A stretch of 64,000 nt of DNA from Notolepis coatsorum (lineage: Eukaryota; Chordata; Actinopteri; Aulopiformes; Paralepididae), in contig OZ020588.1 of NCBI GenBank assembly GCA_963971535.1, positions 126,310,264 to 126,374,263 of the forward strand, in the 5' to 3' direction. Each line of letters begins with the position of its first letter. Positions within the stretch are counted from its first letter, which is position 1. Under the pieces are notes generated by a model that ran no database searches, had not been told where the DNA came from, and saw only the letters and a program-made list of their open reading frames with translations. Both the position numbers and the translations under genes were made by a program. Below, one piece after another: positions 1 through 64,000 of the stretch.

Positions 1-1379
1 TGATGTAGCCTCCCCAGCATGCCACAGCATAGAAGAGGATGCTGGCCACAACAGACTGGTAAAAAGACTGCAGCAGTTTGTTGCACACATTGAAGGACCT
101 GAGTCTCCTCAGGAAGAACAGCCTGCTCTGTCCCTTCCTGTAGAGGGCCTCTGTGTTGTCCGACCAGTCCAGTTTATTGTTCAGGTGTACCCCAAGGAAC
201 TTGTATGAGTCCACCATCTCCACATCCACCCCTCGGATGGAGATGGGAATCGGGGGGGGCCTCTTCTTGCCCCTCCGGAAGTCCACCACCAGCTCCTTGG
301 TCTTACTGGTGTTGAGTTGGAGGTGGTTGCTGTCGCTCCACCCCACGAAGCTCTCCACCAGGGCTCTGTACTCCTCCTCATCATCGTCGGTGATGTAGCT
401 TACGATGGAGGAGTCGTCTGAGAACTTCTGCAGGTGGCACCCGCTTGAGTTGCGGCAGAAGTCTGAGGTGTAGAGGGTGAAGAGGAAGGGTGACAGCACA
501 GTTCCTTGGGGGGCGCCGGTGTTGCTCACCAGTACGTCAGACTGACTGTCCTTTAGTCTGACGTACTGTGGCCTCTCAGTGAGATAGTCCTTGATCCAGG
601 CCACCAAGCCGTGCTCCAGCTGCATCGCAGAGAGCTTCTCCGCTAGCAGTGACGGCTGGATGGTGTTGAAGGCGCTGGAGAAATCAAAGAACATAATCCT
701 CACTGAGCTGCGCGGCTTCTCCAGGTGCGTGTACGCTCTGTGGAGCATGTAGATGATGGCATCCTCCACCCCGATGTTTGCCTGGTATGCAAACTGCAGG
801 GGGTCGAGGGAGTCACGCACCAGGGGCTTGAGGTGTTGCAGGACCAGTCTCTCAAACGTCTTCATGACGTGTGACGTCAGAGCGACTGGCCTGTAGTCGT
901 TGAGGGTGCTGGGACGTCCCTTCTTGGGCACCGGGACAATGCAGGAGGTCTTCCAGAGCTGGGGCACCCTCTCCAGCCTCAGGGAGAGGTTGAAAAGATG
1001 CTGGAGCGGTGCTGCCAGCTGCTCCGCACATACCTTGAGCACCCTGGGATTGGTGTTGTCCGGTCCTCTGGCCTTGTTTACATTAATTCTGGAGAGCTGC
1101 CTACTGACCTGACTGGTTGTGATCGTCAGGGTTGGGGGTGGTGGGCAGTCTGCTGGTGTTGGCGTTGGGGTGCCGTTGCTGATGGGTGTGGGTGGGTGGG
1201 GGGTGGGGGGGCTGCTTTGTAGGTGTGATCTGGTGCTGGTGTCGATGGGTGGGGGGAGGGGTGTGGGGAGGCCACTCTGGTCAAAGCGGTTGAAAAACGA
1301 GTTGAACTCGTTTGCACGCTCTGACGGGCCCTCAACAGCTGTGCCCTGCTGTTTGAAACCAGTGATCTTCCTGACCCCG
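1..1379 (-). pseudogene. LINE ORF2 reverse transcriptase domain (partial)
   Basis: Downstream of the frameshift the minus strand encodes the RT: a DYRPVALTS block near 880-910, FSSAFNTIQPS near 655-690, TGAPQGTVLSPFLF near 490-525, and a catalytic-site block reading KFSDDSS near 405-425. The canonical motif is Y/FADD, so the Ala-to-Ser form FSDD is a variant, which I believe also occurs in fish copies. The thumb region with FLGVHL and FFLRRLRSF follows at 60-200. The domain is cut at position 1. It makes cDNA from the element RNA at the nicked target. Confidence 0.85.
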
Positions 1380-2614
1380 CCCACACCTCCCTGGTGTTGT
1401 TGGCCTGTAGTCTGCCCTCCAGCCTGTCCTTGTAGCTGACCTTGGCTGCCCTTAGCTCTTTTTTGAGCTCCCTTTGGACAGCCCTGGCCTGCTCAGTGTC
1501 CCCTGCCATGAAGGCCCTCTTTTTCCTGTTTAGCAGGTGTTTAATGTCCTTGCTAATCCAGGGTTTATTGTTTGAAAAGCAGCGTACCTTCTTTGTGGGT
1601 ACGATGCTCTCCTCACAGAACCTGATGTAGTCTGTGATGCAGTGGGATAGTCCATCAATGTCATCACCATGGGCCCTCTCAAACATGTCCCAGTCTGTCG
1701 ACCTGAAACACTCCTGTAGCTCCTCCTCGACGTCGTCAGACCACTGTGGGACAGACATGGTGGTCGGAGGCTGTCTCTTAATGAGAGGCGTGTATGTGGA
1801 TACAAGCCTCACAAGGTTGTGGTCTGACTGGCCGAGGGGGGGCAGGGAAGTCGCACTGAAAGCCTCCTTCACGTTAGCATACAGGAGGTCCAGTGTTTTG
1901 TCTCCCCTGGTTTTGCAGGTGACATACTGGGTGAAGTTTGTCAGGGTCTTGTTCAGTCTGACATGGTTGAAGTCCCCATTGATAAAAATAAATGCATCCG
2001 GGTGTTTTGTCTGAAGCGCCGCGACGGTGGAGTGTATGACGTCACTCGCCTGCGCCGCCGCCGCGCTGGGTGGGATGTAAACAGTTAGAGCCAGGACGTG
2101 TGTTATTTCTCGCGGTAAATAGTATGGCCACAGACTCAGTGCCAATAGTTCAATGTCGGGGGTACAGATGCGTTCCTTAATGGTGATGTGCCCCGGGTGG
2201 CACCATTTGGAGTTAACAAAGACAACAAGCCCTCCGCTTCTCCGCTTGCCGCTCTGTTTACTCCGGTCGGTGCGCACCACCGTGAAGCCCTCCTGTTCGA
2301 TTGCACTGTCCGGGATGTTCTCGTTCAGCCAGCATTCTGTAAAGCACAGTAGGCTTGCCTCCTTGTACTCACGCTGGTTGATCATCAGGGCTGAGAGCTC
2401 GTCGGTCTTGTTGGCCAGCGATCGCACGTTCCCCATGACGACAGAGGGCAGGTAAGGCTTGAATCTCCTGCTGTCCTTTCTCCTGTCCTTCACGCTCGTG
2501 CCAGCTCGATTTCCCCGTCTGCGAATCCTTATTTCGGCTGGTAGATTCCTCGGTGGCTCTGCAACTCTGTCTCGAAAGCAGAGGAGAGCCTCCCACGGGT
2601 AAACCAGCCTGCCG

Positions 2615-2651
<37 letters not shown>

Positions 2652-2691
2652 CCTGCCGCGGGTAAACCAGCCCGCCGGTGTTCTTGTCCAT
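1126..2691 (-). pseudogene. LINE ORF2 N-terminal part: AP endonuclease domain
   Basis: This open frame of about 521 codons starts at an ATG at 2691. After an Asn tract encoded by an (AAC)n microsatellite it holds a typical LINE endonuclease. Visible blocks are GNVRSLANK, the LCFTECWLNE block with its catalytic Glu, the INGDFNH block and the C-terminal GQSDHNLV block. The endonuclease would nick target DNA to prime reverse transcription. A basic linker leads towards RT. The frame is true only to about 1380; the last 80 or so residues (Pro/His-rich) are out-of-frame translation after a 1-bp deletion, and RT continues in another frame. Non-functional as a single ORF. Confidence 0.85.
2614..2651. 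repeat. (GTT)n microsatellite inside LINE ORF2
   Basis: About 12 GTT units, read as AAC (Asn) on the coding minus strand. They are flanked by near-duplicate sequence encoding GGLVYP and GRLVYP, so the microsatellite sits within a duplicated segment of the LINE N terminus. Confidence 0.95.
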
Positions 2692-2815
2692 TTTTCAGCT
2701 GTGCTCGACCGAACTTGCCTAACTCAGCTAACTTCACAGAAGTTGTTACAAATGCCTTAACTTGGTCTAAAGCAACGCACAGTCACTTAGACACCTATTA
2801 AGTAAGTATAATCAC

Positions 2816-2964
2816 AAAAATAAATAAGTAAGAAAGTAGTAAACGGGATAAGAAGTAAAGGGGGTGGGAGCTGCTATGAAAAGGCTGCCACTCTCCTCGG
2901 CCCCACTCAGTGAGGGTCCTGAGCCTACTAGAAGACAAAGGCGATTTTAATGTGATTTGATAGG
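2816..2964. other. Spacer with a 40-bp segment shared with 10143-10186
   Basis: This is A/T-rich sequence at the 5' side of the LINE. It contains a roughly 40-bp stretch (2928-2968, beginning actagaagacaaaggcg) that recurs almost exactly at 10145-10186. No gene is visible. Confidence 0.6.
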
Positions 2965-3165
2965 TCTTGTTGAGGCGGATTGTCTCAAACAGGTTGTGAC
3001 CGGGGTGGTAGGGGTCGGCCACAATCTTACCTGCACGCTTCAGGGTTCTGGAGGTGTACAGGATGGCAGATTGCAGCCGATCACCTTCTCAGCAGAGTGG
3101 ATGACACACTGCAGCCTGCCTTTGTGCTTCGGCCGTGGCTGCAGCATACCATACTGTGATGGAGG
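2965..3165 (-). pseudogene. LINE RT C-terminal fragment
   Basis: The minus strand encodes the end of a CR1/L2/Rex1-like ORF2. Visible blocks are a tryptophan-rich start (VWYAAA), an IGCNLPSLQDLY-like block, RTLKRAGKIVADPYHPGHNLFE, and then divergence. The match to the C-terminal block of fish LINE ORF2 proteins is clear, but the piece is truncated on both sides. A hAT terminus abuts its 5' side at 3166. Confidence 0.7.
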
Positions 3166-3225
3166 CAGTGGCGTCACGTGGGTAAAATAACAGAGGATGC
3201 CAATAATCTTTTATTAAAAAAATTG
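3166..3225 (+). mobile_element. Truncated hAT left terminus (same family as 6172-8671)
   Basis: CAGTGGCGTCACGTGGGTAA followed by aaataacag matches the left terminus of the 2.5-kb hAT at 6172 nearly base for base for about 55 bp. No matching right TIR (CGCCACTG) is found nearby, so this copy is truncated or rearranged. Confidence 0.7.
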
Positions 3226-3496
3226 ATTAGGTTTTGGACAACATTTTTATATTTAAGCTGAATAATAGTGACCAAATAAAAATGCACACTAAATAAAAAT
3301 ACACATTTCAAGTGTAAACAATAGATACAGCTAGCTACTACTAACATTATCACAATGTCAGTAGCCTAGCTATATCTATTATATTGTGATGAAATATAAT
3401 GCATAATTTATGCACCTTTAGTTTAGTTTATTTAGTTTATAAAGGACAGTGTGCACTGACAATCATTTGCATTAAACAATAGATGGGATATACAGT
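3226..3496. other. A/T-rich stretch without recognised features
   Basis: No ORF or clear repeat structure. It may be the internal part of the truncated hAT followed by a LINE-B boundary. Confidence 0.5.
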
Positions 3497-4044
3497 ATGT
3501 ACCGGATCTCCTCTCTGGTAAACAAGAATACCCTGAAGACTCTAACAGGAGCACTCATTCAAGGGTACTACGACTATGCCTGCACTTCATGGTACCAAAG
3601 CACCTCAAAGGCACTAAAAACAAGATTACAAACATCACAAAACAAACTGGTCAGACTACTGCTTAACCTCACTCTTAAAACCCACCTCACCACTGCCCAA
3701 TTTGACAACCTAGGATGGCTTAGAGTAGACGGCAGAGTACAGTACAGCAACTTGCAATGGGCCTAGTCTACAAGATACACTACACCACTAAGGTTCCCAT
3801 GTACATGTCAAAATACTTCCCAAAGGTCAGTGAATACCACGACCACAACACCAGAGGGAGCTCCACAAATCATGTTAAACCCAGATTCGGCTCAAACAAG
3901 GGACAAAACACGTTTCGCAATTATTCCACATCAATGTGGAATGCCCTACCCACAGCTGTAAAGGAATGTGAATCACTACCCACCTTCAAAACCGCTCTCA
4001 AAGAGCACCTACGGGAGGCTGCAATTCGAAACTGGCCCCTGTAA
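3497..4044 (+). pseudogene. LINE-B RT C-terminal region
   Basis: Two overlapping frames (3497-3766 and 3757-4044) are joined by a single frameshift near 3755. Together they give a C-terminal LINE block: DYACTSWYQ, a QTSQNKLVRLLL helix, LGWLRVDGRVQY, LVYKIHYTTKVPMYM, an HNTRGSS motif, and a terminal block with MWNALPTAVKE and FKTALKEHL. This architecture is typical of Jockey/I-group LINEs of the Nimb/Daphne/Crack type. The catalytic core is absent. Confidence 0.8.
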
Positions 4045-4563
4045 ATGTCCAAACCCAACCCCCTCCAATGTAGTTCCCCCCCCCCCCCCCACCCCACCTA
4101 CCCAACCCCCTCCAATGTACAGTTCCCCCCGGCCCCCCCCCCCACCTACTCACCCCCCCCCCCGACCCCACCAAACCAACCTCCTCCAATGTACAGTTTC
4201 TTCCCCCTCAAATGTATATACTCTCAAATGTATATAATGTATATACTCTCTTTTTTAGAAACTCTGTCTATGAATCAGAGTTTCCAACGGCAGGGTCTAT
4301 ATGACAGGCGTTGTACTCTTAAACAGTACTGTATATTTGTAGATCTGGTATGTCATAAATGTCTGGATGTAACAGTACTGTCTATCTGTATGTCATGTAT
4401 GTCATATATGTTATGATGAATAAAAAATGGGGGACCCTGATGTAAACCAGATGAAAGTCTTTCTCTGGTCTGCATGCCCTTAACAATTGTGTGTATTGAG
4501 CCGTACTGTATTGTACCCATTCTGCAATCTGTTAATAAAATGCCCAATCAATCAATCAATCAA
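3497..4563 (+). mobile_element. LINE-B: 3' end of a LINE with (AATC)n tail
   Basis: A C-terminal RT-ORF fragment (3497-4044) is followed by a 3' UTR with long C-rich tracts (4075-4165), a conserved 110-bp terminus (4430-4545) containing the motif ccgtactgtattgtaccc, and a tail of four or five AATC repeats ending near 4563. The 3' terminus of this family recurs on both strands elsewhere in the window (6327, 6628, 7615, 10415, 38566, 45597). The 5' part is missing, as expected from incomplete target-primed reverse transcription. Confidence 0.85.
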
Positions 4564-4622
4564 TGGGTGCACCAGATTTAGCAAGAAGCTATAATTTCAA
4601 TCTATAGTCCTATGTACTGTAC

Positions 4623-5150
4623 TCAGGGGTGTAAAGTACTTGAGTAATTGTACTTTGTTAAAATACTTAAGTACTGCTTTAGGGGGATTTGTACTTTACT
4701 CAAGTATTATTAGGTTTGTATACTTGTACTTTTACTCAATTACATTTCAGAGAAAAAAAACATACTTTTTACTCCTTACATTTAAAATACAGACCTACAA
4801 AGTACAAATCTCGCAGGTCCAACCATTTAAATTAGTATATTTGTTTCTCAGGCCGAACTACCATTAACGTTATTAATCCTGCGGCCGCTCTTTATTTAAA
4901 AACAGCCAATCAATGGAAGATTAACCCGCCCATACACATGCTGATTGGTCTTTGTGCAAGACTAGAAAGTGGGGATCTTTGATTAAACACCTGCTAGCAG
5001 AAGAATAGACAGTCAGAAAAAAAGTGTTTACTTTAACTTTTTAGTACTTAAGTACATTTAAAAGTAGAAACTTTTTTACTTGAGTAATATTTTGAGACGG
5101 TACCCATACTTTCACTTAAGTATAATTTCTGGGTACTTTTTACACCCCTG
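4623..5150 (+). mobile_element. Non-autonomous hAT (MITE), 528 bp, perfect 8-bp TSD
   Basis: The termini are inverted: CAGGGGTGTAAAGTAC at 4624 and GTACTTTTTACACCCCTG ending at 5150. The element is flanked by identical 8-bp direct repeats tactgtac (4615-4622 and 5151-5158), the hAT signature. The interior is rich in acttaagtac/acttgagtaa motifs repeated near both ends, with no transposase. It would be mobilised in trans. Confidence 0.9.
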
Positions 5151-5239
5151 TACTGTACATAGCTATTTAATCAGTGATTAGCCTCGCCCTCTAGCTGTAT
5201 CTCTTGTGATCACCAGATATCATCGTTATCACACTTTGC

Positions 5240-6171
5240 ATTTTATTTTATTTTATTAGGGATCCCCATTAACTGCCATAGCAACCAGCTAGTCTTCCTG
5301 GGGTCCACACACAAAAAAACATACAAAAACAATTATTATTGCTAAAAAAAAACTATTAAAAGTCAGTACACACAATGCATAATGAAACTACTGTAACAAT
5401 TAAGATAGCTAAAATTACATTACAGTGTAAAACAAAAACAAAAAATTACGTTACAGTGTTAAAAACAATTTAAAAACAATTTAAGATTATTTTAAAAAGT
5501 GAATCTACTGTAAATGCAGCAGGTTATTCCAAAGAGTTAATGCTCTAAAAATAAAAGATCTCCTTAAAGCGTTGGTTTTAGGACCTGGCAATTCAAGCTG
5601 CCCACTACTGGAACCTAGTGTAATGCTTGTGCACAGTATTACTAAAAACAATCTGATTATGTATAAAAACAGGAGTTTTACTGCTCATGACCAACTTAAA
5701 CAGCACAAGTATATTAAAAGACAATCTATTGTCAACGTTAAGCCAAGAGAGGCGGGCATGCATACGGCTCACATTAGACCTTAGTGAGCAGCCCAGTACC
5801 AACCGTGCTGCCCTGTTCTGGACCACCTGGAGCTTCCTGAGGTCACCACTGGCAGCAGATGACCACATTGCAGAGCAATAGTCAAGATGACATAAAACTA
5901 AACTTTGCACTATCTGACATAAAAGGGGACGGGTAACAAAAGAAGCACATTTCCTGGAAATACCAATTGCTCTTCCCATTTAAAACAATATAATTAATAT
6001 GCTGAGACCAAGACAGAGTGTAATCCAGCATCACTCCAAGGAGTTTAGTACTTTCAACTTGTTGAACTGCTGAATTACACATTTAGTCTCGGAGATATTA
6101 AGGACAAGTCTATTACATACTACCCAGTCATGCACAACTTTAAGTTCTCTGCTCAAAACTTCATTAAGTAC
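5240..6171 (-). pseudogene. LINE-A: RT C-terminal half and 3' UTR
   Basis: The minus strand encodes the RT thumb and C-terminal region. Blocks are CVIQQF, STKLLGVMLDYTLSW, an LCHLDYCSAMWSSA block, LQVVQNRAARLVLG and a terminal HKHYTR block. The element ends in a (TTTTA)n run at 5240-5262, which is an AAAAT-type tail on its own strand. Its N-terminal RT portion is at 8680-8880. The two pieces join in frame once the hAT insertion and one copy of its 8-bp TSD are removed, which proves a single LINE split by insertion. Stops and frameshifts are present (for example between the 5882-6082 and 5605-5979 frames). Confidence 0.85.
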
Positions 6172-6239
6172 CAGTGGCGTCGCGTGGGTAAAATAACAGG
6201 GGAAGCCAAAAAAAATTATTAAAAAAAATTTATTAAATA

Positions 6240-6241
6240 TT

Positions 6242-6280
<39 letters not shown>
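6240..6280. repeat. (TA)n and A/T-rich low-complexity tract
   Basis: About ten TA repeats followed by a T run inside hAT #1. Confidence 0.9.
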
Positions 6281-6282
<2 letters not shown>

Positions 6283-6627
6283 GTCAAGTAGTCACCATGT
6301 ACACTACAGTATGGCTCGGCGGCCAGTCAAACTTTCTTAACAGATTGCAGAATGGGTACAATACAGTACGGCTCAATACACACAATTGTATAAGGGGATG
6401 CAGACCAGAGAAAGACGTTTGTCTTGTTTACATCAGGGTCCCCCATTTTCAATTCATACTAGTGACATTTATGACATACAAGACATCATGACATCAAATA
6501 TACAGTACTGTTACCCCTAGATCAGGGGTCGCCAATTAGTTTTGGCCGCGGGCCAGATTTTCCCCAAGCCGTTGCTTGGCGGGCCAGGATCAAAAACAAT
6601 GGCTAATTTAATATACTGATATTGAAA

Positions 6628-6755
6628 AAAGACAAACGTTTTTCTCTGGTCTGCATCCCCTTAACAATTGTGTGTATTGCGCCGTACTGTATTGTACCCA
6701 TAACCCATTCTGCAATCTGTTAAATAAAGTTTTCATTCATTCATTCATTCATCAT
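6628..6755 (+). mobile_element. LINE-B 3' tail inside hAT #2, (ATTC)n end
   Basis: The conserved 110-bp LINE-B terminus ends in an aaataaag-like block and about four ATTC repeats. It is a very short 5'-truncated insertion. Its absence from the 36386-37430 hAT copy shows it is an insertion and not part of the hAT family. Confidence 0.8.
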
Positions 6756-6980
6756 GAACAGCAGATCAGCTGTTGCAGATCACAGCGGCGTGTGATGAAC
6801 ACAGATCAAAATGCATGAAAACACGACTCACCATACCTTGTTTGTTGTTAAGTCCTCCAAAATCCCTGCTAATGTTTGAAACATGTCATATCCACTCGCC
6901 GCCCTCCAATTCCAGATTGGCGTTGAATGCTTTATCTGAACTTTATCTGCCAACTTGAACACAGTTGTCATCATTGCCTC

Positions 6981-7009
6981 GTTGTTGTTGTTGTTGTTGT
7001 TGTTGTTGT
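6981..7009. repeat. (GTT)n microsatellite
   Basis: About nine GTT units inside hAT #2. Confidence 0.95.
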
Positions 7010-7614
7010 CGCCACATATTATGCAGAGAGGACGTCGGCTCGGCACGCAAGAATCACCGACCTGTTGCGATAAACCCGTATTTTAAGTATTGCTCCTGTT
7101 TATTAAAAGAAGCGTTATATTTCCCCGTTTTCTTTTTAACTCGCTCGCATCTCGAACGCGGAAGTGAACGTGCGTTCGGGAAATATACACAGGCCCGGTG
7201 GGACTATTCCATTGGTTCTCCCAGTCCACGTGACCATTTCTAGCATTTCAATTGGCTATAGTGACAGACATGATGACTACCGGTAGATAGATACAGCTTC
7301 ACAATAAAAGACACCCTGGCGTCCCGAGTGAATATTTCCCGCGCGTCACATAAATATCATATTCTCAAAATAATCTGACGGGCCAGAAATTATTGCTGGC
7401 GGGCCAATGTCGGCCCGCGGGCCGCCTATTGCCGATCCCTGCCCTAGATCCTGACAGAGTATATACATGGGGAGGGGACTGTACATTAGGAGGGGGTGGG
7501 TGGGTGGGAGAGAAATATACATACGGCCGGTGTTGTTTTCGAGGAGGGACTCGGGAGTAGGATTCCGCAGAACACCGGGAGAGAATATGACTGTCTATTA
7601 GACAAACGTGACAA

Positions 7615-7738
7615 GACAAACGTATTTCTCTGGTCTGCATCCCCTTAACAATTGTGTGTATTGAGCCGTACTGTATTGTACCCATTCTGCAATCTGTTAA
7701 ATAAAGTTCTCATTCATTCATTCATTCATTCATTCACG
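7615..7738 (+). mobile_element. LINE-B 3' tail, (ATTC)n end
   Basis: Another copy of the LINE-B terminus, with about five ATTC repeats, lies inside hAT #1 downstream of the reverse LINE-B UTR. Confidence 0.8.
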
Positions 7739-8671
7739 TGTCTGTTGCGCCGCGCGCCCAGCCATCAGAGCGCTCCTACTGTAAAATGCGGAAGCAGTCA
7801 TTTCAGCCTCAGTTTTACTCGTTTATAAAAATGATTTAAAATGTTTATTAGCAACGCCGAGCTTTCAAACCCCGCCGCATCTGTGTGTGAAACCCTAATG
7901 GAACGCTGGGTACCTTTGACATTTATATCCGATATATTTTGGACCCACCGCTAGCTTTTAAGCAGTGCTTGATGGTGCACATTAACCTGGCTACTACGGA
8001 GGAATAAGTTACTGCGTATGCCAGCCCCTGGCTTGCATTGCAGTCATGAAAGGGTATACAAGCTTGCCTGATAACGTTAGTTAGTCCTTAGTCAGGCTGC
8101 TCAGTTCTTACCTGGTCAATAATGTGGTCCTCCTCTTGCCAGATAGATTTGTTAAATCATAATATCCACAGTGGTGTGCTCTGCGCTGGTCCTCAGTACT
8201 AATGGGATGTCACGTTAGGTAGTCAGGTGGAAACGTGAACTTCTGAGTGCCCCGCCTCCAGGTGGAAAATATGCTGAACGTCTCTCCCAGCTCCGTTTTA
8301 AACTTTTAGGGTGTGGCACAGTGGCAGTCAGCTCGAATCTGATTGGCTAGGATCGGATTTGGAGTTTGGACTCACTCTATAATGCTGGAAGCCTGGAGAA
8401 AGAGACCTACCCACTGCTTCTCTCCTATACTAGCTGCAGTAGTGAGCACAGTCTGACAGTGTGTTAGAGGGAGTGAGAAGGAGAAGAGGGAGACATTAAA
8501 AAAAAAAAAAAAAAAACACACAGATGCACAGATGAAAAAGAATGTAAACTATATTAAAAAAAAATTATATTTTTTTTTTTTTTTTTTTTTTCATATTTCA
8601 TAATTTGATATGAATTGATATGAATATAGGGAGGCATGGCTTCCGTTGGCTTCCACAAGGATTCGCCACTG
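7739..8671. other. Interior right part of hAT #1, non-coding
   Basis: No recognisable ORF. It includes an A run at 8499-8516 and a T run near 8570-8591, flanking a short A/T-rich segment, and the right TIR at 8664-8671. Confidence 0.6.
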
Positions 8672-8880
8672 TTAAGTACATTGCATGATAGTGCAGCGTA
8701 ATACAATGTTGAATCATCTGCATAAAGAACTGTTGTAGCACATTTGGTAGCCCAAGATAGGTCATTATTAAATACAGAGAAGAGCAAAGGTCCTAGGCAA
8801 CTTCCTTGCATGGTGACAATCAGACCAGGCTGCAGAAACAAATGAGTGGGGAAGCATAAAATGTTCTCGGGGGGGCACAA
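8672..8880 (-). pseudogene. LINE-A: RT catalytic region
   Basis: The minus strand encodes QGSCLGPLLFSVFNNDL and then LYADDSTLYY, which are RT motifs 4 and 5 with an intact YADD catalytic box. This is the part of LINE-A upstream of the hAT #1 insertion point, and it continues in frame into 6163 and lower coordinates. The element is lost or unrecognisable beyond 8880. Confidence 0.85.
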
Positions 8881-9054
8881 TGGTTTTTCAACACAGGTTC
8901 CATTTTATACGTTTCAGCTGGGACAACGGCGCTGTGGCTTGCTTGGCGCTGCCCACGGTGCTGAACTAAACAGCAGAGAGGCCATTGAAAAATCTAATTT
9001 CGCTCTATCTTAAGAACATTCACATATACAAAAACAGACTGAACGGATATATAT
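8881..9054. other. Unassigned sequence
   Basis: No ORF or repeat recognised. It may belong to the hAT remnant that resumes at 9613. Confidence 0.4.
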
Positions 9055-9612
9055 AACAGACCTGCTGGGGCAGCGGACTGAGAGCAGGGGACACAAACAG
9101 GCTGGATAAGATAGCGTGGTTGGGGTGGAGCTGGACTCTAGCGAGGGTGGCGGAGAGGAGGAACCTTGCTAAGCTCCAGGCCATCAGGGAAAACCCCTCC
9201 CACCCACTACACACAGACTTGGCTGACAGGAGGAGGATGTTATAGGCTCACACTACCTAAATGCAGCACTGAACGGCACAGGAAGTCCTTCATTCCGACA
9301 GCCATCAGACTTTATACAATGCATCACTGTGCCTCACTGCATCACTGAGCACAGTGACAGTTACCATCTTCCTGGACTCTTAGTTTTTAAACAGCACTGT
9401 GCAATATTACACCTACTGTAGACTTCAGTATATTTTTACTGTATTTATTTACTGTATCTTTTATTCAATTTGTATTCTATTTCATTTTATTCTAGGCCAT
9501 TTGTTTAGTTATTCTTATTCGTGACTTGTTCTGTCTAAATGTTTAATGTTGAGTGATTTGCAGTGTCAAATTTCCCCCAGGATAATACATTTCTATTCTA
9601 TTCTATTCTATA
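9055..9612 (+). mobile_element. LINE 3' end with (TTCTA)n tail
   Basis: The plus strand carries a decayed LINE ORF2 C terminus. The readable part encodes RLTLPKCSTERHRKSFIPTAIRLYT, which resembles the final block of CR1/L2/Rex1 ORF2 proteins. A 3' UTR follows, ending in several TTCTA repeats (9591-9612). It appears inserted into a hAT remnant. Confidence 0.75.
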
Positions 9613-9970
9613 TCTTTGAAAAGTCTCCATTTATTCAACACTTCTGAATTCACTGACAAACTGAACGTAACTGACAAAAATAAGTGCATAAAAAAGCAAA
9701 CAAAATTCTTCCACAGGCTACTCACCATCATTAGTAGAGCGGCAAGCAGCGTTTGGGGACAGAGTGAAATCTTCTTAAAACACTGTCCCTCCACTCATTC
9801 CTGAACTTTTTTGTTAAGTCCTTCTCAAATGCCAACTGAATTAAATTGGCCTTGCATCGATGAAGCATACTAAGGCGATGTTCTGTAAAGACGTTCTTGA
9901 GGGTAGAAAACGAATTCTCACAGAGTGCCGTGCTAGCTTCAGTAGTGTTGTTGTTGACATCAGTGCCCAC
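9613..9970 (-). pseudogene. hAT transposase C-terminal (dimerisation) fragment
   Basis: The minus-strand frame 9731-9970 encodes TEASTALCENSFSTLKNVF followed by an RLSMLHRCKANLIQLAFEKDL-like helix. This matches the hAT C-terminal dimerisation signature (aaxxERSFSxLK...RL..L....IEKDL), with Glu-Asn in place of Glu-Arg. No catalytic residues or BED finger remain. A possible hAT terminus (tagggctgtcc) follows at 9970. Confidence 0.7.
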
Positions 9971-10414
9971 TAGGGCTGTCCCCGACTAAGGATTTGGATA
10001 GTCTACTTTGATTTAAAAAAAATAAAAAAAAAATGTTTTTTTTCTTTTTTCTTTTTTTTACCAGGGTGGGCACAGCTGACTCAGTGGGCGGGCCAGGCCC
10101 CCTAATGCCCACCCATGGCGCCCGGTCTGGTGACAATGGCTCTACTACTAGAAGACAAAGGCGATTTTAATGTGATTTGATTGGTCTAGATAGAACTTCT
10201 GGCTAGCAGGCTAGCAGGCAGTGGAAGTCCTACTCTGAACAGACTGTAAACCTGATTAACATCACAGCTATTGTAACCGAGGAATAGTCTGCCTATACTT
10301 TTACACTATAGTAATATAAAATCACGGGATACTTGATAGGTTATCATCAATAAAACAGGGTTTCCTTTATTTAATTTACAGTTGAATTTGACTTGTGTGT
10401 GTTAACTTGTGTAA
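9971..10414. other. Unassigned, low-complexity rich
   Basis: Contains A/T homopolymer runs (10013-10060), the 40-bp block shared with 2928-2968 and no ORF. The sequence tagggctgtccccgac at 9971 looks like a hAT terminus, but no partner terminus was found. Confidence 0.4.
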
Positions 10415-10496
10415 TGTTAATTGTGTGTATTGAGCCGTACTGTATTGTACCCATTCTGCAATATGTTAATAAAGTTTTCAATCAATCAATCAAACA
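10415..10496 (+). mobile_element. LINE-B 3' tail, (AATC)n end
   Basis: A short LINE-B terminus with an AATC tail directly abuts, and probably truncates, the left end of the DIRS-like element. Confidence 0.8.
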
Positions 10497-10927
10497 ATGC
10501 CGCTACCTTCATAAGCAGGTGTGTGGCCACACACTCGCCTTCTTCTTCACTTTCACCACAAGGAAGTGCCTGTTGTATACATCACTTGAAGAGGTTGTTT
10601 AAGATGAAGAAAGTTGAGTTACGTGTTTACATTTTCTCTCATAACTTTAAAAAGAAAAAAAGCTAAGTCATAATGTTTATCTCGGAGGGTCGCGCTAGCA
10701 ACATTACCCTTCACCAGCGGTTCTCCATTGCCTCCTCTGTCGTGCGTCTTGGAGCAGGGTTGAGGCCACTTTCGTGGTCGGCAGCCGCGCCCGGTAGGCG
10801 TCCGATAGATAGTTTGCCTCTCCAAAGAGCTGGTGCACCAGCGCCGTCTCCTGTGCAATGGCCTGGTTCCGGCTCTGGTTCCTTTGCCGCCGGAGAATCG
10901 TCCGCTGTTGGGCGGCCGGCTCCTCTG

Positions 10928-12135
10928 ATGGCGGAGGATTTGAGACGCAAACTTTTTGCGTCGGCCCGCTCCCGTCGTAAGATGGTGGCTTGTAGACGCG
11001 AACGGCCTGGTTTTGGTGAGTTGCTGGAGCCGGATGAGGATGCGTCTGATTCTCCATGGACGATGGAAACAGAGGACTACATGGTAGAAGCAAACAGGTT
11101 CTTATTTGACGCCCCGGTGGAGACATGTCCGCCGCCCGTCCAGGTAACACTGGAGGGGGGTGATAGGTCTCCTTGGGGTCCCTCGTACGCGGATGTTGGG
11201 TTAGAACCTCCGACTCGGCGGCGGGATGCCCTGCTATCAGCCACATCAGAATGTGGCTCTGTAACCAGTAGCCTGCTGCATGTGAGGGACGTGAGCTTGG
11301 TGGGGGAAAGTATGCAGGGGGAACTGCGTGCTTTGTTCCCCGAGCTCATGGCGGCGGCGGCAGTCGCAAACGGCGTGCCGCTGCCGCAGCCACTGCTTGT
11401 TCCTGTTCCTGATGATCTCATAGGTCATCTATGGCAACGCCGTCCTGTGAGAGAGATGGGCGTTGTCTGTCCATTTTTCCCCTCGATGGAGGCCTACGTC
11501 CGTCAGGGACAGGTGGTCTCCCACATCATGGGCCTCACCCCCGCCTACGTGCGAGTCACGAGGGTGGTGGGTTTGGTAGATGGCATGAAGGAGGGGGTGC
11601 CTCGGCTTGATAGGCCGATGGCAGCTCTCCTTTGTCCTGAGGTGGTGTGGGAGCCGTTACGGAAGCCGGGTCCCCAAGGGAAATCGGCGAGGCGCTTGGC
11701 TTACTGGAGTGACCAGTCATTTATCTCCGCGACTCAATCTCTGGCTGCCACTTCTAACATCGCGCAGCTGGCGAGATTCATGTCCGGGATACTGACGGGC
11801 GGTACGGAGCTGACCGATTTGCAACATGATCAGTTCGCCCAGTCGGCAGGAGCCATCCTGCATCTGATCCAGCCGCAGGCCATCACCGCTGGGAAAGTAC
11901 GCACCCTGGCCACTCTAGTCCAGCGCCACCTTTGGCTGGAGCAGGCGCGTGTGCCGGAAAGGAAGAGGACTCCACTTCTGACGGCACCCCTCTCCGATGC
12001 TGGGCTTTTCGGGTCGGCGCTGCAGCTGATGACCTCAACCTGCAGGGAGATGCAGGAGGAGCATTCCGTGCTCCAGCCTCATTTCCCCCCGCCCCGATGT
12101 CGCCAGTGGAGTCAGACGGAAGGCTCGTCGCTAAG
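10928..12135 (+). pseudogene. DIRS-like gag ORF (about 400 residues, truncated)
   Basis: An open frame runs on the plus strand. The first in-frame ATG with a plausible context is at 10928; the frame is open from 10673. The N-terminal part is basic (RRKLFASARSRRK). The middle has FFPSMEAYVRQ and SDQSFISATQSLAATSN. The C-terminal part has a helical block (VRTLATLVQRHLWLEQARV) and PLSDAGLFGSALQ. I recognise the LW...(L)...P(L/I)S..GLFG pattern from gag-like proteins of fish DIRS elements. It would package element RNA. True homology ends near 12135: the frame continues to 12628 only as the antisense shadow of the minus-strand ORF1. Confidence 0.55.
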
Positions 12136-12168
12136 AGCCTGCACCCTGGCATGCTTGTGGGGTGGCTG

Positions 12169-13023
12169 TCAGCCCGAAGCTATAATCTTGTCTATATTGC
12201 GAGATAAGAGAGAGGCGCCTTGCATGTTAGGATGCACGCCGTCCTTTCTCAGCAAGCCAGGGCGCCCCCAGAAAGAGGACCAGTTATCCACGAACCCTAA
12301 GCCCTGTTCTTTACAGTATTTTTCCAGCCATCGGTGTAGAGAAGCTGTCCTACTCATGAACTCATCATCATGCCGGTTTACAGGCAGGGGGCCAGAGAAG
12401 ATTACTCGATGCCGACTCATCTTTCTGGCGAGGTCAGAAAGCCTAACTATGTTGATCTTTGTGACCTCAGAGACTTTCATCCTACAGTCATTATTTCCGA
12501 TGTGTATAACAATATGGTCGAATTTATCTTCAGTGGGTGTGATATGTGGGTTACCTTTTGCCTTGACTATGCTATTTGCCAGAAATCTCAGGTTGGCTTC
12601 AATGTCGTTAGCTCTGGCTCCCCCATAACATTTGATCTCGGCTGGCTTACCTAGCTTAATATGCCGGGTGATGGAGTCGCCAATCACAAGGACGGGAAGA
12701 CGGGGTTGCAGTGGAGGCCGCTGCGTACTGGGACCGGAACCCGCAACACGTGTAAAATCATGTTGCGGAGCAGGTGCTGTTGAGGCCGAGGCCGAGCGGT
12801 TACACTGCCGCTCCGTATTGGGCGCAAAGGCCTTGTCCTGAGCACTATGTCTGGGACTCTCCAGACAAGAAGACCTCGCTAGAGGCTGCTTAGAAAAGCC
12901 TATAGTGTCCGAGACGTCTAAAGCTGACTGTTTTCCTGACTCAAGTTCAAGGACACGACTCTCTAACCGAGTTAACCTTTCTAGGAGAGAGGGACAGACA
13001 GGACAGACAGAACACATAGCCAT
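12169..13023 (-). CDS. LINE ORF1 protein with SGNH-hydrolase (esterase) domain, 284 aa
   Basis: An intact ORF from ATG 13023 to a stop at 12169. It has a short N-terminal coiled coil (about residues 12-30, LLERLTRLESRVLELESG), a Ser/Pro-rich linker (50-108), and an SGNH-hydrolase domain (110-284). The domain shows VLVIGDSITRH (nucleophile Ser117), CYGGARANDI (Gly134-135), HIGNND (Asn178) and DGVHP (Asp261, His264), so all four catalytic blocks are present. Esterase-type ORF1 proteins are known from CR1 and vertebrate L2 LINEs, where they bind RNA and act early in retrotransposition. No ORF2 follows; the LINE stops within about 20 bp of this ORF, inside the DIRS-like gag. It may belong to one of the LINE families seen elsewhere in the window. 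Confidence 0.85.
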   Translation of the reverse strand: MAMCSVCPVCPSLLERLTRLESRVLELESGKQSALDVSDTIGFSKQPLARSSCLESPRHSAQDKAFAPNTERQCNRSASASTAPAPQHDFTRVAGSGPSTQRPPLQPRLPVLVIGDSITRHIKLGKPAEIKCYGGARANDIEANLRFLANSIVKAKGNPHITPTEDKFDHIVIHIGNNDCRMKVSEVTKINIVRLSDLARKMSRHRVIFSGPLPVNRHDDEFMSRTASLHRWLEKYCKEQGLGFVDNWSSFWGRPGLLRKDGVHPNMQGASLLSRNIDKIIASG

Positions 13024-13382
13024 GCTTACACCAGGTAGAGCAGGAACAAATAAAAATACGAAGTACTATGGATCAACTGCTAAAGGCTATGTGTATGAAG
13101 CCGATTGAAGGTTTAGCTAAGGAGCTAAAACCAGTGGGTCGAGTTAGTTGACAAGCTAACAAGGCAAGACCAGAAAATGCAGGTACAAAAGAGTGGCCTG
13201 CTAGAGGAGGGCAGGTGAGGGGCAGTAGATACTCTAATGCACTCGGTTGCCTCCTCGGAGAACTCCAGCAGGAAAACTCCAAGTCTTTGTCTGTCTTAGT
13301 CGGTCGCCGGCACTCTGCTGGCGCTTGGATAGACTACACTTAAATCCCTAATGAATATTGTCCCACACCTGTAGGGGGCTGG
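13024..13382 (-). other. 5' UTR of the esterase-ORF1 LINE (minus strand)
   Basis: No ORF. It lies between ORF1 and the 206-bp array on the transcribed strand and is inferred to be the LINE leader. Confidence 0.5.
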
Positions 13383-14168
13383 TCTCTGAGTGATTGGACT
13401 AATTAGCACAGGCTGCTCAAGTCAAACCCAATAGGGTGAACAGAGCCTGATTGATTCAGAGAACAAACAATTACCAAAATATACAATGGATTGGGAACTA
13501 ACTTACATTACTCAGCAAGATCACAGTGTAGTCAGCTCAGGCTTAGAGCAATGTGAGCTACAGGCAGCTGTATTTAACACAGGCCTTGACTCTGAGTGAT
13601 TGGACTAATTACCACAGGCTGCTCAAGTCAAACCCAATAGGGTGAACAGAGCCTGATTGATTCAGAGAACAAACAATTACCAAAATATACAATGGATTGG
13701 GAACTAACTTACATTACTCAGCAAGATCACAGTGTAGTCAGCTCAGGCTTAGAGCAATGTGAGCTACAGGCAGCTGTATTTAACACAGGCCTTGACTCAG
13801 AGTGATTGGACTAATTACCACAGGCTGCTCAAGTCAAACCCAATAGGGTGAACAGAGCCTGATTGATTCAGAGAACAAACAATTACCAAAATATACGATG
13901 GATTGGGAACTAACTTACATTACTCAGCAAGATCACAGTGTAGTCAGCTCAGGCTTAGAGCAATGTGAGCTACAGGCAGCTGTATTTAACACAGGCCTTG
14001 ACTCTGAGTGATTGGACTAATTACCACAGGCTGCTCAAGTCAAACCCAATAGGGTGAACAGAGCCTGATTGATTCAGAGAACAAACAATTACCAAAATAT
14101 ACAATGGATTGGGAACTAACTTACATTACTCAGCAAGATCACAGTGTAGTCAGCTCAGGCTTAGAGCT
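13383..14168. repeat. 206-bp tandem repeat, about 3.8 copies
   Basis: The unit beginning ctctgagtgattggactaat recurs with a constant period of 206 bp (tgattgg at 13391, 13597, 13803, 14009). Units are almost identical, differing by single bases (for example ctctgag versus ctcagag, and tacaatgg versus tacgatgg). The array lies directly upstream, on the minus strand, of the LINE ORF1 leader, so it may be 5' promoter monomers. Confidence 0.95.
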
Positions 14169-17016
14169 TAGAGGATACGATGTGTGAACCTTTCGCTAGT
14201 GTGGGTTTGAGTCTTGTTGGTCGCTACATTTCATGTTAGAGCTTAAGCAAGGCCTGCAGCTTACACTCGGTTGAAAAAGGTTTTTTCTACCTCGACCTGA
14301 AGGTTAGATCTTCACATAAAGGTAGAGGTTAGTTGTGTGCTCTGTTGCTTAAACAGTGATATTGAGCCGCAACACTGTTGTGTTGGTCTGCAGTAATGCT
14401 CGTGTGTGTAAAGGTACCGCGGTTCAGGCCGCTCTCTCTCTCTATCAGATTTTCTGTGTCTTGCAACATAAACACGGGTGTCGGGTTCACACATATATAA
14501 CTTTGGCCTTGTTATAAACCCTGTTCACAGACTTGTCTGTGGCTAGCGCGCATTGAATTAGCTTTGCGCTGTTCATTAGCATACTGGCTACTTAAGGTAT
14601 CATATGGCTATTGTTGTTGTCGTATTCAAGGGTTCGGCTTGCGAGGGGGTACCGGATAAACCCCTCCTTCCCTCTTCTGATTGGTCTTTTTTTTTTTACT
14701 CTCTTTTAATTCGGTCCGGCCAAGCTGTTAGGCAGCTTGGCACAGGGGGGGGGGGTGGGGGTTCCCTGACTCTGCACCTATCACGGGCGGTTGAGTCATG
14801 GGTTTCCCCCCGTCATAGAATACGTCACTGGGCACGTTTCTATTGGACGACGGCTTCCGTGAGTTTTTTCAGACCCGTATGTAGGGTCTGTCATTGTCAA
14901 GTCGTCGGGGCAGAGCGTAGGAACTTAGTGTTCTGCTACGTTCGATATACGTGTAACTTGAGTCTGTTGGTCACATGGCTCAATGTTACCGTGACTTTTC
15001 AAATCATGGCTCACGTGGGAAGTCTCTCTGAGGATTCCCGTCTCCTCTCTGTGGTGAGGGTGGCGGGATGTAAGAATGAAAACAATTTTTACCCTCAGCC
15101 GCGTCACGTGGGATTCATGTCAGTCTGTGTTTCTTTCTTTTTAATAAAAAGAGGGAAGAATATGAAGCACGACAACTCCTTGTCGTTCTCCCAGGCGACT
15201 TGAAGGACCAATGTCTGGTGTCTGGTTGGACTATCCATTGATGTGTTTGGGTCTCGACGCGTACATAGTGCTGGCTCGGGGTGTTTCTGATAAGAATCAC
15301 GCATGAGGCTGGTACGCCTTGGTTGCTCATTATTAAAACTGCGTTTTTATAGGGCAACTGGGATGGAGGTTTTCTCTTCCGAGCGCCTGTTACTAGGTCT
15401 CGACGGATTCTCGTTCATATCTGGGGGATGTTAACGGAATAGATCAAAACATAGGTAGAGGGGTCTCACGCCCTTGGGGTGGGCCACTGAGCGCGGTACG
15501 AATGGGACCGTCTGGGTGGCGCCCTCTTTTCATGTTTTTAGATCGACACGCGTACCTACCCCCTCTCTTGGAGTGGGGATGTTGGCGTGGTTAGGGCACA
15601 GGACTGGTTCTGGTCACGCTGGTCCAGGTCAGTTAACCCGTTGTCCGCCGGGGACGCAGACCTGCTGTTCTGGTACCCTGAGGGACTTGTGCTTTTTTCG
15701 GGGGAAAAAATGCCGGGTCGGCCCGGGTGTCACAGGGTTGGGCGTTATGGAGGCTCTTTGTTGGGTACATGTTGTACCCTGCGCTATCGTGAAGGGGCTG
15801 GTTCTCCATTCTTTTCGCTCCTCTCTTACGCATGGCGAAGAGGGGGCTGTTGGGGTGGTCTTCTGGACCTCCTCTGGCATCCCTGTGTGCTTCCCCGGCC
15901 GCCGGGCCCGGTCCGAAGTTGTGTTTCGTCGACCCGTAGGCCTGGAATAACCCCTTTTTGAAAACTGAAACACTTGTACTGCGGTATAGCCAGTGTATTC
16001 CCGCAGGTGTGTTTTGGAGTTTTTTTTGAGGGGTTATGGGAACAACCACCGCATGTGGTACCAAGAGGGTGGTTGATTCCCTGGTGTGTTGGAGCAGAGT
16101 CAACTCCCGGGTTACCCGGTTGAGTGTGCCCCTGCACATTCATGACGTCTGCCAATCATGTCAGCCTTCTCTGCCTCGGCCCCTCTGGGTCGGGGTTTTT
16201 TGGTGGAGGCTTTGTCATGGTGCGCAACAATGCCAGCATACGCCCCTTCCGCCGGGGTGCTGTTTTTAGTTGACCCCTTTGGCGCCTGTCTCATCCGCAG
16301 TGCTCCAGGCTCGGGTCAAACGTCTGCTGCCTGGTTTGAGGGATCGACCCCCTCTGGGGTCGTCTCCCCGGTGCGCTGCCTGCTTCCGCTGTAGTGTAGC
16401 CTTTTGTGTGTTTCGAGTTACGGCCATGCTGACTGCCTGAGTTGTCAGGGTCAGTGTGCCAGGCGGCGTACTAGTGGGGGGAAGGGCCCGCTCTTGGAGG
16501 GGCCCTGTCCGAATACGCTGGCGATGTGGGGGGCGGTGTCACTAAGTGACCGTCTGGTGAGGTCTTGATGCTGTGGCGTCGTTGACCTCTCCGGGCCCCC
16601 TTTTTCCGGGGGATCCAGTCCCTTCAGTGGGTCTGGGTCTTCCTTTGCGCTCCACTGCTACGGCCTTGCCACGGGGTTGCGTTTGCTCTCGACCACATGT
16701 TTTTGGGGGGTAACGAGGTTTGTTCCTTCCGTTCGTTCCCTGGTGGCATGCGGGTTGTGCGTGTGGGTAGTCGTGGGGTCAAGCCACGGTCTGCTTACTC
16801 TGTGCGTTGAGTTGCTCGAGTTTCTCTTCGCACGGTCGGATCCGTCTCCCTCCCGTCCTCCAATAGGGGGGGTATCCTCCATTAGGGAGGGTCGGGGGGG
16901 CTCGGTCCTCCCCGGTTCTGATGGTTGTGGGGGGCCTCAGTGGGGTACATTTGTCGAGTTTCAGGCTCCCTCTCAGCTCCCGTAGTGCAGATGACGCTGA
17001 GCGGCAGCCAGTATGA
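14169..17016. other. Non-coding G/T-rich interior of the DIRS-like element
   Basis: Several 60-200 codon frames occur on both strands, but none shows a domain, a consistent family motif or a plausible start. I see no RT, RNase H or recombinase motif. Contains a G run at 14744-14753. Confidence 0.55.
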
Positions 17017-17313
17017 AATAGAACGTAAGGTTATGAATATAACCAAGTTCTATGAATACTGGTGACGCTCAGCGTCTGGACGCCACTGCGGCCTTTGATC
17101 TCGTCTTGTGGTGAAAGATTGGGAAGGAGGCGAGTGTGTGGCCACACACCTGCTTATGAAGGTAGCGGATAGGGGTGTGGCCAGACGAATGTTGGTATGT
17201 AAAGGTACATTGTGGATTTTTATTCAGTGCATATGCACGAAGTGAGGTTAGTGCAGATGACGCTGAGCGTCAGCAGTATTCATAGAACTTGGTTATATTC
17301 ATAACCTTACGTT
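17017..17313. repeat. DIRS-like internal complementary region and right inverted terminal repeat
   Basis: 17020-17075 and 17253-17313 are inverted copies (acgtaaggttatgaatataa on one arm, ttatattcataaccttacgt on the other) containing gacgctcagcgtc. Between them lies the inverted counterpart of 10499-10565. This arrangement allows circular-intermediate formation in DIRS replication. Confidence 0.75.
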
Positions 17314-18341
17314 AGCCATTCAGTTGCTTGTAGTTATCATTTCAACATTAAAAGTGCATTGTCCCTTCCCGGCCTGGTAAATGCAAATAAATTCATAACT
17401 TTTGAACAATAGATGCTATTTCTAATCTGTCAGCTGTTCTATATTGCCAACAAGACTGTCTACATTAGATACACTCTAATTTTTATTTTATTTTTCTTAT
17501 CCCAAGTAAGAAAAGTGCTTGAAAATTCATTTGTATCTTCACGTTCAAGTTCAACTATTTCAAGTTCAACTACATATGAAGAATAATAACAATAATAATG
17601 ATGATAATCATATACATATTTTATATCTTTGGAAAGCCCTAGTATGTATGTTCAAGTTCATTAGTTTTCTAACTGGGCCAGCAGTAGCAAGATGGTACAC
17701 TCTGCTGCTTCGACTCATTGTATCCAGACTGATTGTTGTAATGCAGATGAGCGCTATTTTATTGCACTGCACTATTGCACTATTTTACTCTATCTATTTT
17801 ATACAAATTTTATGTCTGCTACATTTTATGCATTGCTTTTATTTAGTCAGAAACCTGATAAAAGACGTTTATAGATTTTAATGTCAGAAATCTATCAGAA
17901 TCAATAAGTGTGGAAAGGTGCGCTTTCAATGTTCAAATCTATTTTTTTTTATATATTTTAATGACAGAATTCTATTACTAATCTATGTCAGGTTTTAATG
18001 GAACTTTTTAATGTCAATTATCTCCTATAATTATGCCAATCGTATGCTCATTCTATGCCTATGTCTATTTTATGTCCATTTATGTCTACATCAGAAAGAT
18101 TGTATGAGCCAAATAAATGTCCTCATTTGACGCTCCAATGATGTTTGCCACAAAACACTTGTGAGGCCATTTAAAACGATTGAAAACATGTGTCAGACGC
18201 TTCCAATACATTGGGGTATTAACTCATTCCTAGCCGGGAATTAGACGGAGCCTGTCATAGCACTGCCACGCTTTAAAAGATAGGAGTGCATCACCTTATT
18301 TGTAGAGCTATAACTATATTCTATATTATAGCTATGGATAC
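17314..18341. other. A/T-rich intergenic sequence
   Basis: No recognisable gene or element; only short frames in low-complexity A/T sequence. It ends at the BEL target site gatac (18337-18341). Confidence 0.6.
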
Positions 18342-18710
18342 TGTTGTGAAGGGCCAGATTAAACTGAATATATATATGTATCGTTTGATACACTTTGTAT
18401 ATTATTTATATATATACACGGAATATCCCTTTACCTGCGTACAGACCAGAGTAATATTCGCTCTCCTATTGGACAGCGCCCCCAGGCGCCAACGCGCAAG
18501 CCCCCAACGGCAAGTTCAAAGACAACTGCAGGCATGGCAGAACATGCCCAGAGTCTGCGTAGTAATACGAGACAAGGACTGAGGTTGGGACTAGATATTC
18601 ACTTAAGTATAAATACGGCGCAGGTGTAAACAGCAGTAGTTCATTCAGTACCTTACCTAAACCTTACCCACCTTCACCACGAGTCAACGTGCAGTGAAGT
18701 GAGCAACCTT
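18342..18710 (+). repeat. BEL 5' LTR, first part (to LINE insertion)
   Basis: Nearly identical to 34605-34973 of the 3' LTR. It starts TGTTGTGAAGGG. The last 7 bp, caacctt (18704-18710), are duplicated at 22074-22080 on the far side of the LINE. Confidence 0.95.
18608..18615 (+). promoter_or_regulatory. TATA box of the BEL 5' LTR
   Basis: TATAAATA occurs in a conserved context in both LTRs (also 34871-34878), about 100 bp upstream of the LINE insertion point. Transcription would start about 25-30 bp downstream. Its role is inferred from position. Confidence 0.6.
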
Positions 18711-21700
18711 CAGTGATTGACCGTCAGTCAATCATTGACATTGGATTACGGGAAACTTACCAACTGGATTACTCGCTGGATCAACTTTCCGAACCACATC
18801 AATGGCCGGAAGAAATCCTCCGGAGACTAGGACCAGATCCTTTGTTCCTAGACCCCAGGAAAAGACGTCGAGGAAAAAGGTCTGGGATCCGAAACAGGCT
18901 GAGATCCAGACGACACCGTACACCACTTCCCAGTATATTGCTAGCCAATGTACAATCAATAGACAATAAACTGGATGACATCCGAGCAAGGATTCAATAT
19001 CAAAGAGACGTTAGGGACTGCAATGTCCTTTGCTTCACCGAAACTTGGCTAACACCGGAGGTTCCAGATCACGCGATTCAACCAGCGGATCATTTCTTTA
19101 TCCATAGGAAGGATCGGACACAATCAGAGTCCGGTAAACAACGTGGTGGAGGTATTGCCTTCATGTTTAACAAAAATTGGAGTGATCCAACGAATGTGAA
19201 GGAATTATCCAACTACTGCTCCCCAGAACTGGAATATATAACCATCAAGTGTCGTCCTTTCTTCCTCCCGAGGGAGTTAACGGCGATCGTCCTGGTCGGA
19301 GTGTATATTCCACCGCAAGCCAACAACAACGCCGCGCTCTCCAGACTACACGACGAGGTAAATAATATACAAGCGACGAACGTTAACGCCGCCATTTTAG
19401 TACTGGGAGATTTCAATAGCGCCAATCTGAGAAAGGTATTGCCTGATTTCTACCAGCATGTGACTTGCAACACCAGAGGCGGTAACATCCTAGATCACTG
19501 TTACACGCAATTTAAAGGTGGCTACAAGGCTCATTCTGATAGTGGCTTTGGCAAGTCAGATCACGCATCCATTTTCCTTACACCAAAGTACAGACAAAGA
19601 ATTAAAAGTACTCCCGTAGTCTCGCGAGAGGTGCAGAAATGGGATGTGACGTCAGAGGACACGATCCGGTCAGTGTTCCACAACACAGACTGGATTGTAT
19701 TCCGCGACACAGATAACATTAATGCCTACACGGAGACAGTGCTGGACTATGTCTGTACTAGGGTGAAAGAAACAATCCCCACTACCAAAATGAAAGTTTA
19801 CCCAAATCAAAAACCCTGGGTAGACAAATCCGTCCGTGAAGCTCTGAGAGAGCGCACCAAAGCATACAATGACGGCCTAGTGGCAGGCAACATGAATGAC
19901 CACAAGGCGGCGCAACACAACGTAAGGAGGACAGTGTCAGAGGCCAAACGGCGCTACAGGGATAAAATTGAACTCCAGTTTGAACAAGCTGACTCTAGAG
20001 CTATGTGGCAGGGGCTCAAAACGATGACAGACTACAAAGGCGCCTCCCTCAAACTGAACAATGACATCTCCTTAGCAAACGACCTCAATACCTTCTATGC
20101 GAGGTTTGATGCTGGTAATAACAACACCAGCTCACAAGCCTCGGCAATGGGGGGGGGGGGGTCGGCTGCTGATGGAGGCGCAGTGTTCAGGGTAACAGAG
20201 CATGAGGTGAGGCGGACCTTTAAAAAAGTGAATATCAGGAAGGCAGCAGGTCCGGACGGCATCCCCGGCCGCGTCCTAAAAGTCTGTGCCGACCAACTGG
20301 CCCCAGTATTCACTGACATATTTAACCTGTCCTTAGAACAGGCTGTCATCCCCACCTGCCTGAAGAAGTCCACTATTATCCCTGTACCCAAAAAATCCAA
20401 GCCTGCTTGCCTCAACGACTACCGCCCTGTAGCTCTCACCTCCATAGCCATGAAGTGCTTTGAGAAGCTAGTAAAGGGCTACATCTGCTCCTCCCTCCCC
20501 ATCAACATGGACCCCCTGCAATTTGCATACCGCCCCAACAGGTCCACGGAGGACGCCATATCCCATGTGCTGCACACAGCAGCATCACACCTGGACAAGA
20601 GGCAGGGGAACTATGTGAGAATGCTATTCATCGACTACAGCTCGGCATTCAATACCATAGTCCCCTCCATACTCATAGCCAAGCTCAGGGACCTGGGCTT
20701 GGGCTATGACCTCTGCCAGTGGGTCTTGGACTTCCTGACTGGCAGACCCCAGGTGGTGAGAGCAGGCAACTGCACCTCCTCATCCATCACCCTCAACATA
20801 GGGGCCCCCCAGGGCTGTGTTCTGAGTCCCCTCCTCTACTCCCTGTACACACACGACTGTGTGGCTCAGCGGAGTAGCAATACAATCGTCAAATTTGCTG
20901 ACGACACAGTGGTGGTGGGCCTGATCTCTGCCAACGACGAGAGGGCCTACCTGGAAGAGGTCAAGGTCCTGGCGGGATGGTGCCAGGAAAACAGCCTCTC
21001 CCTGAACGTCAGCAAAACAAAGGAGATGATTGTGGACTTCAGGAGGTCGGGGGTCAAGGACTACAGCCCCCTCAGCATCGACGGGGCACCGGTTGAGAGA
21101 GTCAACAGCTTCAAGTACCTCGGAGCCCACATATCCGAGGACTTGAAATGGACCATACACATTAACAGTGTGGTGAAGAAGGCACGACAACGCCTCTACT
21201 TCCTCAGGCGCCTAAGGAAGTTCCAAGTCAGCCAGAAGATCCTTAAGAACTTCTACTCATGTACAATAGAGAGCATCTTGACCGGCAACATCACCTCCTG
21301 GTTTGGGAATAGCACTGCAAAAGACCAAAGCAGACTACAAAGAGTGACACGTTCAGCCGAACGCACAATTGGAGGGGGGCTCCCCACCCTCCAGAACATT
21401 TACAACAAGCGTTGCAAGGGGAAGGCTAAGAGAATTATTAAGGACTCGAGCCACCCGAACAACTGCCTCTTTGAACTGCTGCCGTCAGGCAAGCGACACA
21501 GGAGTCTCAAGGCGAGCACAGAAAGACTCAGAAGTAGCTTCTATCCCCAGGCCATCAGGCTGCTAAACGAACAATGAATGAACACTACACAACAACAACC
21601 ACCAAACACACATAGCACACACATCCACACGCACACACTCACTTTAAACAAACACACTGTAGCACCCACTACACACACTTTATAGCACACACCCACTTTA

Positions 21701-22073
21701 AACAAACACACTGTAGCACCCACTCCCCACACTTTATATTTATGGATGAAGGATTGCACTACAACTCGTACACCTTACTGTAAATTGTACCTAAAATTGT
21801 ACCTCATCCCATTTCTGCTTTGCACTAGATAGTACTGTACATTAGTACACTGCATAGTATTGTGTATTGTATATTATATGGTAACTCAGAACATTGTACA
21901 TATGTCTATACCGAACAACTGTGACCTCATTCTTCTTCTAAATTCATGCTATATTATGTTATTATGTTATTTGATACTATCTTGTCTAGCACAGTCTCTG
22001 GAGCGTAACAGTAAGAAGCATTTTGTATGAAAGTATTCTGTACTTCTGTATGACAACTATTAAAGAACTTGAA
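18711..22073 (+). mobile_element. Near full-length LINE (Jockey superfamily, CR1/L2/Rex1-like) inserted in the BEL LTR
   Basis: A 3,363-bp insertion is flanked by a perfect 7-bp TSD caacctt. A single ORF spans endonuclease and RT. A 496-bp 3' UTR with two copies of a cacactttata/aaacaaacacactgtagcac motif follows. There is no poly(A) tail; it ends tattaaagaacttgaa. Confidence 0.93.
18713..21577 (+). CDS. LINE ORF2: AP endonuclease plus reverse transcriptase, 955 codons
   Basis: One uninterrupted frame encodes both enzymes of target-primed retrotransposition. The endonuclease (about residues 70-310) shows LLANVQSIDNK, LCFTETWL (catalytic Glu), GVYIPPQ, LGDFNSAN (Asp near 233) and KSDHASIF. 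The RT (about 500-800) shows AAGPDGIPGRVLK, NDYRPVALTS, IDYSSAFNTI, GAPQGCVLSPLLYSLY and KFADDTVV (catalytic Asp730-731). The thumb follows (SFKYLGAHIS, YFLRRLRKF), and the C terminus ends FYPQAIRLLNEQ. The frame opens at a GTG 3 bp inside the element and the first in-frame ATG is only around residue 145, so the true start is either missing (slight 5' truncation) or non-AUG. No inactivating change is visible in the enzymatic domains. Confidence 0.92.
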   Translation: MIDRQSIIDIGLRETYQLDYSLDQLSEPHQWPEEILRRLGPDPLFLDPRKRRRGKRSGIRNRLRSRRHRTPLPSILLANVQSIDNKLDDIRARIQYQRDVRDCNVLCFTETWLTPEVPDHAIQPADHFFIHRKDRTQSESGKQRGGGIAFMFNKNWSDPTNVKELSNYCSPELEYITIKCRPFFLPRELTAIVLVGVYIPPQANNNAALSRLHDEVNNIQATNVNAAILVLGDFNSANLRKVLPDFYQHVTCNTRGGNILDHCYTQFKGGYKAHSDSGFGKSDHASIFLTPKYRQRIKSTPVVSREVQKWDVTSEDTIRSVFHNTDWIVFRDTDNINAYTETVLDYVCTRVKETIPTTKMKVYPNQKPWVDKSVREALRERTKAYNDGLVAGNMNDHKAAQHNVRRTVSEAKRRYRDKIELQFEQADSRAMWQGLKTMTDYKGASLKLNNDISLANDLNTFYARFDAGNNNTSSQASAMGGGGSAADGGAVFRVTEHEVRRTFKKVNIRKAAGPDGIPGRVLKVCADQLAPVFTDIFNLSLEQAVIPTCLKKSTIIPVPKKSKPACLNDYRPVALTSIAMKCFEKLVKGYICSSLPINMDPLQFAYRPNRSTEDAISHVLHTAASHLDKRQGNYVRMLFIDYSSAFNTIVPSILIAKLRDLGLGYDLCQWVLDFLTGRPQVVRAGNCTSSSITLNIGAPQGCVLSPLLYSLYTHDCVAQRSSNTIVKFADDTVVVGLISANDERAYLEEVKVLAGWCQENSLSLNVSKTKEMIVDFRRSGVKDYSPLSIDGAPVERVNSFKYLGAHISEDLKWTIHINSVVKKARQRLYFLRRLRKFQVSQKILKNFYSCTIESILTGNITSWFGNSTAKDQSRLQRVTRSAERTIGGGLPTLQNIYNKRCKGKAKRIIKDSSHPNNCLFELLPSGKRHRSLKASTERLRSSFYPQAIRLLNEQ

Positions 22074-23028
22074 CAACCTTGCGTCTAAATAGAGCATTGA
22101 GAACCGCGTGCGAATAGAATGTTAAAGTGTCAGAGTTTAATGAAGTAACGTTGAGTTCGACTTAATCTAATGTGAAGTCAATAGTCGATCATTTATTGTA
22201 TATCGTGCGGCCACAGTTCTTCCGTGTGTAGCGTTACCCATCGGTTCGTCGTGTCTTTAGCTAGTGCACTTATCCAGGCTGTGTGGCCTAAATACGTCGC
22301 CCACACCGGAGGAGTCCTAGGCGAGAACCGTTGGACATGTACACAGGAGAATCGGCGCCGGCGATTGCAGAACCATTCCTGGTTGGATTATATTGATTTG
22401 GGACGTGACTACCGGAGAAGAGCACTGTTGATTTCCACTATCGTTTGGGATTTAACCTCCTGAGGATTACCACTCGGGCCTGCCTCGTGGACGGGGCTGG
22501 CTAGCTGTCGTCAATGCTGTCGAGCATCTTGGATTACAACTATTGCTTTTGTCTGCTGATCAAGGAAGTACAAGCACCGACTCCTGTACCTGGAGTCTCT
22601 TTATTCCCCGTTGACTCAGACGGAGTACCCGAAATTCCTCTACCCTCCAGGCCTTACACCCCGGAGGGAACCCATTGTCTCCAGTTGGTACCGGTGTTGC
22701 CCTATATAATTGCTACTATACAACAGGTGGCGTCAGCTTAGACCCATCATAGGATTCCTGCTATTCTTAGTGACTTATGCTCTTGACTGACTTTACGTAT
22801 ATTCTTCGCCATACAAGCGCGACCCTAATTCTCATTCTGTAACCTGACATTGCCTAATAATAATAAATTACCCTCCAATAGTATTTCTGTGTCAATGCCG
22901 TGTTCTTGTGAGTGTTCACCATCTATATTTGATGTACTGTTTGGCCAGTAATTAAAGTACATAACTAGCAGTGGTTTAATCTATCACAATCTTTAATACA
23001 GTCAGGGTTTTGTAACCCCTCAGTTACA
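22074..23028 (+). repeat. BEL 5' LTR, second part
   Basis: Continues the LTR after the LINE and matches 34967-35922. It contains AATAAA (about 22862), a plausible polyadenylation signal, and ends CCCCTCAGTTACA. Confidence 0.93.
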
Positions 23029-23030
23029 AT

Positions 23031-23047
23031 TGGTCCTTCGAGCCGGA
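23031..23047 (+). promoter_or_regulatory. Primer-binding site, tRNA-Tyr type
   Basis: tggtccttcgagccgga lies 2 bp after the 5' LTR and is complementary over 17 nt to the 3' end (with CCA) of vertebrate tRNA-Tyr as I remember it. It primes minus-strand DNA synthesis. Confidence 0.75.
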
Positions 23048-23077
23048 GGGTATCAGTGTAATATTTAATATAATATT

Positions 23078-23560
23078 TTTTTTTTTGATCCACTTTTTCT
23101 CCCATTTTCTATATTTTCTCCCATCCCAATTTCGTATCATCCAATTCAACCCTCCCCTGTCACGAACGCTGTTTCTTGCCTCCCACAAGCCGGCTGCAGT
23201 GAGGACTAAGTCATACATAGCACAAGTCCCCTCCGGTACTTGAGGTAACAGCAGTCGCATCTTTTCACCTGCGCAGCTCGACCTCTCAGTGTCGAGGAGT
23301 AACGCGTGGGAGGCTCACGCTGCCCCCGACACTTCCTGATTCTACTGCGCAGGCGCACCAACCGACTTGTAGGAGTCGCTTGTTCACAACGTTCGATCCC
23401 CACCCTTCAGTTTTTCCCTCCCCGTAATACGGCCAATGTGTATTACTGCGGACGACCAGCCAAACTGAAAAACAATGTGGAGAGCTGGATTCGAACACGC
23501 GAATCCTAGCGTCTCCACACTGGTGGCGAGTGCCTTAGACCACTACACCACCTAGCCGCT
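23078..23560 (-). mobile_element. tRNA-derived SINE inserted after the BEL primer site
   Basis: A minus-strand SINE. Its head (23560 down to about 23480) has an A-box-like tggtgtagtggtctaagg and a B-box gttcgaatcc. Its A tail is the T run at 23077-23088 on the plus strand. A 17-bp TSD atatttaatataatatt flanks it at 23061-23077 and 23561-23577. The gene-like tRNA resemblance is SINE-derived; no functional tRNA is claimed. Confidence 0.9.
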
Positions 23561-23587
23561 ATATTTAATATAATATTAATATTAACC

Positions 23588-24724
23588 ATGGCCAGCGGTG
23601 AACACTCCCCAAGCGGCTCTCCCAAGCTAGAACGCCCGCAGCGCAAACGTCAGCCACCTCCATATCTGGAGGAATTCGCTTTCGTTCTACCCCCTAGCTT
23701 ATCTAAACAGACGTTAAATACGGATAAAGCGGATAGTCAAAGCATGTCCAATCCTAACGACTTGGCGACCCTGCCAGTAGAGACCCCAGTGTGTTCAAAC
23801 GAAACTGACTCAGCTCACGGGGGGGACCAGGTGGGACATGACATGACTATACCTCCAGACAGCGTCACCGGGATAGACCCCGGAGCGCTCCAGGATAAAG
23901 AAAGCGCTCCAGGGATAGAACCCGACACACAACGACCAGAAGAGAACCGCGCCCAGGAGATAGACCTCGGGGCGCGCCAGGAGAACAGATCTCCAACAAG
24001 CCCTGTCAGCACCCGATCACCTCCGTCAGTGTCATCCCCCAGCGAGGCGGACCAGATACTGGCGCAAGCCTTGATCGCCACACTGACAGCCTACACCGAA
24101 CGCGATCGGCTTCAAGCAAAGACGCTTAGTGAGCGCGAACACTCCGCCACGGAAAGAGAGCGCCTCCACGCGCAACTCCAAGCGCAAGCCCTTAGTGAGC
24201 GCGAACACTCTGCCGTGGAACGAGAGCGCCTCCGGGCGCAACAATTAAGTGAGCGCGAACACTCTGCCATGGAACAAGAGCGCCTCCAGGCTCAACAGAT
24301 GAGCAAGCGCGAACAACGAGAGCGCCTCCAGGCGCAACAAGCAAGCGAGCGCGAACACTCTGCAGCGGAACGAGAGCGCCTCCAGGCGCAACAATTAAGC
24401 GAGCGCGAACACTCTGCAGCGGAACGAGAGCGCCTTCACGCGCAACTCCAAGCGCAAGCCCTTAGTGAGCGCGAACACTCTGCAACTGAACGAGAGCGCT
24501 TCCAGGCGCAGCAAAGGAGTGAGGACGACCGCATAAGAGTGGAGGAGAGGCGCCTTCAGACGGAAGAGAACATCGAACGAGACCGCGCCAATGCACAGCG
24601 TGACGCCACCAATGCCCAGCGCGAAGCAGAACGCGACCAGCTGCAGGCGCAGATGATAGAACAATTGATTGACACCCCCTCTCTCCGCACGGAGCTCCCG
24701 GAGATCATCACGACAAGGGTCTAG
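23588..24724 (+). pseudogene. BEL gag, N-terminal part with long coiled coil
   Basis: The ORF starts at ATG 23588 just after the SINE TSD. It has an acidic/Pro-rich N terminus, then a long charged region (about residues 155-360) of imperfect repeats built on LSEREHSAxERERLQAQ, which is strongly predicted coiled coil. Gag forms the particle. The frame ends at 24724, while gag homology continues in the overlapping frame at 24669, so a frameshift lies between 24660 and 24724. The repeat number looks expanded compared with what I would expect for BEL gag. Confidence 0.75.
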
Positions 24725-25350
24725 GGCACCTTCCCCTACCCGACAAAGCGACCCGGGACCCGGCCAACAGGAGGAACCTGTCTACGTCTCCGACCCCCTT
24801 CCCCGACCGGTCCATACGAGACCCAGCCACCGGGAAGAACCGGCCTACGTCGCCGAGAGACTGACTAGAAGACTCCAGGACCTAGAAGAGGAAGAGGAAG
24901 AGGAGGAATGTCAAGCCCACCAGCAGCAACGTACTCTGGACCAGGAGGCCCAGTACAGCCCCGACTTCAGCCCCGAGTCACTGCACTACAAACCCCAGAC
25001 TCAACTCACGGGTGAGTTTGACGTACAGTCAGCACCGAGGAACAGCACCTGGGGACCCGGCCTCTGGTACCCACCAAGTACTAACCCACGACCACACGTA
25101 CGGGGAGACTCGCCCAGGAGGCCTCTTCCCCTACGCTCACCAATGTGCCAGCCATCCATGACATCGTACCTTGGCAAACCGACGTTCCCAGACTTTACGC
25201 GCGAGGAGCACAGTACACGGAATTACGCATGTGTTTGGAGACTATGATGTCCGACGTCCCCGACGAGTCGTACAAATATGCCATCCTCCTGAAGCATCTC
25301 AAGGTGCCCAGAGCGCATAACATAGCGCTGGCATATTCCAACTCAAGCAC
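24669..25350 (+). pseudogene. BEL gag, middle part, interrupted by gypsy insertion
   Basis: Continues gag in two further frames (24669-25247, then 25145-25350). The last part encodes CLETMMSDVPDESYKYAILL and then LKVPRAHNIALAYSNSST, the start of a BEL gag core (DUF1759-like). It stops at the gypsy TSD agcac and resumes at 29821. Confidence 0.75.
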
Positions 25351-25659
25351 TGTTACGTACTAGAGGCTGGTCACTCCTGTGTCAACCAGGGCATGTAGGT
25401 GAGGGCTGCCAATTAGCCAATTAGTGCTGATTGGTTACCTGCTGGGGAGCTTCAAAGGCAGACCCAGAAACACACATGCACTGTCTGTGCCTAGTGAAAG
25501 AGCTGTCAGGTTCTTACAGTCCTTGTCCGTTGGGTTACCAGTACATTAGCTTATAGTTATATTAGTAGTTCCTTGGTTTAGTAGCATTTTTGAGTTAGAG
25601 CACAGGGTTTTGGTGTTGATTACACATAGGTTGAGTACCCATGAGCCAGGGTCGTAACA
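25351..25659 (+). repeat. Gypsy 5' LTR (309 bp)
   Basis: TGTTACGTAC...GGGTCGTAACA; one mismatch to the 3' LTR. Confidence 0.97.
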
Positions 25660-25661
25660 GT

Positions 25662-25679
25662 TGGGCGCTCATCCGGGAT
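25662..25679 (+). promoter_or_regulatory. Gypsy primer-binding site
   Basis: tgggcgctcatccgggat lies 2 bp after the LTR. It resembles the tRNA-Pro-type primer site with about two mismatches, from memory. Confidence 0.6.
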
Positions 25680-26503
25680 CTTTTACCCCTAGAACTTTGT
25701 TTGGTGATTTTTTTTTGTGTTGCACAGGGTGTCATCATATTATGGTTTGGGTGGTGTTCGTTACACATGGTGTAGCGTGGGGGCTGAGCCATTTCATCAA
25801 ACAGGTGAGTATGCCGTATTTGTTTGTAATTTGATGTGACTACTTATGCTGTTAAAATATATAGTTTAGTAGGCACCACATGTAGATAGGGACATTATTT
25901 TCTGGTTGTGGGTTAGCGTCCGGTGCACCACGTACTCCTGGGGCGGTCAATGAAATGATTGTATATGATCTTTGACTGGTAGCAGGTGTGGTTGAAGAAA
26001 GTTAGGTCTACAGGGCATTAGTTTAAGGGTAGGTAGATTAGGGCGGCCAGGAAACACAGGTAGTGTGGTAGGGCTTGATTTAGTGTTTCTTAGCGTAGAC
26101 ATGTGGTAGGCCGGTTTTTAGACGTAGAAGCATATGTGGTCACATCAGGTTAGAAGGCGCACCTGTTTGGGATTTTTTTTTTTGGATTTATTTTGTTTGT
26201 TTGAGTGTTTGGTGAGCATACCTGGTAGCACCTAACACCCTGCGTGTATGACACGTCTATTTAGGGTGGGTGTGTTTTTTTTTTATTTTTTTTTGTGCAA
26301 CCTGGAAAGGTGCGCTCCGTAGAGCTCACATTTCCACCGCGTTCCCTTCTGGTTGTTATTGTTGGCAATTAGCATTATTCATGGTTCTTCAGTGGTTCTT
26401 CGTGGTTCTTCAGTGGTTCGTTGGGGGCGTCTTCGTGGTTCGTTAGTGGTTCTTCGTGTCTGTGAGGTTGGGTGTGTAGCTTGGGGTGTCTAGTTCAGTG
26501 ACA

Positions 26504-29377
26504 ATGGCTTCCATCAGGGACTTTGTTGATCGCCCGTCTCATGACTTATTGGACAAATTTTCCAAAGAACAACTGCTCGAGCTTGCTGTGCACTACAAGG
26601 TCGAGCTTACTCCCAGTGAGAAACGTTTGAAACCATCTGCCTTGGGTGCTTTGCGGGTTTTGCTCATTAGGGAACAGGTGCTTGAGGAGAGGGTGGAGGA
26701 GCCTCCATCGTCTGGCGCGTCTCTGCTATTACCTGGTATAGAGGGTGAGTGGAGGATTAGGGAGTTGGAGTTTAAGGAAAGGCAGCTAGAGCGAGAGCGT
26801 GAGGAGAGGAGAGAGGAGCGTGAGCTTAAGGAGAGAGAGAGTAAAGAGGAGCGTGAGCTTAAGGAGAGAGAGAGGAAAGAGGAGCGTGAGCATGAGCGTG
26901 AGTTTAAGGAGAAACAACTGTTGCTGGAGCACGAGCGTGCACAGAAGGAGCTTGAATATAAGTATGCTGCCTTGCAGGCGGGTGCTCTGCATCCAGAGTC
27001 ACGTTCCGGGTTTGATGTAGGCAGGAATATCAGGATGGTGCCACAATTTTTTGAGAAAGACGTGGAAAGATATTTTCCCCTTTTCGAACGGGTGGCAACC
27101 ACATTGAAGTGGCCTGATACCGCCTGGACACTGCTGCTGCAATGTGTTTTGGTTGGTAGGGCACAAGAAGCCTACACTGCTCTGTCCCTTGAACAAAGCG
27201 CTGATTATGAGCTGGTTAAAGCTTCCATTTTGAGGGCTTATGAGTTGGTCCCTGAGGCCTATCGTCAGCGTTTTAGAGGTTATCGTAGGTCCGAGGGGCA
27301 GTCTTATGTTGAGTTTGGAAGGGAGAAGGAGAACCTGTTTGACAGGTGGTGCACTTCTCAGAAGGCAGAGTCAAGAGAGCAGCTTAGGCAGTTGATTCTC
27401 CTAGAGGAATTTAAAAGATGTGTTCCTGATACCGTTTCCACACATCTAAATGAGCGTGGGGTATCGAAGATAGGCGACGCCGCTGTCTTCGCCGATGAGT
27501 TTGTGTTGACACACAAGTCCGTGTTTTTGGAGGACTACCGTGTTGAGTCCGGGGATAGGCGTCCTGTTCAGGGGGGCCGTTTCCCAAAACCTGTGTCTGC
27601 TGGTCAATTAACTTCACCTCCTAGGCGGGGTGGTTCTGCTGGTGCATTCCCTGAAGGGATTATCTGTTTTTACTGTAAGGAACCTGGTCATATCGTTGCT
27701 GGATGCCCGGTGCTTGAGCAGAAAAATGTCAGAACCGTGGCTCTGGTAGAAACCATATGCAGGACGCCTATGCCAACGTTAGATGGGGATGGGGAAGGTA
27801 TCAAACGTGTGGACAAAGAGCTCGAGGGTTCCTCAAGGTTTAGGATGAATGGATTTGTTTCCCTGACTAATGCACTAGAGTCCAAACAGGCTATAACAAT
27901 TTGGAGAGATACCGGTGCTTTTCAGTCCCTCATTCTGGAGGGGGTTTTGCCATTTTCATCAAACTCTTCTTTGCATTCCGATGTCGTTGTTCAGGGCTTT
28001 GGGGGTGGATTTGTGGATGCACCTTTGTATGAGGTCACGCTCAATTCTCCCTTAGTATCAGGCAATGTTGTTGTGGGGGTATGTTCTTACATTCCCATAA
28101 AGGGGGTGTCCTTCATTCTAGGGAATGATTTGGCTGGTGACAAAGTGTTGGCTACTCCGGTTGTAACTCCCATTCCTGTGGTTTCTGAGGTCTCTAATGA
28201 GCTGGCACAGAAACATCCAGGAGTGTTTCCGGTGTGTGCTGTGGCACGAGAAATGTCAAAGGACAAAAGTGATGTTGTTGATACTTCGACTTGGGACATT
28301 ACACTTAGTGACACATTCTTTGTTGAATTAAAAGGTGCACCTGTTGAGAATTTTGGAAAGCACACTGTGGATGTACCTCTGCATAATTATTCTCTTGATT
28401 GTGGTTTTGTGTTAGGCCCGGTGGTGAAACCAGAGTTGACAGGCGTGCCGGAGAAGCATGTGACAGGAGATGATATGGCAGCGCAATGTCTCAAGGTCTT
28501 CCCAGCCTGTACGGTGGTTGAGGCCACGAACGAATGGGAGGAGGAGTGTGGGAAGGATGCTATGAGAGGTGCTGTTTTTTCATGTGACACCGTTCTAGTT
28601 GGAGGGGCTACTAAGCTTGATTTAGGCTGCCAGCCTTCCCACAATAGCTCTATTGTCCCTAATGTTTCACTTGTGGGCAGGGATGGTCCCAGTATGTCAG
28701 TTGATGATTCTGACATTGATCCACATGTCCACACTGATTCTCTGCCATGCACTAGGTGTGATGGTCAACCTAGTTACCTGTGTCCTGTGGAGCAGGAGCC
28801 GCCTTCGCGACCTGGTCTGTTGAGTGGCAGCCATTTTGATTTTGATCAGGACAAAGTTATTTTGGGTGACGCCATTTTAGATGGTGTTCCAGACGTTATG
28901 GTGGCTGTCGTACTGCCAGGTTCCCGGTACACTGGGGCTGTACCTGAGGCGGTACAGCCTACTCTGGATGTTCACGGTGTGCAGTATCCTGAACTGCCAG
29001 TGCCAGGTGGGATGGATATGGGTGCGGTGGTGGTATCAGTGATTTATGGTTTTGTTGTGCTGTGGTCTGTTCTGTTAAGGGCAGTTCTCAGGTTGATTTT
29101 GGTTTGCAGTATAATTTTGACAGATCGGTATCGGTGGTCGTGTTCGACAGGGGCCGACCCGGTTCTTGCCTTGAACCATTTTTATGTTTACGTTGGATCC
29201 TCCAGTTTGCCCCTTGTTGTGTATACAGACCATAACCCTTTGGTTTTTCTTCGCAGCATGGTGAATTCGAACCATCGTTTGATGCGATGGAGTTTGTTCC
29301 TCCAGGCGTATAACTTGGATATTTGCCACATTCGTGGGAGGGACAACGTGCTAGCAGACGCCCTCTCACGATCATAG
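26504..29377 (+). CDS. Fused gag-protease-RNase H polyprotein of the gypsy derivative
   Basis: The open frame runs from ATG 26504 (the frame is open from 26486) to a stop at 29377, about 957 residues. In order it has an N-terminal helical region, a Glu/Arg-rich repeat coiled coil (about 85-155), a capsid region (about 170-345) with AYELVPEAYRQRFRGYRR and YVEFGREKENLFDRWC resembling the SCAN domain, a CCHC knuckle CFYCKEPGHIVAGC near residue 388, a retropepsin-like part (WRDTGAFQSLI and FILGNDLAG), and a long unassigned region with a hydrophobic stretch near 845-875. The C-terminal end is an RNase H end (VYTDHNPLVFL, IRGRDNVLADALS). RT and integrase are missing although the frame is intact. 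The ORF ending directly after RNase H fits Gmr1-type gene order. Confidence 0.8.
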   Translation: MASIRDFVDRPSHDLLDKFSKEQLLELAVHYKVELTPSEKRLKPSALGALRVLLIREQVLEERVEEPPSSGASLLLPGIEGEWRIRELEFKERQLEREREERREERELKERESKEERELKERERKEEREHEREFKEKQLLLEHERAQKELEYKYAALQAGALHPESRSGFDVGRNIRMVPQFFEKDVERYFPLFERVATTLKWPDTAWTLLLQCVLVGRAQEAYTALSLEQSADYELVKASILRAYELVPEAYRQRFRGYRRSEGQSYVEFGREKENLFDRWCTSQKAESREQLRQLILLEEFKRCVPDTVSTHLNERGVSKIGDAAVFADEFVLTHKSVFLEDYRVESGDRRPVQGGRFPKPVSAGQLTSPPRRGGSAGAFPEGIICFYCKEPGHIVAGCPVLEQKNVRTVALVETICRTPMPTLDGDGEGIKRVDKELEGSSRFRMNGFVSLTNALESKQAITIWRDTGAFQSLILEGVLPFSSNSSLHSDVVVQGFGGGFVDAPLYEVTLNSPLVSGNVVVGVCSYIPIKGVSFILGNDLAGDKVLATPVVTPIPVVSEVSNELAQKHPGVFPVCAVAREMSKDKSDVVDTSTWDITLSDTFFVELKGAPVENFGKHTVDVPLHNYSLDCGFVLGPVVKPELTGVPEKHVTGDDMAAQCLKVFPACTVVEATNEWEEECGKDAMRGAVFSCDTVLVGGATKLDLGCQPSHNSSIVPNVSLVGRDGPSMSVDDSDIDPHVHTDSLPCTRCDGQPSYLCPVEQEPPSRPGLLSGSHFDFDQDKVILGDAILDGVPDVMVAVVLPGSRYTGAVPEAVQPTLDVHGVQYPELPVPGGMDMGAVVVSVIYGFVVLWSVLLRAVLRLILVCSIILTDRYRWSCSTGADPVLALNHFYVYVGSSSLPLVVYTDHNPLVFLRSMVNSNHRLMRWSLFLQAYNLDICHIRGRDNVLADALSRS

Positions 29378-29511
29378 TACCGGTGTTTGTGGTACCCGTT
29401 ATTGCTGTTGTGGTAGAGGCCCTGACACCTAAGGGGTCACAGTTGTTTTTGTTTTGTTTATGGTTTGTTGTGTAGTGGTTGCCTCTTGGGCAACCAGTTT
29501 GGTGGGGGAGG

Positions 29512-29820
29512 TGTTACGTACTAGAGGCTGGTCACTCCTGTGTCAACCAGGGCATGTAGGTGAGGGCTGCCAATTAGCCAATTAGTGCTGATTGGTTACC
29601 TGCTGGGGAGCTTCAAAGGCAGACCCAGAAACACACATGCACTGTCTGTGCCTAGTGAAAGAGCTGTCAGGTTCTTACAGTCCTTGTCCGTTGGGTTACC
29701 AGTACATTAGCTTATAGTTATATTAGTAGTTCCTTGGTTTAGTAGCATTTTTGAGTTAGAGCACAGGGTTTTGGTGTTGATTACACATAGGTTGCGTACC
29801 CATGAGCCAGGGTCGTAACA
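29512..29820 (+). repeat. Gypsy 3' LTR (309 bp)
   Basis: Same as the 5' LTR except one base. The second TSD copy agcac is at 29821-29825. Confidence 0.97.
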
Positions 29821-31491
29821 AGCACCCCATACTCCGCGGCTCTAGTGGCCCTCGACCAGCGTTATGGACGCATATGGGATTACGTGATCCAAGAAATACG
29901 GGATATCGACCGCCTCCCCCCAGCCAAAGACAATAGAGCACTGGATGACCTCTCTATCAAGGTACAATCCCTAGTAGGGATGCTGGGGTCCCAAAAGGAG
30001 AAGGGGAGATATGAACTGTATGCAAATTCTAATGTGGAGTGAATACTGGAGAAGCTCCCTCCAGCCCGCCAAGAGCGTTTTCAGCGGCAGAGAGACCACC
30101 GTGATCCCGACAGCCCCGAGCCATCCCTCCTAGACCTGGCCGCTTTCCTCGCAAGGGAAGTTAGCAGCCTACGACTGGACACATTCGTGTGGAGTGGATC
30201 TAGCCCAAGAGATGGACCTCGGAGGTCCAACGATAACCGCCGGTCAGTGACCAATATGCACCAGGCCGAGTCAGTGCCGCAGCACAAGAACCACAGCACC
30301 CCCCAGACCAAGGGGAAGTGGAAGATTGTATGCCAGTACTGTGAAAAGGAACATTGGCTGTCTCAATGTGACACTTTCAAGAAGCTGACCGCTGACGAGG
30401 TGAGTCAGTGGATCAAAGCCAACCGCCGCTGCTTCCGCTGCGAGCGCAGCCATATGGCAGCTGAGTGCCGTTTAAAGAAGAAATGCAGCAAGTGCGACGG
30501 CGCTCACTTGGAGGTCCTACACGACAGCAACAAGAAGAAACCCGTACCCCCAAGCAGCTCGAGAGTGAACGTCATGTACATAGACCCTGCGAAGAGCGGG
30601 AGCTCCCGAGTGCTCTTGAAGGTGGTCCGAGTGATATTAAGCTACGAGGACAAGGTCATGGACACTTACGGCGTCCTAGACGATGGGTCAGAAAAGACTC
30701 TCCTCCTCGCATCCGCTGCAGCCCGGCTGGGTCTGCGGGGGAGCGAAGAAACAATGACAATCCGTACCATTAGAAGAGACCTGAAGACCATAAAGGGTGA
30801 AAATGTCTCCTTCACGATAGCAGCAGTCGGGCAGCCCGAGAAGCAGTATAGCATTACTAACGCCTTCACCAGCCACGACATAGGCCTGTCACAGTACACC
30901 TACCCCATCCCAAAGCTGATGGAAAAATACGTGCACCTACGTCAACTACCTATACCGCTCATCGACGACGCCACCCCGACCCTGCTCATAGGATCCGACC
31001 ACGCACACCTCATCGTCCCAACGGACCGGGTCCACATCGGGCCCAGAGGCTGTCCAGCAGCGGTCGAGACCCACCTGGGTTGGACACTACAAGGCCCCCT
31101 CTCCGGGTCTTCCAACCGACCGACAGCCACTCGCTGCCTCCACTCAAGGATAAATGAAGAAGACACCACCCTCTTACAGCACGTCGAGAGGCTATGGACA
31201 TTAGACGCGATGCCCTTTAAGAATGAAAAGAAACTTGTTCGCTCAAAGGAAGACACTTATGCCATAACTCTCCTCGAGCAGAGGACAAAGAGAGTCGAGG
31301 TCAATGGAGTGATGAGATACGCAACTCCACTCTTGAGGCGAGAGGGTATGCCCACCCTCCACGCCTCAAAAGAAGCGACAGAGCGATATCTACTGAACAC
31401 CGAGCGGCGTCTAGCCAAAGACCCCACTCAAGCCACTGTGTACCGCGCTGAGATCGACAAGCTGATCACAGCGGGACACAAAGAAAATTGA
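29821..31491 (+). pseudogene. BEL gag C-terminal part, zinc fingers and protease
   Basis: After the gypsy element gag resumes with YSAALVALDQRYGRIWDYV. A TGA stop interrupts at 30040-30042, and the frame continues to 31491. It has two cysteine-rich knuckles (CQYCEKEHWLSQC near 30330 and CFRCERSHMAAEC near 30430) and a third partial one (CSKCDGAHLEVLH), then a retropepsin-like domain with GVLDDGSEKTLL near 30670, where the catalytic Asp is in DDGS. The protease would process the polyprotein. A 1-bp frameshift near 31483 separates it from RT. Confidence 0.85.
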
Positions 31492-32420
31492 CATTCAAGA
31501 GGCCGACCAGACGATCGAATCATGGTACGTGCCCCACCACAAGGTCCACCACAACGGCAAGGATCGCATTGTATTCAACTGCAGCTACCAGATCGGACTG
31601 CAGAATCTGAATAAAGAACTCTTGCCCGGCCCAACACTCGGCCCCTCTCTACTCGGCGTACTACTACGTTTCCGCCAAGACAAGGTGGCCATCAGCGGCG
31701 ACATCAAAGGGATGTTCCTGCAGGTGCGACTAGTGGAGGAGGAAAAGCCCTTGCTGCGGTTCCTATGGAGAGAGAGGATCAAAGATGAGCAACCATCCAT
31801 CTACCAATGGGAGGTCCTCCCCTTCAGAACCACATGCAGCCCATGCTGTGTTACGTTCGCACTGCAAAAACATGTGACAGAAGATCCTGAAGCTGACGAG
31901 GAAGTCAGACAAAGTGTAGAGAGGAGTTTCTACGTGGACAACTGTCTGCAAAGCGTCTCGACGCCAGAAGAAGCCGAAGCCCTCCTACTCAAGCTCCGCG
32001 CCTCACTGATCAAAGGCGGCTTTGATCTCCGGCAGTGGGCCAGCAGTGACCCTCAAGTACTTCGCAGCCTCTCCCCAGAGACAAAGGCAGCACGCAGCGA
32101 GACCTGGATGGCGACCATCCCAGGTGAAGCACAAGAAATGACATTAGGCCTAGTCTGGCGCTTCAAAACAGACTCGCTACATTACAAATACACACCCCTG
32201 ACCACGGAGCAGGGAAGGTCGACCCCTCTACCGACCACCAGATGGAGCATATACAGAACACTCGCAAGGCAATACGACCCGCTGGGGTGTATCCTACCTT
32301 ACACCACCCGGGCAAAAATGATTGTACGAGAGCTGTGGGACAAGGAACAGGGCTGGGACGACCCCATACCCGACCACCTCGCTTCCACCTGGAGAGAGTG
32401 GGAGAGAGAACATACGTCGA
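31484..32420 (+). pseudogene. BEL reverse transcriptase
   Basis: The RT has WYVPHHKVHH, RIVFNCSY, ISGDIKGMFLQVRL (first catalytic Asp), a WEVLPFRTTCSPCCVTFAL block, and the catalytic box as FYVDNCLQS, that is YVDN where most RTs have YVDD. I remember YVDN from fish BEL copies, so it may be family-typical. It continues through FDLRQWASS and YDPLGCILPYTTRAK into the connection region. A frameshift near 32400-32420 moves RNase H into the next frame. Confidence 0.85.
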
Positions 32421-34508
32421 AGCTACTTCCCACCCACAGTGCGGCTGGAGACGTGCCAAATGGACCTGCACGTCTTCAGCGACGCCTCAGAAGTGGCCTA
32501 CGGCTCGGTGGCTTACTTGCGGGCCCGAGAGGAGGGAGGAGAAATACACACAGCCTTCATCCTGGCTCGCTCAAGGATAGCCCCCCGCAAGCAACAATCG
32601 ATCCCGCGTCTAGAGCTCTGCGCAGCTCTGGTAGGCGCGCAACTCGCCACGTTAATCCAACGTGAACTCACCATCCCGGTGCAAAGAACAATCTTGTGGT
32701 CAGACTCCATGACCGTACTCACATGGATCCAGTCCGATTCTTGTAGATACAAGGTCTTCGTGGGAGTCAGAATCACAGAGATCCAAGACCTAGTAGGATC
32801 AACGTGCTGGAGGTACGTGGACACGAAACAGAACCCAGCAGATGTCATCACATGGGGGATGTCCCTAGATGACCTCACACGTCACAATATCTACAGTGAC
32901 GGTCCTGAGTTCCTCAAGCTCCCGGAAGAAGAGTGGCCTAACCCCACCCCTCGGGAGGCTAGTCAAGAGGAGGCAGAGATCAAGAAATCTATGTTCTGTG
33001 GGTTGACGCACACCCCAGTCCCCACTGACCCTAACATAGACGACTGCCTCACCTTTGAGAGTGCGCAGCTAAAGACATTCCTGTGGCACCACCCTGAGGT
33101 TCCCCCCACTACCGACATTAACGCAGCTAACTACGAAGAGGCAGAACTCCTTCTGCTACAGCGAGCCCAAAGAGACTCGTTCCCCGACGAGCTAGACTGC
33201 CTGCATGGAACAAAGCCAGTCCCGTCAGACAGCAGACTGCTCCACTTGGCCCCCGAGCGCGACACCCATGGCCTCATCAGGGTGGGTGGTCGTCTGAGAC
33301 GGGCCCCGGACTTAACGGATGACGTCAAGTTTCCTATAGTCCTCAACAGCCGACACAAGGTCACTGAGCTCATCATAAAGAAATACGACGAGGATGTGCA
33401 CCACGCTGGGGCAGAGAGAGTCTTCGCTGAGATCCGACGTCGCTATTGGATACTGCAAGGAAGAGAAGCAGTACGACGCTTCCAGCGGACCTGTCTAGAC
33501 TGTCGCAAGTGGCGAGCACAGCCCAGTATACCCATGATGGCAGACCTGCCTCCCTGTCGCCTCCGACTTGGCGATAAGCCCTTTCACTCCACTGGCGTGG
33601 ACTGCTTCGGCCCGCTCTACGTGAAGAAAGGAAGAGGGACGGAGAAGAGGTGGGGCATTGTATTCAAGTGCATGACCACCCGAGCAATACACATAGAACT
33701 CCTTCCGACCATGAGTACGGACTCATTCCTCATGGCCTTCCGGAGATTCACAGCGCGAAGAGGAAAACCGGCTACGTTGTTGTTTGATCACGGGACAAAT
33801 TTCAAAGGCAGAGAAAGAGAGCTGAGAGAGAGCTTCCAAGCCATGGGTCCAGAACTTAAGACCCACCTCGCTCCTTCTCAGATCGACTTCCAGTTTAACC
33901 CCCCGAACGCCCCTCACTTCGGGGGAACCTGGGAAAGAGAAGTATGTTCCATAAAGACAGCTCTGTACGCCATGCTTGGGGCCCAGACCGTGGCGGAAGA
34001 AGTCCTTGCGACAGTCCTCACGGAGATCGAGGGAGTATTGAACTCAAAGCCCCTCGGTTACGTCTCAAGTGATGTAGCAGATGTCGACCCAGTCACCCCC
34101 AACACACTCTTGATGGGGCGGCTGGACCCCACGCTTCCACAGACGGTGTACAGACCCGAAGAAGCGAACGGCCGAAGAATGTGGAGGTACAGTCAAGTAT
34201 TGGCTGACAAGTTTTGGAACAGTTTCCTCCTCCACTACCTACCGTCTCTCCAAACCCGCCAGAAATGGGTAAAACATAGAGACAACTTACAAGTGGGCAC
34301 AGTCGTTATGATCATAGACCAGTCACTACCCCGAGCTATGTGGCCGGCCGGCCGCGTAAGCAAAGTGATCACTGGTGCCGACGGAAAGGTCAGAGCGGCA
34401 GAAGTTATTGTCCAGGGACGGACCTACACCCGACCCGTGGCGAGGCTGATAGAGTTGCCGAGGCTCCCTGACTCCCTTGATGACGATCATGACCCACTGA
34501 CTTTGTAG
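32400..34508 (+). pseudogene. BEL RNase H, integrase and C-terminal domain
   Basis: The frame continues to a TAG at 34506-34508. RNase H/A17-type region: DLHVFSDASEVAYGSVAY, RLELCAALVGAQL, LWSDSMTVLTWI, YVDTKQNPADVIT. An H2C2 zinc-binding module follows near 33390-33510 (HHAG...C.DC). Integrase core: GVDCFGP (Asp), LLFDHGTNFKG (Asp, with His where Asn is usual), HFGGTWEREV (Glu). A C-terminal DUF5641-like block ends the protein (VGTVVMIIDQSLPRAMWPAG). The domain set is complete and no internal stop is seen in this part. Confidence 0.88.
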
Positions 34509-34589
34509 ATTGCCCTACTCCCCACAACAGACATTGAGCAGTTGACTGGACTATTAATCTGTCTTCCTTTTAACTAATTAGGTGCGGAC

Positions 34590-34604
34590 TAATTAGGAGG
34601 CGGC
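34590..34604 (+). promoter_or_regulatory. BEL polypurine tract
   Basis: aattaggaggcggc lies immediately upstream of the 3' LTR. It is short and weak as a PPT but correctly placed. Confidence 0.5.
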
Positions 34605-35922
34605 TGTTGTGAAGGGCCAGATTAAACTGAATATATATATGTATCGTTTGATATACTTTGTATATTATTTATATATATACACGGAATATCCCTTTACCTG
34701 CATACAGACCAGAGTAATATTCGCTCTCCTATTGGACAGCGCCCCCAGGCGCCAACGCGCAAGCCCCCAACGGCAAGTTCAAAGACAACTGCAGGCATGT
34801 CAGAACATGCCCAGAGTCTGCGTAGTAATACGAGACAAGGACTGAGGTTGGGACTAGATATTCACTTAAGTATAAATACGGCGCAGGTGTAAACAGCAGT
34901 AGTTCATTCAGTACCTTACCTAAACCTTACCCACCTTCACCACAAGTCAACGTGCAGTGAAGTGAGCAACCTTGCGTCTAAATAGAGCATTGAGAACCGC
35001 TTGCGAATAGAATGTTAAAGTGTCAGAGTTTAATGAAGTAACGTTGAGTTCGACTTAATCTAATGTGAAGTCAATAGTCGATAATTTATTGTATATCGTG
35101 CGGCCACAGTTCTTCCGTGTGTAGCGTTACCCATCGGTTCGTCGTGTCTTTAGCTAGTGCACTTATCCAGGCTGTGTGGCCTAAATACGTCGCCCACACC
35201 CGAGGAGTCCTAGGCGAGAACCGTTGGACATGTACACAGGAGAATCGGCGCCGGCGATTGCAGAACCATTCCTGGTTGGATTATATTGATTTGGGACGTG
35301 ACTACCGGAGAAGAGCACCGTTGATTTCCACTATCGTTTGGGATTTAACCTCGTGAGGATTACCACTCGGGCCTGCCTCGTGGACAGGGCTGGCTAGCTG
35401 TCGTCAATGCTGTCGAGCATATTGGATTACAACTATTGCTTTTGTCTGCTGATCAAGGGAGTACAAGCACCGACTCCTGTACCTGGAGTCTCTTTATTCC
35501 CCGTTGACTCAGACGGAGTACCCGAACATTCCTCTACCCTCCAGTCCTTACACCCAGGAGGGAACCCATTGTCTCCAGTTGGTACCGGTGTTGCCCTATA
35601 TAATTGCTACTATACAACAGGTGGCGTCAGCTTAGACCCATCATAGGATTCCTGCTATTCTTAGTGACTTATGCTCTTGACTGACTTTACGTATATTCTT
35701 CGCCATACAAGCGCGACCCTAATTCTCATTCTGTAACCTGACGTTGCCTAATAATAATAAATTACCCTCCAATAGTATTTCTGTGTCAATGCCGTGTTCT
35801 TGTGAGTGTTCACCATCTATATTTGATGTACTGTTTGGCCAGTAATTAAAGTACATAACTAGCAGTGGTTTAATCTATCACAATCTTTAATACAGTCAGG
35901 GTTTTGTAACCCCTCAGTTACA
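34605..35922 (+). repeat. BEL 3' LTR (1,318 bp)
   Basis: TGTTGTGAAGGG...CAGTTACA. It carries TATAAATA (34871-34878) and AATAAA near 35756, and the uninterrupted site caacctt at 34967-34973 that the LINE used in the 5' LTR. Confidence 0.97.
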
Positions 35923-36385
35923 GATACAATACTATGGCCCATTTGACATCACCTATCTATCGTTCAATATGTGAAAAAGAATACAATTTTACATCCATAC
36001 GTTCCTGTGTTATACCATGGTGAATATAAGTATTGTTATAGCGTGGTCTGGGGTAATTCCCGAAAGGCTGTGTTATAGCCTCATACGTAATTCCTAAAAC
36101 AAACATATTTGAACTCTTTGATGTTTCATGTAGGAATTATTTTCTACCAAACTACACCCCCCATAATAATGAATGGGGTGTACATTGGTAGAAAATAGTT
36201 CCTTCATGAAACTGCTCACAACAAGGTCTGTTGATTATCCTGAGCAACTGCTTTTCAAATGTATTTCTTGGTGGTTTGTGTGCACCACAAGCCGAGTGCC
36301 ATTCAGCTCCATTATATTGGAGTGATGGCACATATCTCCAAAACTAGGTGAATCACACCAAAACTATCTTGATGAATGAATAGCA
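35923..36385. other. Unassigned A/T-rich sequence
   Basis: Holds the TSD gatac and a short palindrome (attattttctaccaa near 36130 with the inverse near 36190, around ccataataatgaatgg). No gene is visible. Confidence 0.5.
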
Positions 36386-37430
36386 CTGGGGTCGGCTATA
36401 GGCGGCCCGCAGGCCGAAATTGGCCCGCCAGCAATCATTTCTGGCCCGTCAGTTTATTTTGAGAATATGATATTTATTTTAATCATATTATTTTTGTTAT
36501 ATGCATACTTTATGTTTTATTCATGTTGAGAGTGAATAACAAGTATAGGCAGTGAGGTGCAATGTACCGTATATATAGGCTTGCTCAAAGTGAGGTGGAC
36601 AGTGCGTGGTGCTGAAATGGGAAACACAAGTCCATGAAATAAAAACACCAGTTCAGTAAGTCATTCAAGCTTTACCTTTACTCATGACTGACGGCACAAC
36701 ACATGCATGTGAACAGTAATGCAATTAAAAACAATGCAAAAACAATGCAATTAAACTTTAAACAAAAAGAGTGCTTGAAGAAGCTCCTGAAATGACAGCG
36801 CTATAGGTATTTGAATTACGAGACATTCGGAAGTCCATTAGCTCTATTTCCAGTGCAGCCTCATCTAACAAGGTTAACTATCATAATCGATCGTCGCACT
36901 ATATTCCTTTATCCGTAATTGATCAGTCTCCCCAGTTAGTAGCTAGATTCATATATTTAGCGGAAGTGTCAATAATCGATCGGGGGGATTCCCCAATCTG
37001 GATGCGTCAGCCCCAGTCTCCTCTGTAGACCAGACCGTCTCATTTAACAAGACGAGGCTTGTTTGAGATTCAATAAGTATAATAATAAGTAAGACAAGGG
37101 ATAAGTTTAACGAATTCCATATAAATCGATAGTTTTAACATTAAACATTAAACCGGTCCGTGGCCGTCAGATAGACGGTTGCGCGTAATCTAGGATAGAC
37201 CGATAGAGAGAGGCGCTTTATAATACAATGGAAAAAAGACAATTGTATAATGTTCAGTGCATGTATATGTCGTTTACAGTTTATTATGCCACCTATGCAG
37301 CTCGTTTATTTTGACAGAGTTAAACATTTTTCACTATCATTATTAAATTAGCCATTGTTTTTGGTTCTGGCCCGCCATACAATGGCTTGGGGAAAAATTG
37401 GCCCGCGGCCAAACCTAACTGCCGACCCCG
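36386..37430 (-). mobile_element. hAT element, second copy of the hAT #2 family (reverse)
   Basis: The ends read CTGGGGTCGGC...GCCGACCCCG with ggcccgc-rich subtermini. In reverse complement its start aligns with 6523-6620 almost throughout. It lacks the LINE-B tail and (GTT)n of the first copy and holds different internal sequence. The terminal base pairs are degraded and no TSD could be assigned. Confidence 0.8.
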
Positions 37431-38043
37431 TATATGTTTTTATGAATTTTGAACTGCCCCTTTAATTCCACTATTTCTAAACCTGGGCCATATGTTTCCA
37501 TCATATGAGGTCTATTACTAATAGGGACAACACTCTTTGGAATCGGTCCAGTATTGAGAGAGATAGCTGCAGCCCACAGCCGCAAAACAGGCTGCAATGT
37601 AATCTTTGGGGACAATTGTGCCCATCAAAATATGTCCACAAAAAGTGCTTGTTTTTGCCACAGACAGGTCTCTCCACTCATCCCAGTCAAAATGGTCCCG
37701 ATGGTCTGCAAGGCACAGTGTGGATGAGTGTTGTCATCCATTTGTAGCACAAGTAGCCACAACTTCAGTGTGTCCCTATCCAACAATGGTAGTAAACAAA
37801 TTTAAACTGACATTCTGTGCGCAAACACAAACATTGTCCGCTTTCTGTACTCCAACACAACACACTTTCCTCTCTCTGTTTCTCTGTTTCTTTGTTTTTT
37901 TGGCCTATTGTCAGCGACTTTGGGTCAAGCGCTGTACAAAATAAATAAATTATTATTATTTACTTACCTTTCTGTACTCCAACACAACACTTTCCAGCAC
38001 TCCTCTCTCACTCCTCTCCGCACAGCGGCATGGTGGTGAGCAC
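37431..38043. other. Unassigned, with a retroposon-like 3' tail at about 37905-37960
   Basis: gactttgggtcaagcgctgt followed by acaaaataaataaa and ATT repeats looks like a SINE/L2-type 3' end. A 22-bp direct repeat tttctgtactccaacacaac occurs at 37842 and 37969 and may be its target duplication. Confidence 0.45.
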
Positions 38044-38164
38044 GGCGGCACGGTGGTGTAGTGGTTAACACTGTCGACTCACAGCAAGAAGGTCCAGGGT
38101 TCGATTTCCCGCTTGGGGACCAGGTTTCCATGATGCCAGTTACCCATGGTGGGGTATCTCCCAG
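38044..38164 (+). mobile_element. DANA-like tRNA-derived SINE, 5' part
   Basis: The head ggcggcacggtggtgtagtg carries an A-box. The cactgtcgactcacagcaag block follows, and a B-box gggttcgatttcc lies near 38097-38109. The SINE stops at cag (38162-38164) and resumes at 39791. Confidence 0.85.
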
Positions 38165-39790
38165 GGCCCTCATCATCAACGTGTCTTACGCACAGATTTG
38201 TGCTTACCCTGTGCGTACGATCATTTCTAAGCAAAGAGTGGGATTCATCAATTTCAACTTGAACTTGACTCCGTGCTTACGTGTACGCACAGGTCAGAGC
38301 ACACTTAGCTGACGCCCGGTGGTAGAATATATTATTACAACAAGGAAATGAGCTTCTGTGCATAATAACACTGGCATGTTCTGTCTGAACCGTAATTCAT
38401 TATAGTTCATTGTAAAATAGCAACAGTAGTGTAATTATGGTCAAAACCCTATAAATAGCATTTGGAATAATAGATCTTTCTCTCAGAATGAATGCAGCAT
38501 GGTTTATATAGCGTTATCGGAATATACGGGGGGGAAGGCTACTGACTGACTGCGCTCCGCGTAGCTTGATTGATTGATTGATTGAAAAGTTTATTAACAG
38601 ATTGCAGAATGGGTACAGTACAATACAGCTCAGTACATACAATTGTTAAGGGGATGCAGACCAGAGAAAGACTTTCGTCTTGTTTACATCACGGTCCCCC
38701 ATTTTCAATTCATCATAAATCATAAAGCTCAACTCGTTATTATTTTGCGCACAGACCGCAGAAACACGGGAACGTTTTGATTATATTTAAAAGGCTTTAC
38801 GTTAAACGAAACAAGTGGAATTTCGAAGCTGTAAGCAGAATACAAGTCATATGAATATAGTGTTCTTCCCCCTTTTTACTGTATAAGAAAGAATAGAAAA
38901 CGCATTACAATGACACCAGATAGTGGACAGACTATGTATATGATGGGATTCAAGTTCGCGTTTTTGTTGATCATAGGCATGCTGTCAGAGTATGATATCT
39001 TAATCAAACATTCTAGAACATTTGTCGTCACAGATCATGTCCTAATAGAACATAGGCTATGGCATGGATCGTGATATTGTGTGGACTGTTATTATTACTG
39101 TACCGGTACCACCCATTGTGACAACAGCCTTGTGAGTCCCGCACACAAACATGATGGAATTCAAGTTCATGTATTGAAAGGCAGGCTACATCATACATGC
39201 AGTGAGATTCATTGTTCTTGTATATGCTCTCGTATTATTGTTTATATAGGCTACCCAATACTGACATCAAAATAGATTGTAGTATGCCTCTAGAAATCAT
39301 ATGCAGCAGGTAGAAAATTGACGGGAGATCCATCACGATTTGGAATAAAATTGAGGAGAACTTTAATCCCTGGGTATTAATCAAACAACACGGGAAAAGG
39401 CAGTCATATTCCAGCGCGGTATTTATTAGTGTCTGCGCTGCCCAGGCAGCAATGGTTAATAGATATCATATCCGACATCACCGTAAGTGTACACGTCTGT
39501 CAGCCTGTCTCATGACACGCTTCCCTCGGCTTAGTCCATTTTTCCACATTTCATGGGTGTATTCCATTACCGTATATGGTTAATCGGGGCGTTTCTGGTA
39601 TGCAAATACTTAAAACAGTGCACGAGCTCAAACGTAGGATCAAAGTCATATTCATCATGACAGGTGTGCGTAGAACCTGCGTACGCACGTGTGATGAATC
39701 CCGACTTTCCTGTGCGTACACTCATTCTAAATTCTGTGCTTACGTGTGGAAATAGAACATGTTCTACGCACACGTTGATGAATGAGGGCC
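38165..39790. mobile_element. TIR DNA transposon (1,626 bp, PIF/Harbinger-like) inside the SINE
   Basis: The ends are inverted: GGCCCTCATCATCAACGTG and the reverse complement GGCCCTCATTCATCAACGTG. A 3-bp TSD cag flanks it. Subterminal gtgcgtacg and gggattcatca motifs are mirrored at both sides. There is no transposase ORF, so it is non-autonomous. Superfamily is inferred from the 3-bp TSD. A LINE-B tail is inserted at 38566-38715. Confidence 0.75.
38566..38715 (-). mobile_element. LINE-B 3' tail, reverse, (AATC)n end
   Basis: A (GATT)n run at 38566-38583 followed by the reverse complement of the LINE-B terminus, including ggtcccccattttcaattca, comparable to 6430-6460. Confidence 0.85.
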
Positions 39791-40147
39791 CAGGCCTTTC
39801 TGTGTGGAGTTTGCATGTTCTCCCCGTGCTCGCAAGGGTTTCCCCCCCCCCCGATAAGATAAACCCAATGGAAAAACATGCACAACAACAGATCGCTAAT
39901 GCTGTGGCGTCCTTGACGAAGACGGGCAGGAGCACTTGGATTGGTCCCCGCGGTCGCGGCTCACATCGACGCCCTATCTGCTCCCGGCTGCCCATGGGGG
40001 GAAGGACGACGGGATGGGTCAAGTGCAGAGACTCAATCGCATTAGGCGACACAAGAAAATTGCATGTGTGTGTGCCACCCATCGCATGTGTGTGTCGTTT
40101 GCATGCCAAATAAAGACTTCCTAAGTCCTGCATTATTATTATTATTA
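39791..40147 (+). mobile_element. DANA-like SINE, 3' part with (ATT)n tail
   Basis: Resumes with caggcctttctgtgtggagt and ttgcatgttctccccgtg, the conserved body of fish DANA/HE1-like SINEs. It ends in ATT repeats at 40131-40147. Confidence 0.85.
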
Positions 40148-40417
40148 ACTGTCACTTACCTTTCCTCCATTGTCTTCCTGCAGCAACTCACAATTTCAGA
40201 TTTCAGAGCAAGATTTCTGTTTTGTCTAAGAGATAGAGGACTCTTCAGACACTTATAATATCAATCTGAGCCTGTCAGTGTATACATACACATGTACTTT
40301 GTACCCCGATGATTACAAATAACAGAATTATCCTTTAAGTGCTCAGTTTTTATATTTTGTGGAAAGATTACTTTTGTGAGAGAGAAAGAAACACACAAAT
40401 CACAAAAATAGAAAGAT
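40148..40417. other. Unassigned
   Basis: No gene or repeat recognised. Confidence 0.4.
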
Positions 40418-41083
40418 GTGGGAAATCTTCGTCTCCTCCAGGCTGGACTATTGCATGCACTCCTCATCGGGATCCCTAGTAAAAGCATTCACAAACTGCA
40501 AACCATCCAGAATAGCGCTGCTAGGATCCTGATGAGGGTGCGCAAATATGATCACATCACCCCCACCCTCAGATCACTTCACTGGCTCCCTGTGGAACAC
40601 AGGATCGAGTACAAGGTCTCCCTCCTCACTCACCAGTGCATACACAGTGGTGCCCCTGCCTACCTCAAGGAACTCCTCACCCCCCAGTCCTCCTCACGCT
40701 CCCTCCGCTCCGGCACAGCCTACCTCCTCAAAGCCCACAGGACTAAGCTGCACACCATGGGCGATCGAGCCTTCTGCTCTGCCGCACCCAGACTGTGGAA
40801 TGCTCTCCCCATCCACCTGAGAGCACCACAGTCCGTCGAGGCTTTTAAAAGGGGCCTAAAAGCATTTCTTTTTAACAAGGCTTTTGCCTGAATTTCTCTT
40901 TTACTTTTATTTTTACTTCTATTCATTTTTATTATTATTTTATTTTATTTTATTTTATTTTTATGTTCTTCCATTTCATTGGTTGTTTTATTCATTTTAA
41001 TTGTTTTATTCATTTAACTTTTTATCTGTATCTCCTGTAGCACTTTGAGATTTTCACAAATATAAAGTGCGGTACAAATTGAA
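40418..41083 (+). mobile_element. LINE 3' end (I/Jockey-group), RT C terminus
   Basis: The coding part 40418-40888 gives the C-terminal block LQTIQNSAARILMRVRKYDH, LRSLHWLPVEHRIEYKVSLL, APAYLKELL, GDRAFCSAAPRLWNALPIHL and FKRGLKAFLF, a very common fish LINE C terminus. A frameshift lies near 40455. The 3' UTR ends aaagtgcggtacaaattgaa and runs directly into (TTC)n. The catalytic core is absent. Confidence 0.85.
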
Positions 41084-41920
<837 letters not shown>

Positions 41921-42339
41921 CACTGAAAAAATGGGAAAGAGCAGGTCTTTGAATTTACACGAATACAGTTAGTGCATTCAACTAATTAATTTATAATCCT
42001 TTTGTGATCATGTTTTAATCAAGTAAAACGTCCGTTGTTTATGGAGAATGTTGAATTTACTGGTTTCTCTCGCATTGATTGAAAACTGACAACTCAGTTA
42101 AATTGAGTAGAGTCACCAACCGGAAATAGTATACCGGAAATAGTATTCGACCGCCAGAAAGTCTGATGGACTCTGAGAGAAGAACTGAAAATTCGTCTTT
42201 TGAGAAAGAACTCCCGAATTGAAAGTAAGTTCATCAAATTGATTTATGTTGGTGTTCAAGTGGGCACTGGGCGACATTTCCTCTATTAGTCTGTCTATCA
42301 GACAAGCGTTGGGTTAGCCACTGGCTAGCTACACAGCAT

Positions 42340-43085
42340 AAAATGTTTGGACAGCTTGCGTTAGCTATAGACAAGCTAGCTAACGTTAGCTACAATAGAC
42401 GAGCTAGCTAACGTTAGCTTTAGACAAGCTAGCTAACGTTAGTTACCTCTAAGGTATGATTATAGCTGGGTAGCTAGCTAATGTTAGCTATAGACAAGCT
42501 AGCTAACGTTAGTTAGTGCCTCTATATGCTTATAGCTGGGTAGCTAGCTAACGTTAGCTATAGACAAGCTAGCTAACGTTAGCTATGGTTAATTAGGGCC
42601 TGGTCACACATTTGCGAAAAATAGAATGGGAGGTGCATTTCTTCCCGCAATAATTTTGTGAATGTGTGACTGCCTGGGGCCCTAACGTTACTTAGCTAGC
42701 TAGCTAGCTCACTGTGTTATATTGTCTAACGTACAGCTTGTGTTAGCTACAATAGACAAGCTAGCTAACGTTAGCTATAGACAAGCTAGCTAACGTTAGT
42801 TAGTCCCTCTAAGCCTAAGGTATGCTTATAGCTGGGTAGCTAGCTAACGTTAGCTATAGACAAGCTAGCTAACGTTAGTTAGTCCCTCTAAGCCTAAGGT
42901 ATGCTTATAGCTGGGTAGCTAGCTAACATTAGCTATAGACAAGCTAGCTAACGTTAGTTAGTGCTCTAAGCTAGCTAACGTTAGCTATGGTTAATTAGGG
43001 GTCCGGTCACAATAATTTTGAGAATGTGTGACTGGGCCCTAACGTTACTTAGCTGTGTTATATTGTCTAACTACTAGCTAGCTAA
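42340..43085. repeat. Palindrome-rich tandem array of agctagctaacgttagct motifs
   Basis: gctagctaacgttagc occurs about 15 times in direct and mirrored arrangement, with an approximately 80-bp higher unit (gctgggtagctagctaacg at 42832 and 42912). Each core contains the self-complementary taacgtta. Confidence 0.9.
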
Positions 43086-43591
43086 ATGAAGTCCCATTGA
43101 TGAATAGAAATAAGCTCAACACTGCAGTGATCAGTGAAATTATTGTTTGTTTCAGGTTCATGGTGTCTACGGTCAAATTGTCTCCTTGTATTTAAAGTTA
43201 TATCCATTATTTATGAATTGATAGCACTAGCACATTTCCATAATGTTTTGAATTGTTAGTGCAGTAGACCTTTTTATTATAATTAGGCCTAGAGATCAGA
43301 GCTTTAATAATGTAACTAATGATGGTCTTGATTTATGTTACAGGTGCTGGAAATGTAACAGAAATGATCAAGTAGGTCCCAAGCTTTTGCATCACTATTA
43401 AGGCATTCTTTAACAGCATCATAACACATTAAAACACATTTAGCTGGTTAGTGTTTGTCCTTGTATTTAAAGATATATCCATTATTTATGAATTGATAGC
43501 ATTATTACATTTCCATAATGTTTTGAATTGTTAGTGCAGTAGACCTTTTTATTATAATTAGGCCTAGAGATCAGAGCTTTAATAATGTAAC

Positions 43592-44656
43592 TGTGAGGTT
43601 TCTGTCCTTGCTCTCTCACTCGTTCTGTTCCTTTAACCACCTCGCTCTGTTTTCATTTGTTTTTTCTGTTAATTATTTCAATTCCCTCATTCACACGCTT
43701 CTCCCCAGTGACGTCATCAGAGACGTCGCTGATTGGTTCTCTCAGGTCTGCACGCTTTTCAATCACATTCCCCAGCTGTCACTGCTTGTCAATCTATCAA
43801 TCCCTTATTATTTATACCCCATTTCTCCACTCTAAGTTTGTTGGATCGTCTTGATTTTTCTCTGGTTGCATTCTCCGTTTTGCTACTGCTGCTGCTTTTG
43901 CACTATGTGCTATCTCCAGGATTTTTCCAAGAAGCCTTCCTCTTGGACACCTGTTCCCGTGGCGCGCGCTCGCTCCGCTGTTGTTCCAGCACCATTACGC
44001 ATTACGTCTGGGTGAGTTTTTATTGACTGTCTTGATCTATTCCGTTTTTCGTGTGTTACTATTACACTGAAGATTACCACCTTTTTGTCAGACAGTCACT
44101 CACCCAGCGTTCCCTTTTGTTTGTTTCTCTGGGATAATATTTTTGGGACTTTTCATCTCCCTCTGTGTGTTGCTCACACCGAAGATATTATTTCACATTT
44201 GGATTGTTTTTGGACTTCACTACTGTGTGTATATTACACGAAGATATTCACTTGGGACTGTGTTTGGAATTTTGCTCACTGTGTATATTACACGAAGATA
44301 TTCACTTGGGACTGTGTTTGGAATTTTGCTCACTGTGTGTATTACACGAAGAGATTCACTTGGGATTTGTTTTTGGAATTGTGCTCACTGTGTTTAATTA
44401 CACGAAGATTAGTTCACCCTGTTCTCCTGCTCGTTCAAACTGCACTGTTATTGACTCGTTCCCTCTCTCCCTCTCTCGGTCTCGCAACACATCGGAGATT
44501 CTGCCGAGAGAATTCTGCAGAGCGGTCCTAACGTCAACATCTGCTATTCCCAAACTACCACCACGGGAGAAGCTGCAGAGCAGCAGAACTTTGCCCCCTG
44601 GCCTATGTACCTGTCTTGTTGACTTGCCTATCCTGTACTCTTTATATTTAGTATTC
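43592..44656 (+). repeat. Gypsy 5' LTR, truncated at its 3' end
   Basis: Matches the 3' LTR closely but has three units of a roughly 55-bp internal repeat (gaagatattcacttgggact) where the 3' LTR has two. The U5 end is deleted. Confidence 0.92.
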
Positions 44657-44836
44657 GGTTCGGTTCGCGAGGAGGAACCCATGCAGCTGGGAAGCTCTCA
44701 TCTGAGCCAGGCGGAGCGTGAGGCAAGGCTCAGGTCCGGTCTCTGCCTCTACTGCGGAGGTGCGGGACACCGTATCGCCGACTGCCCCACCCGGCCAAAA
44801 GATCAGGCTCACCGAGACCCCGGGAAATCCTGGTGA
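44657..44836 (+). pseudogene. Gypsy gag C-terminal remnant with CCHC knuckle
   Basis: Joined directly to the truncated LTR. It encodes [13 protein letters not shown] and [15 protein letters not shown], a CCHC zinc knuckle that binds element RNA, and ends at a TGA at 44834-44836. The N-terminal gag is deleted. Confidence 0.85.
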
Positions 44837-44874
44837 GCCGTTTTTCCCATTCCCAGCGCCGCGCACCTCCTGAC

Positions 44875-45360
44875 CATCTGATGAGCGTCACCCTGGCCTG
44901 AGGGGACCAACGTGCCACGGTGGAGGCCCTCATCGACTCTGGGGCAGACGAGAATTTCCTCGAATTCGAGTTTGCCACCCGAGCCAACATACCTCTTGAG
45001 GACCTTGTGAGGCCCTTGGAGATCTTTTCGTTGGACCAACACCGCCTGGCCGACATCTCTCAACGCACCGGCCCAGTCGTGCTGACCATCGCTGGGAACC
45101 ACGTCGAGAGAATCCAGTTCCTCATTACCCAATCCCCCCTTGTCCCGGTGGTCCTGGGTAGGCCCTGGCTCGCGCTGCACGAGCCCCACATCGCCTGGTC
45201 CTCCGGTACCATCAGGGGCTGGAGCTCCTCCTGTCACGCCCGCTGTCTGCAGGCGGCGTCCTGTCCCCCGCCCCGGAGGCCCGCTGGTGAGTTGCCCCCG
45301 GACCCCTCGTCCATACCTCCCGAGTACCACGACCTCATGGAGGTATTCAGTAAGACCAGG
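44875..45360 (+). pseudogene. Gypsy retropepsin-like protease region
   Basis: VEALIDSGADENFLE (catalytic DSG) and VVLGRPWLALHEP are classical retropepsin motifs. A TGA at about 44899-44901 lies upstream and may be where frame or translation changes from gag. The coding sequence is interrupted at 45360 by a 737-bp insertion; pol resumes at 46098. Confidence 0.85.
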
Positions 45361-46097
45361 CCACGTGAGCGGATCGGCGCGGCCGAGAAATCCGCTCTTC
45401 GCTCTTTAAAGCTTGGTCCGCTCCGCTAATCGCTCATGTTGACCCCGCTCCCAAGTCGCTCTCCGCTCGCTCCCCACTCACCTTGAATCGAGCGCTCCCC
45501 GCTCCCCGTGCCAGATCGCTCGGCAGTTTTTCTTTTTCTTTTTTGGAGCATGGTGTAAATGAGCTCAAACTACAACAGTCTACACCCCCTGGGCCCCTTA
45601 ACAATTGTTTGTATTGAGCCGCATTGTAATTGTAGCCATTCTGCAATGTTAAATAACGTTGTTTATCCATTCACTAGTTCTATTAAGCGATGATAGGCTA
45701 GCCGAGCCACAATGCTATGGTCGCTGCCATTAACGTTAGCATGTAAGCTAACGTCAACAACAATGGCGTCGATACTTTTTTTTAACAGGAGTGAGTGTGG
45801 GCGTCATAGATATCTATGGTGGGCGTCTCTACAGTGACGAAGCCTGAACCCTTCTCATTGGTTGAAAATGGCCTTCATGTTTGTACATCGCCATCTGTTG
45901 CTTTGGCATTGTACTGCATGTATATATTACATCAACAGTGTTAAACCACTGTGAGCGGCCTGGAGTGGATTGGAGCGGAGGAGAACTCTCGCTCCGGACG
46001 TCGCGCCGACTAATTTTAAAACCCACTCCTCGCTCACGTCAAAACAGCCCGCTCCGCGCCCCGCGCCGCTCACACTCCGATCCGCTCACATGGCCTG
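45361..46097. mobile_element. Insertion in gypsy pol: non-autonomous TIR element
   Basis: It is flanked by a 12-bp direct repeat agtaagaccagg (45349-45360 and 46098-46109). The termini are inverted, with ccacgtgagcggatcgg at 45361 and ccgatccgctcacatgg ending at 46093, followed by four extra bases before the right repeat. The ends are rich in gctccgctc motifs. It contains a LINE-B tail (45597-45670). The superfamily is unclear. Confidence 0.7.
45597..45670 (+). mobile_element. LINE-B 3' tail (degenerate)
   Basis: Diverged copy of the LINE-B terminus (gtttgtattgagccgcattg) ending in an attc-like tail. Confidence 0.65.
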
Positions 46098-47339
46098 AGT
46101 AAGACCAGGGCTCAGGCCCTTCCACCTCACCGCCCCTATGACTGCGCCATCGACCTCCGCCAAGGGGCTCCCCTTCCCGGCAGCCGCCTCTACAGTCTGA
46201 CTGTCCCGGAGAAGAAGGCGATGGATCTCTACATCTCTGAGTCATTGGAAGCAGGACTCATTCGGCCTTCCTCCTCCCCGGTGGCGGCCGTGTTCTTCTT
46301 TGTTGGTAAGATTGATGGGGACCTGCGACCCTGCATCGACTATCGTCAGCTCAACGAGATCACCATCAAGAACAAATACCCCCTACCTCTCATGAGCTCC
46401 ACCTTCGAGCCACTGACCCAGGACTCGTTCTTCACCAAGCTGGACCTCCGAAGTGCCTACCATCTTGTCCGTATCCGTGAGGGCGATGAATGGAAGACCG
46501 CCTTCAAGACCCCCAGGGGCCACTACGAGTACCTTGTAATGCCGTTCGGCCTCACCAACGCCCCGGCGGTATTCCAGGCACTCATGAACGACGTCCTTCG
46601 TGACATGCTGGAGGTGTTCGTGGTGGTGTACCTGGACGACATTCTCATCTTTTCCAGGACCCTCGAGGAACACATCCTGCATGTCCGCCGTGTGCTGGAG
46701 CGCCTCCTCCACAATCGGCTCTTCGTCAAGGCGGAGAAGTGCCGTTTTCACTCCAACTCCGTCGACTACCTGGGCTTCATCGTTGAGAAGGGCTTGACCC
46801 GAGCGGATCCTCGCAAGATCCAGGCTGTGGAGGATTGGCCAGAACCCACCACTCGGAAGGAGTTACAGAGTTTCCTCGGGTTCGCCAACTTCTACCGAAG
46901 GTTCATCCGGAACTACAGTCAAGTGGCGGAGCCACTTACCAAGCTAACCTCCCCCGCTCTGCCGTTCGACTGGTCCCCAGCGGCATGCACTGCGTTCCGC
47001 TCCCTCAAGAGAAGGTTCACTTCTGCCCCTATCCTGCTCCACCCTGACCCCAAGAGACAGTTCATCGTGGAGGTGGACGCCTCGGATTCTGGCCTGGGCG
47101 CTGTCCTATCCCAGCGATCTCTTTCAGACCAGAAGGTGCATCCTTGCGCCTTCTACTCGCGTCGCTTCCTCCCCGCCGAGAGGAACTACGACACCGGCAA
47201 TCGGGAGCTGCTGGCGGTCGTGGCTGCGCTGGAAGAGTGGCGTCATTGGCTAGAGGGTGCCGAGGAGCCTTTTACCATCTGGACGGACCACAAGAACCTG
47301 ACGTTCATCCGCGCTTCCAGGTGCCTCAACGGTCGGTAG
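46098..47339 (+). pseudogene. Gypsy reverse transcriptase and RNase H
   Basis: RT motifs: [68 protein letters not shown] and [11 protein letters not shown] (YLDD catalytic box), then the [12 protein letters not shown] connection. RNase [38 protein letters not shown] single in-frame TAG at 47337-47339 (probable CAG-to-TAG change) interrupts the RNase H end; the next codons continue in the same frame into 47430. An ORF beginning at 46221 covers most of this. Confidence 0.92.
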
Positions 47340-48917
47340 GCGAGATGGGCCAGTTTCCTCAGCCGGTTCGACTTCTCGCTGACCTTCCGCCCCGGTTCCC
47401 GCAACACGAAGGCCGACTCCCTGTCCCGGATGCACTCCAAGGGGGCTCCACCCTCTGAGGACCCTTCTCCCATCCTCCCGGAGGCCCGAGTGGTTGGAGC
47501 CATCACCTTGGGCATCGAGGGTGTGGTGAGGCGTGCCCTACGCTTCCAACGTGCTCCAAGCAACGTCCCTAGGAGTCGTCTCTTCGTCCCCGACTCTGTC
47601 CGGTCCCAGGTACTGCTGTGGGGCCATACCAGCCGGTTCGCCTGCCACCCTGGCGTCCATCGCACGTTCTCCTTCCTGGCTCGTCGTTTCTGGTGGCCCA
47701 CCATGCGGAACGACGTCAAGGAGTTCGTATTGGCCTGCGCGGTCTGTGCCCGCAGCAAGGCCTCTCACCAGGCACCCTCCGGGCTCTTGCAGCCACTTCC
47801 CATTCCGAGCCGTCCGTGGTCACATGTGGCGCTCGACTTCGTCACTGGTCTGCCCTCCTCCCAGGGGAACACCTGCCTTCTGACCGTGGTGGATCGATTC
47901 AGCAAGGGGGTCCACCTCGTGGCCCTCTCCAAGCTTCCCTCGGCGGCCGAGACGGCGGACCTCCTGACGCACCACGTGTTCCGCCTTCATGGCTTTCCCC
48001 AGGACATCGTCTCTGACCGGGGGCCCCAGTTCACCTCCCAGGTATGGCGGGCCTTTTGCAAGGGATTGGGGGCAACGGTCAGTCTCTCCTCTGGTTATCA
48101 TCCCCAGACTAACGGGCAGACGGAGAGGATGAACCAGAGCGTAGAGTCTGCTCTTCGGTGTGTGGCAGCCGAGAGACCAGCATCCTGGAGCCGTTTCCTT
48201 CCCTGGGTTGAATACTCCATCAATTCAATGGTCAGTTCCGCCACCGGCCTCTCCCCTTTTGAGGTCTCCCTGGGCTACCAGCCCCCTCTTTTCCCCGCAC
48301 AGGAGACAGAAGTGGCAGTTCCCTCCGTGCAGGTCCACCTCGACCGCTGCCGACGAGTTTGGGAGATCACCAGGACAGCGCTGCTCCGGACATCTGAGCG
48401 CGCCTGTCGTGGTGCCGACCGGCGCCGGGTTCCTGCGCCGACTTACCGCCCTGGGCAGAGGGTGTGGCTCTCCGCGAAGGACCTCCCGCTACGGTCATCG
48501 GCCAAGAAGCTCAACCCCCGTTTCGTCGGGCCTTTCGAGGTCCTGAAGGTACTCAGTCCGGCGGCCCTGCGCCTGAAGCTTCCTGCATCCATGCACATCC
48601 ACCCCGTGTTCCATGTCTCCCGGGTTAAGCCCGTCTCCCTCAGTCCCCTTATGCCTCCAGCTCCTGATCCGCCGCCTCCCGTGTTGGTGGATGGTCACCC
48701 CCAGTGGCAGGTCCGCCGGTTGATGGGCGTTCGTCGGCGGGGCCGGGGGTTCCAATACCTGGTGGACTGGGAGGGTTACGGCCCTGAGGAGCGTAGCTGG
48801 GTCTCCCGGCAGCTCATCGTGGATCCCGGCTTGATCACCGACTTCCATCGAGCCCATCCTGACGAGCCGGGTCGGCCTGGTCGCCGGGTGGCTCCCGTGG
48901 AGGGGGGGGTACTGTGA
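47340..48917 (+). pseudogene. Gypsy integrase with C-terminal chromodomain
   Basis: In frame after the TAG: the RNase H end (ADSLSRM), an H2C2 zinc module ([20 protein letters not shown] ... [10 protein letters not shown]), the integrase core with [10 protein letters not shown] (Asp), [10 protein letters not shown] (Asp) and [12 protein letters not shown] (Glu), and a [14 protein letters not shown]-type GPY/F region. A chromodomain follows near 48710-48850 ([18 protein letters not shown]), which in chromoviruses steers integration to marked chromatin. It ends at a TGA at 48915-48917, overlapping the 3' LTR start. Apart from the upstream TAG it has no break. Confidence 0.92.
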
Positions 48918-50006
48918 GGTTTCTGTCCTTGCTCTCTCACTCGTTCTGTTCCTTTAACCACCTCGCTCTGTTTTCATTTGTTCTTTCTGTTAATTATTTC
49001 AATTCCCTCATTCACACGCTTCTCCCCAGTGACGTCATCAGAGACGTCGCTGATTGGTTCTCTCAGGTCCGCACGCTTTTCAATCACATTCCCCAGCTGT
49101 CACTGCTTGTCAATCTATCAATCCCTTATTATTTATACCCCGTTTCTCCACTCTAAGTTTGTTGGATCGTCTTGATTTTTCTCTGGTTGCATTCTCCGTT
49201 TTGCTACTGCTGCTGCTTTTGCTCTATGTGCTATCTCCAGGATTTTTCCAAGAAGCCTTCCTCTTGGACACCTGTTCCCGTGGCGCGCGCTCGCTCCGCT
49301 GTTGTTCCAGCACCATTACGCATTACGTCTGGGTGAGTTTTTATTGACTGTCTTGATCTATTCCGTTTTTCGTGTGTTACTATTACACTGAAGATTACCA
49401 CCTTTTTGTCAGACAGTCACTCACCCAGCGTTCCCTTTTGTTTGTTCCCTCTGGGATAATATTTTTGGGACTTTTCATCTCCCTCTGTGTGTTGCTCACA
49501 CCGAAGATATTATTTCACATTTGGATTGTTTTTGGACTTCACTACTGTGTGTATATTACACGAAGATATTCACTTGGGACTGTGTTTGGAATTTTGCTCA
49601 CTGTGTATATTACACGAAGATATTCACTTGGGACTGTGTTTGGAATTGTGCTCACTGTGTTTAATTACACGAAGATTAGTTCACCCTGTTCTCCTGCTCG
49701 TTCAAACTGCACTGTTATTGACTCGTTCCCTCTCTCCCTCTCTCGGTCTCGCAACACATCGGAGATTCTGCCGAGAGAATTCTGCAGAGCGGTCCTGACG
49801 TCAACATCTGCTATTCCCAAACTACCACCACGGGAGAAGCTGCAGAGCAGCAGAACTTTGCCCCCTGGCCTATGTACCTGTCTTGTTGACTTGCCTATCC
49901 TGTACTCTTTATATTTAGTATTCAAATAAACAAGCCCTTGTATTTGGCAACTCTGAATTCCTACTCTCTTGTGTCGTGCGTTTGGGGTCGGTGTCAAACC
50001 ATAACA
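48913..50006 (+). repeat. Gypsy 3' LTR (1,094 bp)
   Basis: TGTGAGGTTTCTG...CCATAACA, with AATAAA near 49924, followed by the TSD copy gtaac. Confidence 0.95.
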
Positions 50007-50603
50007 GTAACTAATGATGGTCTTGATTTATGTTACAGGTGCTGGGAATGTAACAGAAATTATCAAGTAGGTCCCAAGCTTTTGCATCACTATTAAGGCA
50101 TTCTTTAACAGCATCATAACACATTAAAACACATTTAGCTGGTTAGTGTTTGTCCTTGTATTTAAAGATATATCCATTATTTATTAATTGATAGCACTAG
50201 TACATTTCCATAATGTTTTGAATTGTTAGTGCAGTAGACCTTTTTATTATAATTAGGCCTAGAGATCAGAGCTTTAATAATGTAACTAATGATGGTCTTG
50301 ATTTATGTTACAGGTGCTGGAAATGTAACAGAAATTATCAAGTAGGTCCCAAGCTTTTGCATCACTATTAAGGCATTCTTTAACAGCATCATAACACATT
50401 AAAACACATTTAGCTGGTTAGTGTTTGTCCTTGTATTTAAAGATATATCCATTATTTATGAATTGATAGCACTAGTACATTTCCATAATGTTTTGAATTG
50501 TTAGTGCAGTAGACCTTTTTATTATAATTAGGCCTAGTGATCAGAGCTTTAATAATGTAACTAATGATGGTCTTGATTTATGTTACAGGGTTAGGTGCTG
50601 GGA

Positions 50604-53600
50604 ATGTGGAGATGTAAGGGGTGCACAGAAACTGTATCAAGTAGGTTCAAGCTTTTGCATCACTACAGGTTAAGGCATCCACGATTTGGAAGTAGTTATC
50701 CCTTTCCATGTACGTACCTGCACTGCCCATGTACATTTAAGACATGGAATGCCCTTATTGTCCACCACAATAAAACCCATTCCACTGGGGTCACTCGGAA
50801 AGAGAAGGCAATATTCAGTTGCAGCCTTTGTGCTTGCAGGGATTTAGCATCAGAGAAGGATTATTTGTGTCATATAAATGCACATCTCAAAAGAAGTGAG
50901 ACGGTTGATTGTATGTTTTTAGGCTGTGACTTTAAAACAAACATTTCTGGCACATTTAAGTCACACAAAAACAGAAAAAACTGCCATCACACATTGGTTG
51001 ATTTTAAACCTGGAGTGATTGTAACTACGATAGCATCTCTGAATGAATTGGAGGCAAATAGTCAGGAGTGTGTAGAGCAGTCAGATACTGCCATTCCTTC
51101 AAGTAGTCATTCTCATACTGAGGACTTGCAGGAGGTCATAGAGCAAGGATTTGCAGCTGCTTTGCTGAAGTTGGAGCATTTGGTCCATGTACCAAGCACT
51201 GCTCTTGATGTGTTTTTAGGGGAACTCCATCATTTGATTTCTTCTGCACCTGTTCCATTATCTTGTGACATTGTGCGTGACATGTTTCATCAGAAAAACC
51301 TCACTGTTGATGAATGTACAATTAGAGAAACTGTTAATGCAATTTATTCTGGTAATCCTGTGCAAAGGTCCATACAAAAAGGTGGCCCCCTAAGTACAGC
51401 ACATATGTGTAAGCAGTATTACAAGGAGAACTTCAGTGTTGTAGAGCCAGTGGAATACATTCTAGATCGTAAAAACAAGTGCAGTTTTCAATATGTCCCA
51501 TTATTGAAGTCCCTGCAGCAACTGTTGGGTCGAAGGGATATCATTGATAACGTTGTTGAGTGCCATCAAAGACAGGAAGGCACATATCAGTACAAGTCCT
51601 CAAGAGATGGTTCCCTATTTAAGGGTAATAGTTTCCTCGCTGGAGAAAAGCCAACTATCATCCTAAATTTGTATGTGGATGACTTTGAAACCTGTAACCC
51701 CCTTGGCACCTCGCGAAAGAAGCATAAGCTTTGTGGTGTTTATTGGGTGTTGGCTAACTTGCCTCCGGGTTCTCATTCCTCGTTAACATCGATCTACTTG
51801 TCAGTTTTGTGCAAAACCGATGATGTTAAAATCTATGGTTATGCAAAGATCTTTGAACCGCTTCTACAAGATCTGAAAACTTTGGAGGATCTGGGTGTTT
51901 ATGTCCCACTGTTGGGTGAGTCAGTTAAAGGTACAATATTCAGTGTAGTGGCTGACAACCTAGGAGCACACAGTGTCGCTGGATTTTTGGAGAGTTTTTC
52001 AGGGGAATACTACTGCAGATTTTGCACAGGAAAGAGCAGTGATATTCAGCAACATTCCGTTGCATCTGGTGCTTTCAGTCTGAGAACCAAGGAGCTCCAT
52101 CAGGCCCCTGTAAAACAAGCCCAAGATACAGGGACATTTTGTTGTGGAGTGAAAAGGGAATGCGTCTTCACAAATAATGTCTCTCATTTTCACGTCATCT
52201 TTGGCTATCCACCTGATCTTGCCCATGACCTTTTGGAGGGTATAATCCCTGCAGAGCTAGCTCATTGCTTAAGAGTGCTTATATCCAGAAAGCTTTTCAC
52301 ATTGGCTGATCTGAACAGCGCCATTCTGAAGTTTCCCTACAAATGGGCCGACAGGACAAACAAACCTCATGTAGTGTCACAAAGTTTCTCCAGCAGAAAA
52401 ACAGTGGGAGGAAACGCTCATGAAAATTGGAGTTTGCTCCGGTTCTTACCTTTTTTGGTTGGTTCACTTGTACCTGAAGATGAGCCTGCATGGCTTGTTC
52501 TTATGGATCTGAAGGACATCACTGAGCTTGTAGTTGCCCCTGTACATAGTGATGACTCGCTGGCTTTTTTTTAAAGTAAAATCCTAGAGCACAGGCAGAG
52601 ATACCAGGAGTTTACTGCTGAATGAGGTATTTGAGTGTACAGTACCTCCACAGCTAAAGAGATTGGTTTTATCTGGTATCACAGTGGCTAAAAAGCTGAT
52701 AGCATCACGATGGTTTCAACCGGAAAAAATTTGCCGGAAGGTCTGGATTCTTACATATCTCGATGTGATTTATCAAGAAATATCTACAGCAAGAATTTTG
52801 GGTCTCAATGAATCCAAAATGACAATGTGGTTAGAAGTGGTGGAGAGAATAAAAGCTAGCATATAAAGGTAGTGTCTGGTTAGGAACAAGTTATAATGGA
52901 TGGATTATCCAATGGGGGGTCCGGGAGGGGGGGTACGAGCTAGAGCATATGTGTGTAGGGTACTAGATAGCAGGTATTAGGGGTATATCCTGTATAAGAC
53001 ATTTAACTAAATGGTGATTTCATTGGATATGCACTGTTAATTAATGCTTGTATATCTTATCGTGTGTTGTCATGTTTGTTTATATGTTTGTTTAAAAAAT
53101 AATACAAAAATAAAATACACAGATACGAGTTGTTCCCTGCCATCAGGCTGCTACCAAAACACCATTATCTGGAGCACTACCCCCAGATGTTTAGGCTGTT
53201 TGGTCCACTTGTCGGACAGTGGACAATGCGATTTGAGGCTAAGCATAGCTTTTTTAAACAGGTTATCAGACACACAAGCTGTTTCAAGAATGTGCCCCTC
53301 TCTTTAGCCTCAAAGCATCAGATGATGATCGCTTACCATCTGAGCTCTCCATGTCTGAGCAAGCCTAAGCTAGAGGTCTCAGCTGTATCCACTCTACCAG
53401 TAGACTTACTCAAAGAGGAAATAGCACAAGTCATCAGGCAAAAGTTCCCTGACACGACTGAGGTTCAACTTGCACAGTGTGTGACAACCAATGGCATAAC
53501 CTATAGGAAGGGAATGATAGCGGCCCACAGAGCAGAAGGGGGATTGCCTGAATTTAGTGAAATTGATCAAATCTGCATTTTACAAGAGAGTGTATTCTAC

Positions 53601-53767
53601 ATTGTCCAATAGCTTTGTGGTTGGTACAGAGAGCATTATAGAGCCCAGCACCCACAAGAACATTCACTTTTGTGGCACTCTGTGAACTCCTGGATACGTA
53701 TCCACTGGTTGACTACAAGATTGGATCAGCCCGCATGGTGACATTGAAAAGGCATATTGAAATAAAA
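50604..53767 (+). pseudogene. C2H2 zinc finger / CACTA-type (Transposase_21-like) transposase, inactivated
   Basis: The first in-frame ATG is at 50604, 16 bp after a splice-acceptor-like ttatgttacag. Four N-terminal C2H2 fingers occupy residues 1-130 (for example CKGCTETVSSRFKLLHHY and CSLCACRDLASEKDYLCHI). A middle region leads to a core with LYVDDFETCNPLG (Asp359-360), VVADNLGAHSVAGF (Asp451), YYCRFC, and PPDLAHDLLEGIIPAEL (Asp542/Glu545), matching the pattern of CACTA Transposase_21 proteins. The C-terminal part resumes after a LINE insertion: PKHHYLEHYP, MRFEAKHSFFK, and finally YPLVDYK...MVTLKRHI at 53700-53760. Breaks are TAA at 52570, LINE at about 52605-53115, TAG at 53609 and a frameshift near 53660. 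It would bind ends and cut or join the element; here it is dead. Confidence 0.75.
52605..53115 (+). mobile_element. L1/Tx1-type LINE 3' fragment inside the transposase ORF
   Basis: 52608-52866 encodes VPPQLKRLVLSGITVAKKLI followed by ASRWFQPEKICRKVWI and a helical tail to KASI, the pattern of an L1/Tx1-like ORF2 C terminus (aaxxxIAxxWk.p..p....W). A 3' UTR and A-rich end reach about 53115. Imperfect target repeats agatac(cag)gagtt lie at about 52591-52603 and 53119-53129. Transposase homology continues in frame across the insertion. Confidence 0.7.
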
Positions 53768-53945
53768 GGTCTGTCTGTCTGTCACCGTCACTGTCTGTCA
53801 CCGTCACTGTCTGTCACCGTCACTGTCTGTCTGTCACTCACTCTCTGTCACTGTCACTCACTCTCTGTCACGGCCTATCTCTGTCTGTTTGTCACTCACT
53901 CACTGTCTGTTACTGTCATGGTCTGTCACTGTTTGTCTGTCATAA
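53768..53945. repeat. Degenerate CTGT/CACT microsatellite
   Basis: Repeats of ctgtctgtcaccgtca and ctctctgtcact between the two genes. Confidence 0.9.
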
Positions 53946-54150
53946 AATGTGTGCTATCAGGGGGGAATGGGGGTTATTGGGGAAAAGGTAGTCTCACGTT
54001 AGTGGAGAGAGGTCTGGTTTCCATTCACAAACTTACTGTACTCAATACTTGAAAAGTAGGCTTTTACCACTTAATTTGAAATCTGAAATGTATGGATGTC
54101 TGATGTCTAATAACTTTTGTTGTGTCTCTACAGAGTAAAATACTTTGAAG

Positions 54151-56988
54151 ATGGCGACTCCTGTGATCCTTAAGATCATCTTGACTGATGGCAGCTCTCA
54201 GAGATTGACTCTCTCCCATGGATTCCCTGCATCCATTGATGGCCTTCTTATTGAAGTGATGAAACAGTGTGGACTTCAGGGCAGCTTCGGACTTCAATTT
54301 AAGGACTCCTTGTGTGTAAGTGATTTCCTTAACCTTACCTCCATTTCAGAACTAGAAGACAAAGGTACTCTTAAAGTTGTGGATATGTCAAGGCCCATTA
54401 TTCCCTATCCAGTCCTAAACCCCCAAGCTCTCGATCCTTTCTCTGGAAATACTTCTCTGCTCTCGTCGGATGGATCTATGGATACAGATATACTGTCATC
54501 GAGTGTGTCTACAATGTCCTCTTGGCCTACTTCTTCTCAAGTGCCTGAATCTGTGGATCCAGATGTACTGCCATCAATTGAGTTTAGGAGCTCACGGTCC
54601 TCTTGGCCTGCTGTTTTCCACGTGCCTAAGTTCCCCTATGATGCTGAAATAAAACTTGAGCAGGCAAATTTTGCTTATAGTCAAAATGGCACTGTACGTA
54701 CCCCTGATCCCAAGTTGAAGTCAGCCATCCTTGATGGTTTAGTGCAGGAAATTGTTCTGTATAAAGTCTATGTCAGTGATACGGAGATGGAAAAAACAGC
54801 GCAGAGTCTTATCAAGGCACATCCATGTTTAACTGAGAAGGGGTCCAGCACTGGATATGGCGCATGGAAGATGAGTTTAAAATATAAATTGGGTAACTAC
54901 CGCAGAGAGCTGAGACATCTGGGCTGCCCAGAGGTGACGGTGAACTCTTTAAGAAACAAACCAACAGGAAAGCGTGCAGCCTTCGGTGTCAAAAAGGCCA
55001 AGAGAGCAGAGGTTAACTTCTGCCCACCATACCCATCAGCAGAAACGGAGGAAAGTCTGGAGGCCATGCAGAAAGATCTACTCTTGGATGTGAAGAAGAG
55101 GAACAACAGAGATGTTGTGAAACTGAAGATGGAGAAGACTTTCGCACATAAAAGACTTGAAGTCGTCCGTGATGCACCAATGGTGGAGCCTTTCATGGCA
55201 AGGTGGCCAGCTCTCTTTGAAGTCAATAAGGTATGTATGGCTTATCTCATCTTGGATTTGCTGTTGATAACGTTACAAGGGAAGTGTTGGGTCCATTGTC
55301 AAACTGCTAATATGATTTTATATTTCGTTGTGCTATATCTCCCCCTTCCTGATCAGCAACTACCCTCTAACCATTTTATTCTGATTCCTGTGCTTTTTAC
55401 CTGTCTTCAGATCAATTCAAGAGAATCACCACCATGCCACTTCAGTCCAAGTTCCTGTCTCAGCTTGATCTCCACTCTGACAACCTGACGAAGCTGTTCC
55501 AAAAGAGGGGAGGACAGCTAGGGGAAAAGCTCAAAAGGCAAATGGCACAAATGGCTGACGTAAATGCTAACTGGTCCCACTGTCATGAAAAACCTACAAC
55601 GTTTTGAATTATGGCTGTTTTGGGGGAATTAAGATTTTTTTTTATTGGAGGAAAGGCTATGGAAATGAATTTTTTTGTTACCACAAATGATTGGTAAAGA
55701 GGGCAATCAAATTGTACAGGAGGCCATGAGTGCTTTATTTTTCATCTTTTTCCTTTCACTATTTGCATCTTTTTGTCTCAGTTTGAACCTTTCCTCTAAA
55801 ATGAGGTATAGTACCGCTTTCAAAGCTCTAGTGCCGCGTTAATTTTTCAATACTGGTATACCGTGCAACACTACTCACAGCAAGGCTTGTGCCATCGTAG
55901 GAATCCTACTGTTCTCAGAGAAATATGTAGTCATATAACAGTTTGAACCAGTAGTTGACTTTAAAATAAAGCACAATGGTTGAATTAAGACACTAATCAA
56001 GAAATGTTCCTTTCAGTGTGATGATGTGGATGCTGGACGTGAGTGTATCCTGAAGCGACTGTGTATCTACATGGGTGAAGATCCAGAAAGCCTTGTGCGA
56101 GAATATGTGGTATGTAGGCCTACATGAATCGGTGCTTATTTATTCTCTCATTTGGCCTTGTAGTCCATGCAGAGTAAGGTCTGACCCATGACTAATTGTA
56201 ACAGAAAGTATCTTCACTTTTATGTTTATATTGATGCCACTGTCTGTTTGTCAGGGCTGAGACATATTTAGCCACAGACTTACCCCCCCCCCCCCAACAT
56301 ACCACAAAGCGCTTCAGGCTCCACAACCAGGCAGGGCCAGGACGGGCTAACTTCTGTGGACTGGAGGAGCTGGGTTGTGGACTGTAACCAATTAATTTAA
56401 TTTAATTATTTAACATCATGATTGGACTTGTTTATTTTTCTTTTCACCACTTATAGCTCTATTTTAGCCCTATTTTAGCTCGTTTTATCCCTATGTATTT
56501 GTCAATCTTGTTTTTAACACATACTAATAAGTGTATGTTATGTATTAACTGTTTTTACTGTTTTTAAATTGCTGTTATGCTGTAATGGACATCTGAATCT
56601 CCCCTCAGGGATAAATAAAGGTTTTCAATCAATATAAGGTGTTAGCCCTTGTTTAACCTTTGTCTGTTTTCTACAGGGTATGGATGAAGACGTCATCAAC
56701 AAGGCCATCGAAGACACCACTGTGGGGATTTATGTTCTTAAAGATCATGCTTCAAGTGACGAACCAGAGAACATAGGAATTATCCTCGAAGGCACCAAGA
56801 TATTGGAAAGTCTGGATAATGGCGCATTAGCTGTTGCAATGCTGTTCGGACTGATGTATGCCTTAAACCTCAGCTACCCTTCGCAGCTCCGCTACACCTT
56901 TGAGGTAATCCAAAAGATTTTCATGGAACTGGATGGAGGTAAACTTTCAAACAAGGCACTCGCTCTAAAAAACAGGCTCTTTCAGTGA
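54151..56988 (+). CDS. PB1-like multi-exon gene, SAMD3-like fish repeat family (second gene of the putative transposon)
   Basis: ATG 54151 follows an intron acceptor (ctctacag at 54126-54133). Exons are 54151-55230 (or 55234), 55411-55559, 56017-56109 and 56677-56988, with GT..AG borders. Residues 1-80 (VILKIILTDGSSQRLTLSHG and following) look like a PB1-type domain. A Ser-rich linker follows, then a WPAVFHVPKFPYDAEIKLEQAN block, a conserved region ending TGYGAWKMSLKYKLGNYRREL, a basic segment (KKAKRAEVNF), then FKRITTMPLQSKFLSQLD, CILKRLCIYMGEDPESLV, and a C-terminal domain ending ALKNRLFQ. I recognise the multicopy fish family often labelled sterile alpha motif domain-containing protein 3-like, although no SAM domain is visible. 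Frame across intron 1 requires the downstream of two overlapping donors (GTATGTATGG). Function unknown. Confidence 0.7.
56290..56634 (+). mobile_element. LINE 3' UTR-like fragment in intron 3
   Basis: Ends aatctcccctcagggataaa followed by taaaggttttcaatcaat, the typical end of CR1/L2-type fish LINEs. No coding part is seen. Confidence 0.5.
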
Positions 56989-57099
56989 AAGCACGTTGAA
57001 AATGTTAATTAGCTAAAAACTTGTTGACCGACGGAGAGAAACAAACAGAGACAGACAGACAGTGATAGACATTGGGCCCACTTGTTCTATGCGCCGCCG

Positions 57100-58790
57100 A
57101 GGCATCTTCAAGGAACACTCCAACATCTTCCCTGGAGTTGGACAAGAAGATACATACCTTTTTCGTCTCTCTGCATGCATTGGGCTTAGGGAACGCCTGG
57201 GCCGTTAGCCTAGCTTAGCTTCATCACTGGAAGTGGGGCAGACATAGCCTAGTTTACTACAGTCAGGAAATATACTCCAAATACAACTCCCAAATGTTCC
57301 TGTAAACATGTTGTGACCTGTGTATTTACCACGTCTCCCAGTCACACAAGTCACACGAGTCTCCCAGTCACACAAGTCTCCAAGTCACTTGTGTGACTGG
57401 GAGACTTGTGTGACTTGGAGACTTGTGTGACTTGTGTGACTTGGAGACTTGTGTGACTTGTGTGACTTGGAGACTCGTGTGACTGGGAGACTTGTGTGAC
57501 TTGGAGACTTGTGTGACTGGGAGACTTGTGTGACTTGAAGACTTGTGTGACTGGGAGACTCATGTGACTTGTGTGACTTGGAGACTCGTGTGACTGGGAG
57601 ACTTGTGTGACTTGGAGACTTGTGTGACTTGGAGACTTGTGTGACTTGTGTGACTTGGAGACTTGTGTGACTTGTGTGACTTGGAGACTTGTGTAACTGG
57701 GAGACTCATGTGACTTGTGTGACTTGGAGACTTGTGTGACTGGGAGACTTGTGTGACTTGGAGACTTGTGTGACTTGTGTGACTTGGAGACTTGTGTGAC
57801 TTGGAGACTTGTGTGACTTGTGTGACTTGAATACTTGTGTGACTGGGAGACTCATGTGACTTGTGTGACTTGGAGACTTGTGTGACTGGAAGACTTGTGT
57901 GACTTGGAGACTTGTGTGACTTGTGTGACTTGGAGACTTGTGTGACTTGGAGACTCATGTGACTTGTGCGACTTGGAGACTTGTGTGACTGGGAGACTCG
58001 TGTGACTTGTGTGACTTGGAGACTTGTGTGACTGGGAGACTTGTGTGACTGGGAGACTTGTGTGACTTGGAGACTTGTGTGACTTGTGTGACTTGGAGAC
58101 TTGTGTGACTTTGAGACTTGTGTGACTTGTGTGACTTGGAGACTTGTGTGACTGGGAGAATTGTGTGACTGAGAGACTTGTGTGACTTGGAGACTTGTGT
58201 GACTTGTGTGACTTGGAGACTTGTGTGACTTGGAGACTTGTGTGACTTGGAGACTCATGTGACTTGTGCGGCTTGGAGACTTGTGTGACTTGGAGACTCG
58301 TGTGACTTGTGCAACTTGGAGACTTGTGTGACTGGGAGACTCGTGTGACTTGTGTGACTTGGAGACTTGTGTGACTGGGAGACTTGTGTGACTGGGAGAC
58401 TTGTGTGACTGGGAGACTTGTGTGACTGGGAGACTTGTGTAACTGGGAGACTTGTGTGACTGGGAGACTTGTGCAACTGGGAGACTTGTGTGACTTGGAG
58501 ACTTGGAGACTTGTGTGACTGGGAGACTTGTGTGACTAGTGTGACTGGGAGACGTTGTAAATACACAGGTCACAACATGTTTACAGGAACGTTTGGGAGT
58601 TGTATTTTGATTGTATTTGGAGTATATTTCCTGACTGTAGTGAACTAGGCTAGATGTCTGCCCCACTTCTAGTGATGAAGCTAAGCTAGGCTAACGGTCC
58701 AGGCGTTCCCTAAGCCCAATGCATGCAGAGAGACGAAAAAGGTATATATCTTCTTGTCTAACTCGAGGGAAGATGTTAAATAAGCTAATT
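57100..58790. mobile_element. Foldback element: 230-bp inverted arms around a GTGTGACTTGGAGACTT minisatellite
   Basis: 57110-57345 (gacaagaagatacatacctt onward) is repeated inverted at about 58550-58775. Between them (57345-58553) lie about 70 short units of the type cttgtgtgact(t/g)ggaga. Open frames through the array are repeat artefacts. It lies just 3' of the SAMD3-like gene stop. Confidence 0.9.
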
Positions 58791-59240
58791 TCCCAAAATG
58801 TTTGAGTTTTCCTTTAAGATCACCTGCTATCAAAATGTCTCAATCAAACCTGCACCACCTCGCCGTCTGTTGTTATTACATAATTTATTTCATTGCTTTT
58901 TATAAACATACGCACTTAAAGTTTTTGTATTTTTCAGCAAATCTCTTCATTACACCAATACTGTTGTGCTGTCAGAACAGTATTATGTTTGTAGGTGAAG
59001 TATTTACCTATATGCTGTCGATGCAGGGTTTACTTGTTGTTCAAGTAAGTTCAAGTTACTTGTTGTATTTTGTATTTCTCTTCATCCATTACTTAATCTT
59101 ACACCAGATGTGTATCAACAGTAGTTTTTTTTCCTTATTTTCATTTGTTTGTGGTAACAGTTCACAGTATTTTGTATTTGCCTTTTACAGTGAGCATATG
59201 CACTTTATAGAGAACCACTGACTGAAACATTATACTACAG
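58791..59240. other. Downstream region, no recognised gene
   Basis: A segment near 58998-59050 (atatgctgtcgatgcagggt ...) recurs at 60838-60880, so a duplication brackets the solo LTR region. Confidence 0.6.
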
Positions 59241-59269
59241 GTCATGTTTTTGTTCCCAAAACTACATTG

Positions 59270-59412
59270 CGGAGCTTCAAACACACCAAGACACATACAG
59301 ACAACATACACACACATTTGTATAACACCAAGACACATACATGCAACATACGCACACATTTTGATCACACCAAGACACATACATGCAAAATACACACACA
59401 TTTCTATCACAT
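59270..59412. repeat. 41-42-bp minisatellite, about 3.4 copies
   Basis: Unit accaagacacatacatgcaa followed by catacgcacacatt and a short variable part. Confidence 0.9.
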
Positions 59413-59424
59413 TAACGTACAAGG

Positions 59425-60609
59425 TGTGAGGTTCGCCTGTTCCCTGGACCTTTAATTCCCTGTCTCCTCACCTCACCAGCCCCCACCCTCGCAATGTTTT
59501 ACTCTCCTATGCTCTTCACCTGCTCCCACCCTTGGACTACCTTTCACAGCTGTGATAAGTTATGATTAGCGCCCCAGAGGGCTTTAAATACCTGGACCTC
59601 CCCTCCAGTCCTCGTCGGGTCGTTCTGTATGCTGGTTCTTTGTTCTGGACTCTTTATCCTTTTCTGTGTTCAGTGTTCATGGAGTCCTGGACGTTACCAT
59701 CACCTGCCGCGTCTCTGGCGTGAGACGAGGTGCCAGCCATCACCACCTTTCGCCGTTTGCCTGGAGTGGGACACGTCTACGCTCTCTAATCCTCTACGGG
59801 AGGTTTTCCAGTGTCCCACTCCAGACGTCAAGCCGGCGCGCTCCAACTCCAGACGCTCAAGCCGGCGCACATCGCTTCCTATCCCACAGGAGGATGCGTC
59901 TCTTCAAGCCGGCGTGCTCCTACTCCAGACGCTCAAGCCGGCGCGCATCGCTTCCTATCCCACAGGAGGATGCGTCTCTTCAAGCCGGCGCGCTCCTACT
60001 CCAGACGCTCAAGCCGGCGCGCATCGCTTCCTGTCCCACGGGAGGATGCGTCTCTTCAAGCCGGCGCGCTCCTACTCCAGACGCTCAAGCCGGCGCGCAT
60101 CGCTTCCTATCCCACGGGAGGATGCGTCTCTTCAAGCCGGCGCGCTCCTACTCCAGACGCTCAAGCCGGCGCGCATCGCTTCCTATCCCACGGGAGGATG
60201 CGTCTCTTCACTTCCGAGGAGGATCTCCTTGCCAGGCCTCCGCCGTCTGAACCCTGCCATCCCTGTAAGCAGCTCTGGCCCTCGCCCTGTCCAAGGCCTT
60301 AACCCTGTTTCTCTGTCCCTGTCCCCAGCCCGCCTCCCCGGGCCTCTGTCCCTGTTCCCCCTCTCCAGTGCCCCTGTTCCTGCCCTGACCTTTTGCCCTG
60401 GCCCTGTCCTTTAGCCTTAGCCCCTTAGCCTGCTCGCCTCTTAAAGGCACAGTGCCACATTTTTCCCTATTTCTTTGTTTCCAGTATTTTTGTGTTCTCC
60501 CTTAAAGGGACAGTGCCGCTTTTTGTTTGTATTGAATAAATGCCCTGTTTTGGCTTACTCTCATACCTGTCTTGTGTTGTGCGATTGGGGTCGGTTACAA
60601 ACCATAACA
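59425..60609 (+). mobile_element. Solo LTR (gypsy-type), 1,185 bp
   Basis: TGTGAGGTTCGCC...CAAACCATAACA with a 5-bp TSD caagg (59420-59424 and 60610-60614). Its ends resemble the LTR at 48913-50006 (tgtgaggtt start, ggggtcgg and accataaca end), so it is a related family. AATAAA is near 60535. It contains a 75-bp tandem repeat. No internal region remains, which is consistent with LTR-LTR recombination. Confidence 0.88.
59830..60215. repeat. 75-bp tandem repeat inside the solo LTR, about 5 copies
   Basis: Unit ggaggatgcgtctcttcaag followed by ccggcgcgctcctactccag. Because 75 is divisible by 3 it leaves all three frames open, which explains the 160-260 codon ORFs here. Confidence 0.95.
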
Positions 60610-60654
60610 CAAGGAGTTCTTAAACAACTAAATTAAAAGAGAATTAAAACACTA

Positions 60655-60832
60655 ACAATTCAAAACATTATGGAAATGTACTAGTGCTATCAATTCATAA
60701 TGAATGGATATATCTTTAAATACAAGGACAAACACTAACCAGCAAAATGTGTTTTAATGTGTTATGATGCCTTAATCGGAGTGATGCAAAAGCTTGGACC
60801 TACTTGATAGTTTCTGTTACATTCCCAGCAGT
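60655..60832 (-). repeat. Inverted copy of the 275-bp array unit
   Basis: The reverse complement matches about 50040-50240 with few differences (ttgcatcactccgattaagg, cctgtatttaaag-type segments). It is the right-hand counterpart of the left array of the candidate CACTA-like element. Confidence 0.88.
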
Positions 60833-60983
60833 ATTTATATGCTGTCGATGCAGGGTTTACTTGTTGTATTTTGTATTTCAACTTTGATAGTCAACTGTCC
60901 CGAACAGTTTTAGAAACATTGACTATCTATTATTATATATTGACTATATATAGCCACTGCTGTTGTTCACCTACCTCATGTTC

Positions 60984-60989
60984 AATAAA
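60984..60989 (+). terminator. Possible polyadenylation signal AATAAA
   Basis: ttcaataaaatg lies in non-repetitive sequence about 4 kb (less with insertions removed) after the SAMD3-like stop, and could end that transcript. Confidence 0.35.
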
Positions 60990-61067
60990 ATGTTAAACAT
61001 TTTTGGTACATAACTCTGACTCTTTGCCTTTTTTGTCAATGCCAAAACATGTAAGATTGTATGAACT

Positions 61068-61335
61068 TGAACAAATCAAGTTAGATTCACTTTAAGAAAT
61101 CAAGTTGTGTTAACTTGAACAAATCAAGTTAGATTTACATTAAGAAATAAAGTTGTGTTTTGAACAAATCAAGTTAGATTTACATTAAGAAATCAAGTTG
61201 TGTTTTGAACAAATCAAGTTAGATTTACATTAAGAAATCAAGTTGTGTTTTGAACAAATCAAGTTAGATTTACATTAAGAAATCAAGTTGGGTTTTGAAC
61301 AAATCAAGTTAGATTTACATTAAGAAATCAAGTTG
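61068..61335. repeat. 45-bp subterminal tandem repeat, about 6 copies
   Basis: Unit aacaaatcaagttagattta followed by cattaagaaatcaagttgtg; exact 45-bp period at 61163, 61208, 61253 and 61298. Its caagtt/aacttg motifs are suited to transposase binding near a CACTA end. Confidence 0.93.
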
Positions 61336-61358
61336 GAGTTAGTGTTGAACATCATTAA

Positions 61359-62299
61359 CACTTTGAGTGCCACTCACGAGATATCTCGGGTTTTTAATAG
61401 TGACGTTGAATGCCACTCACGAGATTTCTCTGATTTTTTTTTATTTTTTTTTTTTTAGCGATCTGAAAAATTATTGCATCACCCGAGCCTACCCGAGTAT
61501 AGCCGAGCGGCGCCGGCGATCACTGTGGAAAAAAGCGCCCCCTGTCGTCTCCCAGATGACATAAGTGATTTTGGAATGGACTCAATGAAAAAAATGGGGA
61601 AAAAAATCCGGTACTCCACATTTTCCAGTCCACTGATCCAGCCGGGGTTACCACAGTTCATTCTGGAACCTCAGATCCCCGCTGATCATGGAGTTCTACA
61701 GTATCGCGTTGGATCCATACACGTATCGATTTTTTCGAATGGTGATCAGGAATTGGAATATACCAGTTGGATACCATCTGATGTCAGGTAAGGACTCTAT
61801 GTTATCAGTGTTAGGATAATCAGAGTAAGTTTGATGAAGATATAGGCTGTTTTGTGAAATGTCTTCTTTCGGTTTCACTGTAAAAGTCTGAGAGGAAATC
61901 AACGAGGCGATTATCCGCGCGCGGCCATAATGTGCTTGCGTGCACGTATAATATTGATCATCTAGCGTTTATTTGAAAACGATTCATAAAAAGGCCGACG
62001 AATATCAACGTTGTGGAATATTCTACTAAAAGACTATTTTCATAGAATGCTCCAGAATTAGCTGTTTTTTATATCAAAACGGGGGCTTTTCTAACTGCTC
62101 TGAAACGGAAACGACGCGATAAAAAAACAATCTGCCTTGACAGCACTGACTGGAAAATAGTCTTTGATAATGCGATGGGCAGATTAGACACATAGCCATA
62201 ATTTAAAACATAGATTAGGCGATATTAACGTTAACATTGGCGCCGATGGTGGCATTCAGCCGGTAAAAAAGAAAACCAGGCGTGGCGCTCAAAGATATG
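61359..62299. mobile_element. piggyBac-like MITE (941 bp) with TTAA duplications
   Basis: TTAA at 61355-61358 and 62300-62303. The ends read CACTTTGAGTGCCACTC and, in reverse complement, CATATCTTTGAGCGCCACGC, that is imperfect TIRs sharing TTTGAG(T/C)GCCAC. A 105-codon frame (61474-61791) ends next to a consensus donor (cag/gtaagg at 61790), possibly a remnant or captured exon. No transposase is seen. Confidence 0.65.
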
Positions 62300-62303
62300 T
62301 TAA

Positions 62304-62517
62304 CATTACACAATTAAATTGTGTTTACTCTAACGACAAATATGTTGAATCAACATGTTTATTTTAAGTAATCTTAATGTGAATGCAATATGTTGGGTTC
62401 ACAAGCAATAAGTAAGTAAGGAGAACGAGGAACAGTATGTCAGTTGGACATATTCTGATCATGTGGAACCAATGTACACATTAAAATCAAGTAAATCCAA
62501 CAAATTTTTTTTCAGTG
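62304..62517. other. Right terminal region of the candidate CACTA-like element
   Basis: Runs to TTTTTTTTCAGTG. In reverse complement the first 30 bp (cactgaaaaaaaatttgttg and on) partly resemble 41921-41965, supporting a terminal inverted relation. Confidence 0.45.
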
Positions 62518-63080
62518 ACCATGTCAAAATGAGGGTTCCTATGGGTTTCCCTAAGTTTAAGTTACATGCCAGGTCACTTAGTGTCAGATTGCATCGCTCA
62601 GTTTGAGGAGAAGCCATTATGCAAACAGTGCTGGGATTATAAATATTGCACTTTAAAAACAATCAACTGAATATTTCAACTTTGCGCCATTGGCACAATC
62701 AAGGTAGTGTTATAACAAAGCCAACAAAGTAATTTCACGTCTTTACATTAACGTTGAGCCCAATTGGTGAGCATTTGTTTTCACCCAACCTCACACTATA
62801 CGGTTGAGCACAGTAGAGGTTGGGTCTACCAGCTAGTGGCAGACCAATAAGGCTGTGGTGGTATTAAACCTTTGTTGCCATGTGCTGCTGATGAGGAGAG
62901 GGGGTTCGCAGTTCAAGGCTGGACAAATTGCAGGTGCCGAGAGCAAAGTGCCCGTAACCAGCGACCACCAGTCATGCCTGCAGGACAGTGTAATTTATCT
63001 CCACTCTCTCTGTCACACACTCATAACCAAGCACCACTTGGTGCTCAACCTACTGTAGAGCTGTGAAGGTATACCGCTTT
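62518..63080. other. Unassigned
   Basis: No convincing gene. 62780-62840 holds an inverted pair cccaacctc / gaggttggg. Confidence 0.4.
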
Positions 63081-63420
63081 AATTTATTTGTTTATTATTT
63101 ATTTGTTTATTTGGACGGGACAATGCAAAATGAATGAACACAGTGAACACGAAGCAGAATTTTCCAATTTAGCACAAGGCTCATTTTCATCCGTTGTCCC
63201 CAAACATAAAGACAGGATATATAAAACAGTAAGAAATGTACAAATAAGTAGCAGCAATACACTAGAAAATACAGGAGCATGCCTATGTTCTCACAGCCCT
63301 ATGTCCCCACATTTCCTTTATTATTTTGTAGATAAAACAAGCACTTTGAAAAACAGCTCAAAAAGTGATGTTGTTCCAGAATGTTACAATGGTGGTATGC
63401 CAATGGTTTTCTAGCAAATA
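63081..63420 (-). mobile_element. LINE 3' UTR-like remnant
   Basis: The tttatttgtttatttggacg start resembles the reverse-orientation 3' end of LINE-A at 5240-5300 in style. The 108-codon plus-strand frame here has no recognisable motif. Confidence 0.35.
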
Positions 63421-63569
63421 CCTTGATAGCTCTATGAAAAAGCTGTGTTTCTGACACTGGGAATACATTCCCTGGGATCCATAGATGTCCCTAGAATCAG
63501 ATACCAAGAACATGCAAATGGACCATGTAAATGTGTATTCTACATTGTTATGGAATGAATGAGATAAAA

Positions 63570-63682
63570 AAAATATTTACAATATATATTTTTTTGTAAT
63601 TAATTTTGAGTTAATTTTCATAACTCGATAATTTGCTGTGTAATTAATTAATCTAATTAACGCGATAAACTGACAGCCCTAA
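63570..63682. mobile_element. Possible hAT terminus
   Basis: ttaacgcgataaactgacag followed by cccta resembles hAT ends of the TAGGGCTGTCA type. No partner end was found. Confidence 0.35.
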
Positions 63683-63733
63683 TAATTATGAATACAAAAA
63701 TAAATAATAATAAAATAGAAAAATAAATCTAAC

Positions 63734-64000
63734 TGTTGTGAAGGGCCAGATTAAACCGAATATATATATTTATTTATATATATATATTTAATTGTATTTG
63801 TATATTCTCTAATATTCCCTGATATCCCTTGTATATTCCTTGTACAATATGCATTGAATATCCATTCTAGCCTACTGAACATCCCATAATAGTCTCCATT
63901 CTACTATTGGTCGAGACCTTGGTGCCAGGCTGCCATACCCCTCAGACCCAGTTCAAACGTACCGCTCCACATGTACGAACAAGTCCTAGTTCCGCGTAGG
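63734..64000 (+). repeat. Third BEL LTR, diverged, cut by window end
   Basis: Begins tgttgtgaagggccagatta like the LTRs at 18342 and 34605, then diverges (expanded TA-rich region; ggcgccag/ccaac region altered). It marks another BEL copy or solo LTR continuing past the window. Confidence 0.8.

Follow-up and report, generated by a model that had tools for sequence, protein, structure and literature searches.

A two-gene CACTA-like transposon with a PB1-domain partner protein in the genome of Notolepis coatsorum

The element and the state of the window copy

Do two neighbouring genes in a fish genome belong to one transposon, and, if so, what could the second of them contribute? The question is raised by the window, a stretch of 64,000 nucleotides from Notolepis coatsorum (contig OZ020588.1), in which an earlier note, made from the letters alone, read positions 41921–62517 as a CACTA-like transposon encoding a transposase and a partner protein. 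The presence of a two-gene CACTA-like element was confirmed and the reading is supported by the analysis reported here. Gene 2 starts at position 54151, about 0.4 kb beyond the transposase coding sequence and on the same strand, as had been stated, and repeat analysis and copy alignments bore out both the subterminal arrays and the inverted unit of the 275-bp array (Table 1). The span assigned to the transposon holds, although about 9.0 kb of its 20.6 kb consists of later insertions; another copy, c8a, measures 12.2 kb. The copy in the window is dead, with a break in each gene and no matching target duplication: gene 2 has lost 7 bp in exon 2, and gene 1 is interrupted by at least two premature stops (the second at 53610–53612) and by the L1-like insertion. 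We consider it very likely that the locus is a dead copy of a two-gene CACTA (EnSpm/CMC) element, whose transposase would cut the ends and whose partner would oligomerise and aid their pairing.

Table 1. Features of the element in the window; c9a, c8a and c24a are other copies.
Feature	Position	Strand	Remarks
5′ terminus	41921–41934	+	CACTGAAAAAATGG; inverted match to 3′ end about 11 bp; also in c9a, c8a, c24a
Left subterminal tandem arrays	42359–42988		70/79-bp units with AGCTAGCTAACGTTAGCT; also in c8a
275-bp tandem array before gene 1, left part	43183–43591	+	Copy alignments
Putative gypsy-type LTR element (judged from open frames)	43592–50006	+	Later insertion, 5-bp GTAAC flanks; not in c9a, c8a, c24a
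275-bp tandem array, right part	50007–50589	+	Copy alignments
Gene 1, N-terminal part	50604–52574	+	Four C2H2 units and DDE core; stops at premature stop
Gene 1, DDE codons	D 51681, D 51954, E 52236	+	Aligned homologues
Putative L1-3′-end-like insertion (judged from translation)	52613–53117	+	Later insertion within gene 1; not in c9a, c8a, c24a
Gene 1, C-terminal part	53130–53768 (end approximate)	+	Matches 942-codon frame of c9a, c8a, c24a
Gene 2, exon 1	54151–55230	+	PB1 domain, linker, helical domain; homologues
Gene 2, exon 2	55411–55559	+	7-bp frameshifting deletion in window copy
Gene 2, exon 3	56017–56109	+	Modelled by homology
Gene 2, exon 4	56677–56988, to stop codon	+	Modelled by homology
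Internal minisatellite, 17-bp based	57387–58558		Also in c9a, c8a, c24a
LTR-like piece	59425–60609	+	Later insertion, CAAGG flanks; not in c9a, c8a, c24a alignments
Inverted 275-bp array unit near 3′ end	60650–60830	−	Copy alignments
Right subterminal array	61067–61335	+	45-bp units with AATCAAGTT; also in c8a
933-bp insertion	61359–62291		Later insertion; not in c9a, c8a, c24a
3′ terminus	62504–62517	+	...TTTTTTTTCAGTG; also in c9a, c8a

Termini, target duplications and empty sites

Independent copies share a 5′ end, CACTGAAAAAATGG..., and a 3′ end, ...TTTTCAGTG, at which homology between copies stops, the flanks being unrelated. The 5′ end was found at 139 places in the genome (at most 3 mismatches in 38 bp) and the 3′ end at 75, the control giving 0 in both cases. 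Pairing of 100 listed 5′ ends out of 139 with 63 of the 75 3′ ends, the other 12 being on small contigs, gave 33 pairs in the same orientation and none in the opposite one. Copies c9a and c8a have both ends of the window element, while c24a has its 3′ end bar the last base (CAGTT) and the same 5′ end located farther upstream. The outer ends, regarded in the earlier note as the weakest point of its reading, are exact and common to independent copies, and the arrangement that it had named as contradictory, shared host synteny with no common termini, was not encountered.

The earlier note had also asked for a target duplication of 2–4 bp at common ends. A 2-bp duplication, usually TA, was detected in 19 of the 30 end pairs read out of 33 (the three longest exceed 50 kb and were left aside), against 31% of mismatched pairs; the window and 10 other pairs have no matching duplication, in agreement with the unlike flanks already noticed in the window. 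The sequence obtained by rejoining the flanks of one copy occurs uninterrupted at 40 scored places. These are paralogous empty sites within this genome, where the earlier note had envisaged empty sites in related individuals. The element bounded by CACTG...CAGTG integrates as a single unit, duplicating 2 bp. Insertions were observed in this way, excision was not.

The transposase gene

Gene 1 matches in the same genome were scored at 67 loci among 2376 first-look candidates; many are 96–98% identical, and some are open to 942 codons. In 42 aligned homologues the D, D, E set is invariant, and of the 16 Cys/His positions of the four C2H2 units, 15 are invariant and one is at least 90% kept. The Asp/Asp/(Asp-Glu) layout behind four C2H2 units, pointed out before, is conserved, and by our own reading the Cys/His units are probable fingers and D, D, E the putative catalytic triad. 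The Transposase_21 domain (PF02992) was hit by the window protein with an E-value of 0.072 and 12.7 bits, below the curated cut-off of 28.6, while 14 of the 42 homologues matched it at E ≤ 0.01 (best 4.3e-5) and one, P0212, carries a precomputed PF02992 annotation. This weak but recurrent similarity to tnp2-type DDE transposases, the CACTG...CAGTG form of the CACTN...NAGTG terminal inverted repeats at the common ends, and the duplication of 2 bp, mostly TA, within the 2–3 bp range of the group, are those of CACTA/EnSpm/CMC elements.

Linkage of the two genes

Of the 67 scored gene 1 loci, 60 are followed on the same strand by gene 2. This count draws on 67 of 77 rows for gene 1 and 113 of 116 for gene 2, the remainder being further pieces of counted loci. 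All 24 loci scored in a second young family have the same order and strand, as do a third family of this genome, which has the gene pair at one locus, and gene models from six other teleosts in which the two genes are fused, one of them named SAMD3 by its depositors. Co-occurrence had been proposed as a check on the earlier reading, with rarity counting against it, and the genes are found together in each of these sets. The second-family count drew on 61 of 63 rows; seven of its 34 gene-1 rows are without gene 2, five of which are window-family loci paired in the first count. A perfect 13-bp terminal inverted repeat was found in one copy of the second family. The 5′ end of this family comes from a single copy with an assembly gap between the end and gene 1, and no such end was present in the 11 kb upstream of another copy.

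Gene 2 was scored at 113 loci among 1209 first-look candidates, and 53 of them have no gene 1 in the scored list; the two of these that were read individually are internal-deletion derivatives. Three of six matches (P0243–P0245) are gene models that contain pieces of gene 2 but are unrelated to it elsewhere and have no transposase.

The PB1-domain partner and its possible role

A Pfam search with the window gene 2 protein gave no match, while 11 of 44 homologues have a PB1 match at E ≤ 0.1 (best 2.6e-5) and the structure model of a close relative has a PB1 fold; the ubiquitin-like fold of this domain is thus found in the gene 2 family. A Foldseek search with the middle domain found nothing (best E-value 1.0), and two weak hints of DNA binding, by similarity to helix-turn-helix domains (forkhead or homeodomain-like), were both below significance. 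Within the family of the window copy, pN/pS is 0.57–2.2 for gene 2 (ten pairs) and 0.80 for gene 1, values resembling those of decaying copies, so that selection is visible only between lineages. The divergence of gene 2 is about as slow as that of the transposase.

Encoded in the transposase's own element, as TnpA-type accessories are, the gene 2 product is probably an oligomerising, DNA-binding accessory of transposition. The gene 1 transposase would cut at the CACTG ends, and the partner, oligomerising via PB1, could bind the subterminal arrays through its three-helix domain or bridge transposase molecules there, bringing both ends of the element together. In function it would then correspond to plant TnpA, perhaps with a separate origin.

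Several other explanations have to be weighed against this one. The two genes could be neighbours in a segmental duplication or a host gene cluster, with no transposon involved, and a group of 12 loci (C1 6.85–8.05 Mb and contig C2646) does resemble such a duplication. However, the common termini at unrelated flanks and the 2-bp duplications speak against it, linkage is still 49 of 56 with this group counted once, and the 40 empty sites refute it, leaving it practically no probability. Gene 2 could also be a host gene captured once and carried as a passenger without any role in transposition: its relatives bear a host-gene name (SAMD3), damaged gene 2 is retained in deletion derivatives, and its pieces turn up in unrelated gene models. 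Yet the pair has been kept in two many-locus families, at one locus of a third, and in six distant teleosts, and a passenger would be expected to decay, while gene 2 is about as conserved as the transposase, which makes this explanation very improbable.

A closer competitor, still unlikely in our view, is that gene 2 encodes a regulator working at the subterminal arrays outside the cutting complex, either as a repressor of the element's expression or as an anti-silencing factor. Arrays are indeed located near both ends, plant TnpA-type proteins have regulatory roles, and PB1 proteins form assemblies. For the accessory role that we prefer, a young family with copies 99.3–99.5% alike makes the need for the second protein directly testable in a vertebrate.

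Fish genes named SAMD3

At least 15 of 120 listed gene 2 relatives are named SAMD3, and fish SAMD3-like proteins are gene 2 homologues, many of them matching gene 2 from end to end. SAMD3 is short for sterile alpha motif (SAM) domain-containing protein 3; no SAM domain was found by Pfam (E ≤ 0.1) among the 44 aligned members of the gene 2 family. Since fish proteins are named SAMD3-like without a SAM domain in those aligned, SAMD3 may share its non-SAM part with this family. The earlier proposal that fish SAMD3-like genes are transposon genes holds for three SAMD3-named models that contain transposase sequence (P0094, P0095, P0241). Transposon genes are thus present among the fish genes annotated as SAMD3-like or PB1 proteins and may even be the majority of them, so that work on gene number, expression or family expansion could be misleading where it relies on these genes. 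More tentatively, and with some doubt, one could hypothesise that vertebrate CACTA transposons carry their own PB1 and helix-turn-helix-like accessory, of which land-vertebrate SAMD3 would be a domesticated descendant (or the source); the possible origin of a mammalian gene from this transposon becomes concretely testable.

Comparison with known transposons

With the fish element, vertebrates have an equivalent of the CACTA system of plants and its two proteins. Plant CACTA elements have subterminal repeats. According to the portions of the literature available, plant CACTA/En-Spm elements (TnpD with TnpA or ORF2) share with it two genes, CACTN ends, and a DDE transposase, and in some families the second protein aids excision and transposition (PMC4158355). 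In contrast to the 3-bp plant duplication given in the available part of the same source, the fish element has CACTG ends and duplicates 2 bp; its transposase carries C2H2 fingers and its partner a PB1 domain.

Among animal elements, the TRC group of the CACTA superfamily, including SmTRC1, resembles the fish element in the Transposase_21 domain and in a 2-bp duplication, reported for 7 of 14 SmTRC1 copies (PMC1636069, available part) and for TRC in the accessible text of PMC4298943; a zebrafish relative of the transposase was also found (PMC1636069). However, in the portions available, SmTRC1/TRC ends begin with CCC rather than CACTG, the second open frame mentioned for one SmTRC1 transcript has sequence in common with another SmTRC1 product, and the available part of the SmTRC1 description (PMC1636069) makes no mention of a PB1 partner. 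Non-autonomous EnSpm families of zebrafish, another teleost, bear the same superfamily label and are likened to the fish element by this label; in the accessible part of PMC3485254, one of them, EnSpm-N6_DR, is a non-autonomous element of 346 bp.

Linkage of the transposase and PB1-domain genes

Within the 3.42 Gb N. coatsorum genome that contains the window, the PB1-domain gene (gene 2) was found downstream of the C2H2-finger transposase gene (gene 1) within 30 kb at 60 of the 67 scored gene 1 loci, on the same strand in all 60 cases and within 3.5 kb in 51 of them; the chance expectation for this linkage is about 0.03. One duplicated region accounts for 12 of the 67 loci, and counting it once gives linkage at 49 of 56. 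Ten copies of one broken element, three on the plus and seven on the minus strand, lie about 100–140 kb apart on contig C1 (6.85–8.05 Mb), and two further copies are present on the small contig C2646; together these are probably a recent segmental duplication array. Gene 2 also occurs at 53 loci without a scored gene 1, and the two that were read both have the usual element ends, a damaged gene 2 and a deletion that removes most or all of gene 1.

Gene models of other fish carry the same arrangement. Transposase sequence precedes gene 2 in four relatives among the 120 matches listed, and a length-shifted search yielded six proteins. One of these is among the four, two are new fusions from Merluccius polli (transposase 3–884, gene 2 878–1374) and Coilia grayii (2–784 and 785–1281), and the other three have part of gene 2 within an unrelated gene model that lacks transposase. 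Fusions are also present in Solea, Cirrhinus, Dissostichus and Synaphobranchus, and the six species belong to different teleost orders. These models read as gene-prediction fusions, which would require the two genes to be adjacent and on one strand.

Gene structure and conservation

Features of the window copy
Feature	Position	Structure	Flanks or context
Gene 1 (transposase)	start 50604	open frame, 942 codons in three other copies	
Gene 2 (partner)	54151–56988	four exons, modelled	start about 0.4 kb 3' of gene 1
Gypsy-type LTR element	43592–50006		inside 275-bp array; flanked by 5-bp GTAAC repeats
LTR-like piece	59425–60609	ends resembling the gypsy element's	flanked by CAAGG

In the window, gene 1 is interrupted by a premature stop (52572–52574), followed by an insert of about 0.5 kb resembling an L1 3' end and by a second stop (53610–53612). 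Exon 2 of gene 2 has a 7-bp deletion, absent from c8a and c24a, two other copies with open transposase frames, and from two derivatives.

The D, D, E set of gene 1 is invariant in 42 aligned sequences. Its four C2H2 units have 16 Cys/His positions, of which 15 are invariant in this alignment and one is conserved in at least 90%. The Pfam match to Transposase_21 is weak but recurrent. Among the 120 matches listed for each gene, named gene 1 homologues are from teleosts and one sturgeon, and all named relatives of gene 2 are from teleosts, although a ferret name appears as well in two rows; the gene 2 relatives are labelled uncharacterised, PB1-domain or SAMD3-like, with the SAMD3 name on at least 15.

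When the window family is compared with five others, identity is 42–52% for gene 1, two of the five being compared across short pieces of it, and 37–54% for gene 2, in which 33 columns are invariant in 44 sequences. Substitution ratios within the window family look neutral, so the case for function rests on conservation between lineages.

Termini, target site duplication and empty sites

Three copies from elsewhere in the genome (c9a, c8a and c24a) were aligned with the window. Both ends are common to c9a, c8a and the window element, homology breaking off at a left-hand CACTG and a right-hand CAGTG. Copy c24a shares the window 3' end save the last base, and its 5' end is located further upstream, with TA outside. 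The left end (38 bases, up to three mismatches) was detected at 139 places and the right-end pattern at 75, with none for either reversed control. Pairing 100 left and 63 right ends up to 80 kb apart gave 33 same-strand pairs and no opposite-strand pairs.

Flanks were examined for 30 of these pairs, and in 19 the two bases on the left recur on the right; among 870 mismatched pairs, the share is 31%. Of the nine pairs with a left flank other than TA, six matched, one of them inside a TG repeat and hence of little weight. The window element has mismatched flanks (TA versus AC), as do 10 other pairs; in nine of these 11, the window included (62518), the right flank starts with A, which may mean that one base was lost or that a second junction type exists.

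The flanks of the copy at C8:188.878–188.897 Mb, joined with a single TA retained, made a 140-base query, which was present with 98–99% identity at 40 of 40 scored places (from 1647 first-look candidates), over all 140 bases in 35 and 138 in five. These matches constitute empty sites, all within a repeat of high copy number. A 999-bp derivative at C27:18583538–18584536 retains the two ends and the right array, contains no genes, and has a CA duplication of its own.

Plant CACTA elements encode a transposase and a second protein supporting excision in some families, and their duplication is 3 bp (PMC4158355), whereas that of the present element is 2 bp, like that of animal TRC elements (PMC1636069). 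A literature search, with Repbase outside its scope, found no published report of a vertebrate two-gene CACTA form with a PB1 partner. The form, with its partner from the SAMD3-like family, is new relative to the literature searched, and a two-gene consensus may already be in Repbase.

Related families

A search of the same genome with the fused M. polli gene model, named SAMD3, revealed a second family, 42–43% identical to the query, and a third, about 60% identical and linked at one of three loci. In the second family, gene 2 lies 586–595 bp downstream of gene 1 at all 24 scored loci, and three copies are 99.3–99.5% alike across 6.2 kb. Two copies have a common 3' end, CGGGTTTACAGTG followed by TA. 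One of them carries the inverted form CACTGTAAACCCG on the upstream side of an assembly gap, with TA before it. No such end is present in the 11 kb read upstream of the other copy, and the 5' end of this family is therefore supported by one copy and a 13-bp inverted match. The window also holds a 1-kb repeat (21057–22074) that is 98% identical to a repeat within the copies of the second family (3386–4403 of locus L126).
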